The notes beneath the pieces are model-generated. The model was given only the letters and a program-made list of their open reading frames with translations, was not told the origin of the DNA and did no database searches. Source: a virus. Taken from it: a stretch of DNA of 48,924 nucleotides. The DNA lies in the IMG/VR virus record IMGVR_UViG_3300018080_008420, positions 1 to 48,924 of that record. One strand, 5' to 3'. The translations under genes were made by a program, and so were the position numbers. This document shows, piece after piece, positions 1 through 48,924 of the stretch. Positions within the stretch are counted from its first letter, which is position 1; each line of letters starts with the position of its first letter.

Positions 1-2133
1 TTACCCTTCGATTCTCGTCAAGAGAGGTAACGTCTTTATGTTTCCGCCCCCGACAATCGGGTTTCCAATCGTCGTCAGGAGCGGGAGAGTCGCTTGATAC
101 GGCGTCGGATTGAACGGGCCCCACCAACCCGGGAGCGGATCGAAGTCGTCGTATTGCGACGTCCGGCAACGAGCGTACGGAACGATAAGAAGGTCCTTCG
201 GCGAGCTTAGGAGCTCGAGCTTCGCCTCGTAAACGTCCGGCGGAGAGACCGCGTCGTCCGTCGCCGTAAGGATCTCCCAGGAATCGAGAGCCGTCTTCGC
301 GGCCTCGATATAGAAATGCGTCCCGTCATACCGGAACCGGAACCAACGGAAGTCGTCCAAATGGTCCCAATAAAGAGGCTCGAAGTTCGTAACGTCCGTC
401 GAGCTCGCGCCGTTGTCGGTATAAATGTAGAAGAAAAGAACCGTCGTAACGCCCGACTTGTACGCCTGAACATATGCGTCGAAGAGATTGTTTTCGACGT
501 CGTACATTCGGAAAGAAAAGCTCTGAATCGCGTAACCGGTATCGTACCCTCTCCAAGGAGGGAAGACCCGGAAAAAGAGCTCGTCGCCAGCCGCGAACCG
601 GTAGAGCTCCGCCGAGTTCTCGTAAAGCTCATGGTCGAGGTTCGAGTACCCGTCCCATTTCTCGACCGGCATAGCGAGACCGCGGTTCCTCGGGTGGAGA
701 GCATGCTCCTCCGGCCACTCGCCGTAATTCTCTTCCCAAAAATCGTTCCGCCATGGATCCCAAACCGACGTAATATCCGCCATGTTCGGGTTCCCGATCG
801 TCGTAAGGAGCGGAAGGATCTTTAACGCCGCTCCGGACGGGAGCTCTTCCTCTCCGGCGATCCCGGTCGGAGTGAGAAGGAAGAGCCTCTCGGTAAAGCC
901 GGAGTCGCCAGCGACGACCGCGATAACCGCGTCGCTCGGGTGCCAATGCGTCGAGTAGACGTCGCCGACCCTCGAGGAGCCGTCGCCCCAACCGAGCCCG
1001 TCGTATGCGTCGAAATGCCCGGGAAGGACCGAGAAAGCGTCTCCCGTCCTCTCAAGCCACATTACGCCCGAGAAGTACGTCCAAGAGCCCCAAGGCCCGG
1101 AGCGGCCCTCGTACGGGATTACAAGGTACCTTCCGGTCGCGTCCCATGACGGCTTGCCCCAAACCGTCTCGCCGTCGCCGCCAGGGTTATTAAACGCGAC
1201 CTCGAGATCCGTAAGCGTCCCGCTCCCGTTGTGCTTATAAATCCGGACAAGAGCTCCGTCGGAGTCGGCCGGGCTCGCGTCGTATCCGTCCGTCGCATAA
1301 GCGAGGTACGTTCCGGTCGGGTCGAATTCTATGTCATACGGATAGAGATAATCCGGGAGAGCCGGAGCTCCGCCGTCGACGAGGGAGAGCTCCTCCGCGA
1401 CGTCGTCCCACTCGTACATATTGAGATAGTGAAGACCCGAGTCTCCGCCCCAATGCGCGACCGCGAGGTACGTCGAGTCGGCCCAAGAGGCGCCGTATAC
1501 GTCCGAGAAAGGATCGTCTTCCCAAAGTTGCCACTCGCCGTAATGAGGATGTTCGAACGCCTCGAGGGCCGGATCCGGGAAGACGATATCGAGCGACGTA
1601 TCGCCCGTCCGCTTGAAGACCGTTAAGGCGTTCCGATATCGCTTGTAATGGCCGGCGACGAGGTACTCTCCCGAAGGGTGCCAATCGAGGGCGTAAACGT
1701 CCGGTTGACCCGCGTCGTCGTCCGGGTGGATCGTCTCGACCTTCGGCATAAGCGAGAGCGTATCGCCTGTCCTCTTGAACCAAGCGACCGAACTATGCCA
1801 ATCGCCCGACGCGTTATCGCCGCCTCGCATACCGACGGCGAGGTACGTCGAGCTCGGATCCCAAGCCAGCGTAATCGGATAAAGCGTCCCGGTATACCCG
1901 GAGCTTTGAGGGTCGTACGTATTGAGGTACGAGAGGCTCGAGCCGTCCCACTTGTAAAGAAGAACCTCGTTATCGTCGCCGGTTACGGCGAGGTACGTCC
2001 CATCCGGAGACCAACGGACGCCCTTCCATACGGAAACGCCGGTCGGTTGCGTCGACGGAATCGGCGAAATGAGGTCGAGCGATTCAGCCACGCCGGCCAC
2101 CCAAAGCGAGAGAGAGAGGAGTAGTATCCACAT
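1..2133 (-). CDS. Tail-associated seven-bladed beta-propeller protein
   Basis: A 710-residue protein. Residues 1-17 are strongly hydrophobic (MWILLLSLSLWVAGVA) and resemble a signal peptide with an AGVA/E cleavage context. Residues about 25-420 hold seven WD40/PD40-like blades, each with a core such as WSPDGTYLAV, WDPSSTYLAV, WHPSGEYLVA, FDPTGTYLAY or WDATGRYLVI. The C-terminal 280 residues are unrelated and carry three short repeats of the type LPLLTTIGNP. It lies after the tail hub gene and, if the molecule is circular, directly before the fibre gene, which suggests a tail-tip or adhesion role. The stop codon occupies the first three bases of the window. The propeller is clear; the virion role is inferred from position, and the signal-like N-terminus is odd for a tail protein. 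Confidence 0.75.
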   Translation of the reverse strand: MWILLLSLSLWVAGVAESLDLISPIPSTQPTGVSVWKGVRWSPDGTYLAVTGDDNEVLLYKWDGSSLSYLNTYDPQSSGYTGTLYPITLAWDPSSTYLAVGMRGGDNASGDWHSSVAWFKRTGDTLSLMPKVETIHPDDDAGQPDVYALDWHPSGEYLVAGHYKRYRNALTVFKRTGDTSLDIVFPDPALEAFEHPHYGEWQLWEDDPFSDVYGASWADSTYLAVAHWGGDSGLHYLNMYEWDDVAEELSLVDGGAPALPDYLYPYDIEFDPTGTYLAYATDGYDASPADSDGALVRIYKHNGSGTLTDLEVAFNNPGGDGETVWGKPSWDATGRYLVIPYEGRSGPWGSWTYFSGVMWLERTGDAFSVLPGHFDAYDGLGWGDGSSRVGDVYSTHWHPSDAVIAVVAGDSGFTERLFLLTPTGIAGEEELPSGAALKILPLLTTIGNPNMADITSVWDPWRNDFWEENYGEWPEEHALHPRNRGLAMPVEKWDGYSNLDHELYENSAELYRFAAGDELFFRVFPPWRGYDTGYAIQSFSFRMYDVENNLFDAYVQAYKSGVTTVLFFYIYTDNGASSTDVTNFEPLYWDHLDDFRWFRFRYDGTHFYIEAAKTALDSWEILTATDDAVSPPDVYEAKLELLSSPKDLLIVPYARCRTSQYDDFDPLPGWWGPFNPTPYQATLPLLTTIGNPIVGGGNIKTLPLLTRIEG

Positions 2134-4230
2134 TTAACCCGCCGGTACTTGGTCTTCGAAGATCAAAGACTCGTCCGTAAACTGTCCGCTCGCTCCCGCC
2201 GTTACCTCGAGTTTGATATGAACGATTACGCCCTCTTGAGGGCCGATCGTACCGACGTCGAGGAGCGGGCTCCCGTCCTCAAGCGGGCTCGTCCAAGAGA
2301 GGGCCGGCGACGCGTCGGGCGGAGCCTCTTCGTACGACGAGATTGATCCCTGTTGCGTCTCGTCCGTTACGTCGACGACGCCGACAGGATCGACCGCGAA
2401 GGACCAAGTATATTCGCCGCTCGCGCCGTCCTCCGGAGAGACAAACGCGAGGACGCCTTCCCATTGCTCCGGCGAGCTCGTTTGGTCGGTATTGATAATC
2501 GCGACCGACCGGTAAAGCGTAATCCCGGCCGTCGCCTCCGCGGCCGTTACCTTCCGGAAGAGCCCATAAAGACCGGACGTAAGCTTGGTCTTGGATATGT
2601 ACCCGCCGAGACTTTCGGCGGCCGTCGATTCCTGAGAGTACCCGGGTCCGTACGGCGTCGTATAGTAAAACTCGATCCGATCCGCCAGCGTCGTCGGATC
2701 CGTCTCCTCTTCGACGACCTCCCGGACGACCTCCCGGACCGTCGCCGCCTTCGCCTTCGTATACCAACGCGTAACCGATCCTCGCGGGCTCCCTCTCGAG
2801 AGGATCGTCGTCGAGTTCCCCTCCGGCCGTATCTCATGCGTGTACCCGGTTATCGCGACGTCTTGGGCCGCGTTGTAATGAACGCCGTTCGCCGGGTACC
2901 GACAGAGATCGCCGATCTCGATTTCCGGGACGAACGCGTTCCTCGCCGTATGTGAGAGAGCCGGGAAAGCCGTCTCAGCGAGGATCGCCTCCGCCAGGGC
3001 AAGCGCCTTCGCTTGCGAGTTTATTTGGAGGTTACCGGTCTCGTCGAGGAGGAGCGGGTAAATCCCGTCGTTCTCTTCGTTCGCATACTCCGCGATCGAG
3101 CTCGAGTCCTCCGCGACGACCGCGGCCTCGTCCGTATCCCAATCGACAATTACGTAATTCCGGACGCCGAGGGCCGAGAGCTCGACCTCCGTTATTTCGA
3201 AGTAATCGTCGGCGTCGAAGATATGGTCGGGCGTCGTCTTGTCCCGGTCCGGCTCGTATAAAGTGAGTTGGTTCTCTTGGTCCGACGCGTTCCATTTGGC
3301 GCGGAAGTCCCAACCGATGTTATCCCGGAGGGCGATTATCGCGTCTTGCAAGCTCTGGCGTTGCTGAGTGTACTCGATTATCCCGAAGTCCGGGTCGCCC
3401 TCGACGTAGATCGTCGGCGGATTCACCGTAAGGTTATCGTCGAGGATCGCTTGCATAACGTCTTCGATCGGAGTCGGCGAGACGTTGTCGCCGTATTCCG
3501 TCTCGTCGAGGACCCAAGCGTCATGGAGCCGGCCGGCTTTGTCCCGACATGGGACGACGATCTCCGACGCGTTCCCGCCCCAAGCCGTGTCGTCGATCCG
3601 GCCCTCGAAGAGAAATTCCCAATCGCCCTCCTCGACCGCCTCGTCGAGCCCGATAATCGCCGTCTCGAGGAGGATCCTTCTCCCTGGCGCGATCGGTTGC
3701 GGGTCGTTCATTAGCGGCGCCTTCGACTCCGACTGAGTCTCCCGCCAGAAACGAACCGACGCCGTCTTCGCGAAACTCTCGACGTCGGCTTGAATCGTCG
3801 CGCCGATAAACCACTCGGAGAGGTTTTGCAAATGATCGGTCGAGTCCGCGACGAATACCCGGACGAGCTCCTTCCGCTCGTCGGCGATCGTGGCGTCTTC
3901 CCATAGCTCGAACGAAAGCGTCGCGTAATCGGCGTTACGGCCGATTCTACGCGTTATCTCCCTCGGGTAGACCTTGACCCCTCCGGAGGCGACCAAATCG
4001 CCGGAGAACGTCAAGGAGCCGCCAGAGAGGGCCGCGACAAGCGTCTCGATCGTCGAGGCGTCTTCCTCCGGCGTCCGGAGTTCCCATACCCGGACGAAGC
4101 CTCTCGAGCTCGTTATCGAAGAGCGGAGCGTCCCGTCGTACCGTCTCCGGATCTCCGCCCTTGGTTCGTAACGTACCGAGGCGCCGTCGGGCGCCAGATA
4201 GATCGGGAGAGAGTCGAGAAAGATATCCAT
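2134..4230 (-). CDS. Tail hub / baseplate-like protein
   Basis: A 698-residue protein with no signal peptide or membrane segment. The N-terminal 130 residues (VRVWELRTPEEDAS... LSFELWEDA) resemble distal-tail/receptor-ring domains. The middle contains beta-rich hub-like sequence (FEGRIDDTAWGGNASEIVV, then a helix and DWDTDEAAVV), and residues about 450-480 (ITGYTHEIRPEGNSTTIL) look like the end of a phage hub domain. It sits immediately after a 113-residue tail protein and the tape-measure gene, the standard place for tail-tip proteins of siphoviruses. It abuts the propeller gene with no gap. A tail structural role is well supported by order; the exact part (hub or distal tail fusion) is inferred. 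Confidence 0.6.
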   Translation of the reverse strand: MDIFLDSLPIYLAPDGASVRYEPRAEIRRRYDGTLRSSITSSRGFVRVWELRTPEEDASTIETLVAALSGGSLTFSGDLVASGGVKVYPREITRRIGRNADYATLSFELWEDATIADERKELVRVFVADSTDHLQNLSEWFIGATIQADVESFAKTASVRFWRETQSESKAPLMNDPQPIAPGRRILLETAIIGLDEAVEEGDWEFLFEGRIDDTAWGGNASEIVVPCRDKAGRLHDAWVLDETEYGDNVSPTPIEDVMQAILDDNLTVNPPTIYVEGDPDFGIIEYTQQRQSLQDAIIALRDNIGWDFRAKWNASDQENQLTLYEPDRDKTTPDHIFDADDYFEITEVELSALGVRNYVIVDWDTDEAAVVAEDSSSIAEYANEENDGIYPLLLDETGNLQINSQAKALALAEAILAETAFPALSHTARNAFVPEIEIGDLCRYPANGVHYNAAQDVAITGYTHEIRPEGNSTTILSRGSPRGSVTRWYTKAKAATVREVVREVVEEETDPTTLADRIEFYYTTPYGPGYSQESTAAESLGGYISKTKLTSGLYGLFRKVTAAEATAGITLYRSVAIINTDQTSSPEQWEGVLAFVSPEDGASGEYTWSFAVDPVGVVDVTDETQQGSISSYEEAPPDASPALSWTSPLEDGSPLLDVGTIGPQEGVIVHIKLEVTAGASGQFTDESLIFEDQVPAG

Positions 4231-4572
4231 TTACGAGACCTCCTCGACTTCGAAAAACCAAGTCCATTGGTTCGACAGAGGACCGGCCCGGAGTTGCGTC
4301 GGCCATACGTACGCCGAGAGAGACGTCGGGAAAATGTCGCCGGCAATCGTCGCGGGCCCGGAGGCGAGGAGCTCGTCCTCGAGGTCGTCCTTCTCCGCCG
4401 TCGTAAGGATATCCGTTTGAGCTTGGAACCGGAGGACCCGGGCCGAGTCGCCATGCTTCGCGATCCGAGCCTTCCCGCTCTCCGTTCTCTGGATATGCTC
4501 GAGAACGACCTCCTCGAGATTGAGAGGCGCGACGAGGTTTACCTCGAGCCCGTTAATCGAGAAAATCGCCAT
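4231..4572 (-). CDS. Small tail protein downstream of tape measure
   Basis: A 113-residue protein, MAIFSINGLEVNLV at the start. It shows alternating beta-strand patterns and ends at the first base of the next gene's upstream flank without a gap. The opening strand followed by RVLRFQAQTDILTTAEKDDLED resembles small distal-tail domains that measure or cap the tail tube. Its start codon overlaps the stop of the tape-measure gene by one base (TAATG), so the two are probably translationally coupled. I do not recognise a named family; the role is inferred from position between tape measure and hub. Confidence 0.6.
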   Translation of the reverse strand: MAIFSINGLEVNLVAPLNLEEVVLEHIQRTESGKARIAKHGDSARVLRFQAQTDILTTAEKDDLEDELLASGPATIAGDIFPTSLSAYVWPTQLRAGPLSNQWTWFFEVEEVS

Positions 4573-7500
4573 TATCCGACGACGTCGTTAAAGAGGTGTG
4601 GAGCTCCCGCCCGTAGTTTTTGTTGAATCAATCGAGCGAGGCGAGTCGCGAGCTCCTCGTCCGATTCGTTCCCGCCAGAGCCAGCGACCGAGACGTTTAT
4701 CGAGACCGGAGCTCCGCCCGCTCCGCCTCCCGAGCTCGCAACCGGCGTACCGAAGGAAGGAGCGGCCGGCCCGGAGACTATGCTCGACCGCCAACGGAGG
4801 AGGGAAAGCCGGAGCCCTTGCGGAGCGTTCAAGGCCGACGAAACCCTCTCCGCCGCTTCCGCGGTCTCCTCGAGCGCCCGGTTTTGTTCGATGGTCGCGT
4901 TCGTCGCGGCCTCGGCCGCCTGAACCTGTTGGAGGAGGGCGATATACTCGCCGCCTCGGCCGGCCCGGATCGCTTTCATTAGTTCCAAGTGATTCCGGAG
5001 CGAGCGAGCTTCGTCGTCCCGGCCTTGGGCGATAAAGAGCCGTACCCGGAGGTTCTCGAGGTCCGTCGCTTGCTTGAGACGCTCGGCCGCCGCCGCCTCT
5101 CGAGCCGCCTCGGCCGCGTCCCTGGCGGCCTTATCAAATTCGTCGAGAGCTTGGTTTACCTCGCCCTCGATAACCGCCGTAAGGCGTTCGAACATTTCCT
5201 CGGTTATCGTCCCGGCCGCGAGGAGGTCCTTCGCTTTCTCCGTCTCCGAGAACGCCCCCCCGACGAGACGAGCTCGCAACGCGCCGCGGTCGTCGCCAGC
5301 GAGAGCGGCTTCCCGCTCCGTCAGGTTCGCCCCGAAGGAGAACCTTTCCCGCATAATGCCCGTAAACTCCTTCGCCGCCTCCTCGGCTTCCCGGGTCGCG
5401 ATCGCTTGCTCTTCGAGGGTTTGGACGTATTCGGCGAGAGCGATTAAAGACTCGTCGAAGCCTTGGGTCCGCATACGCTCGAGTTCGATTTGCCTTTGCA
5501 GAGCTCGAGCCTCGTCGTCGAGACCGAGAGCCGTAAGCCGGCGGAGCTCGAGGCTTTCTTCCATGGCGGCGACTTGAGCGTCTGTCGCTTCCGTAACCGC
5601 GTCGCCGAGATCGTTCCAAGCCTCCTCGGCCTTTGCCCATTCGGCTTCCTGTACCGCCTCGAGGAGATCCATAAGCTCGTCGGACCAACCGGCCGCGGTC
5701 GCTTCCTCGAGCTCTTTCCGTTGCTCGATCTCGAGACGCATACGCTCGGCCTCGACGTCTTTCCCTTGAGCGATCAAGAGCCGGAGTTCGAGCTCCTCCC
5801 GGAAGGAGGCGTTAAGGGCCGCGAGCTTCTCCTCGTACTCGTCGAGGAGCCGGAGCCGTTCCTTCTCTTTTTCGATCGGATCGGGCGTCCTCGGCTTCGC
5901 GTACCGGTTGCCAAGCTTCTCGAGCTCGGTAAGGAGCTCCTCGTATGCGGCCGACAAGCTCGAGGGCGTCCCGTATACCGCGTCCTCGAATTGCTGGACC
6001 GCCTCGGCAAATTGTTCGGTCGCCTTCCGCTCCCTGTCGATACGGTCGAGTTCCTTTTGCTGGCGAACGTCGTCGTCGCCCCCGAAGAGGCCCGCAATCC
6101 CCGAAATAAGGCCGATCGCGCCCCCGGCGATACCGGCGACCCCTCCGATCGTCGCGGCCATTCCCGCGGCGCCCTCGAGCCCTTGAGCTCGCTTTAAACC
6201 TTGGAGCCCTTCCGCAACGTCGACGAGTCCCCGGACCGCGTCCGCGGCGTCGTCGTTCAAGATGCCGAGAGCGTCCGTTAGGCTCGCGATTCCCCGGACC
6301 GTCGAAACGATTACGTCCGAGTGCTCGATCATTGCTCCGGTAACCTCTCGGACCCAATGCTCGGTCTCCTCGAGCTCGCGGTTATACGCCTTCAGTTGTG
6401 GCGTCATTTCTCCGAGGTCGTACCCGGCCGGCCCGTCCGGCTCGTTTATCGAGTCGACCATACGGATATTCTTTCCGGAAAGCGTGTCCTTGAGGTTTTG
6501 ACGCTTGAGCGCCTCCGCCTCTTCCCGGATCTCCGTAAGGATCTCGAGGAACTTCTCCCAAGCCGAGAGAACCGGGTCGCCAGGATCCGGAGGGTCGATC
6601 CTGTTTACTTCTTCCATGCGTCCGGCGATCGACTCGAGGAGCCGGTCGATCTCTTGCAAGCGTACGACGCGATCCGCCTCGTCGTCGCCGACATGAGACC
6701 CGAGCTCGGCCTCGATCGCGAGCTTCTCGGCCCATAGCCGGGCGTCGGCGAGCGCGAGCTCTTCCTTCGTCAAGGCTTGAACCATAACGAGCCGGGCGTC
6801 GGCCGCTTCCTGTTGAGCCTTCCTCGACTCCTCGATCGCTTTCTTCTCTTCCCGCTTCGCCCGGATAAAGAGGTACACGCCCGCGGTTATCGCGGTGAGA
6901 ACGCCCGCGATCGGCCACATGGATATTGTGAGAAGGTTCCAAGCCGCGGCCGCCGAGTTAACAAGCGGGACCATTGCCGCGAACGCCGTTACGGCGCCCC
7001 ATACGGCCGGTCCAAGCGTAACGAACGCCGCGACGACTCCCGCTCCGGCCGTCGCGCCGAGGACGATTCCCGCGGCTTTTAAAGCGTCGGCCATACGGTC
7101 CGCGTTGTCGATAAGGAGCTCGATCGCCGGGACCGTCTTCTCGACGAGTTCGTCCCGCCAATTCGAAAACTGTTGCTTGATCCGGCCGATCCGATTCTCG
7201 ATCGACTCCATTTGCTTGTCGGCGATCTCCTTCGTCGTACCGCCGGCTTCCCGGAGGGCCGCCTCGTATTCCCGGATCTTCTCCGAGGCTCCGAGGAGAG
7301 GAAGGATTACGCCTTGAACCCGAGCCTGGAATCCGAGTTGCTCGAGGGCCGCGACTCGAGTCTCGTCGGACATACTGGCGGTCGCCGTCTCGAGGTCGCC
7401 AATAATGTCCGCGAGGTTCCTCATGTTGCCGTTAGCGTTGAAGACCGAGACCTCGAGCTCCTCGTACGCTTTCGCGTTGTTTACAGCCGCCGAGCTCATA

Positions 7501-8216
7501 AGCCGGAGGATTCGGGAGAGACCCGTCCCCGCGACTTGTGCCTTTACTCCCTGGTCAGCAAAGGCCGCGAGAACCGCGACCCCTTCCTCGGCGTCCTTGC
7601 CGAAGGTCTTCAACGCCGCCCCGGCTTCGCTCGTTAAAGCTTGCGAGAATTGCTCGACGCTCGCGTTTGCAAGGGTATTCGCCTTTACGAGAACGTCGGT
7701 AACCCGAGTCATATTGCGGAGGTTCGCTTGAGCGTCCTTCGAGGCGAGACCGAGGGCCGATTGAGCGTCCGTCGCAAGGTCCGTCGCCGTCGAGAGGTCG
7801 AACATACCCGCTCGGGCGAAGTTCGCGACCGCCGGCAAGGCCGCGACCGATTGAGCCGCGTCCATGCCAGCCGAAGCGAGGAAGTAATACGCCTCCGCGG
7901 TATCCTTCGCCGCGAAGTTCACAGCCTCGGAAACTTCCCGAGCCGTTGCCGCCATGTCGTCCCGCATTGCCGCGGATACGTCGCCCATGATCGCGAGACT
8001 CGAGCTCATAGCGGCGTCGAATTGTACGAAGCTCCGGATCCCGGCGCCGATCGCGTTCGCCGCGAGGGTAATCGCGATCGTGCCGGCGAGTCCGGTTAAG
8101 ACCTTCCCGGTCGAGAGGCCCTCCGCTTTCATGCTCCGGAGGGTATTACGAGCTCGCCGGCCTCCGGCCTCGAAGCCGGTCGTATTCATGCCAAGCCGAA
8201 GGACTTCGGTCGTCAT
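4572..8216 (-). CDS. Tail tape measure protein
   Basis: A 1214-residue protein. Residues 1-370 match the TP901-type tape-measure core: a short helical start, FVQFDAAMSSSLAIMGD, AREVSEAVNFAAKDTAEAYYFLASAGMD and TGLSRILRLM. Residues about 375-450 form hydrophobic, membrane-like segments. The rest is long charged coiled coil with repeated blocks of the type EELELRRLxALGxDxEARxLxxxxEL, occurring about five times. It sets tail length and is carried inside the tail tube. At roughly 1.5 angstrom per residue (known rule for the family) it predicts a tail near 180 nm. The start overlaps the stop of the frameshifted chaperone reading frame (ATGA), as is typical. Confidence 0.95.
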   Translation of the reverse strand: MTTEVLRLGMNTTGFEAGGRRARNTLRSMKAEGLSTGKVLTGLAGTIAITLAANAIGAGIRSFVQFDAAMSSSLAIMGDVSAAMRDDMAATAREVSEAVNFAAKDTAEAYYFLASAGMDAAQSVAALPAVANFARAGMFDLSTATDLATDAQSALGLASKDAQANLRNMTRVTDVLVKANTLANASVEQFSQALTSEAGAALKTFGKDAEEGVAVLAAFADQGVKAQVAGTGLSRILRLMSSAAVNNAKAYEELEVSVFNANGNMRNLADIIGDLETATASMSDETRVAALEQLGFQARVQGVILPLLGASEKIREYEAALREAGGTTKEIADKQMESIENRIGRIKQQFSNWRDELVEKTVPAIELLIDNADRMADALKAAGIVLGATAGAGVVAAFVTLGPAVWGAVTAFAAMVPLVNSAAAAWNLLTISMWPIAGVLTAITAGVYLFIRAKREEKKAIEESRKAQQEAADARLVMVQALTKEELALADARLWAEKLAIEAELGSHVGDDEADRVVRLQEIDRLLESIAGRMEEVNRIDPPDPGDPVLSAWEKFLEILTEIREEAEALKRQNLKDTLSGKNIRMVDSINEPDGPAGYDLGEMTPQLKAYNRELEETEHWVREVTGAMIEHSDVIVSTVRGIASLTDALGILNDDAADAVRGLVDVAEGLQGLKRAQGLEGAAGMAATIGGVAGIAGGAIGLISGIAGLFGGDDDVRQQKELDRIDRERKATEQFAEAVQQFEDAVYGTPSSLSAAYEELLTELEKLGNRYAKPRTPDPIEKEKERLRLLDEYEEKLAALNASFREELELRLLIAQGKDVEAERMRLEIEQRKELEEATAAGWSDELMDLLEAVQEAEWAKAEEAWNDLGDAVTEATDAQVAAMEESLELRRLTALGLDDEARALQRQIELERMRTQGFDESLIALAEYVQTLEEQAIATREAEEAAKEFTGIMRERFSFGANLTEREAALAGDDRGALRARLVGGAFSETEKAKDLLAAGTITEEMFERLTAVIEGEVNQALDEFDKAARDAAEAAREAAAAERLKQATDLENLRVRLFIAQGRDDEARSLRNHLELMKAIRAGRGGEYIALLQQVQAAEAATNATIEQNRALEETAEAAERVSSALNAPQGLRLSLLRWRSSIVSGPAAPSFGTPVASSGGGAGGAPVSINVSVAGSGGNESDEELATRLARLIQQKLRAGAPHLFNDVVG

Positions 8217-9009
8217 TTGCTCGCCTTGCTCCTCTCGGTTTGGTAGTCAAGAAACGCCCGGTCGAGGGCCCGGATCATTTCCCAAAAAGCCTCGAAGTCT
8301 TCGATCCCGTATCGCGCCGCGTACCGATCGGCCGCCTCGAACGGAATCGGTCCGAGACCGAACCCGCTTGAGCTACGGGATCCCGTTAGCTCCCAAAACG
8401 CCTTGTAAACCCAATCGAGCCGCTCCGGGAGCTCGGGAGCTTCTTCCCAAAACGGCTTCCCCTCGAGCTCGAGGCCGCCGGCCAGGAGCTTCGAAAGATG
8501 CGGGCCCCAAGCGAGATCCCATTCTAGGCTTTTCCCAAGACGTCCGAGTCCTCTTTGAGAGAGGTCGCTCGATGGTGGTCTTCGTTCAAGCCAGCCGAAA
8601 CGACGGCGTCGTAAAAGTCCTCGTCCTCCTTGAACGCCTGGATCCCGAGCTCGGGCGTATAGTCGGCGAGCGTCCCGTCTTTCAACGCGATAAGCCGCCA
8701 ATCCTCGAGGACCGCATGAGCGACCGACTCTCGGACGATCTTTTGCTCGACCTCGGGAGGGATATTGCCGACTCGGCGGTACTTTTGAAGGGCTTTCCTG
8801 GCGAACGCCGAACGGGCCGGATCATGGAACCGCCGGACCTTGATTTGCGGGAGCTTCGCGGCCGGATCCATATCCATAAGGCTCCGAAATTCCTCGTCCT
8901 CGGCCTCGCTCCATGTCAAATACTGGTTATTCCGGAAGACGATAAAGAGCCAAACGCCTTCCGACTTCCGGTCGCCAGCCTGTCCGAGTTTCAACGCGCC
9001 GTCTTTCAT
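8213..9009 (-). CDS. Tail assembly chaperone, -1 frameshift product (gpGT-like)
   Basis: A 265-residue fusion made when ribosomes slip back one base at the heptamer G GGA AAA (8536-8530). The first 160 residues are the shared gpG-like part, and 105 residues in the -1 frame follow, beginning SLEWDLAWGPHLSK and ending YQTERSKASK. The -1 frame has no start codon of its own near the junction and stays open until its TGA overlaps the tape-measure ATG. The T-like part should bind the tape measure while the shared part binds tail tube subunits, as in lambda gpG/gpGT. The slippery site is perfect, and the position between tube and tape-measure genes is canonical. Frequency of slippage cannot be judged here. 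Confidence 0.9.
8524..9009 (-). CDS. Tail assembly chaperone (gpG-like, unshifted product)
   Basis: A 161-residue protein made without frameshifting. It begins MKDGALKLGQAG and ends SDVLGKA, with the stop two codons after the slippery heptamer. The mix of charged helices and the C-terminal frameshift are typical of the first tail assembly chaperone of siphoviruses, which works only during assembly and is not in the virion. The start has a strong purine-rich site (AGAGGAGAGGAAAGT) just upstream. The preceding 130 bases separate it from the tail tube gene and contain a hairpin, consistent with lower expression than the tube. Confidence 0.85.
   Translation of the reverse strand: MKDGALKLGQAGDRKSEGVWLFIVFRNNQYLTWSEAEDEEFRSLMDMDPAAKLPQIKVRRFHDPARSAFARKALQKYRRVGNIPPEVEQKIVRESVAHAVLEDWRLIALKDGTLADYTPELGIQAFKEDEDFYDAVVSAGLNEDHHRATSLKEDSDVLGKA
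8530..8536 (-). promoter_or_regulatory. Programmed -1 frameshift slippery heptamer GGGAAAA
   Basis: On the minus strand the heptamer reads G GGA AAA in the zero frame, a perfect X XXY YYZ site, followed by GCC and the zero-frame stop TAG. After slippage the reading continues AGC CTA GAA TGG in the -1 frame. G+C-rich self-complementary sequence follows about 30-60 bases downstream (8460-8490) and could stimulate slippage. This arrangement is conserved across many tailed phages. Confidence 0.92.
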
Positions 9010-9056
9010 ACTTTCCTCTCCTCTAGCTAAGGGATTCGACGAGATACGGAGACGGT

Positions 9057-9088
9057 CCTTCCGGCCGCCAGAGGAGTCGACCGGAAAG
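9057..9088 (-). other. Hairpin between tail tube and chaperone genes
   Basis: Arms 9057-9064 and 9081-9088 pair over eight bases (one G-T) around a 16-base loop. It lies in the 130-base gap after the major tail tube gene. No run of T follows on the minus strand, so it is not a classical terminator. It could limit read-through or protect the tube mRNA. Function is inferred only from position. Confidence 0.3.
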
Positions 9089-9139
9089 AGTTTCCCCGTC
9101 CCTTATCCGGCCGCCTCCGCCCCCCGTCAAAGAGATCGG

Positions 9140-10060
9140 TTAAGCCGCCGACCTCTCGATGCTCATGGTGATACCCGTCGACGGATCCTTATACGCCGTC
9201 CAACCGAGCGTTTGCATAAGGTCCGAGCTCCGACCGGTATTGGCCGGTCCCTCGAGGGTCGTAAACTTGAACCTCGGGAACGTGAAGGTATACGAGTTTC
9301 CGTCCGAGTCTTGGGCGATTATCTCGAAGTCGGACGGAGTGTCCGCGACGATCTTATCGACGTACGTCCTATCCTCGAAGTACGCCTCGAGCGTACCGGT
9401 TGCCCGGAAGATCCCGAGATTGATCCCGGAGATATCGTCGTTCCCAAGGCAACGCTTTTGCCGGAGCTCGTTCGTTGTCTGGAATGAGAACGCCGTCGGA
9501 CAAGCGATCCCGGTCCCGCCCTCGTTGAGCGTCAAGTCGGACAGGGTAACCATGGGCTCGTTCGACGTCGCCGATCCCGGGCTTCCGTCGCCGATCGTCG
9601 ACGCCGCGAAGACGCCGCCTTTCGCCATGACTCCGATCGTACCGGTAATCATGGATTGAAGCGCCATGTTGATTCCGAGCGAGTTGACCCGGGCGCCCGC
9701 GAACCGGTAGAAGATCCCGAGGTCCGTCATATGCTTTTCGAGACCATAGGATACGAGATCGGACGAGTTCTCGAGAACGTCGGCCGCCCATGCGTCCGCG
9801 AGAGCTCCGCGGAAGAAGTCGTCGAGGTTCCCGTAATTGAGCTCGCAGTTTATGTCCCCTTCGCAGATTCGCCCGACCCGGACGATATCTTGCACTTGTC
9901 GATCCCCGACAACCGCCTCCGACTCGATCGTTTGAAACGCCGTCGTTAGCGATTCGGAAACGACCAAGAGGGTCGATTGCGTCGGAGCCGGAGAGGGAGA
10001 CGTCTCTCCGTATGAGCTCTCGACATGATATCGAAGAGCAAGGTTATCGGTCGTCGCCAT
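9140..10060 (-). CDS. Major tail tube protein
   Basis: A 306-residue protein rich in Thr, Ser, Gly and beta-strand pattern. It begins MATTDNLALRYHVESSYGE and has GRICEGDINCELNYGNLDDFFRGAL near residue 60 and SGINLGIFRATGTLEAYFEDRTYVDKIV near residue 220. These are characteristic of long tail-tube proteins of the type that open with N-terminal VAEExTxGT-like strands. The gene lies between the tail terminator gene and the frameshifted chaperones, exactly where a tube gene belongs. It has a good ribosome site (AGGAGG) 5' of the ATG. Tube identity is strongly supported by order and by fold pattern, without a search. Confidence 0.85.
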   Translation of the reverse strand: MATTDNLALRYHVESSYGETSPSPAPTQSTLLVVSESLTTAFQTIESEAVVGDRQVQDIVRVGRICEGDINCELNYGNLDDFFRGALADAWAADVLENSSDLVSYGLEKHMTDLGIFYRFAGARVNSLGINMALQSMITGTIGVMAKGGVFAASTIGDGSPGSATSNEPMVTLSDLTLNEGGTGIACPTAFSFQTTNELRQKRCLGNDDISGINLGIFRATGTLEAYFEDRTYVDKIVADTPSDFEIIAQDSDGNSYTFTFPRFKFTTLEGPANTGRSSDLMQTLGWTAYKDPSTGITMSIERSAA

Positions 10061-10073
10061 TCTGTTGTCCTCC

Positions 10074-10490
10074 TTACGTGACCGTGAAAACTTCGTCTCT
10101 CGAAAAAGTCCCGAGAACGTTTATCCGGTACCAACCGTCCTCGACCCCTATCGGGATCGCTTGGACGCTCCATACGGTTATTCCGTCCTCTTGCTTCTCT
10201 CGAATGATCGTCGCGCCAGCGTCGGCGAGCTCGCGAGCGAGCCCGTCTCCGATATCCGCCGGAACGAAGACCTCGAGGATAATGCTCCCTCCATGGCGGT
10301 ACCTTCGAGAAGGCCCGCCGACCGTTGCCGGCCCGGCCGGATTGTTACGGATAGAGAGCCGGGCCCATGGGGCATTATCCGGCTTGTCGGGAAACGGCGA
10401 GTTCTCGATCAAATGAATCGGAATCCCCGAGTCCCATTCCGCCAGGAACCAACCGCGAACGGTTGCCGCTTCTCCCTCGTATCCGCTCAA
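10074..10490 (-). CDS. Tail terminator-like protein
   Basis: A 138-residue protein. I place the start at a TTG (10490) whose last two bases overlap the TGA of the preceding gene (TTGA), with GGAAGG seven bases upstream. A TTG 15 bases earlier (10505) is possible but has no ribosome site. The sequence has alternating strands and an amphipathic helix (DIGDGLARELADAGATIIRE), and ends YRINVLGTFSRDEVFTVT. Size and position between the HK97 gp10-like gene and the tail tube gene match tail terminator proteins. No family motif is unmistakable, so the role is inferred from order. Confidence 0.6.
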   Translation of the reverse strand: MSGYEGEAATVRGWFLAEWDSGIPIHLIENSPFPDKPDNAPWARLSIRNNPAGPATVGGPSRRYRHGGSIILEVFVPADIGDGLARELADAGATIIREKQEDGITVWSVQAIPIGVEDGWYRINVLGTFSRDEVFTVT

Positions 10491-10906
10491 GTCGCGACCT
10501 TCCAACGTTTGAGGAGTTCGACCGTACGCTCGAGCATATGATGAGCCGTCCGGTTTTCTCCGCCGTCGTTCAAGACTCCTATGTAGGGGACGCCGTTATG
10601 GAACCAAACCCACTCGCCCGGCTTCCAATCCTTGAGACCGAGAAGGAGCTCCGTTTGGATAATCTTCCCGGGCGTCCCTTGCGGCGTAGGCTCAAGCCTT
10701 TCGACCTCGCCCTTCGCCGGCTTGTTAAGAGTAAACTGCCAATTCCCTTTGGCCCGTCCTCGGTCGACGGGCGTTAACTCCGTAAGGCTCTTCGCCGCGG
10801 TAAAGGCAACCGCAAGGAGCCGGCCTCTTTGAACCTCCGGAATCGTCTTCGTCCCGTACCGGTCGAAAGCCTGTCCGAGCGAGCGGAACGACGTATGAAC
10901 CGTCAT
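10487..10906 (-). CDS. HK97 gp10-like tail completion / minor tail protein
   Basis: A 139-residue protein with the usual layout of the HK97 gp10 family: an N-terminal helix, ATSLTELTPVDRGRAKGNWQ-like segment at about residues 35-56 (here SLTELTPVDRGRAKGNWQF), then YIGVLNDGGENRTAHHMLERTVELL. The motif TPVDTGRxKxxW is the family signature, seen here as TPVDRGRAKGNW. It acts at the head-tail interface during tail attachment. Its start overlaps the previous stop (ATGA). Confidence 0.85.
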   Translation of the reverse strand: MTVHTSFRSLGQAFDRYGTKTIPEVQRGRLLAVAFTAAKSLTELTPVDRGRAKGNWQFTLNKPAKGEVERLEPTPQGTPGKIIQTELLLGLKDWKPGEWVWFHNGVPYIGVLNDGGENRTAHHMLERTVELLKRWKVAT

Positions 10907-11283
10907 CGTCGGACGACCACTTTAAAGAGGGCCCACTCTTCGCCAGAGGATACCGGGAAGATCGCGACGACCGCGTAATCCGCCGTCCCTATCTTGATCC
11001 GATCGGCCGCCTTCGGAACCTCTCCCGAGCCGACCTCCTCTTCGAACGTTGCCGCGTCGATCAAAACCATTTGGTCGGTATGCTGGATCTTCGTCCCGTC
11101 GACGAGATTCCAGCTTACCCGAGTGAGAACGCCGGAAAGAGAATACTCCGTTTCGGAAGACGTAACGCGACCGGTCGTAACGTCGCCGACCGGATCCCCG
11201 GTCCGGACGTACGTTATCGGTCGGCCCGCCTTTTTAACGGCGATCTTCGCGCCATTCCTGGCCGGAGCGTCGGCAATACTCAT
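10903..11283 (-). CDS. Head-tail connector (head closure-like) protein
   Basis: A 126-residue, beta-rich protein: ITYVRTGDPVGDVTTGRVTSSETEYSLSGVLT, then DQMVLIDAATF and RIKIGTADYAVVAIFPVSSGEEWALFKVVVRR. The final strand ending in a basic tail is typical of head closure or stopper proteins that seal the capsid portal before tail joining. It starts at an ATGA overlap with the adaptor gene and ends at an ATGA overlap with the gp10-like gene, so this connector block is tightly coupled. Family recognised by size, order and beta pattern. Confidence 0.6.
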   Translation of the reverse strand: MSIADAPARNGAKIAVKKAGRPITYVRTGDPVGDVTTGRVTSSETEYSLSGVLTRVSWNLVDGTKIQHTDQMVLIDAATFEEEVGSGEVPKAADRIKIGTADYAVVAIFPVSSGEEWALFKVVVRR

Positions 11284-11771
11284 CCTCGAAGGATCCTAAA
11301 TTGGTGCAAAGCCGCGCCCGCGAGGAGCGGCCCGAGCTCCCGTTGAATCTCTTCCGGGAGCTCTCCCGCCGGTACAGTATCCCGAGGAACGAGCTCGATT
11401 ACGTCGACCTTGAGGCGTTCGAATCCCTCGAGGCCGGTATCCGCAAGCGGGTCGCTTTCGGCCGACAGGAGAAGCGCGAGTTTTGCTTGAGCGTTCGTTA
11501 CCCTCGTTGGGATAACGTCGGAGTCGATCTCGACGCCATCGACGACGACGCCGTATCGAGGGAACGCGAGAGCTTGGTCGGTATCCGTCCTCCGACCTTG
11601 GAAACTCCTTTGTTCGATACGGTCCGTCGCCGCAATGAGCCAAGAGGCTTTAGCACTTCCCAAAGCCTCCCAATCCGCGGCTTGAGGTCGATCCTCGAAG
11701 TAAGCGTCGGCGTCCTCAACCGTTTGATACGAGTTTGAGGACGCCCCGCCTACGGTCGCGACGAGCGCCAT
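11280..11771 (-). CDS. Head-tail adaptor (DnaT-like/gp6-like)
   Basis: A 163-residue helical protein. The segment GGASSNSYQTVEDADAYFEDRPQAADW followed by KASWLIAATDRIEQRSFQGRRTD and LAFPRYGV is the pattern of phage adaptor proteins often labelled DnaT-like: an SY-xx-xxEADAYFxxR start, then WxxLxxxxKexALixATdxID and a QxLaFPR element. It should bind the portal ring below the capsid. It is the first gene after the major capsid gene in transcription, as expected. The DnaT label in databases is historical; a replication role is unlikely in this position. Confidence 0.8.
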   Translation of the reverse strand: MALVATVGGASSNSYQTVEDADAYFEDRPQAADWEALGSAKASWLIAATDRIEQRSFQGRRTDTDQALAFPRYGVVVDGVEIDSDVIPTRVTNAQAKLALLLSAESDPLADTGLEGFERLKVDVIELVPRDTVPAGELPEEIQRELGPLLAGAALHQFRILRG

Positions 11772-11798
11772 TCCCGAACCTCCTTCTTATGGTTCGGG

Positions 11799-12794
11799 TT
11801 AGGAGTTCGCGATCCGGTGCCGAAGGAGAACCATACGAACGTTCTTCGCTTCGTAGACCCGGGTCCAGCTTGCCGCGAGCTCGAGAGTCGCGTTCGTCGG
11901 GCCCCCACCTGTCGCGGCGCCGGCATACTTGACGCCTCTCGGGTGCATGACGAAATGCCGGCGGTTAACGAGAATGTCCTCGCCCGCCAAAACCTCGCGG
12001 TCCGTTTCCGTCATGGTCAGCTTGGAAGAAGTTCCCTCCGCCCAACCGATCGCGCCAGGACCGAAGAGGTACGTATCGTACACGGTACCGGAGACCCCGG
12101 AGACCGTCTCGGCCGGGTGCGAATCGTCGACGACGACCCGTTTCCCTTGGTAGAACGGAATACGAGAGTCGCCTTCGGACGGCTCGACGTAGTCGATAAG
12201 GTCGAGCTTGGCGAGGTAGTTCTCGACGGCCGAGTGCATAGAGATCGCCGTAAGCGAGCCCTTCGCGTCTCCGAGCATTTGGCCGGCGTCGAGGATCGCG
12301 TCGGCGTCGATAATGCCAGCCGAACCGGAGTCCTCGGAAATGTCGTGTACGTTGACCGCGGTCGACTCGTCGCCGAGCGAAGCGAAGACGCCCGTCAGCA
12401 TAGAGATCAAAGTCGCTTGGAGCCGGCGGGCCCAATAGCCAGCAACGAGGTCGCCGATCGCCGACATGGGATCGGAGCCCGAGAGTTGGGCCGCGAGTTC
12501 GTTTACGCCCCAAGCCTTACCGCGGGCGAAGACGACGGCGATATCTTGCTCGGAAGAAATCGCGTTGACCGTGAGAGAGGAACCGGTCGCCGAGAGAACC
12601 TCGTCCGCGCCGGTTAGATCCTGCCAGAATGGGAGATTGATTGTGTTCCCGCCTTCGGATACGAAAGCGTCGAGCTCCGAGACCGGAGCAATGATACCGC
12701 TCGAGAAGAGTTCGGAGAGCTCCGCCGTCTTTTCGATAACGTACGGGTTCCAAACCGCCGGAACGATAACGTCGGAAAGTCGAGTTGCCGCCAT
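11799..12794 (-). CDS. Major capsid protein
   Basis: A 331-residue HK97-fold-type coat protein. It begins TRLSDVIVPAVWNPYVIEKTAELSELFSSGII, followed by GGNTINLPFWQDLTG and AWGVNELAAQLSGSDPMSAIGDLVAGYWARRLQ, the hallmark of the coat family that includes phage proteins with the INLPFW and ...DLVAxYWxRxxQ elements. The C-terminal half has FVMHPRGVKY near residue 285. It lies downstream of the scaffold gene and upstream of the connectors. The ribosome site GAAGGAGG is strong, as suits a highly expressed gene. Packing of this fold around the portal is known for the family. Confidence 0.92.
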   Translation of the reverse strand: MAATRLSDVIVPAVWNPYVIEKTAELSELFSSGIIAPVSELDAFVSEGGNTINLPFWQDLTGADEVLSATGSSLTVNAISSEQDIAVVFARGKAWGVNELAAQLSGSDPMSAIGDLVAGYWARRLQATLISMLTGVFASLGDESTAVNVHDISEDSGSAGIIDADAILDAGQMLGDAKGSLTAISMHSAVENYLAKLDLIDYVEPSEGDSRIPFYQGKRVVVDDSHPAETVSGVSGTVYDTYLFGPGAIGWAEGTSSKLTMTETDREVLAGEDILVNRRHFVMHPRGVKYAGAATGGGPTNATLELAASWTRVYEAKNVRMVLLRHRIANS

Positions 12795-12972
12795 GGTACG
12801 TTAGCCTCCTTCGATGGTCCGCTATTAGGGTTGTTCCTCCCAACCGCGGCCGTCGGCTCCGACCGGTTGCGCGAGAGACCTTCGGCGCTCTCGACTTTCT
12901 TTTTGCTTCGTCCTCTCCTCCCGTCCCCTCCCGGGCCGTCGGCGCCGAGAGGAGACGTTTTCGAGTCGTTTC
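12795..12972 (-). other. Leader between scaffold and capsid genes, no gene seen
   Basis: A 178-base gap with no convincing gene. On the minus strand it is purine-rich (AGGGGACGGGAGGAGAGGA, then AAGCAAAAAGAAAG) and ends in the strong capsid ribosome site. No rho-independent terminator with a T run is visible and no clear promoter can be named. It may serve to uncouple high capsid expression from the scaffold. Confidence 0.4.
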
Positions 12973-13830
12973 CTACTCTTGGATTTTGTGACCGTGGGCC
13001 GCCGCCATTTGGCGAGCGAGCGCCGGGTTCTTCTGGAAGATACGCCCTTGCTCCGTAAGGTTCCACGATTCTTTGGCCCAAGGGTTCTTAGAACCGCCTC
13101 GCCCGCCGTCGCCTGTCCGGGATCCGGTACCCGCGTTTCCGGAGGCCGGGAGGTACGGTTGCGCCTCTTCCGTCTTCGACCATTTCTCGAAGAAGTCGGC
13201 GACCGAGCTCTCGCCGAGCTCGTCCGCAATGACGCCGCGGTAAACCGTCTTCCCTGTCGACTCGTCGGTTACCCGCTCGACCTTCGGAGCGTACTTCGCC
13301 CGGATAAGCGCCTTCGCTCCCGGCCGGAGCTCCTCGATCGTCTTGGCATGAGAGAGGCCGGCGTCGAGCTCGCGGTCGAGAATCATAGTCTCGATAAAGC
13401 CGTCGCGGTCGGTAACCGACTCGAGGGCCTCGGCGAGATCCTCGTCCTTCTTCTCGAGTTGCTTCGTAAACTTCCGCTCGACCGCCTCCCTCGCGGCCTT
13501 CAGCTTCGCCTCGAGGTCGTCGCCGCCTTCGCCAGCGTCGAGCTCGGCGAGCCTCTCGAGGGCCGCCTTCGTCTCCTCCGGATCGAGCTCGCCCCAAGTC
13601 TCCTCGAGGGCGTCGGCCCGCTCCTTAATCTTCTTCAAGGCCGCGGCGTCCGGAGCAACCGCCTTGAACCGGGAAAGGGTACTCTTGAGTCCCTTTACCG
13701 TAGGGTGAGAGTCGATACCGGAGACGTCCAAGATATGAGCGTCGCCCGCTTGGTTCTCTTTGTAGAGCTCTTGAGTCGACTCGTCGAGCTCGGCCAATTC
13801 CTCGGCCGTTACTACCGCCTTCAACGCCAT
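12973..13830 (-). CDS. Capsid scaffolding protein
   Basis: A 285-residue protein that is almost entirely charged helix. Coiled-coil segments cover residues about 45-160 (LKSTLSRFKAV, ERADALEETWGELDPEETKAALERL, KAAREAVERKFTKQLEKKDEDLAEALESV). A GTGSRTGDGGRGGSKNPWAKESWNLTEQ linker follows near residue 235, then a short helical end (ALARQMAAAHGHKIQE). These are properties of phage scaffolding proteins whose C-terminal helix binds the coat. It directly precedes the major capsid gene in transcription. The C-terminal pattern NPWAKESWNLTEQGRI is seen in many such phage proteins. Confidence 0.85.
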   Translation of the reverse strand: MALKAVVTAEELAELDESTQELYKENQAGDAHILDVSGIDSHPTVKGLKSTLSRFKAVAPDAAALKKIKERADALEETWGELDPEETKAALERLAELDAGEGGDDLEAKLKAAREAVERKFTKQLEKKDEDLAEALESVTDRDGFIETMILDRELDAGLSHAKTIEELRPGAKALIRAKYAPKVERVTDESTGKTVYRGVIADELGESSVADFFEKWSKTEEAQPYLPASGNAGTGSRTGDGGRGGSKNPWAKESWNLTEQGRIFQKNPALARQMAAAHGHKIQE

Positions 13831-13876
13831 AGTTCTTCCTCTCCTCTGGATTGTACGAAGGACCCTCTTTCCGATT

Positions 13877-14455
13877 CTACTTTCTCGGAGGCGCCGAGAC
13901 GAGGCCGATCCATTCGATCGACGGAGCTCCGAACGTTGCCCGGGTCCAGCCTGAGAGAGACCGAACCCGACCGCGGAGCTCCTCGAGCCTCGTCGTCCAC
14001 CCCTTGACGTACCTCGAATATGACGCCCATTCCCGGCCGGAAAAGGAGTTTTTTCGCCGGTCCATTGGGATACCGCACAAGATAACCCTCGGATGCCCGA
14101 CGCCTTTCAACGCGACCGAGACCGCATAAAGACCCGAGCTTCCGTTCGTCCATCCCTGGAAATGATTCCGGACGACCGTCCTCCGGACCGAGCTCCAAGT
14201 CTCGAAGCCGCCAGGAAGGCCGGCGTCTTTCCTCATACGTTGCCAGCCGCCGAGCTTCTCGGCGTGTAACGTCGCCCAATGGTCGACCCGCCGATCCCAT
14301 ACCCGCCCGTTATGACCCTTCTTGTATCCCATGTCGTTACAGACGAAGACGGCGCCCGGCCATGGTTCGCCCATGAGCTCCTCGAGCCGGTCGATATCGT
14401 CCCAAACGTTCTCGCCTCCGCCGAGGACGAGGGCCGTTCCTAGTGCACTCGGCAC
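13877..14455 (-). CDS. Rossmann-like protein of the glycan cassette
   Basis: A 192-residue protein starting at GTG (14455), with AGGAGG placed seven bases upstream and the previous stop only one base away. It opens with a Rossmann-like strand-loop, TALVLGGGENVWDDIDRLEEL, and later has GSSGLYAVSVALKGVGHPRVILCGIPMD near residues 105-130, then SGWTRATFGAP near the end. Similar proteins are carried by other phages and usually left unnamed. The nucleotide-binding-like start and the neighbours (glycosyltransferases, sulfotransferases) suggest a sugar-nucleotide or glycosyltransferase role. That is inference; no catalytic motif is certain. Confidence 0.55.
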   Translation of the reverse strand: MPSALGTALVLGGGENVWDDIDRLEELMGEPWPGAVFVCNDMGYKKGHNGRVWDRRVDHWATLHAEKLGGWQRMRKDAGLPGGFETWSSVRRTVVRNHFQGWTNGSSGLYAVSVALKGVGHPRVILCGIPMDRRKNSFSGREWASYSRYVKGWTTRLEELRGRVRSLSGWTRATFGAPSIEWIGLVSAPPRK

Positions 14456-14456
14456 G

Positions 14457-15167
14457 TTAGAACCTCCTCTCGAGCTCTTGGATCCGGGCCCGACGCGTTG
14501 ACTTCCTCCGCCGGCCCTTCGGCTTGGGCCCTCGGTTGTCCCGGCTCGCGATCGTATGCTCGATTATCCGAGGCTCTCCCTTCGGGTACCCTTGAGCCTT
14601 GTCGAAGACGTAGCAATACCGGCCCGGGAGGTACGCTTGCTTTAAGTGTCGCCCCTGGCTCTTGACGATCGCCCATAGGTTCCTTTGACCTCCGCCGGCT
14701 TGCCAGCCGACCGACGCCGCCTCCCGGTTGTACCCAACCCATAAGGAGAGGAGGTTAAAGGCCGCGTCCGTATCGCCGAAGAAGAGCGTCCCGGACAAAA
14801 GCCTATGCTCCCGGGTACACTTCCCGCCGGAGACGCAACCGCAATTCTCGAGGAAGTTGTGTCCCTTCCCGGGACCGGCGAACCAATGAGCTCCGAAGTC
14901 GTATCCCTGGCTCCCGAGCCCGTCGAAATACTCCGAGCAATCCTCATGTACGAACGCGTCGACGTCGATATACACGATCGGCCCGCGGATCCTCTCTCGA
15001 GCCGAGAGGAGGAATTGAGGCTTTACCGCGACGTTCTTATCCCAGGAACCGCGGTCGTCGACGGCCGCGATCTCGTACGACATACCGACCCGGGCGAGCG
15101 ACGCCATAAGGAGCCCGGCCTCCCGCTCGTACGTCGTTCCGTTCGTATAGAACCCGACGACTTTCAT
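14457..15167 (-). CDS. GT-A glycosyltransferase with DxD motif
   Basis: A 236-residue protein. The start chosen is MKVVGFYTNG (15167), with GGAG upstream and TGA of the preceding gene overlapping; longer versions lack a ribosome site. It has a GT-A layout: an opening strand, then YEREAGLLMASLARVGMSYEI, QFLLSARERIRGPIVYIDVDAFVHED with the metal-binding DVD at residues 68-70, and a later SGGKCTREHRLLSGTLFFGDTDAA segment. The lysine/arginine-rich tail (RGPKPKGRRRKSTRRAR) is unusual. It should transfer a sugar from a nucleotide-sugar donor; donor and acceptor are unknown. Several cysteines between residues 105 and 116 may bind metal. Confidence 0.75.
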   Translation of the reverse strand: MKVVGFYTNGTTYEREAGLLMASLARVGMSYEIAAVDDRGSWDKNVAVKPQFLLSARERIRGPIVYIDVDAFVHEDCSEYFDGLGSQGYDFGAHWFAGPGKGHNFLENCGCVSGGKCTREHRLLSGTLFFGDTDAAFNLLSLWVGYNREAASVGWQAGGGQRNLWAIVKSQGRHLKQAYLPGRYCYVFDKAQGYPKGEPRIIEHTIASRDNRGPKPKGRRRKSTRRARIQELERRF

Positions 15168-15754
15168 TCCTTGCTCTCCGTTGAGGGATAACCGAGCTCG
15201 GCCATAAGGTCGCCGCATACGTCCCAAAAAACGGCCCGCTCGTACTTATGCCATTCGTCGAAGTCCGGCCAAATCTCGTCCCGGGATACGTTGACCCGTT
15301 GCCGGCGGATCCTCTTCCAAGCGTCCTCGTCCGGCCGGCCTCGGAAGATCCGGGCGAGCTCGGCGAACGATTCGAAGCTCGAGGTAAGGTCCTCGAGTCG
15401 GAAGCGCCTTTCCTCTGGAACCTCCCGGAAGAGGGTCGCGTTACGCTCGAGCCACATTCGCGAGCAATGTTCGAGCGTCCTCCCGGGCCTCGGTCGATTC
15501 AGGATCGACCGGACGACCTTCCTCCCGTCTCGGACAAGATGCACGATCGGAAACTCTTCGCCGTACCTCTTCCGAATGTCCGGAGCGTTCGCCCAAAGGA
15601 ACGAGTTAACCTCGACCGTCCCGTACCGCGTCGCCGAGTCCCAAAACTCGTTGGTCTCATGGCGGGCCGCGACGCCGCCAGCCTCCCGGAGAGCTTGAGT
15701 AAGCCAAGCCGTACCCGACCGGCCGATCGCCAATACGAAGCCTCTCTCTTTCAT
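15164..15754 (-). CDS. PAPS-dependent sulfotransferase, copy 1
   Basis: A 196-residue protein starting MKERGFVLAIG at 15754 and overlapping the methyltransferase stop (ATGA). The 5'-phosphosulfate loop is GRSGTAW at residues 11-17, the equivalent of the family pattern GxxxSGTTxL. The 3'-phosphate-binding motif is VHLVRDGRKVVRSI at residues 71-84. Residues 115-130 (RRFRLEDLTSSFESF) match the part that follows in family members. It should transfer sulfate from PAPS to a hydroxyl or amine of an acceptor, probably the product of the surrounding glycosyltransferases. It is a paralogue of the gene at 17847-18419. No signal peptide, so it acts in the cytoplasm. Confidence 0.85.
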   Translation of the reverse strand: MKERGFVLAIGRSGTAWLTQALREAGGVAARHETNEFWDSATRYGTVEVNSFLWANAPDIRKRYGEEFPIVHLVRDGRKVVRSILNRPRPGRTLEHCSRMWLERNATLFREVPEERRFRLEDLTSSFESFAELARIFRGRPDEDAWKRIRRQRVNVSRDEIWPDFDEWHKYERAVFWDVCGDLMAELGYPSTESKE

Positions 15755-16329
15755 CGAAGCCACCCGATCCAATGGTCGGCCGTTTCGTCGATCTCCTCGG
15801 CGACCCGTCCCATAGAAGCCGCCAAGACCGCCGGCCCTCTCAATCTCATATGCGACATAACCTCCCGCTCTTCGTACCGGGCGTCGATTACGAAGACCGG
15901 AGCGTCCGGACGGAGAACCCGCCGGAGCTCCGAGGTCCAGAGCTCGAAGTCCTCGTCGCTTACGATATGCTGAAAGACCGTAACGACGATCGCGATATCG
16001 ACCGAGTCGTCGCCGAGCGGGATCGAGTCCCGATCGAGCCACTCGTAAGCGAGCGCCGGGTTTGCCTCTCGAGCTTGAGCAATGCCGAAGACGCTTATGT
16101 CGGCGCCGAAGTACCCTCCGCAATACTGAGCGAGGAGCTCGGCGAACCGGCCGGAGCCGCAACCGAAGTCGAGGAGGACGTCCCAATACCCGAACCCGAG
16201 GGCCTCCTCGAGGTACCCTCGAAACGCTTCCTCTTGGAGCTCGGCGAGATCCTCCCGGCCGGCCGGTCCTACGTAGCTCGGTCCCTGGCTCGCCGCTCGG
16301 TTGTTCCAATACTCCCGCGAATTATCCAT
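15751..16329 (-). CDS. Class I SAM-dependent methyltransferase
   Basis: A 192-residue protein. Motif I is LLDFGCGSG at residues 52-60, followed by an acidic strand end (YFGADIS) about 17 residues later, and a motif II-like region IAIVVTVFQHIVSDEDF near residue 110. The lengths and order fit small-molecule or sugar O-methyltransferases more than DNA methyltransferases, since no NPPY/DPPY motif is visible. It overlaps its neighbours by ATGA on the downstream side and by eight bases upstream. In this cassette a role in methylating a sugar is inferred; the substrate is not readable from the sequence. Confidence 0.85.
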   Translation of the reverse strand: MDNSREYWNNRAASQGPSYVGPAGREDLAELQEEAFRGYLEEALGFGYWDVLLDFGCGSGRFAELLAQYCGGYFGADISVFGIAQAREANPALAYEWLDRDSIPLGDDSVDIAIVVTVFQHIVSDEDFELWTSELRRVLRPDAPVFVIDARYEEREVMSHMRLRGPAVLAASMGRVAEEIDETADHWIGWLR

Positions 16330-17044
16330 AGAAATTCCTCTCGAGGTTCGTCTCCCGAAACTCCGGCTTCCGGTATCCCTTCCGAGTGAACCGGCCGGCG
16401 TAAGGATCGAGGATCGCGCCGACGTCGAGGAGCGTAACGTTCCCTCGGACCCTCGGCCAAAGCCGCCAGATAATGAGATTCGACGCCATGCCGGCCGCGA
16501 AGAGAACGAGGTCGTCCCGCTCGGCCTTCCGAAAGACCTCGTCCGCGAGCTCGTCGGCTTCCTTCCATGCGGTCGAGTTCGGAATCCGGATATGGAGGAA
16601 GTTCCCGAGGAGCTCCGGAGGAAGCGAAATCATATGCTCCGGCCCGACGACAACGATTCGCCGCTCGTTCGCCGCTCGGAAGAAGGGCCCCAATTGCCCG
16701 TTCACATTCGCCGCGGAGAGCGTCTCCTTCCATACCCAAGGAACCTCGACGTCGTTTACCATAAGCCAGCGATAAACCTCTTCCTCGAGCTTCCTCCCTG
16801 GATTGTACCCGCACCAATGGCCGGCCGGCTCGAGGAGCGTATCCCGGAGGGCCTCGGCGAGCTCGGGCTCGTATACCTCGCCGTTTACGTTCCGACCCGC
16901 CTTACCGAGGAGACAAGAGAATTCGCCGTCGCCGTAATTGGCTTGGGCGAAATGAATCCTCGTCCGGATCATTTGCGTATAAAGCTCGACTCCGCCCGTA
17001 AACCACTTCCAACCCGGGTCGCCCGGTACCATGTCGAAGAGCAT
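16322..17044 (-). CDS. GT-D-like glycosyltransferase
   Basis: A 240-residue protein. The start MLFDMVPGDPGWKWF at 17044 overlaps the stop of the upstream gene (TAATG). Residues 28-42 read TRIHFAQANYGDGEF, matching the short hallmark of the GT-D fold (formerly DUF1792), typically RFGDGEF. Further family-like elements are WCGYNPGRKLEEEVYRWL and RRIVVVGPEHMISL. Known members transfer glucose in bacterial glycoprotein synthesis. It lies among other glycosyltransferases and sulfotransferases, so a step in the same glycan is likely. The fold call depends on the one short motif, so it is moderate. Confidence 0.55.
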   Translation of the reverse strand: MLFDMVPGDPGWKWFTGGVELYTQMIRTRIHFAQANYGDGEFSCLLGKAGRNVNGEVYEPELAEALRDTLLEPAGHWCGYNPGRKLEEEVYRWLMVNDVEVPWVWKETLSAANVNGQLGPFFRAANERRIVVVGPEHMISLPPELLGNFLHIRIPNSTAWKEADELADEVFRKAERDDLVLFAAGMASNLIIWRLWPRVRGNVTLLDVGAILDPYAGRFTRKGYRKPEFRETNLERNFYG

Positions 17045-17850
17045 TACCAAAACCTCCCGAGCCTTTCGAGGGTTGCCGCGAGGACCCGATCGGGATCGAG
17101 CCAAGAATGAGGAAGGAGCTTTATCTCGGAGCCGGTATGGTTCGCCTCGAGGAAACGCTCCGTCTTTACCGGTCCGTACTCGGGATCCATTACCCGCCCG
17201 TTCTCGTCCGAGCTCGGGCCCGGAGCTGTCCGGTCCCATTCGTGGACGATCATAAGGAGAGGTCGACCGGCCAAGACCGCCAAATGCGCGAGGCCGGCGT
17301 CCGTCGCGATAACGACCCTCGCCGAGTGCATAGCCTCGAGAGTCGCGTCGAGGTCTCGAGGGTAATCCCAAGCCCGGAGGCAATCGACGTCGTAACTCGA
17401 CTCCTCCGCGCCAGCCGCGAAGACGTCGACGCCCTCCTCGAGGAGACGGTCGACAAGCCAAGGCCAAGCCTCCCAATTCTTCGAGGCGCCGTACTTCCGG
17501 AAGCGAGGACAAACGACGACGTCGGTCCGGATCCCGTACGTCTCGACCGGCTCCGGGACGAAGCGAGCTCGAGGAGACCTCGCCGTCGGTTTAAGGATCT
17601 CCGCCCCCGGGTACTCCCTCCGAGCTCGGCGCTCGATATCCCGTACGAAGGAGCCGTCGGTATGGTAATGGTTCCTCCGCTTCCCGTCGTCTTCCTTCCT
17701 GGCGACAGGAACGAACGAGGCCGACGGATATAACGCCTCTTGGCCGGCCTCTCCGTAAACGACCTTCTCGCCTCGGATAGCATGGACCGCCGGCACGTAC
17801 CAAAAAACCTTGATCCCAAACTCGCCGCGGAAAGGCATTACGACTTTCAT
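17044..17850 (-). CDS. GT9-like (heptosyltransferase-type) glycosyltransferase
   Basis: A 268-residue protein with start MKVVMPFRGEFG at 17850, overlapping the previous stop (ATGA). It shows a GT-B layout: an N-terminal Rossmann half, a middle CPRFRKYGASKNWEAWPWLVDRLLEEGVDVFAAGAEESS like the RNW...W..L..L element of ADP-heptose-type transferases, and the C-terminal TDAGLAHLAVLAGRPLLMI (residues 183-201), which matches the TxD(S/T)GxxHxAxAxGxPxxxI donor-site signature of GT9. It likely uses a nucleotide-heptose or similar donor. Its presence points to a host-surface- or LPS-like glycan. Confidence 0.75.
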   Translation of the reverse strand: MKVVMPFRGEFGIKVFWYVPAVHAIRGEKVVYGEAGQEALYPSASFVPVARKEDDGKRRNHYHTDGSFVRDIERRARREYPGAEILKPTARSPRARFVPEPVETYGIRTDVVVCPRFRKYGASKNWEAWPWLVDRLLEEGVDVFAAGAEESSYDVDCLRAWDYPRDLDATLEAMHSARVVIATDAGLAHLAVLAGRPLLMIVHEWDRTAPGPSSDENGRVMDPEYGPVKTERFLEANHTGSEIKLLPHSWLDPDRVLAATLERLGRFW

Positions 17851-18419
17851 AACCGGTAACCCGTAAGAGTCATCATGTCGCCGCAAACCCTCTCGAACGT
17901 CGTCCTTTGCTCCGAGGTCCAGAGCTCCCAGGAAGGAAACGACAGGAGCCGAGCCTTCGAACTCGCGTTTACCTTGATCGTCCGGATCTTGTCCCAAGCC
18001 GCCTCGTCGACTCGAGTCGCGCCGAGCTTCGTTGCGAACGCCCGGAAGACCTTGAAGTCCGTCGTTAGGTCCTCGAGTCGGAAACGACGGTTCCCGCAAA
18101 TGTCCGTCCCGAGCTTCTCGTTCCGTCCATGCCAGCGCCGGCAAGCCGCCTCGAAGAAGTCCGGCGCCTTCCTCGACATGATCGTACGAACGACCTTCCG
18201 CCCGTCCCGGACTTGGTGAATTACGCCGGCCTCCGGGAAGAGCTCCTCGAGGCGAGCCGTCATGCGCCAGAGATTCCCGTTACTCTCGACGCCGCCGAAG
18301 TCCCGGCCGATATCGTATCTCCATGATTCATGGCGGGCGACGAGATCCGTCGCGGCCGTAAGAGCTCGAGCCGACCAAGTCGTCCCGCTATGCCCGACCG
18401 CCAGGATAAAGCCTTTCAA
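17847..18419 (-). CDS. PAPS-dependent sulfotransferase, copy 2
   Basis: A 190-residue protein. I place the start at TTG (18419), giving MKGFILAVGHSGTTW, because GGGAGG lies seven bases upstream and the TTG overlaps the previous stop (TTGA). An ATG at 18434 lacks a site. The phosphosulfate loop is VGHSGTTW at residues 8-15 and the 3'-phosphate motif is HQVRDGRKVVRTI at 68-80. Residues with GNRRFRLEDLTTDF repeat those of copy 1, so the two arose by duplication and then diverged. The acceptor is unknown; two sulfotransferases suggest two sulfated positions. Confidence 0.88.
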   Translation of the reverse strand: MKGFILAVGHSGTTWSARALTAATDLVARHESWRYDIGRDFGGVESNGNLWRMTARLEELFPEAGVIHQVRDGRKVVRTIMSRKAPDFFEAACRRWHGRNEKLGTDICGNRRFRLEDLTTDFKVFRAFATKLGATRVDEAAWDKIRTIKVNASSKARLLSFPSWELWTSEQRTTFERVCGDMMTLTGYRL

Positions 18420-18619
18420 GAGTCGTCCTCCCATAGGGTATAGGAGACCTTTCCCTCGAGTCGCTCCGTATCCTCGAAGTCTTCCGTATAACGGAGGACC
18501 CATCCCTCCTCGGTATTGAGGGCGTAAACGAAACCCTTCTCGAGCTCCTCTCCGTCGAGGAAGACCTTATCGACCTCCATTGCCTCCGGATCCTTGCCGG
18601 CCCATAGCTCCGTTTTCAT
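18416..18619 (-). CDS. Small unknown protein in the glycan cassette
   Basis: A 67-residue acidic protein, MKTELWAGKDPEAMEV...KVSYTLWEDDS, with start at 18619 behind GGGGGCGG and overlapping the upstream stop (ATGA). It is mostly beta-strand-like with no cysteine pair, signal or membrane segment. No family recognised. Tight coupling to both neighbours indicates a genuine gene. Confidence 0.7.
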   Translation of the reverse strand: MKTELWAGKDPEAMEVDKVFLDGEELEKGFVYALNTEEGWVLRYTEDFEDTERLEGKVSYTLWEDDS

Positions 18620-18855
18620 TCCGCCCCCTCGAGGAAGCCGCATACGATCGCGAACGTCTCCCAAGCTTGCCGGATAATCTCCCTCGGCTCGTGATTGGGC
18701 CAAAATACGCCGGTAAATCCGGTCCGGAGGAAACGATCGAAGCTATCCCGTTCGCCGTCGCCCCAAATGATCTCGAACCTCGGCTCCGTCCGTTGCTTCT
18801 TATGCTCGGCGATTACCTTCGACGCCGCGAGGATATCCTCTTCCGTTACGCTCAT
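18616..18855 (-). CDS. Small unknown protein in the glycan cassette
   Basis: A 79-residue protein with start MSVTEEDILAASKVIAEHKK at 18855, coupled by ATGA at both ends. The N-terminal helix is followed by strands and a C-terminal helical segment (EIIRQAWETFAIVCGFLEGAE). No domain recognised. It lies between glycan-synthesis genes and may be a partner protein, but nothing in the sequence shows that. Confidence 0.7.
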   Translation of the reverse strand: MSVTEEDILAASKVIAEHKKQRTEPRFEIIWGDGERDSFDRFLRTGFTGVFWPNHEPREIIRQAWETFAIVCGFLEGAE

Positions 18856-19490
18856 ACCGCCCTCTTCTTCCATAGGATATGCGCCCAACCGGCCGACGGG
18901 TGATTGAACCGCGGCCGACCATGCCCGCAAATGAGACGAGCTCCTCGAGGAGGGCCGCTCTTCGCTTGGGCCTTGAAGCTTACGACTTGTCCCGGGACGA
19001 GGTCTTGAATCCTGTCGACGGGCCCGAGGACCTTCCGGTACCAATGATCCGACCGAACCTTGTGCTTCCGCATGATTCCGGCCGGCCCGGAGAGGAACCG
19101 TTCGAGGATCTTCTCCGTCCTCGTCCCTGGCGTGAAATGCAAGACGCCCGACGCCATTTCTTTCGGTTGGTAAAAATCGGAGAGAGCCGCGTATTCGCTC
19201 TCTAACGAGCAAAGATCCTCGAGAGACCCGACCGGTAAGGAGTCGAGGTCGACGTACGTTACGGGTCCAGAGAAGAGGCCCTCTCGGTAAAGCTCGAGCT
19301 TCGACCACCAACCCGGCCACCCGTACAGAAGAGGAACCGTCTCGACGCCGAGGATCCGCAAGCGAAGGTCCGTAAGGCAAACGAGCTCGGCGCCCGGCAA
19401 ATGCTCCCGGACGCCCCTCCAAAGGGCCCGGACCCATGCCGGACCGTATACGTCGCCTCCGCTCCGGAGAACGCAAGCGACGGTCCTCAT
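18852..19490 (-). CDS. GT-A glycosyltransferase with DxD motif (second)
   Basis: A 212-residue protein with start MRTVACVLRSGGDVYG at 19490, overlapping the previous stop (ATGA). It has the opening GT-A strand, CLTDLR, a WWSKLELYREGLFSGPVTYVDLDSLPVG segment with the metal-binding DLD at residues 81-83, and a later SDFYQPKEMASGVLHFTPG and RFNHPSAGWAHILW. The motif YxDLDSLxVG with KxELYR is common in short phage and bacterial GT-A enzymes that act on a glycan end. Donor and acceptor are unknown. It is not closely similar to the first DxD enzyme, so the two probably add different sugars. Confidence 0.75.
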   Translation of the reverse strand: MRTVACVLRSGGDVYGPAWVRALWRGVREHLPGAELVCLTDLRLRILGVETVPLLYGWPGWWSKLELYREGLFSGPVTYVDLDSLPVGSLEDLCSLESEYAALSDFYQPKEMASGVLHFTPGTRTEKILERFLSGPAGIMRKHKVRSDHWYRKVLGPVDRIQDLVPGQVVSFKAQAKSGPPRGARLICGHGRPRFNHPSAGWAHILWKKRAV

Positions 19491-20389
19491 TCGAGCGCCT
19501 CGAGGGCGTCGGCGACCGCCCATACGAAGAGCGGGACCGTTATCTCGATCCGCCCGGTTATATGGTGCCCGTCCGACGTCGGCCTCGAGCAAACGTTATT
19601 CCATGCCCGATACGAACGTCTCTCGTCGAAGTCGATCGCCAGGAAGCCGGCCGGAGCTCCTTGGTTCAAGTTCCGAGCGAGCGACAAAGCCTTGAGGAAT
19701 ACTTCGGGCATGATTACAGCCGACGCGACGTTGACAACCGTCCCGATCTCCGGGAGAGCTCTCGAGAGCGTATGGAAGTCCTCGAGGCCCGTCGTACCGA
19801 TCGCCGCTCCGTCGGCCGAAGGATGTTGGTAAATGATCTCGGCCCCGATCGCCGAGTGAATCGAGAACGGGATCCCGGCTTGCAACGCATGGAGGAGGAT
19901 CGAGCTCTCCGGCGCCTCGAGGTCGTCCCGCCGTATGAGCGCCTCTCCCAAGGCTCGACCCATGCCCCAACCCCTCCGAGCTCCTTCCCGGATCGCCTCG
20001 TTTATCTCCCGACCGGTCTCTTCCGCCATACCGAAGGAGCCGTCGACAATCCCGGCCGCGACGTCTTCCGACGTACCGCCGAATCGAGCGAGCTCGTAAT
20101 CGTGGATCGCGACCGCGGCGTTACCTGCCAGGAAGGAAACGAGACCTCGGTCCATGAGCCAGCAAAGGAGAGGGCCGAGTCCCGTCTTGACCGCATGACC
20201 GCCGAGCATAAAGAGCCGGCCCGCCCTCGAGAGGACGAACCGGTCGGCGAGCTCGAGGAGCTCCTTCGCTTGGAAGATTTGCGGGAGCGACTCCAAGAAG
20301 ACGCCGGCCTCGTCCGGAGGTTTCGCGAACCTCGAGACGTCGACCTTCGAAAGCCTGTCCGCTATGGGATACGTAAACGGCTCCGCCAT
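19487..20389 (-). CDS. Deoxyhypusine synthase-fold protein, catalytic lysine absent
   Basis: A 300-residue protein. Three stretches correspond to deoxyhypusine synthase: MLGGHAVKTGLGPLLCWLMDRG and AGNAAVAIHDYELARFGGTSED (residues 61-109), SILLHALQAGIPFSIHSAIG and EIIYQHPSADGAA (162-196), then VASAVIMPEVFLKALSLARN (221-240) with a C-terminal ITVPLFVWAVADAL. Where human deoxyhypusine synthase has WGK with the catalytic lysine, this protein has a short GHHITGR loop with no WGK. A related family exists in bacterial genomes, some members likely acting in polyamine synthesis. The phage protein may bind NAD and make or use a polyamine-like group for the cassette; that is inference. Confidence 0.7.
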   Translation of the reverse strand: MAEPFTYPIADRLSKVDVSRFAKPPDEAGVFLESLPQIFQAKELLELADRFVLSRAGRLFMLGGHAVKTGLGPLLCWLMDRGLVSFLAGNAAVAIHDYELARFGGTSEDVAAGIVDGSFGMAEETGREINEAIREGARRGWGMGRALGEALIRRDDLEAPESSILLHALQAGIPFSIHSAIGAEIIYQHPSADGAAIGTTGLEDFHTLSRALPEIGTVVNVASAVIMPEVFLKALSLARNLNQGAPAGFLAIDFDERRSYRAWNNVCSRPTSDGHHITGRIEITVPLFVWAVADALEALE

Positions 20390-20634
20390 TAGTGCGGAAC
20401 GATAAGGCCGGCGGGCGTCCGTCCCTTCGGCGCCTCTTCTTCCTCTGGCGATTTCATCTTGTCCAGCTTGAGGAGGAGCTCGGTTTGAGTCATGCGGGAG
20501 ATAACCCGAGTCTTCGCGAGCTCGAGGAGACCGAGGAAGAGGACAGGGTCGTTCATAGGACCCTCGACTTTCATTTCCCCGAGGTTGTCCATGGTAATTA
20601 GAATCGAGACCTTCGTCGCCTTACGCTTTCCCAT
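20389..20634 (-). CDS. Small unknown protein
   Basis: An 81-residue protein, start MGKRKATKVSILITMDN at 20634 with AGAGGAAAG upstream; the stop overlaps the DHS-like start by one base. It has a basic N-terminus, a beta hairpin-like stretch, and then helices (GLLELAKTRVISRMTQTELLLKLDKM). No family recognised. It may still belong to the cassette because of the TAATG coupling. Confidence 0.7.
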   Translation of the reverse strand: MGKRKATKVSILITMDNLGEMKVEGPMNDPVLFLGLLELAKTRVISRMTQTELLLKLDKMKSPEEEEAPKGRTPAGLIVPH

Positions 20635-20648
20635 GTTCTTTCCTCTGG

Positions 20649-20846
20649 CTAAGAATCCGACACTTCGGAAAAGACCGGCCCGAGGATCCGCTCCTCGACG
20701 CGTTGGGTAAGGGCCCAAGCCTCCGCCGGTTTCCAACCCGCCTCGACGAGACGGTCGTAATGCCCTTTTAAACTTCCTTGGACCTCGAGACAGTACGCGA
20801 GGAATTGCTCGAGCTTGTGGGTCGCGAGGGAAGCCTCTTCGTCCAT
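20649..20846 (-). CDS. Small helical unknown protein
   Basis: A 65-residue protein, MDEEASLATHKLEQFLAYCLEVQGSLKGH to the end, mostly alpha helix. It follows the Mu gpF-like gene by one base. No family recognised and no metal-binding pattern. The good context and acidic helix suggest a real gene. Confidence 0.65.
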   Translation of the reverse strand: MDEEASLATHKLEQFLAYCLEVQGSLKGHYDRLVEAGWKPAEAWALTQRVEERILGPVFSEVSDS

Positions 20847-20847
20847 T

Positions 20848-22035
20848 CTAACCCAATCCCTCGAGGAGGTCCCGGAGAGAGATTATCGAATTGTCTCCCT
20901 TCACTAGATCCTTGAGCGATATCTCGCCGGCCCGGAAGAGCTCCGCCTTACCCTTCCCGATTTGCCGGTTTTGGATCCATGCGGGTTGCCTCCGAAACCA
21001 CTCCTCCGCCGTCGTCCTCGAGGAGACCGAGGTTTGCTTCCCGAGGAGACCTTGCCCGCGTCGGGTCGTAATCTTCTTCCGCATATCCGCCGGCTCGAGA
21101 CCCGAGAGATCGCGGGCCTTACGGTAACCGTCCGGCGGAGGCTCGAGGCCGAACTTCTCATAATCGGGAACCGGGACCAAAGTCGACCGACAGTTTACGT
21201 GCGTTGTATCGCCAGGAACGACGATCTTCGGAGAGTCGACCGCCCATATCGTACCGTCGAGAGAGAGACAAAGAGCCGTCGTCCGATCGTCCAAGGCCGC
21301 GGAATACTGGACGCCGGCAAGAGCTCCCTTGTTCGCCCGATACGTCTCAAGGTGCGACTTCGACGAGATAAACGTTACAGCCGTTCGGACGACAGCCTCC
21401 GCGTTCCTCGTCGTCGCCTTGTAAACGCCGCCTCGGAAATCGTGAACCATGCGGCCGCCGACTTCCTTAAAGCCGGCGCTCGTTCCTCGGAGCCGCCGGG
21501 TAATCTCCGGGATCCCTTCCTCGAAGGTCATGCCCGCCCGAATCTGTCCGACGATCCGGTTATACGTTGTCGCCTCGAGGCCGGCCGCCCATTCGGCGAG
21601 TAAATGTTGCTCGCCCGCTCCGCCGAACGGGAGCGTATTCAAGATCGTCCGGACCCGAGCTTGTGTTATTGGAGTATTCCGAATGACGCCAGCCGCGGCC
21701 GTTTCGCCGAGCGACGCGACGAGCGTCCCTTGAGCGTACTCGCCTTGACTCCGGCCGACGACGGCGAGTCTGTCCCGAACCACTTTCTCCCAAGCCGGGA
21801 ACGCTTCCCGGAGACGAGCCCGTACCGTTCGTATGAGCTCCTCGGTCCGGTAGGTTTGCCACTTCTTGAGCTTCGGAGCGGTCGGGTCGATCCTTTTAAG
21901 GTCGTCGACGATTTGCGCCACTAAGGCGTTGAGGAGAACTTCGCCCTCTTTCGATATCGTCGTTCCGAGCCGTTGCAGGATAAAAAGGTTTTGAACAACC
22001 CTCCCGACAGGATCGACGCCGACCGGTCCGGCCAT
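20848..22035 (-). CDS. Mu gpF-like head morphogenesis protein
   Basis: A 395-residue minor head protein. The family core is visible at residues 244-290: YSAALDDRTTALCLSLDGTIW, then PGDTTHVNCRSTLVPV, in which D249, C256, H279 and C282 match the conserved metal- or structure-binding residues of the phage Mu gpF/SPP1 gp7 family. It works with portal and scaffold in capsid assembly and often enters the virion. It lies downstream of the portal gene as expected, but is separated from scaffold by the inserted glycan cassette. Confidence 0.9.
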   Translation of the reverse strand: MAGPVGVDPVGRVVQNLFILQRLGTTISKEGEVLLNALVAQIVDDLKRIDPTAPKLKKWQTYRTEELIRTVRARLREAFPAWEKVVRDRLAVVGRSQGEYAQGTLVASLGETAAAGVIRNTPITQARVRTILNTLPFGGAGEQHLLAEWAAGLEATTYNRIVGQIRAGMTFEEGIPEITRRLRGTSAGFKEVGGRMVHDFRGGVYKATTRNAEAVVRTAVTFISSKSHLETYRANKGALAGVQYSAALDDRTTALCLSLDGTIWAVDSPKIVVPGDTTHVNCRSTLVPVPDYEKFGLEPPPDGYRKARDLSGLEPADMRKKITTRRGQGLLGKQTSVSSRTTAEEWFRRQPAWIQNRQIGKGKAELFRAGEISLKDLVKGDNSIISLRDLLEGLG

Positions 22036-22038
22036 GGG

Positions 22039-22647
22039 TTAACCCTCGAGCTCCGCGAGCTTCTTCTTCGCGGCCTTGAGGACGGTAATCCTCCCGCCCT
22101 CTTTGTTCGGGTTCCTCGGCTCATGCTCGAGGATCGCTTTGATCGCCGCGACACTCGAGGAGCTCTTGATATACTTCCCGATCGTCGTCGCCGCGGTCGC
22201 GTATACGTCGGCCGGCGACGGGATCGACTCCTCGGCCCCGCCTTGTCCGTCCGCGGGAGGAGTCTCTTTCGGCTTCGCCGCTCTCCTCTTCCGAGGTTTC
22301 GCCTCGGCCTTCGGCTTCTCCGCCGGAGGCTCGGGTTTCTTCTCCTCCGGAGGAAGAGGAGCCGGAGCTCCTTCGGGCGCCGCCTTGACCCCTTCGCCCG
22401 TTAGGAGCCAGTACGCCGCGACTCCCAAATGCTCGGCCGCGATCCGGAGCCAATAGTTCGGAGGCCGGCCGCGGCCCTCGAGCCAGCGCCGGAGCGTCTT
22501 CCTTGTCGAGTGTACGCCTCGGACGCCTTGCCCCCTGGCGTACTCGTTGAGCGCCTCGACCTTCTCGTCGAAGTTCTTGCCGGTCGGAGCCCCCTCGATT
22601 GCCTCTCGAAGCCTCTCGCCGATTGTCGTTACAGCGTCGTCCATCAT
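22039..22647 (-). CDS. Helix-turn-helix-type protein with low-complexity linker
   Basis: A 202-residue protein. Residues about 47-86 (STRKTLRRWLEGRGRPPNYWLRIAAEHLGVAAYWLLTGEG) resemble the end of phage XRE/CI-type helix-turn-helix domains, in which a helix pair is followed by LGVxxxWLLxGEG. A Pro/Ala/Lys/Glu-rich linker covers 90-135, and a short C-terminal domain follows (ADVYATAATTIGKYIKSSSSVAAIKAIL). A repressor-type role is possible, but its place among head genes is odd. The start overlaps the previous stop (ATGATG); either ATG could be used, with AGGAGG just upstream. Confidence 0.6.
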   Translation of the reverse strand: MMDDAVTTIGERLREAIEGAPTGKNFDEKVEALNEYARGQGVRGVHSTRKTLRRWLEGRGRPPNYWLRIAAEHLGVAAYWLLTGEGVKAAPEGAPAPLPPEEKKPEPPAEKPKAEAKPRKRRAAKPKETPPADGQGGAEESIPSPADVYATAATTIGKYIKSSSSVAAIKAILEHEPRNPNKEGGRITVLKAAKKKLAELEG

Positions 22648-22877
22648 ACCTCCTCGTATGCCTTTCTAAAGCCTTCGTCGTCCATGAGGGAGACCGCGTC
22701 TCCTCGGATAAGGACCCAATTCCCGCGGTACCCTACCGACGACCCGAGCCCGGTCTCGACGATAAAAGACCCGTTGCCGAGCTCTCGTACGATCCCGAGC
22801 TCCTCAAGCTCCTCGGTCGAGTCTTCGCCAAGCCGGGCCGCTTGGATCTCCTCTCTCTTCTCCGCGAACTTCCTCAA
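22644..22877 (-). CDS. Small unknown protein
   Basis: A 77-residue protein starting at TTG (22877) behind AGGAGG, six bases away. An N-terminal helix (KFAEKREEIQAARLGEDSTEELEEL) precedes a beta-rich part (NGSFIVETGLGSSVGYRGNWVLIRGD). No family recognised. The stop overlaps the helix-turn-helix gene start. Confidence 0.7.
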   Translation of the reverse strand: MRKFAEKREEIQAARLGEDSTEELEELGIVRELGNGSFIVETGLGSSVGYRGNWVLIRGDAVSLMDDEGFRKAYEEV

Positions 22878-22899
22878 GGGCGCCTCCTCTGGCTAGGGA

Positions 22900-23049
22900 T
22901 TACTTCCTTCTCCGCGACCTCTTCGCTTGCTTCCGGGCTCTCTTCTTCTTCTTCTTCGCCTTCGGGCTCAAATGCTTATGGAAGAACCGCGTCCCTCCCT
23001 CATGGTCGAGAACCGTTTTCCCGTCGATCTTCTTCGTCCTCTGGCGCAT
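22900..23049 (-). CDS. Very basic 49-residue protein
   Basis: A short gene with start ATG at 23049, behind a run of six G about eight bases away, and stop TAA at 22900. It begins MRQRTKKIDGKTVLDHEGG and ends with a tail of Lys and Arg covering nearly all of residues 30-49, including five consecutive Lys. Neutral to basic overall, unlike its acidic neighbours. It could bind nucleic acid or package-related DNA; nothing in the sequence shows which. The gap it fills would otherwise be about 200 bases. Confidence 0.65.
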   Translation of the reverse strand: MRQRTKKIDGKTVLDHEGGTRFFHKHLSPKAKKKKKRARKQAKRSRRRK

Positions 23050-23078
23050 TGAAACATCCCCCCGAGAGGTCGTTCCGG

Positions 23079-23468
23079 TTACGTATGTGTATCAAGGGCG
23101 TTCGCCTTGACCCGGAGCGTATGAGCGTCCCGGGTCCAGCGTGTACCCTCCGGCGTTTCCTTGTGAGTGTCGGTCGGGACCAAGACCGAGAAGACCTTAT
23201 CGCCGGCCTCGTCCGTCTCGATCGCCGAGATCGTTCCCGAGATCCTATGCGGAGAGTACCCGACCTTTACCGCGGCTCCGACCTCCCAAGTCGGCCGGGT
23301 TACGCTCTCGAGATCCGACTCCTCGGCGAGAGAGTACGACCAACCGCTCGCGGCCTTGCCGTTCTTCCAATAGACGAGCCAGCGAGGACCGACCAAGGCC
23401 GGCGCCTTGTCGATTACGATTACCGAGTTTCCGCCATACGTCGCCCGGTCCCCGATACGGACGCTCAT
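23079..23468 (-). CDS. Unknown head-region protein
   Basis: A 129-residue protein, start MSVRIGDRATYGGNSVIVID at 23468 overlapping the portal stop (ATGA). It is beta-rich with no cysteines, signal or membrane segment (GDRATYGGNSVIVIDKAPAL..., WEVGAAVKVGYSPHRISGTISAIE). Its place immediately after the portal gene suggests a virion or assembly role. No family recognised. Confidence 0.7.
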   Translation of the reverse strand: MSVRIGDRATYGGNSVIVIDKAPALVGPRWLVYWKNGKAASGWSYSLAEESDLESVTRPTWEVGAAVKVGYSPHRISGTISAIETDEAGDKVFSVLVPTDTHKETPEGTRWTRDAHTLRVKANALDTHT

Positions 23469-24997
23469 TCGTCGCCCTCTCCTTCGTCCTCGAGGTTCTC
23501 CGCCGCTCGAGTTCGGCGTACGGCTTCCGCCATTGCCGCGAGCTCGGACGTCCCGGCGTTCTCGAGGCGCTCCTTCTCGAGCTCGACGTCGAAGTCTTCC
23601 TCGAGGATCCGGCCGGAGACCATGCGGTCCCAAAGCGTCTCGACGGAGAGGTTCCCTTCGCCGACAGCCTTCAGGAGCTTGTCGAGGAGGTCCGGGCTCA
23701 TGGGCTCGACCGAAAACTCCGTATCGAGCGTTATCGAACCGGAAGGCTCCTTACCGAGCCACATAGAATGGAGAGCGAGAGCCTCGCCGAGGGCCGAGCT
23801 CGTTCCTCGAGCTTGGGCCGCGAGCTCGGAGTCTTGGCTCTTTTGATCGAGCCGGGCCTTCTCCTCTGTCTCCGCCTGTCGCGTTTGCCTCTCGAGCATG
23901 GAGAGACCGAGCGACGCCATTCGCTTCTCGATATCGAGGAGCTCCTCCCGGGTATGCTTCAAACCATGACCTTGAGCCTCGGTATACTCGGAGCCTTGTT
24001 CCTGGCGTCCCTTTGGAAATGCGATCCCCATTGAGGTACCGACCGTTACGACTTGGAGGTCTTCCGCCTTCAAGCCGTACACGTTGAGAATCGGAATCGA
24101 GGTAACGTGCAAGTTCGAGTCGCGGTCGCTCCGGATTTGCCAATGCTTGAGGTTCTCGAGAGCGAGGTCGAGGAGAGGAGGATCCGAACGCATAAAGCCG
24201 GTCCGCTCGGCGTAGTCTGTAACGACAGGAATCCGGGTCATACGCTCGCCGAGGATCTTCCCGTCCCCCTCTCCCTCCGGCGTCCATTCGCCCTCGTTGT
24301 CGGCGTCTTGGACCCATGAGCGGAAGAGAACCCTCCGGTCGGCCTCGGCCGGGAGCTCCTCGTCCTCTGGCGTCGGCGAGCCGTCCCTCCCGACGAGGTC
24401 GAATTGCCGGATCCGCTTGACCCGCTTTTGACCGAAGTCGCCTTCCCGGACCGTCGCCTCTTCCTCGTATGCGAACGAGACGAGAACAACGATTCCGCCG
24501 TCTTGCCGGGTCCAATCCCGAACGACTTGGCTCTTGCGGATAAGGGTCCAGTAAGGCCGGGCCATACCGACCGACTCGTCCTTCGCCGAGCGAGCTCCAT
24601 CCGGACCATGCCAATCGACGAGGATATGCGAGTGCCCGTCGATTAGCTTTTCCTGAAAACCATGGCGGGCGAAGACGTCGACGCCTTGTCCCGTCAAGTC
24701 GATATTCGCGAGGTCCTCCTCGATATCCGTATCGACGTCGTCCCAAATCGACGGAGTCTCCCGGAAGACGATCCCGGTAAGGCCCTTTACCGTCTTCTTG
24801 TACGCGTTGAAGAGGACCGCCTGAGCTAACCTCTCGGAATACGCGTCGTCCTCTTCCTTCGGCCATTGCGGAAGATTGTCCGGCTTCTCCCGGAGAAGGA
24901 GCGTACCGCCGTATACGTTCCGGCATACCTCGACGGCCGGTCTCATTTCCTGTTGAACGACGCCGACGCTACCCGGATTGTTGGTCTCGTTTGCCAT
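23465..24997 (-). CDS. Portal protein (DUF4055-type)
   Basis: A 510-residue protein. Typical portal elements are YSERLAQAVLFNAYKKTVKGLTGIVFRETPSI near residues 53-85, then GFQEKLIDGHSHILVDWHG (residues about 112-130), and a long C-terminal helical region with LLDIEKRMASLGLSML. This pattern is characteristic of the DUF4055 portal family. The dodecameric portal would form the DNA entry channel at one capsid vertex. It lies directly after the large terminase, the usual order, and overlaps the following gene by ATGA. Confidence 0.88.
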   Translation of the reverse strand: MANETNNPGSVGVVQQEMRPAVEVCRNVYGGTLLLREKPDNLPQWPKEEDDAYSERLAQAVLFNAYKKTVKGLTGIVFRETPSIWDDVDTDIEEDLANIDLTGQGVDVFARHGFQEKLIDGHSHILVDWHGPDGARSAKDESVGMARPYWTLIRKSQVVRDWTRQDGGIVVLVSFAYEEEATVREGDFGQKRVKRIRQFDLVGRDGSPTPEDEELPAEADRRVLFRSWVQDADNEGEWTPEGEGDGKILGERMTRIPVVTDYAERTGFMRSDPPLLDLALENLKHWQIRSDRDSNLHVTSIPILNVYGLKAEDLQVVTVGTSMGIAFPKGRQEQGSEYTEAQGHGLKHTREELLDIEKRMASLGLSMLERQTRQAETEEKARLDQKSQDSELAAQARGTSSALGEALALHSMWLGKEPSGSITLDTEFSVEPMSPDLLDKLLKAVGEGNLSVETLWDRMVSGRILEEDFDVELEKERLENAGTSELAAMAEAVRRTRAAENLEDEGEGDE

Positions 24998-25000
24998 ACT

Positions 25001-26398
25001 CTAAACTCTCCACGGGAACGGTTGGGCCGGCTCTTCGGCCTCCGCTAGGATATTGAACTCTTGAAAAGCCAAGTAGTCGAGGGCGTCGCAAGGATGATCG
25101 TAACCGAGCGTCGGGTTCTTGTCCCGGATCGACGTTCCCTCTTTGTATTGAAGTCCGGAGAGGGCGTCGATAAGATGCTTCGCCCTGGGGTGAATCCGGA
25201 TAAGGCCCCGCTTAAACAACGCGTTCGAGTTGTTCTCCCTGTCGACGACGAGAGGCGCCGCCGCCGGAGCTCGTACCTCAAACCCGGCTCTCTCGAGTAT
25301 GGTAATATCGGTTTGTCCGAGAGGCGCCGAGGTCCTCCGTTGCTTCCCGGCGGGGTCCGGACAGACGATAACCTTCCGGCCTTCGTACCTCCGCTTATAC
25401 TCCTCGGCGAGCTCCTCCGTATTCGAGGTCGGTACCCGGAGGGCGTCGAGGATATGGAGCTCGTCGACAACCCGGACGCCGATAACGGAACACATTGGGT
25501 TAACGTTGAAATCCTGTCCGATAAGGACCTCGCCGCCAGTATCTTCGACCGAGTCGTCGACGTTGCCTTCCGGGTACAGTGCCTTCGAGAAGGCGTAGTA
25601 AACCCGGCCCTCGATATCGTCGAGGATCTTGGCGTGTATCTCTTGGTCGCCGAGCCTCGTTCCTTCGTACGCCTTGAGGATCTTCGCGAACCAATTCGGG
25701 TCGAGGTTCGATCGGTTCTCGTAACTCGATCCCGTCGTAACGACCGTCGTCGGGAGCTCCTCGAGCTCGGTAAGAAGCGGGTGTGGTCGAGGCGTTGAGG
25801 TAATGGTAATACGAGGAAGATCGTCGGCCGGCTCCCGCATACCGAATTGAAGGGCGTCCCATACTTCCCGCGGGTTCTTGTACTTAAAGAGCTCGTCGAT
25901 CCAAGCCGAGTCGCCAGAGAAGCCGCGAAGCGAGTCCGGGTCCTCGCTCGAGTAGATCGTCGCGACGGACCCGTTCGGCCACGTAACCCGCCTCTTCGAA
26001 GGCTCATACTTCGGTCGCTCCCAAGGAGACGAGTTGCGAAGGATCCCGCCAGGACCCTCGACCATGTAATCCCGGGCGTCGGCCGGCGTCTTCGCGATCC
26101 ATGCCAGCCAACGAGGGCGAGCTCCGGCCCGTTCATGCGCCCATTGCCCGCCGCAACGCGTCTTCCCGAAACCGCGGCCGGCTCGGACGATCCATGTAAG
26201 CCAATCTCCCGGCGGAGCGACTTGGTTTCGTCGGGCCCAAAAATGCCGCCATTCCCATTCAAGAAGACGAGCCTCCGTTTCCGGAAGGCTCTTCAAAAAA
26301 TCCCGTCTTTCCGATTCGGGAGCCAATGCCAGCAATTCGGCCGGCGAGGCGTTCCCGTATGTCGCCAACGTCGTCGAATTGGATCGGCGGTCCCTCAT
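25001..26398 (-). CDS. Terminase large subunit
   Basis: A 465-residue packaging motor. Walker A is GRGFGKT at residues 74-80 and Walker B AWIDEL at 165-170 with D168/E169, followed by coupling motif TITSTPRP (198-205). The nuclease domain shows D296 (IGQDFNVN), D348 (VCPDPAGK) and D438/D441 (PCDALDYL). It cuts and packages genomic DNA into the head with the small subunit. The 5' end overlaps the small subunit gene by 140 bases in a different frame; the coding sense of the N-terminal 30 residues (ELLALAPESERRDFLKSLPE) is typical for terminases, so the overlap seems real. Confidence 0.95.
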   Translation of the reverse strand: MRDRRSNSTTLATYGNASPAELLALAPESERRDFLKSLPETEARLLEWEWRHFWARRNQVAPPGDWLTWIVRAGRGFGKTRCGGQWAHERAGARPRWLAWIAKTPADARDYMVEGPGGILRNSSPWERPKYEPSKRRVTWPNGSVATIYSSEDPDSLRGFSGDSAWIDELFKYKNPREVWDALQFGMREPADDLPRITITSTPRPHPLLTELEELPTTVVTTGSSYENRSNLDPNWFAKILKAYEGTRLGDQEIHAKILDDIEGRVYYAFSKALYPEGNVDDSVEDTGGEVLIGQDFNVNPMCSVIGVRVVDELHILDALRVPTSNTEELAEEYKRRYEGRKVIVCPDPAGKQRRTSAPLGQTDITILERAGFEVRAPAAAPLVVDRENNSNALFKRGLIRIHPRAKHLIDALSGLQYKEGTSIRDKNPTLGYDHPCDALDYLAFQEFNILAEAEEPAQPFPWRV

Positions 26399-26780
26399 CG
26401 CCCGAGACCTTGTGCCGGTCGGCGTACTTGTGCGGCCTCGATCCCTTGAGGAGGAAGATTAAGAGCGTATCGGAATAACGGGTAATCGTTCCTCCCGCCT
26501 TTCCTTGGTGCCAACCGACCGGCTCCTCGACTCCCTGTACCGCTCTCCGAACCGCCTCGGCCTCGAGGTAATCGACTCCCATTTCCTCGGCGAGCTCGAG
26601 GGCGTCTTGAAACGCTCGGTCTTCTTTCCATTGCTTCGTATAAGGCGTCGATTGGTGGATCTTCGCGGCCTTGCAAGCGAGCGACCGGTTCCCGCCCGTC
26701 TCGACGAGGGCCGACAAAAACGCTCTTTTTTTGGCACTTCGAATGTTGCCGAAAAGCCCGTTGACCTTCGTTGTTCCCAT
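26259..26780 (-). CDS. Terminase small subunit
   Basis: A 173-residue protein. I place the start at 26780 (MGTTKVNGLFGN), with GGGAGG five bases upstream; an ATG 18 bases earlier has no such site. The N-terminal helix-turn-helix (KRAFLSALVETGGNRSLACKAAKIHQSTPYTKQWKEDRAFQDALE) is the DNA-binding part of phage small terminases, followed by a helix and strand (IRERLAGRIAGIG). It recognises the packaging site and loads the large subunit. It precedes the large subunit gene and overlaps it by 140 bases. Confidence 0.88.
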   Translation of the reverse strand: MGTTKVNGLFGNIRSAKKRAFLSALVETGGNRSLACKAAKIHQSTPYTKQWKEDRAFQDALELAEEMGVDYLEAEAVRRAVQGVEEPVGWHQGKAGGTITRYSDTLLIFLLKGSRPHKYADRHKVSGDEGPPIQFDDVGDIRERLAGRIAGIGSRIGKTGFFEEPSGNGGSSS

Positions 26781-26834
26781 GTCGCCTCCCTGTCCCAAGG
26801 TAAAGACGGCGTCCGGCCTTCGCGAGGAAAGCGT

Positions 26835-27260
26835 TCAAGGTAGAAGGGAGCCGGGCCCGGCCGGCGGTCCGTTCGGGTCGGGCTCGGCTTTAAACCAAGA
26901 GCTCGGGACTCTCTCCTCGAACTCTATCTCTTCCCGAGAACGTCGTTCATCCTTTTCCGTTGCTTCCTGGCGAGTCTTACCTCCTCGCCTTCCGCGTACC
27001 CTACCGCGAGAAACGCGATCGCGGTTACCGCCAGCGCCGCCCGATAGAAAAGAGTGTCGCTCCGGAGGTACCCGATCTCGAGAGCCAGGATTACCGCGAG
27101 CGTCCCGAGAGCCGCCCAACGTGCCACCGTTCTTTTTCTCATGGTCCCGCCCTCCGTCGTATAGGTATCCCTTCAAGATCGCGAGAGCTCCGAGAAGGAA
27201 GCCGATCGCGAGACCGATCGCCGCGGCCGTTAGATAGTTCAAGAATTGGTCGTACGTCAT
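26835..27260 (-). CDS. Putative single-pass membrane protein, extent uncertain
   Basis: Translation from ATG 27260, coupled by ATGA to the preceding gene, gives MTYDQFLNYLTAAAIGLAIG followed by LLGALAILKGYLYDGG, a clear membrane helix at residues 11-33. The frame then stays open through 141 residues to 26835, but the last 100 residues are Gly/Arg-rich and overlap another gene (26924-27142) read in a different frame. The membrane half is convincing; the tail may be a by-product of high G+C. Possible alternatives are a nested-gene arrangement or a sequence error that removed a stop. Confidence 0.45.
   Translation of the reverse strand: MTYDQFLNYLTAAAIGLAIGFLLGALAILKGYLYDGGRDHEKKNGGTLGGSRDARGNPGSRDRVPPERHSFLSGGAGGNRDRVSRGRVRGRRGGKTRQEATEKDERRSREEIEFEERVPSSWFKAEPDPNGPPAGPGSLLP
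26924..27142 (-). CDS. Small two-pass membrane protein
   Basis: A 72-residue protein, start MRKRTVARWAALGTLAVILALEIGYL at 27142 with GGAGGGCGGGACC upstream. Two hydrophobic segments cover residues about 10-25 and 34-48 (ALAVTAIAFLAVGY), and the C-terminus is strongly basic (RLARKQRKRMNDVLGKR). Topology and size are those of a holin, but it is not beside a recognised endolysin, so the call stays general. It lies inside the frame of the preceding membrane-protein gene, which is unusual. Confidence 0.55.
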   Translation of the reverse strand: MRKRTVARWAALGTLAVILALEIGYLRSDTLFYRAALAVTAIAFLAVGYAEGEEVRLARKQRKRMNDVLGKR

Positions 27261-27601
27261 ACCGCCCCCTTCGTTCTCCGCCAATACCGGAGCTCCGTTT
27301 CCCTGGTCTCGGTATTGTAGGTCGATTCGATCCAAACGAGCTCGCCGTCTTCCGGCGGTTCTTCCGAGAGCTCGTATCCTTCCGGCGGCCATACCCAAGG
27401 CTCCGGCTTCTCCTCCCGGCGTAGCTTCTTGAGGGCCGCCAGCGCCGCCCGAGCGAGCTTCCTCGCGATCCTCCGCGGGAGGTCGTATTGCATTTGGATC
27501 CGCTCGAGCTCGTTCTCCGCGTCCGAGAGGGCGTCGAGGGCCCAATGGCAATTCTTACGGAGGACCTCGTTCGTCTCCCGCAGCGTCTCGCGTTCGTTCA
27601 T
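27257..27601 (-). CDS. Unknown helical protein
   Basis: A 114-residue protein, start MNERETLRETNEVLRKN at 27601 overlapping the previous stop (ATGA). An N-terminal coiled-coil-like helix (ALDALSDAENELERIQMQYDLPRRIARKLARAALAALKKL) precedes a Trp-rich stretch (EPWVWPPEGYELSE) and a beta hairpin. No family recognised. Confidence 0.7.
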   Translation of the reverse strand: MNERETLRETNEVLRKNCHWALDALSDAENELERIQMQYDLPRRIARKLARAALAALKKLRREEKPEPWVWPPEGYELSEEPPEDGELVWIESTYNTETRETELRYWRRTKGAV

Positions 27602-27984
27602 GTCGCCGGCTCCTCCCTCGAGTGAACCCTGAGCTTGAAGACGGGCCTCGGAAGAGGAACCTCCGGCGTACCCTCGTCCCTCTGGATAAGCTCGGCGTCG
27701 ACCATCATTCCTCGTACCGTTGCCGCCCGGACCCATAGGTCGAGCTCCATTGCCGCCCGGAGGACCCTTTGCCGGAGCTCGGAGTCCGTTAGGAGCTTGA
27801 GGTCGACGGCCGGCGTACCCGCGGCCTTCCTCCCGGCCCTCGCGTCCTCGAGGGCCTCCTTCGTCCGAGGAAAGTCCTTCGACCGTAGGCCGAGTCGGTA
27901 GCAAACGAAGAACGTCGCCAGGAGCGTAAGGATCCCGCCGACCGCGAAGAGGACGCCGTACAAGACAACCGTTAGCGGGTTCAA
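27598..27984 (-). CDS. Unknown membrane-anchored protein
   Basis: A 128-residue protein starting at TTG (27984) with AGGAGGG close upstream; the TTG overlaps the TGA of a 19-residue gene. Residues 5-27 (TVVLYGVLFAVGGILTLLATFFV) form a membrane helix, and a cytoplasmic helical part follows (RTKEALEDARAGRKAAG...). No family recognised. Confidence 0.65.
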   Translation of the reverse strand: MNPLTVVLYGVLFAVGGILTLLATFFVCYRLGLRSKDFPRTKEALEDARAGRKAAGTPAVDLKLLTDSELRQRVLRAAMELDLWVRAATVRGMMVDAELIQRDEGTPEVPLPRPVFKLRVHSREEPAT

Positions 27985-28040
27985 TGGACCCTCCTCTCGA
28001 GATCCGCGACCGCCCTCTCGAGCTTCTCGAGCGTAATCAT
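27981..28040 (-). CDS. Nineteen-codon open reading frame, translationally coupled
   Basis: ATG at 28040 overlaps the stop of the upstream gene (ATGA), and its own TGA overlaps the TTG start of the downstream gene (TTGA). A GGGAGGCGA ribosome site precedes it. The product, MITLEKLERAVADLERRVH, is a single amphipathic helix. The coupling at both ends suggests it is translated, either to keep ribosomes on the message or as a micro-protein. Too short for other evidence. Confidence 0.4.
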   Translation of the reverse strand: MITLEKLERAVADLERRVH

Positions 28041-28738
28041 TCGCCTCCCTCCCTGTCGATTTCGTGCCGGTAGAGATATGCCTCGAAGGGCGTCGGGTCC
28101 TTGAGCTCGGAGAAAGACCAATTCCCGTCGGGCCCGCAAGGATCCCAATCGAGCTCGAGCCGGTCGAGGTACCCGAAGCCAGTATACGTTACGACCGTCT
28201 TCTCGTTCGGGAGGTCGACGGCCGCGATTACCTCGCCGTATCTCAATTGCTCGAGGGTAAAGACGCCGTCCCTCTCGACGATCCGAAGAGCCAGCGAGCA
28301 ACCCTCAAACTTCCGGACCGAATTCGGGTCGAAGGTATGCTCCGGGCTTGGTCGATAGAGCCCGTCGGCCGGCGCCGGCAAATCCGGATGATCGGGAACG
28401 ATAAGAGAGTCGTCGCTAGGAAAACGCTTAATGCCCTCGACCTCCTTCCAATGAACCGGACAACCCTCGACGAGGGCCTCCTCTCCCGGGATCCGGATAC
28501 AAATACAAGCGTCGTCGACGTTGCTCCCGAAAAGGAGGTCGTTCCCCTTGCCCGTTTGGTCCCTGGCGACCCGCCGGCCCGCTCGGATCCCGATATCCTT
28601 CGTATCGAAGAAAGCCGTCGCCTTCCGGAGAGCCGGGTTCTTCACCGTCTTCCATAGCCAGCGAACCCGATAAAAGATCCGCCGAAGCCAGGAAGGCCGG
28701 ACATATCCCCAAACGTAATCCTTGCCCGCGCCTTTCAT
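28037..28738 (-). CDS. Unknown protein
   Basis: A 233-residue protein. The N-terminal 45 residues are basic and aromatic (YVRPSWLRRIFYRVRWLWKTVKNPA), then CICIRIPGEEALVEGCPVHW near residue 80, and a large beta-rich part follows (FEGCSLALRIVERDGVFTLEQLRYGEVIAAVDL). No signal peptide. It overlaps the previous gene by ATGA. No recognised family; the paired cysteines may bind metal. Confidence 0.65.
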   Translation of the reverse strand: MKGAGKDYVWGYVRPSWLRRIFYRVRWLWKTVKNPALRKATAFFDTKDIGIRAGRRVARDQTGKGNDLLFGSNVDDACICIRIPGEEALVEGCPVHWKEVEGIKRFPSDDSLIVPDHPDLPAPADGLYRPSPEHTFDPNSVRKFEGCSLALRIVERDGVFTLEQLRYGEVIAAVDLPNEKTVVTYTGFGYLDRLELDWDPCGPDGNWSFSELKDPTPFEAYLYRHEIDREGGE

Positions 28739-29217
28739 TCCGGGACCTCCAATCCGACCGCCTTCGCCAGGAAGACGAGGTAAACGTCGTCGAGTGTCCG
28801 GACGCCGAAAACGCCCTGATGGTACCCGATCTTCCGGAGAGCGTTACGGACCTCCATTCCGAAGTTATCGTGAAACGCCGCGGCCCATGCCTCCCAAGAT
28901 CCTTTCCTCTCGAACGTCGACCGGACCCAAGCCTTACCCTCCGGCCCAAGCCAAGCGCCGACGTACCCGATCGCCCGGTCGACCGGTCCGATCGTGCTCC
29001 GGCTCATACGCCGCCGGCAACGAGAGAACGCGTCCGTCGCCTTCCTCGGTCGCTTCTTTGCCTTCGACAGGTTTTGGCATATGAGGCAAAGCGAGAAGCC
29101 GAGGTACATCCTCTCCGAGATATGGTTGTTCCCACAAGTACAGTCGCCGCCCTTGTGGATCGAAACCTCTTCCTTCCATACGCCGAGCTCGCTAGAGCTC
29201 TCTCTCTTCTTGGTCAT
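28735..29217 (-). CDS. Unknown protein with zinc-binding-like cysteines
   Basis: A 160-residue protein with C26-x-C28 and C44-x-x-C47, a four-cysteine arrangement, near the N-terminus (GGDCTCGNNHISERMYLGFSLCLICQNL). The C-terminal half is helical (WEAWAAAFHDNFGMEVRNALRKIGY). Overlaps both neighbours by four bases. Could be a small nucleic-acid-binding or assembly factor; no family recognised. Confidence 0.6.
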   Translation of the reverse strand: MTKKRESSSELGVWKEEVSIHKGGDCTCGNNHISERMYLGFSLCLICQNLSKAKKRPRKATDAFSRCRRRMSRSTIGPVDRAIGYVGAWLGPEGKAWVRSTFERKGSWEAWAAAFHDNFGMEVRNALRKIGYHQGVFGVRTLDDVYLVFLAKAVGLEVPE

Positions 29218-29735
29218 TTTTGAACGCCTCCCATGAGACCGCGACGCCTCGCCGCGGCCATGATCTCCGGAGCGAGCTCGCCGGCCTCCTCGAGGCGGAA
29301 CAAAGCCTCGCCGACGTAGCTCCTTCCGATCGCTTTTAGAGACGGCGATCCCGCCTCTCTAAGGGCCTTCGATACCTCGGCCTCCCTCTCCTCCATTTGA
29401 TCGTGAAAGGCCGCGCAAGCCGGGACGAGGCCGTCGAGATCGTCCTTTCCGATATGGTGCGCCGACGCCGGAGCGTACCCGAGCCCGCACTCATGGCCGG
29501 GAAGGTACACTCGACCCGCGCAAGGCTTCTCCCGAACCTTGAGGAAGACCGGCCCGTACCGAAGAGGATTCTCTTCCGCCCTCTCCGCCAGCGTACGAGC
29601 TCGGAGCTTCTTCTTCGGATCCGTCTTGAGCGTTGAACCGAACCGGCCGACCTTCCACTTCCTGTCGCACTTGCAAGGAACGAGAGGAGAGCCGCAATCC
29701 GGACAAGGCAAACCGCCCGAGTCTCGAGTCTTCAT
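29214..29735 (-). CDS. HNH-like endonuclease (DUF968-type)
   Basis: A 173-residue protein with two cysteine-rich parts. The first is PCPDCGSPLVPCKC (residues 10-23), a zinc ribbon. The second, CAGRVYLPGHECGLGYAPASAHHIGKDDLDGLVPACAAFHDQ (72-113), matches short HNH nucleases with paired histidines H93-H94, then D, C107 and H111. HNH proteins near packaging genes often assist cos cutting, but similar DUF968-type genes act in recombination. Metal-dependent nicking of DNA is the likely activity. Overlaps both neighbours. Confidence 0.65.
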   Translation of the reverse strand: MKTRDSGGLPCPDCGSPLVPCKCDRKWKVGRFGSTLKTDPKKKLRARTLAERAEENPLRYGPVFLKVREKPCAGRVYLPGHECGLGYAPASAHHIGKDDLDGLVPACAAFHDQMEEREAEVSKALREAGSPSLKAIGRSYVGEALFRLEEAGELAPEIMAAARRRGLMGGVQK

Positions 29736-30106
29736 GGTCCGACCTCCGGGCCCTTCTTCTTCCGGACCCTCCTCTCGATTATGTCGAGCAAGGCCGGATA
29801 TCTAGCGACGAGCATATCGGCGAACCAAGGAGAGAAGACGTTGTTTACCCGGACCTTCTTCGTATCCCTGTAATGGGCGAGGAAGCCTCTTGGAGAAAAT
29901 CGCTTCTCGCCGGCCCTCAAAGCCTCGAGGGCCGCGGATTGAATGTCCTCCCAAAAAAGCTTCCCGTCGTCCGACTCGAGGAACTTTTGAAACGCCGGAG
30001 GCTTACCCTCCGCCCTCGTATGTGGCTCCGCTTCCGGGCCCGTCGGAGGAGGAGGAGGATCGGCGAACATTGGAAGCCCGCCCGTTTGGTCAAGTGCTCT
30101 GCTCAT
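29732..30106 (-). CDS. Unknown protein
   Basis: A 124-residue protein with start MSRALDQTGGLPMFADPPPPP at 30106, seven bases after AGGAGGG. A proline-rich linker at residues 14-30 is followed by a helical domain (FLESDDGKLFWEDIQSAAL, RGFLAHYRDTKKVRVNNVFSPWFADMLVARYPALLDIIERR). The sequence resembles unnamed proteins found near nuclease genes in other phages. No catalytic motif visible. Confidence 0.6.
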   Translation of the reverse strand: MSRALDQTGGLPMFADPPPPPTGPEAEPHTRAEGKPPAFQKFLESDDGKLFWEDIQSAALEALRAGEKRFSPRGFLAHYRDTKKVRVNNVFSPWFADMLVARYPALLDIIERRVRKKKGPEVGP

Positions 30107-30294
30107 ACCCGTACCCTCCTTCCCTTCGGGACATAGCGCCCGCGATCGACGACGACCTCGCCGGCCCTCCGCCATAGCTGGCGGGCTCCGCATCTAGCAC
30201 AACGCAAAACGAAGACGACGCCGCGGAGCTCGCCGTCCCATTCCCGGAGAGGGCGGAGCTCCCAAGCATGACGGGAAAAGCCTTCGCATATCAT
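30103..30294 (-). CDS. Small CxxC protein
   Basis: A 63-residue basic protein with RCARCGARQLW in the middle (one CxxC pair), ending YVPKGRRVRV. Overlaps its neighbours by ATGA. A single CxxC may bind zinc as a dimer. No family recognised. Confidence 0.55.
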   Translation of the reverse strand: MICEGFSRHAWELRPLREWDGELRGVVFVLRCARCGARQLWRRAGEVVVDRGRYVPKGRRVRV

Positions 30295-30737
30295 GGCGCC
30301 CCCCCGTCAGTTAGGAGGAGGACCTCGGGCCGCTCGAGGAAGACCTCCCAAAGGGTCGCCCCCGTCGGCGTCTCCGCCATACCGAGGAGGAGCTCCGGAG
30401 CTGTAAACATTCCCGTATCTATCGCGAGAAGGACTCCCTCGAGGATCCCTTTTAACTGGCGCCAAGCGACCCGCTCGACTTGCTCGGCGTCGTCGATCTT
30501 GTGGACCTCGAAGAGCCGCTCGGCGAGATACTCCGTCTTCGGTTTGAGAAGGACCGACATAAACCCGAGCTCGGCCTCGACGACAGGAAGGTTAAATCGG
30601 ACCGCCGAGACCCGACCGAATCCGTCCCATACTTGCTCGAAGCGTTGAGCTCCGTACCTCCGGAGAAGCGTCGCGACTTCCGCGAGGCTCGCCTCCGGAG
30701 AAACCTTTGTCGAATAAAACCGGATCGAGTTGCTCAT
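30291..30737 (-). CDS. Unknown protein
   Basis: A 148-residue protein, start MSNSIRFYSTKVSPEASLAEV at 30737 overlapping the preceding stop (ATGA). Mixed alpha/beta sequence with RYGAQRFEQVWDGFGRVSAVRFNL and a helical end. Similar proteins are frequent and unnamed in phages with this layout. No cysteine pairs or membrane segment. Confidence 0.65.
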   Translation of the reverse strand: MSNSIRFYSTKVSPEASLAEVATLLRRYGAQRFEQVWDGFGRVSAVRFNLPVVEAELGFMSVLLKPKTEYLAERLFEVHKIDDAEQVERVAWRQLKGILEGVLLAIDTGMFTAPELLLGMAETPTGATLWEVFLERPEVLLLTDGGAP

Positions 30738-30943
30738 TTCTCGCGCCTCCGTTTCCTCCAAGGCTTGCCCGTCATGGCGGAACGAGCCGGCGCCGTCCAG
30801 CCGCAATTATGGCAAGCCTCGCCCGGAGCGACCTTCGTCCCGGTACCGTAAGCTTCCGCGCAAGTCGGGCACGAATGGCAATGCCGGCGGAAGAGTCGAC
30901 GCCTCTCTTTTTGCTCTCGACAAAAATCCCCGTAGTCGCTCAT
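30734..30943 (-). CDS. Small zinc-ribbon protein
   Basis: A 69-residue protein, start MSDYGDFCREQKERRRLFRRH at 30943 overlapping the ATPase stop. CPTC at residues 25-28 and CHNC at 44-47 form a four-cysteine zinc ribbon, with a basic tail (KPWRKRRREK). Likely binds nucleic acid. Position after the Rad50-like gene suggests, but does not prove, a joint role. Confidence 0.7.
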   Translation of the reverse strand: MSDYGDFCREQKERRRLFRRHCHSCPTCAEAYGTGTKVAPGEACHNCGWTAPARSAMTGKPWRKRRREK

Positions 30944-32289
30944 TCGACCCAAGCCTTCCCGTCGTCGCATACGACGACCTCTCCGACGCCGGCCGGATTG
31001 ATCCGACAGAGGAAGAGTTGAAAGTCCTTCTCCCTGGCGAGCTCGGCGAGAGCTTCCATGCCGTCCGCGTCGACGCCCTCCGCCTCGTCGACCAAGGCGA
31101 CCCGGAGCTCGGGATCGTGGGCGAACGCGACAGCCGCCGAGAACTCGACCCACTCCCGACCCGACGCCGCGTCGAGCGGGCGCCCATGCAAGAGAGGAAG
31201 ACCCTCTTCGTCGAAGGAGAGACCCGGGATATCGACGCCGCTCTTCGCGAGGAGGTCCCGCTCCTTCGTCTTGAGCTCCTCAAGCTCGGAGTTATATCCG
31301 GCGATCATTGCCCGAGCCTCCTCGAGCTCCTCTTGAGCTCGGTCCCAATCCTTCCAAGGATCGAGCTCGGCGTTCCTGGCGTCCGCGTCGGCGAGCCTGT
31401 CCCGGACCTCGGCGATCTCCTCCGAGGGATCCGGAAAGCCTTGCGCCTTCTCCTCGAGCTCCGCCGCGACCTCGTCGGCCGTCTTCTTTGTCGCCTCGAC
31501 CGCCTCGAGGCCCTCTTTTGCGTCCGCGATCTCCCGCTTTATTTGCTCGAGATCCTCCTCGAGCCCGTCGATATGGTTCCTTTGCCTTTCGACGTTCCTT
31601 CCCGCCTCGTCGGCCGCTCCCCTGGCGACGTCAGCGTCGAAGATCGCTCCCGCCCGCTCCTCGCCGATCGACCGGAGCTCGTCGAGCTTCGCCGCTTCCG
31701 CCGATACGTCGACCGGTTCCGGCCGGCTTCCGTCCGGTCGCTTCGTCCGCTCCGATCGTTGCTTCGCTGAATACCAAGGAGACCGCTCGTCCTTGAGCCC
31801 TTCAATGGACCGCCGAACGTCGCGGAGCTTGGCCGGAAGATCCGGATCCGTTGCGATCGAGAGGAGGATCGGTACGAGCTCCTTCGGCTTCGTCGCATAC
31901 TTCCGGAGGGCGTGTAAGTCGAAGGCGCCATTTCCGAGCCAGGAAGAGACGAGCGTTTGCCCATGCTTCCCGCCGTCCGGCGCCTCGACGATAAGGTTCC
32001 CTTTTGGATTGGCCGGCGTCGGGCGCCGGGTAATCGTGTATCCGTTCGTAAACCGGCCGCTCGAGATCGAGGTCCCTCCGCCCTTGTCGTTTCTCGGGTC
32101 CTCGGCGATTGCCTTGCCTCCGCCGAGAAGCGCCAGGATCGAGCGGAGAAGCGACGTCTTCCCGGCCTTATTCTTGCCGGTTACCTCGACGACGCCGGCC
32201 TTGCCCGAAAACTCGAGCTCGGCCGCTTCGATTCGGTAGAGCCTTTGGATATCGAGGCCCGCGAGCTTGATCCCTTCTCTCTTCTTCAT
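30940..32289 (-). CDS. Rad50/SbcC-like ATPase
   Basis: A 449-residue protein, start MKKREGIKLAGLDIQRL at 32289. Walker A is TGKNKAGKTS (residues 37-46), preceded by the strand GVVEVTG. A coiled coil covers about residues 195-340 (EGLKDERS, ERAGAIFDADVARGAADE, EEDLEQIKREIADAKEGLEAVEA). The Walker B-like acid pair is VALVDEAEG near residue 400. It is shorter than true SbcC, lacks a CxxC hook in the coil, and has no SbcD-like nuclease beside it. It may remodel or protect DNA ends during recombination or packaging. The conserved GACCAAGGAGAG leader lies just upstream. Confidence 0.75.
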   Translation of the reverse strand: MKKREGIKLAGLDIQRLYRIEAAELEFSGKAGVVEVTGKNKAGKTSLLRSILALLGGGKAIAEDPRNDKGGGTSISSGRFTNGYTITRRPTPANPKGNLIVEAPDGGKHGQTLVSSWLGNGAFDLHALRKYATKPKELVPILLSIATDPDLPAKLRDVRRSIEGLKDERSPWYSAKQRSERTKRPDGSRPEPVDVSAEAAKLDELRSIGEERAGAIFDADVARGAADEAGRNVERQRNHIDGLEEDLEQIKREIADAKEGLEAVEATKKTADEVAAELEEKAQGFPDPSEEIAEVRDRLADADARNAELDPWKDWDRAQEELEEARAMIAGYNSELEELKTKERDLLAKSGVDIPGLSFDEEGLPLLHGRPLDAASGREWVEFSAAVAFAHDPELRVALVDEAEGVDADGMEALAELAREKDFQLFLCRINPAGVGEVVVCDDGKAWVE

Positions 32290-32295
32290 GTCTTT

Positions 32296-32310
32296 CTCTC
32301 CTTGGTCGTT
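32296..32310 (-). promoter_or_regulatory. Repeated leader/ribosome site AACGACCAAGGAGAG
   Basis: Sits 6 bases before the ATPase start. One of seven near-copies (also at 37535, 39495, 39784, 40031, 42461, 42788), all on the minus strand and mostly placed 4-10 bases before a start codon of an early gene. The core AAGGAGA is a Shine-Dalgarno; the extra GACC in front is conserved beyond what ribosome binding needs. Confidence 0.7.
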
Positions 32311-32315
32311 TGGTT

Positions 32316-32537
32316 TCACCTCAAAGCCCAATGCTTATTCCCTCTCTTCGGTTTGCAAACGTCCTCCTTCCCGTCTTCCGCCGGCTTGTGATACTTCGCC
32401 GTTCCGAATTTTTCGTTTACGACCGAGACAATTCGGATATACTCTTGCCCGGGTTCGATCGGCTCGTCGCATAGCGAGCACTTATGCGGGAGAGCCGCCC
32501 GGAGAACCCGCCTCGAGACTCGTCGTACCTTGTGCAT
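32316..32537 (-). CDS. Small zinc-binding-like protein
   Basis: A 73-residue protein, start MHKVRRVSRRVLRAALPHKCSL at 32537, overlapping the previous stop by one base (TAATG). Basic N-terminus; cysteines C20 and C23 with H50 and C61 could bind zinc, in a pattern CxxC...H...C. No family recognised. Confidence 0.55.
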   Translation of the reverse strand: MHKVRRVSRRVLRAALPHKCSLCDEPIEPGQEYIRIVSVVNEKFGTAKYHKPAEDGKEDVCKPKRGNKHWALR

Positions 32538-32770
32538 TACTTTCGCCTTTGCTCTGGACCCGCCGGCCTCGGGCCGAGCGAGTCCGGACATACGATCAAG
32601 ACGAGGGCCTCGTCCGACGGCGTACGAAACAAAGCCGTCGCCCGACAGTCCTCCGCCTCCTCGATAACCGTCGGCTCCTCGGGTACCGGCTCCGGAGTTT
32701 CCTCGAGGCCGGTCCAGCGCCCGAAGAAAAAGCCGATAACGAAGAGGACCGCCGTCGTTTGCCTTTTCAT
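32537..32770 (-). CDS. Small membrane-anchored acidic protein
   Basis: A 77-residue protein, start MKRQTTAVLFVIGFFFGRWTG at 32770 behind GGGAGGG. Basic residues, a hydrophobic stretch (AVLFVIGFFFG), and then an acidic part (EETPEPVPEEPTVIEEAEDC) with two cysteines. This suggests an N-terminal membrane anchor with an outward-facing tail. No family recognised. Confidence 0.5.
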   Translation of the reverse strand: MKRQTTAVLFVIGFFFGRWTGLEETPEPVPEEPTVIEEAEDCRATALFRTPSDEALVLIVCPDSLGPRPAGPEQRRK

Positions 32771-33288
32771 ACCGGGCCCTCCCATTCCTTGAGAGCGTTT
32801 ACGAGAATCCATGCCGTAACGAGGAACGCGTCGGCCATATCGTCGTTCAATCCCTCCGGAGGCTCGGACCCGAGCTCCCGGATCCCATACCGGGCCGCGG
32901 CAATCATGGTCGGTTTTTCGGCCTTGCCGTTCCCTGTCGCGAACTTCTTCAACGTTGCGACGTTGACCCCTCTCCATGCGATTCGCCGGCCGAGGTACTC
33001 GAGGAGTCCCGTTTGCTTCGCTATGTAGTCGGACCGACCGCGTCCCGTAAAGGGAACGTCTTCGTATCCGATAACGCCGACCGGCTCGAGACCGCTCCGG
33101 ATAACCTGTCCGTCGATCTCGGTTAAGGTTCCCTCGAGGACAGCCTCGAGCCACTCTCCGAACGCGACGCAACGCTCGGCCGGCTCGAGCTTGTCCCAAC
33201 GATTCCAACCGAGGAAGAGCTCTCCCGATATGGTATCGTACCGGGAGAACCCGCCTTTCGTCCCGAGGTCCAACCCGAGGACGACCAT
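32767..33288 (-). CDS. RuvC-like Holliday junction resolvase
   Basis: A 173-residue RNase H-fold nuclease. Acidic residues sit where expected: D7 (LGLDLGT), E76 (GYEDVPF), and D149/D150/D153 (NDDMADAFLV). The sequence IAAARYGIRELG in between is also typical. It would cut four-way junctions or branched DNA before packaging. It lies between a helper protein and the small proteins after DnaB. The start overlaps the stop of the preceding gene (TAATG). Confidence 0.85.
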   Translation of the reverse strand: MVVLGLDLGTKGGFSRYDTISGELFLGWNRWDKLEPAERCVAFGEWLEAVLEGTLTEIDGQVIRSGLEPVGVIGYEDVPFTGRGRSDYIAKQTGLLEYLGRRIAWRGVNVATLKKFATGNGKAEKPTMIAAARYGIRELGSEPPEGLNDDMADAFLVTAWILVNALKEWEGPV

Positions 33289-33746
33289 TATCCCTCGGCC
33301 GCCTCTTCCTGTCCGTCGAAGAGGTCGCGTTGTGTACGCTCTCCGTTGACAAACCGAACCGCCTCGGCGATTAGCTTCTCGATCTTCTTGAGCGTCGTCG
33401 TCGGAATCGTATTCGCTCCGGTCTCCTCTTCCCGCTCATGGACGAGCGGAGAGGAAAGCGAGAACGTCCCGGCCTCGACTTGGCGCCGGCCCGAGATTAC
33501 GAAGTTCCGAACGTCCTTCTTCGTTCCGATCGAGACCGAGATTACTTCCGTTCCCTTTCTGGCGTTCGCCTTGTCGAGCTCGCACAACGCGAGGAGGTCG
33601 TTCGTAAGACCCGCGAGGGCCTTCCCGAACTCCTTCCGAGGCTCGTCTTTGGAGGAGAACGAAACGACCTCGTCGTCTCGTCCATTGGGCCGCCGAAAAT
33701 CGACGCTCGTTACGCCGTCCTTCGACTTGATCTTCACGACTTCCAT
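33288..33746 (-). CDS. Unknown replication-region protein
   Basis: A 152-residue protein, start MEVVKIKSKDGVTSVDFRRPNG at 33746. Mixed alpha/beta with FGKALAGLTNDLLALCELDKANARK and NFVISGRRQVEAGTFSLSSPLVHERE; it ends ERTQRDLFDGQEEAAEG. Short acidic C-terminal tails with DLF are seen in proteins that bind single-strand-binding or polymerase-clamp partners, but this is not shown here. Related unnamed genes lie between DnaB and RuvC in other phages. Confidence 0.6.
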   Translation of the reverse strand: MEVVKIKSKDGVTSVDFRRPNGRDDEVVSFSSKDEPRKEFGKALAGLTNDLLALCELDKANARKGTEVISVSIGTKKDVRNFVISGRRQVEAGTFSLSSPLVHEREEETGANTIPTTTLKKIEKLIAEAVRFVNGERTQRDLFDGQEEAAEG

Positions 33747-33787
33747 TCGGTACCGCCTTTCTCCTCGAGGAGCTCGAGGTCTTGGGT

Positions 33788-35155
33788 TCAACCGCCCGGC
33801 TTGGTTATGTCGTCAAACCGAGTGTATTCCTTATGGAAATAAAGCCACATACGACCGACGGGCCCGTTCCGTTGTTTCGCGACGACGAGCTCGCCGAGGT
33901 TCTCGTACTTCGAACGCTCTTCCTCCTTGGTCTTGTCGTCGAAATACATTTCCGGCCGCCAGAGGAAGAAGACGTTATCGGCGTCTTGCTCGATCGCGCC
34001 GGAGTCCCGGAGATCCGAGAGCCGCGGCCGAGGAGGATTCCGACTCTCGACCGCCCGGGATAGCTGAGAGAGTGCGAGAATATGGACGTCGAACTCCCTC
34101 GCCATTTGCTTTAAGCCGCGAGAGATCGCGCCGACCTGTTGCGTCCGGTTCTCTCCCTCCGACTCCATGAGTTGCAAGTAATCGACGACGACGAGGCCGA
34201 CGTCCTCCTTCGCGTCGAGCCTCCGGACCTTCGCCCGTATGTCGGCGAGCGTTCCTCGAGGCCGGTCGTCGAGCCAGAGAGGCGCCGTATTCAAGTGTCC
34301 GGCCGCGGCCGCGAGCCTTTGGTAATCCTCGGACTTGAGACCTCCGGCGCCGATCGTTTGAAGGCATACCCGGCCCTCGCTCGCCAAGCCTCGGCGGATA
34401 AGTTGAGCGTTCGTCATTTCGAGGGAGAAGATCGCCGTCGGTACGCCAGAGAGAGCCGTCTCGACGGCCGCCTCCCATGCCCAAGCCGACTTACCATGAG
34501 AGGGCCGGGCCGCCAAGACCGAGAGGTCGCCCCTATGGAGGCCGCGGGTCATACGGTCCAGATCCTTAAAGCCGGTCGGGAAGCCGATAACCTCCTTCTT
34601 CGCGGCTTGGTCCCGCTCGATCTCCTCGAACGTTCCCCAAAGGGCCTCCTTGATTGGAAGCAACCCGTCGCCGCCCCCGTCGTCCCGGAGAACGTCGAGG
34701 ATCCTTCCCTCGGCCGCCGTCATTACCTCGGCCGCCGGCCTTCCGTTGAGATCGTAGATATCGCGGATCGTTTTCGAGCTCGCCTCGAGGAGGGCCCGAA
34801 GACGAGACTTATCCCGGACAATCTTGGCGTGATACTCGACGTTGGAAGCCGTCGGGACAGCGTCCAGCAATTCCGCCAAGTAAGGCGCCCCGCCGGCCGC
34901 CTCGAGCTCGCCGGTATCCTTGAGGGTCTCGAGGACCGTTACGACGTCCGCGACGTCTCCTCGGTCTTGTAAGGCACAAAAAACCCGGAAGAGTCTCCGG
35001 TGAGCCTCTCGGTAGAAGTCCGAGTCTTTGAGGATCGTCCGGCTCTCCGAGATCGCGTCCGGCTCGATAAGCATGGCGCCGAGGACCGAGACCTCGGCTT
35101 CCGGCGAGAATGGCGGTTGCCGATCAAAGGCCGAGAGCTCGTCCGGCCCGCTCAT
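33788..35155 (-). CDS. DnaB-like replicative helicase
   Basis: A 455-residue protein, start MSGPDELSAFDRQPPFSPEAE at 35155, overlapping the previous stop (ATGA). The N-terminal primase-binding-like domain (VLGAMLIEPDAISE, VDVVTVLETL region) precedes a RecA core with Walker A ARPSHGKS (216-223), Walker B VVVDYLQLM, and the H4 loop region LSQLSRAVESRNPPRPRLSDLRDSGAIEQDAD. It unwinds duplex DNA ahead of the host polymerase. With no phage polymerase, replication must use the host replisome. It is coupled to the replisome organiser gene. Confidence 0.95.
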   Translation of the reverse strand: MSGPDELSAFDRQPPFSPEAEVSVLGAMLIEPDAISESRTILKDSDFYREAHRRLFRVFCALQDRGDVADVVTVLETLKDTGELEAAGGAPYLAELLDAVPTASNVEYHAKIVRDKSRLRALLEASSKTIRDIYDLNGRPAAEVMTAAEGRILDVLRDDGGGDGLLPIKEALWGTFEEIERDQAAKKEVIGFPTGFKDLDRMTRGLHRGDLSVLAARPSHGKSAWAWEAAVETALSGVPTAIFSLEMTNAQLIRRGLASEGRVCLQTIGAGGLKSEDYQRLAAAAGHLNTAPLWLDDRPRGTLADIRAKVRRLDAKEDVGLVVVDYLQLMESEGENRTQQVGAISRGLKQMAREFDVHILALSQLSRAVESRNPPRPRLSDLRDSGAIEQDADNVFFLWRPEMYFDDKTKEEERSKYENLGELVVAKQRNGPVGRMWLYFHKEYTRFDDITKPGG

Positions 35156-35967
35156 TCCGGTATCTCCAAGTCCGCGGCCCAACCCGGGAGACCGACTTCT
35201 TCCTTCTTCTCCTCGACCCGCCGGCTCCGCTCTTCCCTGGCGAACTTCGCGGCGTTCGAGAACCAATTCCGGAGCGACCGGTCGGGAGACTTCGGCTTAC
35301 GGGATCCGTTGCTCTCCCAATACTCGGCCGCCTTCCGCGTCTCGAGAGCGAAGTCGACGCCAGCGTACGAGGGTTCCCTTTCGATCTCTCGACACCACTC
35401 CGCGAGGGTCCGTTTAAGCTTCCATGGGACCTCGAGGCGTTCGCAAAACGAACCGACCTCGACAACGAAATCGGTCTTTTCCTCCTCCGAAGGGAAGAGA
35501 CTTCCGTTCTCCGTCTCTCCCTGTAAACAGCTTACTTTATTGTTTCCACTATGCGGTGCGGTTTTGCACTCGCCGGGAACCGTCCCGCCGGTCGACTCCT
35601 CTCCGGCGGTATCAAAACGTCCCGCCGGGTCGAGTCTCGATTGCCATTGCTCTTCGGTGACAGGAACGGGCGAGATATACCACTCGTACCCGTCGAAAGT
35701 CCCGTCTTTACCTTGCCTTTTGACGGTCCGAAGGTATCCGCCCTCGCGGAGCTCTTTAAGGCCGGACTTGACCGCCCTCTCCCCGTCACTATGTCGCCTT
35801 ATAAGGTCGGCCCGGTAAAAACGCCACTTGTCCGGGTGGGACAAAAGATACCAAAGGAGACCGACCGCTTTCCAAGAGAGGGCGTCGTCGAAATGGCAAG
35901 CGTTACAAACGACGTTTGCCCAAACGATATCCTCGTCGATGCTGAATTGATTTAGGGTATTTTCCAC
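35152..35967 (-). CDS. Replisome organiser / helicase loader-like protein
   Basis: A 271-residue protein. I place the start at GTG (35967): AAGGAGG lies five bases upstream, and an ATG 21 bases earlier has no such site. The winged helix is at residues about 28-85 (ALSWKAVGLLWYLLSHPDKWRF, GERAVKSGLKELREGGYLR), as in phage replication initiators of the O/DnaD type, followed by a low-complexity middle and a C-terminal segment (RSLRNWFSNAAKFAREERSRR) resembling helicase-interaction regions. It would bind the origin and load the neighbouring DnaB. A structured leader precedes it. Confidence 0.75.
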   Translation of the reverse strand: MENTLNQFSIDEDIVWANVVCNACHFDDALSWKAVGLLWYLLSHPDKWRFYRADLIRRHSDGERAVKSGLKELREGGYLRTVKRQGKDGTFDGYEWYISPVPVTEEQWQSRLDPAGRFDTAGEESTGGTVPGECKTAPHSGNNKVSCLQGETENGSLFPSEEEKTDFVVEVGSFCERLEVPWKLKRTLAEWCREIEREPSYAGVDFALETRKAAEYWESNGSRKPKSPDRSLRNWFSNAAKFAREERSRRVEEKKEEVGLPGWAADLEIPE

Positions 35968-36110
35968 CGTCGCCTCCTTGCAAGGCATAAGGAGGAGAGA
36001 GAGGATCGGACGGGCGAGGAAGGGCAAGGACCTTTCTCGAACCGGCTCGCTCTTGAGAGCCGAGCGGTAAGCGTCTCGCGAAAAACGCTTCCCGCCCTCT
36101 CTCCTCCGTA
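35968..36110 (-). promoter_or_regulatory. Structured leader of replisome organiser gene (candidate RNA switch)
   Basis: On the minus strand the RNA can form a four-way junction. The outer stem pairs 36107-36095 with 35991-36003 (13 pairs, one G-U). Inside are three hairpins: 36090-36069 (arms AAGCGT/ACGCTT), 36068-36041 (near-perfect, arms ACCGCTCG type) and 36039-36015 (nine pairs, one G-U). The 3' strand of the outer stem ends in CCTCCTT (35995-35989), which also pairs perfectly with the Shine-Dalgarno AAGGAGG (35979-35973) over a nine-base loop. The two pairings exclude each other, so the junction could free the ribosome site. No known riboswitch class is recognised. Confidence 0.55.
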
Positions 36111-36173
36111 AGGGATTTCGAAGTTATGGCCGGCGGTCCTCTTTTCCAAGGCCGGCTTTCCTGGCGCCATCCC

Positions 36174-37526
36174 TCAAAAGCCGAGTTGAGGATCGACGCC
36201 GTCCTCGAGAGGCTCTCCTTCGTCCTCTGGCGCCTCCGAGCTCTCCGGAGGCTCCGAAGGACCTTCTTCGCCCCCGTCGCCCTTCTCGGGCGATTCTGGC
36301 TCGTCCTCGAACGTTTCCAGCTTGGCCCGGAGAGCGTCTTTTACCCGGTCGGTTAGGCTCGGATGATCGTAACCGAGAACGAAATGTTTCACGTACCCGC
36401 GTCCCTTCGACGTCTCGAGGACCTCGTCCCAGGTTTTCCGCTTGAATTGACCGAACCCGACAGGAAGAGGACCGACGTCGAGCTCGCCCTCGACGAGCTC
36501 GAACTCTCCCGTATGCTCCGGCTCTTCTTCCTCGGAGAAGTCCGGGAGGTCGACCTCTTCCTCTTCTTCCGGAGGAGGAACGTCGCCGTCGTCGACCGCC
36601 GTCTTCCTCGACTCCTCGAGGCGCCTCCGGATCTCTTCCGTCCGAGCCTCCGTTGCCGACTTCGCCTCTTCCCGTACCCGGATCTCCTCGAGCTCCTTCC
36701 TGGCGTATGGATCGAGAACCCATTCCTCGGCGATATCGCCCTCTTCCTCGAGCTCGTTATCGGCGATCTCCGCGCCCATGCCAGCCGCTAGAGCCTTGAG
36801 CTCCTTCCGCTCGATTTGGTCGGCCTTATGGAAAGCGAGGGCCTCCGTACGAGCTTCCTCGTATGACGCCCGGAGGACGATCCCGACTTTATACGACGTC
36901 GACGTTCCTTCGTCGTGCGTATCGGTTGCAGGATAAACGACGAGCTCGAGAGGAAGACCGCGGAGGGATCCGAACTCCGCCTCGAAAAGACGGAGCGTCG
37001 TTTGAAGATTATTGATCGTCTCCCATGAGGTCGTTCGGAACAAGTGATAACCGCCGTATCTCGAGGCCGCCTCGAGAATGACCGCCAGCCGACCGAACGG
37101 CTTGCAAGGACACTCCTCGCCGAGGGCCCGCCGACAAGTCGCCGACGTCTTCTCCTTGTGATTGATCGCCGTCTCGCCGTCACAAGAGAAGACCTTCGTC
37201 TTCCCTTTGTAGACGAGCATTTCGGATTGAAAGTTGTCCTCGACCGACGCGAACCGGAGCCGGATCGGAAGAGCCTCCGGCGTCGGCCCTAGCTTCTCAT
37301 GGGCGTACGCGTCGACCTCGAAATTCCCGTCGTCTCCCCGCTTCCGGGTTGTGATAAGGAAATGATCGAGCTTGACCGGAAGCCGCATCTTGGCGCCCGA
37401 CCTCGTCTCGATCTCCTTCCCCTTGCCCCCGATCTTGATTTTCCCGAGCTCCATGGGCCGCGGCCGCATAAGAGTCGGCGAGATCGTCCTCCGGAGCTCT
37501 GGCGTTCCGTTCGTCTTGTCTTCCAT
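36174..37526 (-). CDS. gp3-like protein (recombination directionality factor family)
   Basis: A 450-residue protein. Residues 51-180 match the gp3/RDF family: VKLDHFLITTRKRG, LPIRLRFASVEDNFQSEMLVYKGKTKVFSCDGETA, CPCKPFGRLAVILEAASRYGGYHLFRTTSWETINNL. Cysteines C115, C131, C139 and C141 suggest bound zinc. The C-terminal 180 residues are acidic and low complexity. In integrating phages such factors steer serine integrase, but no integrase is present here; beside a YqaJ exonuclease it could instead act in single-strand annealing. The repeated leader motif precedes the start. Confidence 0.75.
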   Translation of the reverse strand: MEDKTNGTPELRRTISPTLMRPRPMELGKIKIGGKGKEIETRSGAKMRLPVKLDHFLITTRKRGDDGNFEVDAYAHEKLGPTPEALPIRLRFASVEDNFQSEMLVYKGKTKVFSCDGETAINHKEKTSATCRRALGEECPCKPFGRLAVILEAASRYGGYHLFRTTSWETINNLQTTLRLFEAEFGSLRGLPLELVVYPATDTHDEGTSTSYKVGIVLRASYEEARTEALAFHKADQIERKELKALAAGMGAEIADNELEEEGDIAEEWVLDPYARKELEEIRVREEAKSATEARTEEIRRRLEESRKTAVDDGDVPPPEEEEEVDLPDFSEEEEPEHTGEFELVEGELDVGPLPVGFGQFKRKTWDEVLETSKGRGYVKHFVLGYDHPSLTDRVKDALRAKLETFEDEPESPEKGDGGEEGPSEPPESSEAPEDEGEPLEDGVDPQLGF

Positions 37527-37534
37527 AGCGTTGT

Positions 37535-37548
37535 TCTCCTCTTGGTCG
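37535..37548 (-). promoter_or_regulatory. Repeated leader/ribosome site, gp3-like gene
   Basis: CGACCAAGAGGAGA, nine bases before the gp3-like start. A variant of the seven-copy GACCAAGGAGAG leader, with two extra bases in the purine core. Confidence 0.6.
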
Positions 37549-37562
37549 AATGAATCTCGAGC

Positions 37563-38720
37563 TTAATCGTCGGAAAGGACCCGCGGGACGAATCGAAAAC
37601 CCGGGTTCCCTTTCACTTTGAGAGAGTATACGTCGAGAGAGAGGGCGTTCGATAGACTGTTTATGTCGCCGTCGGAGAGCTTCTCGCCGTCCTCGTTCCG
37701 GAGCTCGCCCGACCGGCATAGCTCTTTGAACTTGTCCGAGTCGAGCGGCCAAGCGTCGGCGATCCTGTCGAGGGTCTTGTTCCCGTCGAATCGGCCCTCC
37801 GTCATGCTTAGGACGCCGCGTACGCCCTCTCCTTCGTACTCCCCGGGCTCCGTACCAACGAGAGCCTTCAAAGCCTTTACAGCCTCGTCTCGAAGGCTCT
37901 TTGCCTCCTTGTATAGCGGATCCGCATGGCGGAAGAGCTCGGCCGCGGCCTTCCAATCCTCGTCGTCCTTCGTAACGACGACGCCCTCGACCTCCGGGAC
38001 GACGAATCCCTCGACCGGTATCTCGTTCGTCTCCGGCGGGATCCGCGGGTCGATAAACTCGTCGAAGAACCTCGGGACCTCTTCCCGGATCGCCGCGATC
38101 ATTGCCTCGTCGCGTTCGATCGGCCAATGCAAGAGCGACAGAGAGTCGGCGTTGAAGGCGCAAAAAACGCAATACTCGAAGCCGGTAACGAGCATATGGT
38201 TTTGAGCTTGCCAAATGATCCGCTCCGGGAGCCCATGCCGGCGGTACTTCGAGAACATATGCCAGCGAGGAACCTTCGCCTCCCAACAACCCGGCTCGTC
38301 CCGGGAGAACGATCCCGTCCCGGTCCCCGGGAGAATGATCCGATCGACGCTCGTCGAGATCCTCGGCTCCTCCTCGAGGCAAAGCGTCGGGAGCTCGATA
38401 AGCTCCGAGCCGCTCTCCTCCGAATACTTGAGCGCCGCGATACTCTCGAAGAGGCGCCCCCTCTCGAGGTCCGCGGAGAGCTCCTCGTCTTCGCCGGCCA
38501 AGGGATCGCCGATCTTCGACTCGAAGAGGCTTGTCCGGTCCTCTGGATCCTCCGAGAAGAGCTTCCATACCTCGGAGCTCCCGATACTCTTCGGACGCGT
38601 TAAAAGCCAAGCCTCGCGGTCGAGCCAGGAAGCGACAACCGGCTCGGGAACGTAGAGACCGAACCTCTCGCAATAGTCGAGCGACCGGTCCCGGATCTCG
38701 TTAAAGAATACGTGGGACAT
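37563..38720 (-). CDS. YqaJ-like viral exonuclease
   Basis: A 385-residue protein, start MSHVFFNEIRDRS at 38720 behind AGAGGAG. The YqaJ recombinase nuclease core is visible: SIGSSEVWKLF (residues 46-55), ERGRLFESIAAL (86-97), TSVDRI (123-128), GCWEAKVPRWH (144-154) and IIWQAQNHMLVTG (168-180). E86, D126, E147 and K149 fit the catalytic set. It would resect double-strand ends. The following 200 residues carry a helical region and a second small domain (SMTEGRFDGNKTLDRIADAW). Paired with the gp3-like gene it forms a recombination unit. Confidence 0.85.
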   Translation of the reverse strand: MSHVFFNEIRDRSLDYCERFGLYVPEPVVASWLDREAWLLTRPKSIGSSEVWKLFSEDPEDRTSLFESKIGDPLAGEDEELSADLERGRLFESIAALKYSEESGSELIELPTLCLEEEPRISTSVDRIILPGTGTGSFSRDEPGCWEAKVPRWHMFSKYRRHGLPERIIWQAQNHMLVTGFEYCVFCAFNADSLSLLHWPIERDEAMIAAIREEVPRFFDEFIDPRIPPETNEIPVEGFVVPEVEGVVVTKDDEDWKAAAELFRHADPLYKEAKSLRDEAVKALKALVGTEPGEYEGEGVRGVLSMTEGRFDGNKTLDRIADAWPLDSDKFKELCRSGELRNEDGEKLSDGDINSLSNALSLDVYSLKVKGNPGFRFVPRVLSDD

Positions 38721-38724
38721 GATT

Positions 38725-38886
38725 CTAACTCCTCTGGATAACGGAAAGCCGGACCCGAAGGGCGACCCATACGAAGAAGATCGTTCCGGCAAAGTATACG
38801 AGAGCCTCGACCGAGCGAGACTCGAGGACCATCACAACGCAAGAGAGCGCCGCCAGGATAGCGAAGAACGTCGCGACCGCCCTCAT
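38725..38886 (-). CDS. Small two-pass membrane protein
   Basis: A 53-residue protein, start MRAVATFFAILAALSCVVMVLES at 38886, overlapping the previous stop (ATGA). Two hydrophobic segments (ATFFAILAALSCVVMVL and LVYFAGTIFFVWVAL) with short loops. Could be a holin, but its early position argues for another membrane role such as superinfection exclusion; this is inference. Confidence 0.6.
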   Translation of the reverse strand: MRAVATFFAILAALSCVVMVLESRSVEALVYFAGTIFFVWVALRVRLSVIQRS

Positions 38887-39488
38887 TTGCAAGCCTCCCG
38901 GAGAGGGAGCTCGGTCCCGTCCCGATACCGGACGACGATCTCGAAGTCCTCTCCGAGCTCGGTATCCTCTGGCTCCGGAGTGTCGACGTAGTTCCCGGAG
39001 AGGCCCGGGAGCTTTTGCGTATTGCCCAAGGCGCCCGGGAGCTCCATAGGCTCCGCCTCCTCGAGGAGCCGCTCGAGCTCGGAGATCCGGTTCTCGAGAT
39101 CTTCTATCCCCTGGCGCTCCTCCTCGAGAGCCTTGACCCGACCCGCGAGCTCGGCGACCGCCGGCCCGATCTTGTCGAAGCCGAGTGTCCGGAGAATGAA
39201 CGCCGCCCTCTTCCATGTCCGGGCAAAGCTCCCGCCGTCGGCGACTCGCTCGTTCGCGAGTTGTAGGACCGGAGTCGTATTTATCTCCGGGTCCGATTCG
39301 TGAACCATTTCGACGACGACCGGATCTCCCTCTCGGATCCGTACCGTACCGTACCGAGCTCCGCCACTCGCGAGGCCCGTCCCGTTGAGTTTCGCCCTCA
39401 TGGCGTCCGCGATCTTCATGTCCCAATCGAGCGGCGCCCCCGTAAGAAAGTTCCCGAGCTCCCATACCTTCCGCGTTGTCTCTTTCAT
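38883..39488 (-). CDS. Unknown coiled-coil protein
   Basis: A 201-residue protein. A leading alpha/beta part (VWELGNFLTGAPLDWDMKIADAMRAKL) precedes a coiled coil at about residues 110-145 (AVAELAGRVKALEEERQGIEDLENRISELERLLEEAE) and an acidic beta-like end. No family recognised. The repeated leader lies just upstream of its ATG. Confidence 0.65.
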   Translation of the reverse strand: MKETTRKVWELGNFLTGAPLDWDMKIADAMRAKLNGTGLASGGARYGTVRIREGDPVVVEMVHESDPEINTTPVLQLANERVADGGSFARTWKRAAFILRTLGFDKIGPAVAELAGRVKALEEERQGIEDLENRISELERLLEEAEPMELPGALGNTQKLPGLSGNYVDTPEPEDTELGEDFEIVVRYRDGTELPLREACK

Positions 39489-39494
39489 GCTGTT

Positions 39495-39506
39495 CTCTCC
39501 TTGGTC
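39495..39506 (-). promoter_or_regulatory. Repeated leader/ribosome site
   Basis: GACCAAGGAGAG, six bases before the coiled-coil gene start. Member of the seven-copy leader set. Confidence 0.65.
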
Positions 39507-39519
39507 TTTGGTCCTTCGG

Positions 39520-39780
39520 TTAGGATTTGATCTCTTCGATTTGCCGAGCGAGCTCCTCGCAAGCCTTGTCCTCGAGAGTGAGAAGAACGACGTCGAGACG
39601 CTCGACCGTCGCCGGATGTTGAGGTTCGCCCTTGAAGTACCTCGAGACGCCGGCCTTCCCTGGCGACTCGCCGGTCTCCTCGAGTACCCAATCGAGGAAC
39701 CAAGCTTGGGCCCCCCTCTTCGTCTTCTCGGGATCGAGGACCCGCTTTACCGCTTCGATTCTTTCCGTCTTGGTCCGCAT
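39520..39780 (-). CDS. Small Cro-like DNA-binding protein
   Basis: An 86-residue protein, MRTKTERIEAVKRVLDPEKTK at the start. The AWFLDWVLEETGESPGKAGVSRYFKGEPQHPATVERL segment fits a helix-turn-helix with a GxSRYxxGEP turn, and a C-terminal helix follows. It may control early genes; two dyads sit in the control region at 42.8 kb. DNA binding is inferred from the pattern only. Confidence 0.55.
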   Translation of the reverse strand: MRTKTERIEAVKRVLDPEKTKRGAQAWFLDWVLEETGESPGKAGVSRYFKGEPQHPATVERLDVVLLTLEDKACEELARQIEEIKS

Positions 39781-39783
39781 GGT

Positions 39784-39796
39784 CTCTCCTTGGTCG
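39784..39796 (-). promoter_or_regulatory. Repeated leader/ribosome site
   Basis: CGACCAAGGAGAG, three bases before the Cro-like gene start. Member of the seven-copy leader set. Confidence 0.65.
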
Positions 39797-39829
39797 ACCT
39801 TGCACGTTAAAAGGGAGCCGGAACAAAGG

Positions 39830-40024
39830 TCAAGTTTTCCGTTCCGCGTCCTTCGTCGTCTTGAAGTGTTCCGACTTGTCCGCTTCCGCTTTCCGGAAGG
39901 AGGAGAAAGGAAGGCCCTCCGAGGCGAGCCGTTCGATTCCGCGCCAACCGCAAGAGCAAACGCCTTGGTGCCCGTAAGGCCGGCCGGCGTCGCGAAGGAT
40001 CTTTACTCCGGGATTGTGCTTCAT
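39830..40024 (-). CDS. Small unknown protein with CxC pair
   Basis: A 64-residue basic protein, MKHNPGVKILRDAGRPYGHQG then VCSCGWRG. The CxCGW pair resembles half of a zinc-ribbon. The repeated leader motif precedes the start. No family recognised. Confidence 0.55.
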   Translation of the reverse strand: MKHNPGVKILRDAGRPYGHQGVCSCGWRGIERLASEGLPFSSFRKAEADKSEHFKTTKDAERKT

Positions 40025-40030
40025 GTCGTC

Positions 40031-40045
40031 CTCTCCTTGGTCGTT
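40031..40045 (-). promoter_or_regulatory. Repeated leader/ribosome site
   Basis: AACGACCAAGGAGAG, six bases before the small CxC gene start. Best match to the leader consensus together with the copy at 32296. Confidence 0.7.
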
Positions 40046-40820
40046 AGTTGAGCTCTCGAGCCCAACGGGTCTTTCTGCAAGTCGGAGCCTTGTCGGTCCG
40101 AGCTCGCGAGGGTCGATTCCATGTCCCGCCCTTCGTCCGAGCCTCCGGAGTCCAGCCGGCCGCCCGGAGCGAGGTCCCGCTCTCCGTTTCTAGGGTGTAC
40201 GTAATGATCTTCTCGAAGCCGCGTCGCTTCGCTTCCCGGGCCGCTTCCGCGTACGCTTGGCTCGCCGCGTTCCATAGGAGCTCGCCCTCGATTGAATCAT
40301 GCGCCAAGCAAAGCCGGTTTACCTCGACCGTCGTCGTACCGTCGATCATGCGGGCAACCGGTCGACCGACCATAACGACGCCGACGAGATCGGGCCCGTT
40401 ATGGATCCCGTATCCCCAACGCCAGGAGACCGGCGGCCGGTTGTGCCTATGGTGGTCGAGGACGAACGCCTTCGCCGTCTTGAGGTCGATCGGCTCGAGA
40501 CGGATACCGAAGTCGAGGAGGGCCCGCCCGTCTCCGGAGGCAACCGTCCGGAGCTCGATCCCATGACCGGCGAAGACCCGACGGAGCGAGGAGAGGTATT
40601 CCTTCCGCTCGTCCCGGCCCATTGTCCGGAGAGCCTCCGAGAGATCCTCCCGGAGGTCTTCCTCGGCGTCTCCACAGCAAGCGACGACTTGAAAGGCCCT
40701 CTCCTCCGGATAAACCTCGAAGAGGTCCCAAGCCCAAAGCTCGCCGCAAAAAGGACAAGTCTCGCCGGTCGTATAACCGCCAGCGAAGAGAACGTCGGGC
40801 TCCCAATGAAGCTCGCTCAT
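40044..40820 (-). CDS. XF1762-family GNAT-like protein
   Basis: A 258-residue protein. CPFC at residues 22-25 and ACCG near 47-50 suggest an N-terminal zinc ribbon. Residues 123-205 match the XF1762-type family, a GNAT-like fold: HRHNRPPVSWRWGYGI, LVGVVMVGRPVARMI, TVEVNRLCLAHD and a YTLETESGTSLRAAGW element near the end. Phage Mu Mom, which modifies adenines in DNA, has a GNAT-like fold, so a link to DNA modification is possible. Its ATG sits at the stop of the DpdA-like gene (TAATG), so the two are coupled. Confidence 0.7.
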   Translation of the reverse strand: MSELHWEPDVLFAGGYTTGETCPFCGELWAWDLFEVYPEERAFQVVACCGDAEEDLREDLSEALRTMGRDERKEYLSSLRRVFAGHGIELRTVASGDGRALLDFGIRLEPIDLKTAKAFVLDHHRHNRPPVSWRWGYGIHNGPDLVGVVMVGRPVARMIDGTTTVEVNRLCLAHDSIEGELLWNAASQAYAEAAREAKRRGFEKIITYTLETESGTSLRAAGWTPEARTKGGTWNRPSRARTDKAPTCRKTRWARELN

Positions 40821-41548
40821 TATGCGACCCTCTCCTTCGCGAGCTCCTTATCGGCGACTTCGAGGAATCGAGTCCAACGAGATCCGCCGAGCCGTACCGG
40901 GTGGGCCGAATCCGCCGAGTCCGAACCGGCCGAGACAGCGTCCCGGATCCGGCTTTGAGTCGCCCGGCCGAAATGGAGCTTAAGACCCCAACGGTCCGCG
41001 AGCTCGCGCCAGATTCCGACCGTCTCCTTAAAGTCGTCGGACCCTCCGACAAAGAGGTACGCGAGCTTGGAGAGAATCGGCTCGTCCGTCTCGGGATCCC
41101 GGAGCTCCTCGAGGGCTTCCGGGCTCATTCCGTCTTGAACCGCCAGCGCCAGAGGAAGGAGCCCGTACCCGGAGCCGTAGTAATGCCCGAACGGGTCGAC
41201 CTCTTCTTGAAGACCGTCGAGCTCGTACTCCTCGAGCCAAGCGAGCGACTCGAGGATCGAATCCGGATCCGCCGGCCGGTCCGGAATCACAACGAAGAGC
41301 GGGAGCGAACCGCGATCGTAAACGACCGAGCTCGCCTCATGGAGTTTCTTCTCGAAGGTCCGGAAGCGAGGAGCGTAATCCTCGTCGTTATTCCATGCCC
41401 GGAAGACGCCGTTATCGAGAGCCCAAGGCTCGCCGTCGAAAGGATTGATCGGCCTCTCGACGTACATCCGACCCCACCCTCTCGGGTAGGAGTCGGAGAG
41501 CTTCGCCGAGCCGTTGCTCATTTCGCCGAGAAGATAGGTCGTCGTCAT
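40820..41548 (-). CDS. DpdA-like DNA deazaguanine transglycosylase
   Basis: A 242-residue protein of the tRNA-guanine transglycosylase superfamily, DpdA-type. Diagnostic parts are PWALDNGVFRAW (D45), LFVVIPDRPADPDSIL (85-99), LALAVQDGMSPEAL (133-146), LFVGGSDDFKETV (165-177), then LHFGRATQSRIRDAVSAGSDSADSAHP (191-217). The D in SADS (D213) matches the catalytic aspartate of this superfamily, and no cysteine-type zinc site of tRNA enzymes is present. Family members exchange guanine in DNA for a 7-deazaguanine. No queuosine-precursor genes are seen, so substrate would come from the host. Coupled to the GNAT-like gene. Confidence 0.72.
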   Translation of the reverse strand: MTTTYLLGEMSNGSAKLSDSYPRGWGRMYVERPINPFDGEPWALDNGVFRAWNNDEDYAPRFRTFEKKLHEASSVVYDRGSLPLFVVIPDRPADPDSILESLAWLEEYELDGLQEEVDPFGHYYGSGYGLLPLALAVQDGMSPEALEELRDPETDEPILSKLAYLFVGGSDDFKETVGIWRELADRWGLKLHFGRATQSRIRDAVSAGSDSADSAHPVRLGGSRWTRFLEVADKELAKERVA

Positions 41549-41670
41549 TTGGAAGCCCTCCGGAGCATTGCCTCGTTATTCGTCCTCATGGACCGAATCG
41601 CGTCGCCCTCGGTCGGATGAAAAGCGACCGTAAGCTCGTCGGAAAAACGTCCGTCGATCCGCGTTACCAA
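41545..41670 (-). CDS. Small protein with uncertain start
   Basis: The frame that ends in TGA overlapping the DpdA-like ATG (ATGA) reads well for at least 60 codons: upstream residues SAKIQYYAVKRVGDRVAEI, then VTRIDGRFSDELTVAFHP and a helical end. The first usable start is TTG at 41670, giving 41 residues with GGAG three bases upstream, but coding sense extends back to about 41733, where only ACG and GTC codons follow a ribosome-site-like AGGAG. It may use a rare start or be translated by coupling from the upstream gene. No family recognised. Confidence 0.45.
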   Translation of the reverse strand: MVTRIDGRFSDELTVAFHPTEGDAIRSMRTNNEAMLRRASK

Positions 41671-41734
41671 AATCTCCGCGACCCGGTCGCCGACCCGCTT
41701 TACTGCGTAATACTGAATCTTCGCCGAGACCGTC

Positions 41735-42763
41735 TTAGGCCCGCTCCTGTTTGAGGGAGATAAGGGCCGACTGAGCGAGAGCGATATGGTAGTACGCCCG
41801 GTCGAGCGGCGTCGCGTCCTCGTTCTTGTGAACCCGATCGAAGAGGTCGACGAAGTTCATGCTCTCGCCGGCTTCCCGCGTCTCCGGATGGAGCGAGCAA
41901 GCCAGGATGTTGAGGAGGCTCTCGAGCCTGTCGATCTCCTCGGCCGAACATTTCCGGGCGCCCTCTTCGGAGAGGAGGGCGTATGCGGTCTCGAGGGCCT
42001 TGGTCGCGTAGTTCGGAACCTCGACCGGCTCGGGCGTCGGCTCTTCGGTCTTCGCGAACTTCTTCTCGGCCCGCTTCCTGGCGCCGTCGAGATAACGCTC
42101 GATCCATGCTTCCCGAGCTTCGAAGGTCGTAAAGAGGAGTTTCGGCTTGGAGGCGCCGAAGCGAACCGAGTCCCGGGTCGCTTGAGGCTTGGCGGAGAAG
42201 TAATAACCGGCTCGGGCGTCGGCCTCGGCCTTTTCCTCGTCGGAGAGAGAGTCGAACCTCGGGTCTCCGGTTACCGGATTGACCCGAACCCTCCCGAGCT
42301 TGATCGTCGTCCCGACGAGCCGGCCCTTTTGGTCCCGGACCGAGAAGTCGACCATTCTCGTACCCTCGTCTCGTACGACCTCGCTTTGCCCGGCCCACCG
42401 GGAAATCCTTCCGTCTTCCTTCTTCGTCTTCTTAATCATGGTCTCGCCTTTCGTTTGGGTCTCTTCTTGGTCGTTATCCTGGCCGGCGGCCTCGAACGTA
42501 TGTCCGAGGCAACCGGAAACCTTGCACTCCGTAACGCCGACGATCGCTTCGCGGCCGGCGTCGGTAATCGTCCAACGAGCTTTGGGGTGTCGGCCCTTGC
42601 CGGAGATCGGCCGGCGGGCGACGAGGCCCTTCTCGCGGAGAGGGAGAAGAGCTCGGTCTTTCATGCCGGCGACTTGACCGTCGACCTCGTCGGCGATCCA
42701 GAGGAGGACATGAGTTTGGTTCGGCGTGAGCTTTGTCGTCTTGGTCGTCGTCGCGTTGCTCAT
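41735..42763 (-). CDS. HTH-like domain fused to unknown domain
   Basis: A 342-residue protein, start MSNATTTKTTKLTPNQTHVLLW at 42763 behind AAAGGAAA. Residues about 12-75 (NQTHVLLWIADEVDGQVAGMKDRALLPLREKGLVARRPISGKGRHPKARWTITDAG) resemble a MarR/PadR-type winged helix. From MIKKTKKEDGRISRWAG (internal ATG at 42439) a second domain begins (RFDSLSDEEKAEADARAGYYFSAKPQATRDSVRFGASKPK). A copy of the repeated leader, followed by AAAGGCGAGACC, lies before the internal ATG, so the second part may also be made on its own. Confidence 0.6.
   Translation of the reverse strand: MSNATTTKTTKLTPNQTHVLLWIADEVDGQVAGMKDRALLPLREKGLVARRPISGKGRHPKARWTITDAGREAIVGVTECKVSGCLGHTFEAAGQDNDQEETQTKGETMIKKTKKEDGRISRWAGQSEVVRDEGTRMVDFSVRDQKGRLVGTTIKLGRVRVNPVTGDPRFDSLSDEEKAEADARAGYYFSAKPQATRDSVRFGASKPKLLFTTFEAREAWIERYLDGARKRAEKKFAKTEEPTPEPVEVPNYATKALETAYALLSEEGARKCSAEEIDRLESLLNILACSLHPETREAGESMNFVDLFDRVHKNEDATPLDRAYYHIALAQSALISLKQERA
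42461..42475 (-). promoter_or_regulatory. Repeated leader inside an open reading frame
   Basis: AACGACCAAGAAGAG, 21 bases before the internal ATG at 42439, with an extra ribosome-site-like AAAGG closer in. This copy lies within a continuous frame, suggesting two once-separate genes joined by loss of a stop codon. Confidence 0.55.
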
Positions 42764-42787
42764 TGTGTTTCCTTTCTTCGAGGGTCC

Positions 42788-42800
42788 GTCTCCTTGGTCG
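42788..42800 (-). promoter_or_regulatory. Repeated leader upstream of first early gene
   Basis: CGACCAAGGAGAC, 24 bases before the ATG at 42763 and therefore not itself the ribosome site, which is AAAGGAAA nearer the start. Member of the seven-copy leader set. Confidence 0.6.
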
Positions 42801-42810
42801 CTATCAAGTT

Positions 42811-42827
42811 CGTTCCCTACGGGAACG
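42811..42827. promoter_or_regulatory. Perfect dyad, candidate operator
   Basis: CGTTCCC-TAC-GGGAACG, seven paired bases around a three-base centre, just upstream of the first early gene. The symmetric shape suits a dimeric repressor; the Cro-like gene at 39520 is a candidate regulator. Function is inferred. Confidence 0.5.
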
Positions 42828-42892
42828 AGGTCAAGCGAAAAATTCCAGTTTTCTAGAATTTGTCGCAAAATCGGCGAAATTCTTACAAAAGC

Positions 42893-42919
42893 TTCGGGAG
42901 ACCTTCGGGTTTTTTCGGG
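42893..42919 (-). repeat. Triple CCCGAA iteron cluster 1
   Basis: Three copies of CCCGAA on the minus strand at 42919-42914, 42909-42904 and 42898-42893, spaced 10 and 11 bases, one helical turn each. A second inverted cluster lies at 43861-43886. The spacing suggests binding sites for one protein on one face of the helix. Confidence 0.55.
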
Positions 42920-42943
42920 AGCGATTGGTAACGGAAAAGACGA

Positions 42944-42975
42944 GGGCCCTCCCGGAGCAAGTCCGAAGAGGGCCC
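42944..42975 (-). terminator. Rho-independent terminator after the spanin-like gene
   Basis: On the minus strand, GGGCCCTC and GAGGGCCC pair over eight bases; CGGA/TCCG adds a second stem inside. The sequence after the hairpin is TCGTCTTTTCC, a short T run. It lies 140 bases downstream of the late operon's last gene, so it likely ends late transcription before the early promoter region. Confidence 0.75.
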
Positions 42976-43027
42976 AAGGGCGCCCGGTAGAACCTCAACC
43001 GCGAGAGGCGCGAGGAGGGAGCCGGAA

Positions 43028-43042
43028 GACCGGACGCCGGTC
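43028..43042 (-). other. Perfect short hairpin
   Basis: GACCGG-CGT-CCGGTC on the minus strand (arms of six bases, three-base loop). It lies between two other hairpins in the control region and may be a processing or binding element. No T run follows. Confidence 0.35.
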
Positions 43043-43080
43043 CTACGCTTCGACCAAGAAGCTTCCGACCGTCCTACAAA

Positions 43081-43105
43081 TTACCCGGCCCCGAGAGACC
43101 GGTAA
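43081..43105 (-). terminator. Weak terminator-like hairpin after the spanin-like gene
   Basis: TTACCGG pairs with CCGGGTAA (one bulged base) and is followed by TTTG, 10 bases after the stop. It is weaker than the hairpin at 42944-42975, so the two may act together. Confidence 0.4.
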
Positions 43106-43115
43106 AGGCAAACGT

Positions 43116-43823
43116 TTATCCGCCCTTGATTAGCAAGCCGAGACCGAGGCCGATCGCGCCAGCAATCCCGATCGTCTTCTTCTTCTTGAAGAGCTCGGAG
43201 AAGAAGCTCGGGTCTTCAAGGTCCCGAAGGATCGCGAGCTCTTGCTCGCATAGGATACAACGTCCCTCGGTTATCTCGAGGAGTTGTTCGGTATTCGAAA
43301 ACCGGGTCCTCCAAATGAGGACCTCTCCCTCTGTCGCCTCAATCGTTTCTTGCAACCGAAAAAGGAGCTCGTCGCTCGCGAGGGCCGCCCGTCGGTCCGC
43401 TTGCAAATGCTCCGCGAGTTGAACCCGAGCCGTATCGAGAACTTCGTCGAGAGGAGGTTTCGCGGCCTCTCTGGCGATCTCGAGCGTCGCGGAAAGGTCC
43501 TCGCCCGTCTCGAGGGCATCCGCCTGTCCTTCGGCCATTTGAGCGGCCGCAATGACCGCCAACGAGTCGGCCCTCCTTCGTTGCTCCGCGAGATCCTCGA
43601 GGACGACGTCCGTCCTCTCCTTCTCGAGCTCGATCTTCGCTCGGAGCTCCTCGGCCTCGAGCGTCGCCGCCTCCCGCTCGAGCGCCAGAGAGTCCGCTAA
43701 GGCGAGCGCCTCCCGTCTCGCTTCCATGCCGGACAACGTCGACCAAACCGCATAAATGCCGGTCGCGAGAATGACGAGAACCGCGACCCATGCAAACGTC
43801 GAGGCGCCTCTTCGATCCCTCAT
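43116..43823 (-). CDS. Coiled-coil membrane protein, i-spanin-like
   Basis: A 235-residue protein with one N-terminal membrane helix (residues 11-28, AWVAVLVILATGIYAVWS), a long charged coiled coil (33-110), CILC at 189-192, and a second hydrophobic stretch near the end (TIGIAGAIGLGLGLLIKGG). N-terminal anchor plus periplasmic coil is the plan of inner-membrane spanins that fuse membranes at lysis, and it lies beside a DUF5675 gene. The C-terminal hydrophobic stretch is unusual for Rz and no Rz1-like lipoprotein is visible, so a virion-associated or other membrane role remains possible. Confidence 0.5.
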   Translation of the reverse strand: MRDRRGASTFAWVAVLVILATGIYAVWSTLSGMEARREALALADSLALEREAATLEAEELRAKIELEKERTDVVLEDLAEQRRRADSLAVIAAAQMAEGQADALETGEDLSATLEIAREAAKPPLDEVLDTARVQLAEHLQADRRAALASDELLFRLQETIEATEGEVLIWRTRFSNTEQLLEITEGRCILCEQELAILRDLEDPSFFSELFKKKKTIGIAGAIGLGLGLLIKGG

Positions 43824-43860
43824 TTCGACCTCTCTTTTTTTGGAAAAATTGCCCCCGGAT

Positions 43861-43886
43861 CCCGAAAAACCCGAAAGCTTCCCGAA
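43861..43886 (+). repeat. Triple CCCGAA iteron cluster 2 (inverted)
   Basis: Three CCCGAA copies on the plus strand at 43861, 43870 and 43881, spaced 9 and 11 bases, pointing opposite to cluster 1. The two clusters flank the spanin-like gene about 0.95 kb apart. Confidence 0.5.
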
Positions 43887-43985
43887 ATGCCGCCAGGAAG
43901 CTCATAAATCCGTTTTAACGGCCGTCGGCCCCTCAAACGTACGCTAAGACCTTTTTCCCGCCGACGTAAGTTCGCCAATAACGAC

Positions 43986-44016
43986 GGGCCTTTCCGGAGG
44001 GCCTCCGTTTTGGCCC
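43986..44016. repeat. Imperfect cruciform
   Basis: GGGCC (43986-43990) pairs with GGCCC (44012-44016), and inside CGGAG (43995-43999) pairs with CTCCG (44003-44007). Followed on neither strand by a run of T as long as a classical terminator, although TTTT lies inside the outer arm. Purpose not readable. Confidence 0.35.
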
Positions 44017-44062
44017 AAGGGTTGCAAAGGAAAAGCTCTCCCAAAACAAAAACCCGAAACTT

Positions 44063-44509
44063 TCAGAGCTCCCGGATATGGACCCAAACCCGATCGCCAG
44101 CCTCGAGGGCCGCGATAACCTTCCGGTAAAGAGCGACGTAAGCCGGCGTCGATCGACCGATCTCAAACTCGCCCGTCGGTAGGATAACCGGGAGCTCGCC
44201 GACGAGCGGGCAACCCGCCGTATCGTCGGCGTCGTTCCCGATATGGATATAAACCCACTCGAAGCCGGGTACGTCTTGAAGCCAGAGCATACCCTTATGC
44301 AAGTCCGGAAACCGAGCCTTGTACTTCTTATGGAGACCGCCAGCCTTGCGGAGCTTGATCTCGTACGATCCGACCGGAATACAAGTATATCCCGGTACCT
44401 TGACGTCCCGACGCTCGTCCTCGAGGGAGAAGAAGGAGAGAGACCCGAGCGAAATACGGCCGAGAGTCGAGTCCCGGCCGTATCCCATTCGAGAGAGGTA
44501 AAGGTTCAT
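44063..44509 (-). CDS. DUF5675 family protein, candidate lysis enzyme
   Basis: A 148-residue protein. VKVPGYTCIPVGSYEIKL (residues 36-53) and LWLQDVPGFEWVYIHIGNDADDTAGCPLVG (75-104) match the DUF5675 family. H89 and C100 with intervening GNxxxDTxGC resemble the H...(S/T)xGC centre of YkuD L,D-transpeptidases, so action on peptidoglycan is possible. It lies between the fibre gene and the spanin-like gene, where lysis genes often are, and no other endolysin is visible in the genome. Enzyme activity is inferred. Confidence 0.7.
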   Translation of the reverse strand: MNLYLSRMGYGRDSTLGRISLGSLSFFSLEDERRDVKVPGYTCIPVGSYEIKLRKAGGLHKKYKARFPDLHKGMLWLQDVPGFEWVYIHIGNDADDTAGCPLVGELPVILPTGEFEIGRSTPAYVALYRKVIAALEAGDRVWVHIREL

Positions 44510-47500
44510 ACGCCGACGCCGATCCCCAATCCGACGCCGTTAGGCTTGAAAGGAATAACGCTCGAGAGCTCCTCCGAAAGTCCAGTAAAGAGGGCCGCCC
44601 ATTCGTCTGCGGTAAGCTCGAGACCCCCCGGCTTAATGACCGCCGCTCCCAATAAGAAGCCCTCTCCGGGATAAGAAATACTCTCAATATTGAAGAAGGA
44701 TAGGTCGTCGGTCCCTGCCAGCGTCCCGAGAACGACCTCTCCCGGGCTTCCCGACCCGACTCCGTCTTTGATTATTTTGGCTTGGGTCCTCGACTCGTCC
44801 CATTGGGCCGCGGCTCCGGCGGTCTCGAGAGAGCCGGCCGTATCCTCGAAATGAATATCGGTCGCTTCCGCCAAGCCGTCGCTTGCCTCCGCCCATAACC
44901 GGTTATTGCTGGCGATCGTTCCCAAATGGAGACCCTCCGCGGCCGTCGCCGTCGACGTTCTCTTTCCCATTATCCAACCGTTCAAGGATATAGAGCTCCG
45001 GAACAAAGCGAAGTAAACCAAGTCCTCTCCGTCCGAACCGAGGTCGGTCTTGTGAGAAACGAGGATAATATCGTCCGTCGATCCCTGGATCTCGTTCCCG
45101 CTTATTACGTCCATTACGAGACCGGAGGAGCTCCGGGTAAACGTCCAAGTCTTCGCCGGGTCGATTGCGTCCGGACAAGTCGCGTCGCCCGGTCCGACGT
45201 TGTCGGTATCCGTAAAGTCGAGACCGTTTACGATCGTCCCGCCCATTTCGAACCAAACGCCGAAGAGATCGCCGTCGTAAGGATTCTGTCCGTCGGAATG
45301 ATAGACCGCGATTATCGCGTCGTTATTCGCGAGAGCCGTTCCCGTAAGGCCGGAGGCGACAGGGTCGCCCAATTGTTCCCAACCGGTTACGAGAGCCGGA
45401 TCGTATGTCGTATCCTTCGCGACTTGGAAGGTTAGGAGGCTCGTCGCGGTATCGTATAGATACCGGGCCCAAACGTACCCTTCGTCCTCCGGGACCGCCT
45501 CGGTCGAATCTTTCGTCGAGTTCCCGTCGGTTAATTCGAGACGGACACTCAAGAGGCCCGACGTTTTAAGAAGAAGGTAATTGTCGTATCCTGTCCAAGC
45601 TCCGAAGGACGCTCCCGAGGCCGGTCTCCAATTCCCGTCCGAACATCTTCCGATAATGCCAAACGTCGAGACGGTCGTAAGGTCGACGCTATTGTCGGAG
45701 AGTCGGACATAATTCCCGTCGACGCCATTACATCGAAGATACTGTTTCCCGTCCGTAACCAACCGGTCGGAGGGATCGTTCGCCGAGGCGCCGGACCCGC
45801 CCGTCGTTTCGAAGGTTTGGCCGGCGTCGTCGTCGAATTCGAGACCGTAAAGAGCTTGAGCGTCGAGCGAAGTAAAGTCCGTATCTACATGAGTCGTCCC
45901 GTCCGTCTCGAGATACGCCTTATAAACCCGGTAGGGTTCGGCTCCGTGAGAGTATGAGAGGTAAAGTTTTCGATCGGCCCCGAGCGCCGTTACCCCTGTC
46001 CCCGCGGTCGCGGTCGGACCCGATCCCAAGGTCCAACCGGTATCGTCGGATAACGCCTTCGACGTATCGGTTCGATAGTAGAGACTTACCGTACGATTCC
46101 CGGCTCCGTCGTTTCCGTCGAAGTCGACCCGCACTTGTATCCTGTCCCAAGGATCGAGGGAAGGCGCCGTAACGCCAGCGCCGACGACGCCGCTATCGAA
46201 AGTCCAGAGAGCGCCAAAACCGCCGGCCGTCGTTAGGCCGATATAACCCGGGCCGGCTCCGAAGATCATTGGATACATACTCGCGGAGGGCGTCCAATCC
46301 TCGAAGGCGAATTCGATCCGCATAGTTCCGGCTTCGTCGCCGTTTATGTCGTTCCCGATCGCGTCTTGTGTAATGACGGCCGCGAGCCCGCTCTTCGGAA
46401 CATATGCCGAGTTTACGCCGGCCGCGTCCGGAACAATCGCGGAGCGGAGCTTCCCGTAATATCCGTGATTCCCGGCCTTGCCAGCCTTCAAGACGAGAGG
46501 GATCGAGCCGAAGTCGTCCCGGTGCCAGTATTCGACGACCCGGTCGTCTTCTTGGAGGATCGAATCCGGGACAGCCTGAACCGTAAACTCTCGGTATGCC
46601 GCGAAGTCGCCCCATTCGTTGACCCGGTTCTTCGCCCGGACCCGCCAGTAATAAACGTCCTCGTCGAGACCTAGCGAGCTCATAAACTCCGCGACGTCGA
46701 TCGTATCGTCTTCCTCGACGATCGAAGCGAAGCCCGTATCCGTCGCGATCTCGATCTCGTATCCCTCGGCGTAATCCGGAGAGCTCCAAGTGAAATGCGG
46801 CGTCGATTGGTTACCCGCGACCTCGTCGTCGGGTTGAAGCAAGGAAGGAGCGTCCGGAGCTCGCGTATTCGTAAGCTCCGACAGGATCGAAGCCCATTCC
46901 GTCGAGTCGAAGTTTACGCCGGCCGGCTTGGCGACGAAGGCGCCGCAAATAAAGCCGGAGGCGGCATTTGTCACGCCGTCCGCGCCTTGGAGGAAGGAGA
47001 GGTCCTCCGAGCTCGTAATCGAGCCCGTCGGCGTCGTCGCCGGACCGCCGCTCCCGCTCCCGTCGAGGAAAGCCTCGAGCTCGTCTTCGGAATCGTCGCG
47101 TTGACCCGCCAGCATTCGACGAACGAGGTCGCCCGCTATTGATCCCGTAATATTATCGTTGCCCTCGGTCGTTCCGTTGCTGTTTTCGGTCCAAATCCGA
47201 TCCGAGCTTGCTATCCCGACCAAAAGACCGGGCGAACCCGCCGCCGAGTTGAGCCGGTTACCCATAAGGATTTGAGTCGTCCCGTCGAGCGAGCTCCTCC
47301 AAATGAGACCGTAAACGAGGTCTTCTTCGTCGCTCTCGAGGTCGGCATGATATGGGACGAGAAGGATATCGTCCGTCGATCCTTGGATCTCGTTATGCTC
47401 GATAATGTCGCCGACCATACCCGAGGCCGAGCGGTCGAAGGTCCAAGAGACGCCCGAGAGATACGGGTCCGATTGGGAGGTCTCTCCGGCGCCGACCGTG

Positions 47501-48924
47501 TCGGTATCTGTAAAGTCGAGGCCCATTACGACTTCGCCGTCTTGTAAGACCAGCGCCGTATAAATCTTCCCGTCGAAGGGCCCGCTCCCGCCAGTAGATC
47601 CGGCGCCGATCGAAATGTTCCGGGCGTAAGCTTGCTTCGCCGTATCGCCCGTCGTTACCGGGTCGCCGAGTTGAGCCCAACCGGCGTCGTCCGGATCCGT
47701 TAGGACGTCGGTCGAGGTATAGAAAACCATCGTCCCGGTCGAAGCCGTATACTCGAATTTTATGCTTCTCGGGAGGTCGTCGTCCGGGACGCTCTCCGTC
47801 GACGTCAAGGTATAAGCGTTATGCCCTCCGGCCCCGTCGGTGAGAAAGAGTCGGTAAGTAACTGTCCCCGCCGTCCCGACCCAAATTCGGTCGTACGAGC
47901 TCCTCGCGATCGGCGACTCCGTCGACGACGCCGGCCGCCAACCGTCGGAGGGTATGAAATGGGTTATGAAACCCCAAGTATCCGCGGTTAATGCGTCCGG
48001 CTCTACCGCCGAGCTCCGGATAACATTCCCGGCAACGCCGTTGTTTCGGTAATACTGCAAGCCGTCGTCGACGAGCCGGTTCGAAGGATCGTTCGCCGTT
48101 GCGCCGGAGGCGTTTATCGTTACGGTATGAGAGCCGGCGTCCTCTTCGAAGCTCTCCGTCCCTTCCTCTTGAGCCGTAAAGTCGATATCGAGGAGCTCGG
48201 CCGAACGAGCGAGGTCGCTCCAAAGGCGGACGCCGTAGATCCCGCCGTAATGATCGAAGGAATAGGTATCGGACCCATTGAGTCGAGTCCCGATTTCAAT
48301 TTGACTACTCCCCGGCTGGATCGACGTCGTCGCGCCCTCGTTCTCGGTGCTCCCGATTTGCGTCGGAGTATCGGAAGGCTCGTCTCCCGTCCCGCCGTCC
48401 CAAAATTTTACGTCGGCGTCTCCGGCGTCGTTATCGCCGTCCATTGAAACGCCAAGCCAAAACGACGTACCGTCCGCGATCCCGTAATCGTCTACGTTTG
48501 TGTCGCAAGTAAGGGCGTTTTCCGAGCTTCCGTCGTGCCAATAAAGTCTCGGAGCTCCGGCCGCCGTAAGAGCCAGGAACCAAGAGTATTTATCGCCCGA
48601 CGTTTCCCATCTAGCGACGAGGATCTTTATCGAGGCTCCTCCGGTAAAGTCCCAGTCTTCCGCCTGGACCTTAACGAAAAGGACCATATCCTCGTCGATA
48701 TCGTCGAGTCCGGCGAAGTCCGGTATACTCGCGAAGTTGTTCGCCTCGGACGGAAGGAAGAGTCGTACGACGCCGGCCGAGTCCTTGAGGAGAGCGGCCC
48801 GCTTGGCTCCATAATGGGCATGGTGGCCCGCCTTCGAGCCGACCCAAACCTTATCGAGCTTCCCGATATCGTCGCGGTGCCAATACTCAACGATTCTCGA
48901 ATCCGTATCGAGAAATAAAGACAT
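44506..48924 (-). CDS. Tail fibre with duplicated lectin-like halves
   Basis: A 1472-residue protein. Two related halves (about 1-690 and 795-1472) repeat the same elements: YWHRDD near each start, then VWVG/LVLK, RAALLKDSAGV versus RSAIVPDAAGV, ASGATANDPSNRLV versus GSGASANDPSDRLV, and EIQGSTDDI in both. Between them lies a fibronectin type III-like domain at about 690-785 (YAEGYEIEIATDTGF, YYWRVRAKNRVNEWGDFAAY). The repeating beta pattern with WGF/WTF strands suggests concanavalin-like lectin domains. The start codon is the last base of the window. It likely binds the host surface. Confidence 0.75.
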   Translation of the reverse strand: MSLFLDTDSRIVEYWHRDDIGKLDKVWVGSKAGHHAHYGAKRAALLKDSAGVVRLFLPSEANNFASIPDFAGLDDIDEDMVLFVKVQAEDWDFTGGASIKILVARWETSGDKYSWFLALTAAGAPRLYWHDGSSENALTCDTNVDDYGIADGTSFWLGVSMDGDNDAGDADVKFWDGGTGDEPSDTPTQIGSTENEGATTSIQPGSSQIEIGTRLNGSDTYSFDHYGGIYGVRLWSDLARSAELLDIDFTAQEEGTESFEEDAGSHTVTINASGATANDPSNRLVDDGLQYYRNNGVAGNVIRSSAVEPDALTADTWGFITHFIPSDGWRPASSTESPIARSSYDRIWVGTAGTVTYRLFLTDGAGGHNAYTLTSTESVPDDDLPRSIKFEYTASTGTMVFYTSTDVLTDPDDAGWAQLGDPVTTGDTAKQAYARNISIGAGSTGGSGPFDGKIYTALVLQDGEVVMGLDFTDTDTVGAGETSQSDPYLSGVSWTFDRSASGMVGDIIEHNEIQGSTDDILLVPYHADLESDEEDLVYGLIWRSSLDGTTQILMGNRLNSAAGSPGLLVGIASSDRIWTENSNGTTEGNDNITGSIAGDLVRRMLAGQRDDSEDELEAFLDGSGSGGPATTPTGSITSSEDLSFLQGADGVTNAASGFICGAFVAKPAGVNFDSTEWASILSELTNTRAPDAPSLLQPDDEVAGNQSTPHFTWSSPDYAEGYEIEIATDTGFASIVEEDDTIDVAEFMSSLGLDEDVYYWRVRAKNRVNEWGDFAAYREFTVQAVPDSILQEDDRVVEYWHRDDFGSIPLVLKAGKAGNHGYYGKLRSAIVPDAAGVNSAYVPKSGLAAVITQDAIGNDINGDEAGTMRIEFAFEDWTPSASMYPMIFGAGPGYIGLTTAGGFGALWTFDSGVVGAGVTAPSLDPWDRIQVRVDFDGNDGAGNRTVSLYYRTDTSKALSDDTGWTLGSGPTATAGTGVTALGADRKLYLSYSHGAEPYRVYKAYLETDGTTHVDTDFTSLDAQALYGLEFDDDAGQTFETTGGSGASANDPSDRLVTDGKQYLRCNGVDGNYVRLSDNSVDLTTVSTFGIIGRCSDGNWRPASGASFGAWTGYDNYLLLKTSGLLSVRLELTDGNSTKDSTEAVPEDEGYVWARYLYDTATSLLTFQVAKDTTYDPALVTGWEQLGDPVASGLTGTALANNDAIIAVYHSDGQNPYDGDLFGVWFEMGGTIVNGLDFTDTDNVGPGDATCPDAIDPAKTWTFTRSSSGLVMDVISGNEIQGSTDDIILVSHKTDLGSDGEDLVYFALFRSSISLNGWIMGKRTSTATAAEGLHLGTIASNNRLWAEASDGLAEATDIHFEDTAGSLETAGAAAQWDESRTQAKIIKDGVGSGSPGEVVLGTLAGTDDLSFFNIESISYPGEGFLLGAAVIKPGGLELTADEWAALFTGLSEELSSVIPFKPNGVGLGIGVGV

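Follow-up and report, generated by a model that had tools for sequence, protein, structure and literature searches.

The window analysed here is the whole 48,924-nucleotide stretch of the IMG/VR virus record IMGVR_UViG_3300018080_008420. Eleven intact minus-strand ORFs occupy positions 13877-20389, and adjacent ORFs either overlap by 1-8 nt or lie 1 nt apart. The eleven-gene cassette sits in an SPP1-type head operon, with a MuF gene on one side and a scaffold gene on the other; the comparable slot in an SPP1-type relative holds one small gene, about 0.4 kb. A sequence-only reading had described eleven or so consecutive coupled minus-strand genes running from MuF to scaffold, and this description holds, with both flanks matched by PHROG profiles. 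The features are as follows.

20848..22035, minus strand: MuF-type head morphogenesis gene, upstream flank (PF04233, E 5e-10; phrog_241, E 3e-65)
20649..20846, minus strand: s65, small gene in the MuF/cassette interval; its homologue adjoins MuF in contig G007 (34% identity, E 3e-7)
20389..20634, minus strand: s81, small gene without a family match in profile searches
19487..20389, minus strand: GSU2086-family protein
18852..19490, minus strand: GT-A-like glycosyltransferase (GT) of the PmgQ type, with DxD
18616..18855, minus strand: small protein without a convincing Pfam or PHROG match
18416..18619, minus strand: small protein, likewise without a convincing Pfam or PHROG match
17847..18434, minus strand: ST1, PAPS sulfotransferase-like (start at ATG 18434 or TTG 18419)
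17044..17850, minus strand: GT9 (heptosyltransferase)-like GT, core gene
16322..17044, minus strand: GT-D-like GT with a GDGE motif, core gene
15751..16329, minus strand: SAM methyltransferase
15164..15754, minus strand: ST2, PAPS sulfotransferase-like, paralogue of ST1
14457..15167, minus strand: g11GT, GT-A-like protein with an invariant DxD, core gene
13877..14455, minus strand: g12, putative sialyltransferase-fold (CstII-like) protein, by predicted model
12973..13830, minus strand: scaffold gene, downstream flank (phrog_206, E 9e-21)
11799..12794, minus strand: major capsid protein (MCP), SPP1 gp13 type (phrog_247, E 2e-101)

No promoter or terminator signals above chance are found in the cassette region. 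Where dN/dS is measurable, it lies at 0.13-0.44, indicating purifying selection on the cassette genes. A second IMG/VR contig has an essentially identical copy, which does not count as independent replication because the two may come from the same sample; comparison with that contig reveals that 3,650 bp connecting the two ends are missing from the window.

Enzyme families of the cassette

Several family scores in the cassette fall short of curated cut-offs. The first of two DxD glycosyltransferases in the sequence-only reading (18852-19490) is confirmed by a full-length match to phrog_1962 (E 8.5e-41, residues 3-209); its D81 and D83 are invariant in 8 sequences, and P1 PmgQ is 32% identical to it. 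For the second, g11GT, Pfam and PHROG profile searches give no match, but D68 and D70 of the DxD are invariant in 15 homologues, and identity to the cassette relatives is 42-54%. The GT9-like protein reaches neither the Pfam cut-off (PF01075, 19.3 bits against 22, E 8e-4) nor the NCBIfam one (TIGR02193, 14 against 185), yet a five-sequence profile of its relatives, which are 35-61% identical, matches the solved structure of WaaF, 1psw, with E 3.5e-4. For the GT-D-like protein, PF08759 (DUF1792) stays under threshold (17 bits against 27, E 0.005), while the acidic DxE-type motif G38 D39 G40 E41 is invariant in 14 homologues. Profiles of g11GT, the GT-D-like protein and g12 find chance-level matches only among PDB sequences.

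ST1 and ST2 are paralogues (41% identity, E 4e-35) and had been called PAPS sulfotransferases. Both miss the PF13469 cut-off of 27, ST1 just (25.4, E 2e-5) and ST2 more widely (14.9), but the predicted fold of ST1 and the loops that the two share favour the assignment. The AF2 model of ST1 has pLDDT 88, and its top 22 Foldseek matches are all sulfotransferases (best E 4e-6, to TPST2 3ap3, TM 0.66). The alignment keeps the (R/H)SGT loop and RDGR in both proteins, so that the 5' phosphosulfate loop characteristic of PAPS sulfotransferases is present in ST1 and ST2, together with the predicted fold in ST1. The SAM methyltransferase is matched by PF08241 (E 1e-14).

What had been taken for a DHS-fold protein belongs to the GSU2086 family, with NF052581 at 298.3 bits against a curated cut-off of 250 (E 7e-89). 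In Geobacter the GSU2086 gene is flanked by the heptose genes hldE and gmhA, and by this gene neighbourhood we regard the protein as a putative heptose-operon partner. It is 40% identical to a homologue in phage L006, and among the cassette contigs the gene occurs only in the window phage. The relatives of the cassette also encode an HldD-like heptose epimerase, a KpsF/GutQ-like isomerase and a pyruvyl transferase. The last gene, g12, carried no label in the earlier reading. Its AF2 model (pLDDT 90) resembles CstII 1ro7, a GT42 sialyltransferase, in Foldseek (E 3.5e-5, prob 1.00, TM 0.55, 13% identity), with an archaeal HPPK likewise similar, and g12 is 34% identical to a gene of the cultured Paracoccus phage Pkon1 that lies immediately behind the MCP gene. 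The names g11GT and g12 are provisional, given to phage protein families that had no annotation.

Recurrence beside head and packaging genes

The cassette relatives come from IMG/VR scans and comprise about 16 other phages, with GC from 0.44 to 0.68; L063-L065 are left out of this count because they share only a g11GT-like domain. A search of related phages for the same arrangement had been proposed, and it finds a shared core in these phages: the GT9-like protein and g11GT, joined by the GT-D-like protein. The usual extras are the PmgQ-type GT, the putative sialyltransferase-fold protein g12, a sulfotransferase and a methyltransferase. For every relative except one (L026), the cassette adjoins TerL, portal, MuF, protease, scaffold or capsid genes. 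A PF03354 terminase search in G009, made to place the L026 cassette, gives no match. The head types and slots are several and unrelated:

Between MuF and scaffold: the window phage, G011
Between portal and MuF: L018, G007
Between TerL and portal: L019
Ahead of TerL-portal-protease: L016, L017, L024, L055
Between portal and protease-decoration-MCP: L057, L059, L061
Ahead of portal-MuF: L060
Behind portal-protease: L058

These head modules belong to different families, and the head linkage is therefore not simple inheritance. Across 13 phages, the identities of the GT9-like protein and of g11GT co-vary (Mantel r 0.72, p 1e-4). Some cassette genes are fused: an FkbM-like methyltransferase with a sulfotransferase in L026, the GT-D-like protein with an FkbM-like methyltransferase in L060, and a methyltransferase with g12 in L030. 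Judged by these gene comparisons, the cassette is a recurrent, portable module, a recurrence that is new here. Carriers were also sought elsewhere: scans of bacterial genome contigs with g11GT and GT9 profiles find no bacterial or prophage carrier, tblastn of the ST1, ST2, GT9, GT-D and GSU2086 proteins against 50,697 isolated-phage records gives no match, and a MuF scan of viral contigs adds no relative.

Proposed function and known systems

The earlier reading had the set making a sulfated, methylated glycan, either on the capsid or on the host surface. This is partly upheld: the coherent set of glycan-building, sulfating and methylating enzymes in the head operon is supported, its core recurs in about 16 other phages, and as to the place of the glycan we favour the particle. 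Because the kit recurs beside the head and packaging genes of these phages, they probably coat their own particles with its product, and we think it somewhat better than an even bet that the block is a portable, putative virion-glycosylation cassette. The genes would be expressed late, together with the head genes, and cytosolic GTs would assemble a short glycan. The GT9-like enzyme and the GSU2086 protein, with the HldD-like epimerase and the sugar-phosphate isomerase of the relatives, suggest that this glycan may contain a heptose-type sugar. The sulfotransferases and the methyltransferase would then cap or decorate it. The acceptor would be one of the abundant head (or tail-tube) proteins, with the major capsid protein as a possible candidate, and modification would take place in the cytoplasm, ahead of assembly or while it proceeds; a search of the head proteins for S/T/P-rich stretches, as an obvious glycan carrier, gives nothing convincing. 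Such a coat would give the particle a different surface charge and different binding properties.

An alternative that we consider unlikely is that the enzymes modify the host lipopolysaccharide or another surface glycan, blocking superinfection or the re-adsorption of progeny to debris. Cytosolic GTs are able to act on lipid A-core, the GT9-like, HldD-like, KpsF/GutQ-like and pyruvyl transferase proteins have relatives in envelope-glycan pathways, and the head linkage also fits plain late expression of host-surface enzymes. The cassette, however, has no flippase, polymerase, ligase or membrane protein, and among the window's cassette proteins no 19-residue stretch exceeds 1.6 on the Kyte-Doolittle scale. 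A search for integrase domains finds none in the window and most relatives, G007 giving a single weak match, and the linkage is to head genes of varied types, not to lysogeny or tail-fibre genes. That the set lacks membrane proteins, together with this linkage, makes us favour the virion over the host surface.

Hypermodification of the phage DNA appears very improbable. Phage GTs often target DNA bases, a metagenome paper refers to phage nucleotide modification by GTs and sulfotransferases (PMC10829341), and this phage has a Mom-like gene, but that gene is distant, at 40 kb, near recombination genes. A thymidylate-synthase-family gene is found in none of 12 contigs (the control is positive in 9 genomes), a TET/JBP match also in none of 12, a weak point with its control silent, and heptose and pyruvyl enzymes fit poorly. 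We give equally little credence to ST1 and ST2 sulfating tyrosines of virion proteins directly, with the GTs acting separately. The solved folds nearest to ST1 are tyrosylprotein sulfotransferases, and the distance between the SGT loop and a conserved Glu in ST1 and ST2 resembles that in TPST, but the glycan sulfotransferases NDST and 3-OST also match the ST1 fold, and the sulfotransferases lie within a GT cassette, with one, in L026, fused to an FkbM-like methyltransferase. That the product is a diffusible small molecule, or the genes a loose acquired collection, would suit the differing gene content between phages and a GSU2086 family without assigned function, but a conserved core, distances that co-vary between phages, gene fusions and purifying selection make it the most doubtful explanation.

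Virion glycosylation thus remains our preferred reading. Its fullest form, in which unrelated tailed phages coat their heads with a sulfated, methylated, sometimes pyruvylated heptose-type glycan made by a widespread, horizontally exchanged module, we hold tentatively, at somewhat less than even chances. Most of what is known about glycosylated phage virions comes from a few mycobacteriophages. If the reading is true, a conserved, portable cassette next to head genes in many different environmental phages, equipped with sulfotransferases and heptose-pathway genes, would turn virion glycosylation into a general phage strategy, and the role of a sugar coat for particles in soil and water would become testable in adsorption, stability and recognition avoidance. 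The coat would be negatively charged, which is not described for phages in the literature we found; our literature search likewise turned up no publication on a phage cassette with sulfotransferases.

Known systems share parts of this picture. The Gtr serotype-conversion cassettes are also phage-borne glycosylation genes, but they use membrane GtrA/GtrB/GtrX, and nothing of that type is present here. In P1, PmgQ is related to the GT at 18852-19490 and pmgO is annotated as a sialyltransferase, comparable to the predicted g12 fold; Citrobacter phiNP has a comparable pmgO-pmgQ-like pair ahead of terS. Such pairs consist of GT-like genes that lack sulfotransferase or heptose-type companions and are annotated as putative morphogenetic functions only. 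The Geobacter hldE-GSU2086-gmhA operon shares the GSU2086 family, and the HldD-like and sugar isomerase genes of the cassette relatives fit its theme, whereas the cassette is phage-borne, has no recognised hldE or gmhA, and adds sulfation and methylation functions. The glycogene cluster of the giant virus Moumouvirus joins GTs, sugar synthesis and sulfate metabolism, tied to capsid fibrils (PMC9614988); this is a eukaryotic virus, and its likeness to the cassette is by gene content as described.

In the Corndog-type mycobacteriophages (cluster O), the interval from portal to protease holds GT and O-methyltransferase genes for capsid and tail-tube glycosylation (PMC4351075), and their capsids are reported to be glycosylated (Freeman 2023, as cited in PMC12363180, PMC12619734 and PMC11600133). 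These phages are the precedent for our reading. The statement that no described system has such a set was therefore too strong. Direct homology to the Corndog/Catdawg enzymes is not detected: Catdawg gp33-36 match no cassette family by hmmsearch or hhalign, where the best hhalign probability is 19%. The Corndog set has no annotated sulfotransferase, GT9, GT-D or heptose-pathway genes, and its glycosylation has been tested experimentally, while the function of the present cassette is predicted from sequence and models. Both systems nonetheless place GT and methyltransferase genes inside the head operon, as in Catdawg (L067) with its tandem GTs and O-methyltransferase.

The cassette and its head operon

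The window's head module is of SPP1 type, with all genes on the minus strand, and the cassette lies between its MuF and scaffold genes.

25001-26398, minus strand, TerL
23465-24997, minus strand, portal
20848-22035, minus strand, MuF
13877-20389, minus strand, cassette of eleven ORFs
12973-13830, minus strand, scaffold
11799-12794, minus strand, major capsid protein (MCP)

The window (48,924 bases of an IMG/VR virus record) is an incomplete genome: a nearly identical sister contig, G001 (IMGVR_UViG_3300017991_000181; 99.97-100%), spans its ends (48924 and 1) and adds 3,650 bp absent from it, so that the whole genome measures about 52.6 kb. We left G001 out as independent evidence, as it may share a sample with the window. 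Elsewhere in the window, 22039-22647 (minus strand), in the portal/MuF interval of the head operon, encodes a weakly phage-repressor-like protein (phrog_2328, E 1e-6), and at 40044-40820 (minus strand) lies the gene for a Mom-like protein of DNA modification (phrog_1384, E 5e-30), which makes a separate DNA-modifying pathway likely in this phage.

Adjacent cassette ORFs overlap by 1-8 nt or sit 1 nt apart, and within 13877-20389 no promoter or terminator signals exceed chance. In transcription order, the products are a GSU2086-family protein, a PmgQ-type glycosyltransferase (GT), two small proteins, the sulfotransferase-like ST1, a GT9-like GT, a GT-D-like GT, a methyltransferase, ST2 (a paralogue of ST1, 41%), the GT-A-like protein g11GT and g12, a protein with a predicted sialyltransferase-like fold. 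Family matches are strong for three products, the GSU2086 protein, the PmgQ-type GT and the methyltransferase. From sequence alone they are weak for the sulfotransferases and for the GT9-like and GT-D-like proteins, which score under the curated family cut-offs and were therefore tested further. The GT9-like family, as a profile of five sequences, matches heptosyltransferase II (1psw) with E 3.5e-4; the GDGE motif of the GT-D-like protein is invariant in 14 homologues, as is the DxD of g11GT in 15. The AlphaFold model of ST1 (pLDDT 88) matches tyrosylprotein sulfotransferase 2 (E 4e-6), all 22 of its 22 top structural matches being sulfotransferases, and the model of g12 (pLDDT 90) matches the sialyltransferase CstII (E 3.5e-5).

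The first product, labeled a DHS-fold protein in the sequence-only reading, passes instead the NCBIfam GSU2086 family cut-off. In Geobacter sulfurreducens, GSU2086 is flanked by hldE (GSU2085) and gmhA (GSU2087), and in one screen the fitness defects of the three genes GSU2085-GSU2087 are much alike (-3.1, -3.2 and -3.7) (PMC5585712). Near two plasmid-borne homologues there is a SIS-domain gene, together with a gene for either a sugar kinase or a HAD hydrolase. These neighbourhoods point to a putative role in heptose-type sugar synthesis. None of the other cassette contigs searched carries this protein; a canonical family member (380 bits) occurs at 9956-10912 of L006, a second, unrelated phage contig lacking the cassette.

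Recurrence in other phages

A g11GT scan of viral contigs found the same gene set in four further phages, and profile scans with the GT9-like protein and g11GT brought the total to about 16, excluding near-duplicates and the window's own phage. Identities to the window are 35-61% (GT9-like) and 42-54% (g11GT), and the two proteins co-vary (Mantel r 0.72, p 1e-4, 13 phages); for the GT-D-like protein versus either one, r is 0.30-0.35 (p 0.01-0.02). Sulfotransferase homologues occur in about 13/17 cassette phages, with some contigs partial and some matches weak (L016 type, PF13469 E 1e-3), and methyltransferases in about 12/17, again with some contigs partial. Additions in relatives include FkbM-like methyltransferases, a pyruvyl transferase (L019, L027, G007), an HldD-like ADP-heptose epimerase (L019; TIGR02197 268.4 bits against a cut-off of 274.6) and a KpsF/GutQ-like sugar-phosphate isomerase (L029). 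Domain fusions tie the cassette activities together: FkbM-like with ST (L026), GT-D-like with FkbM-like (L060) and methyltransferase with g12 (L030). Carrier GC content spans 0.44 to 0.68, so the hosts probably differ. Between L016 and L017, dN/dS is 0.13-0.44 for cassette genes where measurable and 0.08-0.09 for TerL and portal; their patchy divergence suggests recombination.

Genomic slots of the cassette (all carriers but L026)
G011: MuF, cassette, scaffold-MCP (identical to the window's)
L018, G007: portal, cassette, MuF
L019: Terminase_3 TerL, cassette, portal
L016, L017, L024, L055: cassette, then TerL-portal-protease of another type
L057, L059, L061: portal, cassette, protease-(decoration)-MCP
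L060: cassette, then portal-MuF
L058: cassette after portal-protease
L027: cassette after portal
L030: cassette before portal

The MuF-scaffold interval is 7 kb in the window and about 0.4 kb, with one small gene, in the SPP1-type phage of our collection with the most similar MCP. Three extra genes lie inside the G007 cassette (L022 4824-8039), one for a protein that combines a long Glu-Pro repeat with a lyase-like domain, one for a protein of 174 aa and one for a filamin-like-domain protein of 592 aa; these are possibly head-surface proteins and candidate acceptors. Low-GC phage contigs L063-L065 (one of 181 kb) encode a larger protein containing a g11GT-like domain, with a SIS-like gene nearby in L065. 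A g12 homologue (L010 9959-10825, p38 of Paracoccus phage Pkon1) sits immediately downstream of the major capsid gene, and Pkon1, an isolated phage, offers a culturable test system for it.

Proposed function and the Corndog precedent

What the sequences and models establish is gene order, homology, folds and recurrence; the steps of the mechanism we infer. The cassette genes would be expressed late together with the head genes, a short glycan including a heptose-type sugar would be made in the cytosol, sulfated and methylated, and it would be transferred to a protein of the virion, either ahead of assembly or in the course of it. That the cassette makes some kind of glycan is very probable. 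That its target is in the virion we favour by a modest degree, mainly because the cassette is linked to head genes of different families. The window's cassette encodes no membrane proteins, which argues against Gtr-type surface modification.

In mycobacteriophage Corndog, an O-methyltransferase and three GT genes occupy the portal/protease interval (PMC4351075), and capsid and tail tube are glycosylated according to Freeman 2023, as cited in PMC12363180 and others. Homologues of these genes in the Corndog-type phage Catdawg (gp33-36) have no detectable relation to any cassette family, and therefore we propose a Corndog-like way of working and do not claim membership of the Corndog system. Corndog is the published precedent for the proposed virion glycosylation.

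Follow-up and report, generated by a model that had tools for sequence, protein, structure and literature searches.

A noncoding leader with two mutually exclusive pairings before a phage replication initiator gene: a candidate translational-control RNA

Gene content of the locus

The sequence analysed was the 48,924-nt IMG/VR record IMGVR_UViG_3300018080_008420 of an uncharacterised phage; this whole stretch is called the window. All gene calls in the 48.9-kb window are on the minus strand. A noncoding gap separates the gene for a Gp3-like protein from a replication initiator gene, and the latter overlaps the following DnaB helicase gene by 4 nt (Table 1). The original prediction had named the gene downstream of the leader a replisome organiser. 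This agrees with its matches to PHROG replication-initiation/HTH families and with its homologues, which carry the annotation RepA-like replication initiator. The GTG start yields the N-terminus that is predicted by the relatives. An in-frame ATG (35988-35986) sits within the loop of the Shine-Dalgarno (SD) hairpin described below and lacks its own SD. Several genes of the early region have the ribosome site GACCAAGGAGAG in common (5' of 32289, 39488, 39780 and 40024, with a variant at 37526, all on the minus strand), and the initiator gene lacks this site.

Table 1. Features of the initiator leader and its neighbouring genes (positions in the window).
Feature	Position	Strand	Basis
DnaB-like replicative helicase gene	33788-35155	-	PF03796, E 1e-89
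Replication initiator/replisome organiser gene, RepA-like, winged-HTH type, GTG start at 35967	35152-35967	-	PHROG
Noncoding leader/intergenic gap, 206 nt	35968-36173	-	Gene calls; 5' of initiator gene
Gene 5' of the leader, recombination-directionality-factor-like (Gp3-like)	36174-37526	-	PF18897, E 7e-27
Outer stem, 5' arm UACGGAGGAGAGAG, includes SD-like GGAGGAG	36097-36110	-	Inverted repeat I1, 93% complementary
Enclosed hairpin 1	36069-36090	-	Minimum-energy fold
Enclosed hairpin 2	36041-36068	-	Minimum-energy fold
Enclosed hairpin 3	36015-36039	-	Minimum-energy fold
Outer stem, 3' arm CUCUCUCCUCCUUA	35988-36001	-	Inverted repeat I1
Anti-SD CCUCCUU, arm common to both folds	35989-35995	-	Sequence; composite shuffle test
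SD AAGGAGG	35973-35979	-	Sequence; 5 nt 5' of GTG start
Small alternative hairpin GCCUU-GCAAG-GAGGC	35972-35986	-	Covers GAGG of SD when outer stem forms

The only close copy found was the contig IMGVR_UViG_3300017991_000181, which is essentially the same phage and identical through the leader region. It bridges both ends of the window (1 and 48924) via ~3.65 kb missing from the window; therefore, a circular or permuted genome map of about 52.6 kb is probable. Otherwise, viral and genome collections queried with the initiator, helicase, Gp3-like and YqaJ proteins gave distant homologues only. Queries with an alignment and with the DNA pattern of the SD hairpin returned the near-identical contig or distant homologues only, and a blastn search of phages gave no match. 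A 12-sequence alignment was too diverged to serve as a search query.

Two further features of the window were recorded. A gene for a Mom-like DNA-modification protein lies at 40044-40820 (PHROG 1384, E 5e-30). A diverged 86-nt direct repeat (45013-45096 and 47311-47394, 78% identity) lies within a very long gene (44506-48924) that had no Pfam match.

Structure of the leader

The outer stem pairs 36110-36097 with 36001-35988 by 13 of 14 possible Watson-Crick pairs, with one C.U mismatch. The predicted 13-pair stem around three hairpins is thus present on the minus strand; the minimum-energy fold replaces the single 13-pair stem by 10 outer and 7 inner pairs separated by a 7-nt bulge. The SD hairpin joins 35989-35995 to 35973-35979 in a perfect 7-bp helix with a 9-nt loop (-9.5 kcal/mol), and this confirms the claim that CCTCCTT of the 3' arm is perfectly complementary to the SD. 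As the anti-SD arm is complementary to the SD and is at the same time part of the outer stem, the two pairings are mutually exclusive, in line with the original prediction.

Comparison with shuffled sequences

The leader (35968-36110) folds with -68.4 kcal/mol. This is better than shuffled sequence, which was the check proposed at the outset: the z-score was -3.39, and 6 of 2000 dinucleotide shuffles were as good. For the entire 206-nt gap, the fold z-score was -2.47. Relative to shuffles, another noncoding gap of the window (42764-43115, 352 nt) is comparable to the gap of the initiator leader, with a z-score of -2.49. Among 2439 sliding windows of this GC-rich phage, the leader fold comes only about 12th after GC correction, with better folds in several coding stretches. 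Fold energy alone was set aside as evidence because this genome-wide rank is unexceptional.

The single elements were then compared with chance. Inverted repeats that match the quality of the outer stem occur three times in the window, with 3.1 expected; taken by itself, the outer stem does not exceed chance. The SD hairpin alone was found in 235 of 10,000 dinucleotide-shuffled leaders (2.4%), and in 9% of shuffles limited to the 45 nt 5' of the SD. Among the 52 SD-bearing genes of the window, only the initiator gene has an SD hairpin of at least 7 bp.

The composite of the 7-bp SD hairpin and the 13/14 long-range helix, with the anti-SD arm in common, appeared in none of 10,000 dinucleotide shuffles. 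The 95% upper bound is 3e-4, and correction for about 52 genes raises it to about 0.016; as the thresholds were fixed at the observed values, the corrected bound is somewhat generous. The element above chance is the combination of the SD hairpin and the long helix on a common arm.

Predicted states and access to the SD

For 35968-36110, the outer-stem fold is predicted to be favoured over the SD-hairpin fold by 3.9 kcal/mol. The same preference is predicted for most transcripts with 5' ends between 36110 and 36260. For transcripts that start at 36280 or further upstream, the SD hairpin is predicted to win. As the winning fold varies with the start site, the prediction hinges on the assumed 5' end.

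According to the original prediction, formation of the junction frees the ribosome site. In the calculations, mean SD openness rises from about 0.03 in the SD-hairpin state to 0.43 in the junction state, which supports the claim in part. The SD would not be fully free in the outer-stem state, because the small hairpin GCCUU/GAGGC (35986-35982 with 35976-35972, -7.0 kcal/mol alone) covers four of its seven bases (GAGG). The freeing of the SD by the junction is therefore predicted to be a matter of degree.

Temperature had been named as one possible signal. The computed SD openness was 0.44 at 10 C and fell with warming, reaching 0.28 at 55 C, so the calculation contradicts temperature sensing, and an RNA thermometer was rejected on this computational ground. 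The leader is like RNA thermometers and translational riboswitches in that the SD is sequestered by a complementary strand having an alternative partner. It is unlike them in the drop of SD openness on warming and in having no match to an Rfam aptamer.

Search for known RNA classes

The window had no Rfam match at the gathering threshold, and the 3.3-kb locus around the leader had none at E up to 1. The suggested riboswitch could hence not be placed in a known family, as no aptamer was matched in the window or in the 3.3-kb locus. An intrinsic transcription attenuator was rejected: 35968-36173 contains neither a terminator-like site nor a U-run. A tRNA-like element was rejected as well, since ARAGORN recognised neither a tRNA nor a tmRNA in the window. 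The sole sense-strand open reading frame across the leader among those listed (72 aa, 35952-36170) has a codon score of -15 and was classed as noncoding, and a translated leader peptide was rejected for this reason. No promoter was recognised. In the literature, we did not find a phage leader with such a competing plan described.

Structured leaders are established for plasmid initiators. In ColIb-P9 repZ (IncI-alpha) and IncL/M repA, a structured leader governs the access of ribosomes by alternative pairings near the SD, and control relies on a leader peptide that is translated, an antisense RNA and a pseudoknot. References to the original work on these plasmids are given in PMC10724649. The window leader is like these in that an initiator message would be gated by alternative pairings near the SD. 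It is unlike them in the leader peptide, as its crossing reading frame looks noncoding; the folding calculations used cover pseudoknot-free structures. By analogy, it resembles ColIb-P9 repZ control in principle and is not a member on the features tested.

Initiator leaders of other phages

The homologous initiator gene of Tank/SilentRX-type Arthrobacter phages is preceded by a noncoding gap of 246-268 nt. RNAalifold was unhelpful on these leaders, as MAFFT misplaces the 5' hairpin, and the arms were compared directly instead. In AWGoat, the outer pairing is AGATGACACACA...TGTGTGTCATCT and the SD hairpin is ATCTCC...GGAGAT, with ATCT in common. In Wilde, the outer pairing is AGATGACACACCC...GGGTGTGTTGTCT and the SD hairpin is GTCTCC...GGAGAC. 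Between the two SD hairpins there is a compensatory change from A-U to G-C, which the outer stem accommodates through wobble.

The composite was found in 0 of 10,000 shuffles for AWGoat, 3 of 10,000 for Wilde and 0 of 2000 for BruhMoment. Rizwana showed it weakly (66 of 2000), and the long helix was different or short in MellowYellow and Ranunculus. In the window, AWGoat, SilentRX, Wilde and BruhMoment, the long helix on the anti-SD arm goes beyond the shuffle expectation. The two states are predicted to be 0.4-2.6 kcal/mol apart in AWGoat, Wilde and BruhMoment. Among the 74 SD-bearing genes of AWGoat, only the initiator gene, which is homologous to that of the window, has an SD hairpin of at least 7 bp.

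The SD hairpin is the most widely shared part. It was found in all Arthrobacter lineages and in the Gordonia phages Cafasso and Morgana, where it has 7 bp and a notable long helix is absent. The initiator genes of Microbacterium, Rhodococcus and several Gordonia phages do not have it (absent in seven Microbacterium phages, REQ2, Whack, Clawz, VanLee and Aleemily). In the Microbacterium phages of the MementoMori kind (L013, L025-L029), the initiator gene is preceded by a structured gap of ~210 nt, again with no SD hairpin. In Cinna-like Microbacterium members, CTACGA can pair with TCGTAG, and the overlapping CGAGTA with TACTCG.

The Arthrobacter leaders, which lie 5' of RepA-like initiator genes (L012 1357-1458, L015 1377-1458, L017, L018, L020, L022 and L023), are members of a conserved leader-RNA family. 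Similar leaders that precede the replication modules of metagenomic phages (L051 607-701, L052 1288-1388) belong to it as well. The family is characterised by a GATG/CATC hairpin, a distal pairing to this hairpin and a covarying SD hairpin, with a CAAG..TAC core in most Arthrobacter members; it had no Rfam match.

The Arthrobacter leaders (AWGoat, SilentRX, Wilde, Tank and BruhMoment) are like the window leader in the noncoding gap and in the competition of a far-upstream arm with the SD for one anti-SD arm. They differ from it in their GATG/CATC hairpin and CAAG..TAC motif, neither of which is present in the window leader. A profile of the Arthrobacter leaders gave no match at the window leader, and there was no sequence similarity. 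As no sequence is in common, the resemblance is one of plan on a homologous gene; it does not imply homology of the RNAs.

Alternative explanations

The main competing explanation is that the leader is ordinary GC-rich intergenic DNA, in which purine and pyrimidine runs are complementary by chance and have no regulatory role. We consider this possible, with a probability of roughly one third. It is consistent with the number of equally good inverted repeats in the window, the leader's place among the sliding windows, the frequency of the SD hairpin in both kinds of shuffles and the fact that the feature was chosen by eye out of 49 kb. It does not account well for the combination, which the shuffles never reproduced, or for the same plan at the same singular gene in a phage lineage that is unrelated in DNA. 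A static SD hairpin that holds initiator translation at a fixed lower level, with an incidental outer stem and no switching, would fit the wide occurrence of the SD hairpin and the weak or different long helix in Rizwana, MellowYellow and Ranunculus. It is very unlikely given the long helix on the anti-SD arm, which exceeds its shuffle frequency in the window and four of the Arthrobacter phages.

The leader could also act as DNA, either as an origin or as a binding site for the initiator or a repressor, with dyads that appear as hairpins. The position directly 5' of the initiator and helicase genes speaks for this, and the fold of the complementary strand is almost as good (-67.3 kcal/mol, z -3.07). 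An origin at the leader had been allowed for in the original prediction. The oriL of SPP1, a phage origin located in or next to the initiator gene, shares the neighbourhood of phage replication genes with the window leader (PMC6316719). It differs in that it consists of direct repeats and an AT-rich element within the gene, whereas the window leader is rich in hairpins. An origin of the SPP1/lambda type (direct repeats and an AT-rich unwinding element) was rejected for the leader, which has no repeat array, and no AT-rich stretch lies within 36000-36170. A DNA element would also leave the coincidence with the SD unexplained, and we regard it as improbable.

Inside the initiator gene (35510-35628), the near-identical 13-mers ACCGTCCCGCCGG and AACGTCCCGCCGG lie 37 nt apart. 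They adjoin the most AT-rich stretch of the gene (GC 0.47), in the linker that follows the HTH domain. This repeat is a weak origin candidate, and its motif is not above chance window-wide (seven seen, 5.3 expected).

Interpretation

Both pairings are present and exclusive, their predicted energies differ by no more than about 3-4 kcal/mol, and the two together were not reproduced by shuffles. We put the chance that the leader acts in cis as a translational-control RNA of the initiator at about even. A translation switch is probable because the plan recurs at homologous genes of some other phages. The control would perhaps extend to DnaB through the 4-nt gene overlap. In terms of mechanism, the leader would most likely work as an SD-sequestering switch, as judged by the predicted stable SD hairpin and an alternative partner for the anti-SD.

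In the proposed mechanism, the anti-SD CCUCCUU paired with the SD would represent the locked state. The anti-SD paired with the far-upstream SD-like strand would close the three-hairpin junction and represent a less locked state, and the balance of both states would set the output of the initiator. That the RNA is produced, that it switches and that translation responds is what we infer here. The likeliest triggers would be how far the transcript extends at its 5' end, whether the upstream gene is being translated, or the binding of a protein, for example the initiator.

A wider reading is that diverse phages control the RepA-like initiator via leader RNAs with a single anti-SD arm, for which the SD competes with an upstream strand that mimics it. 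They would form a recurrent, possibly convergent class of switches that Rfam does not include; the Arthrobacter-phage leaders would be a conserved family of this class, and the window a distant example of it. We offer this generalisation tentatively and regard it as rather unlikely.

Arthrobacter phages with such leaders grow on laboratory hosts, so that direct testing is possible. If the switch is real, the leader would offer a simple handle on the commitment to phage DNA replication, and this commitment step would be under the control of an RNA, as in some low-copy plasmids.
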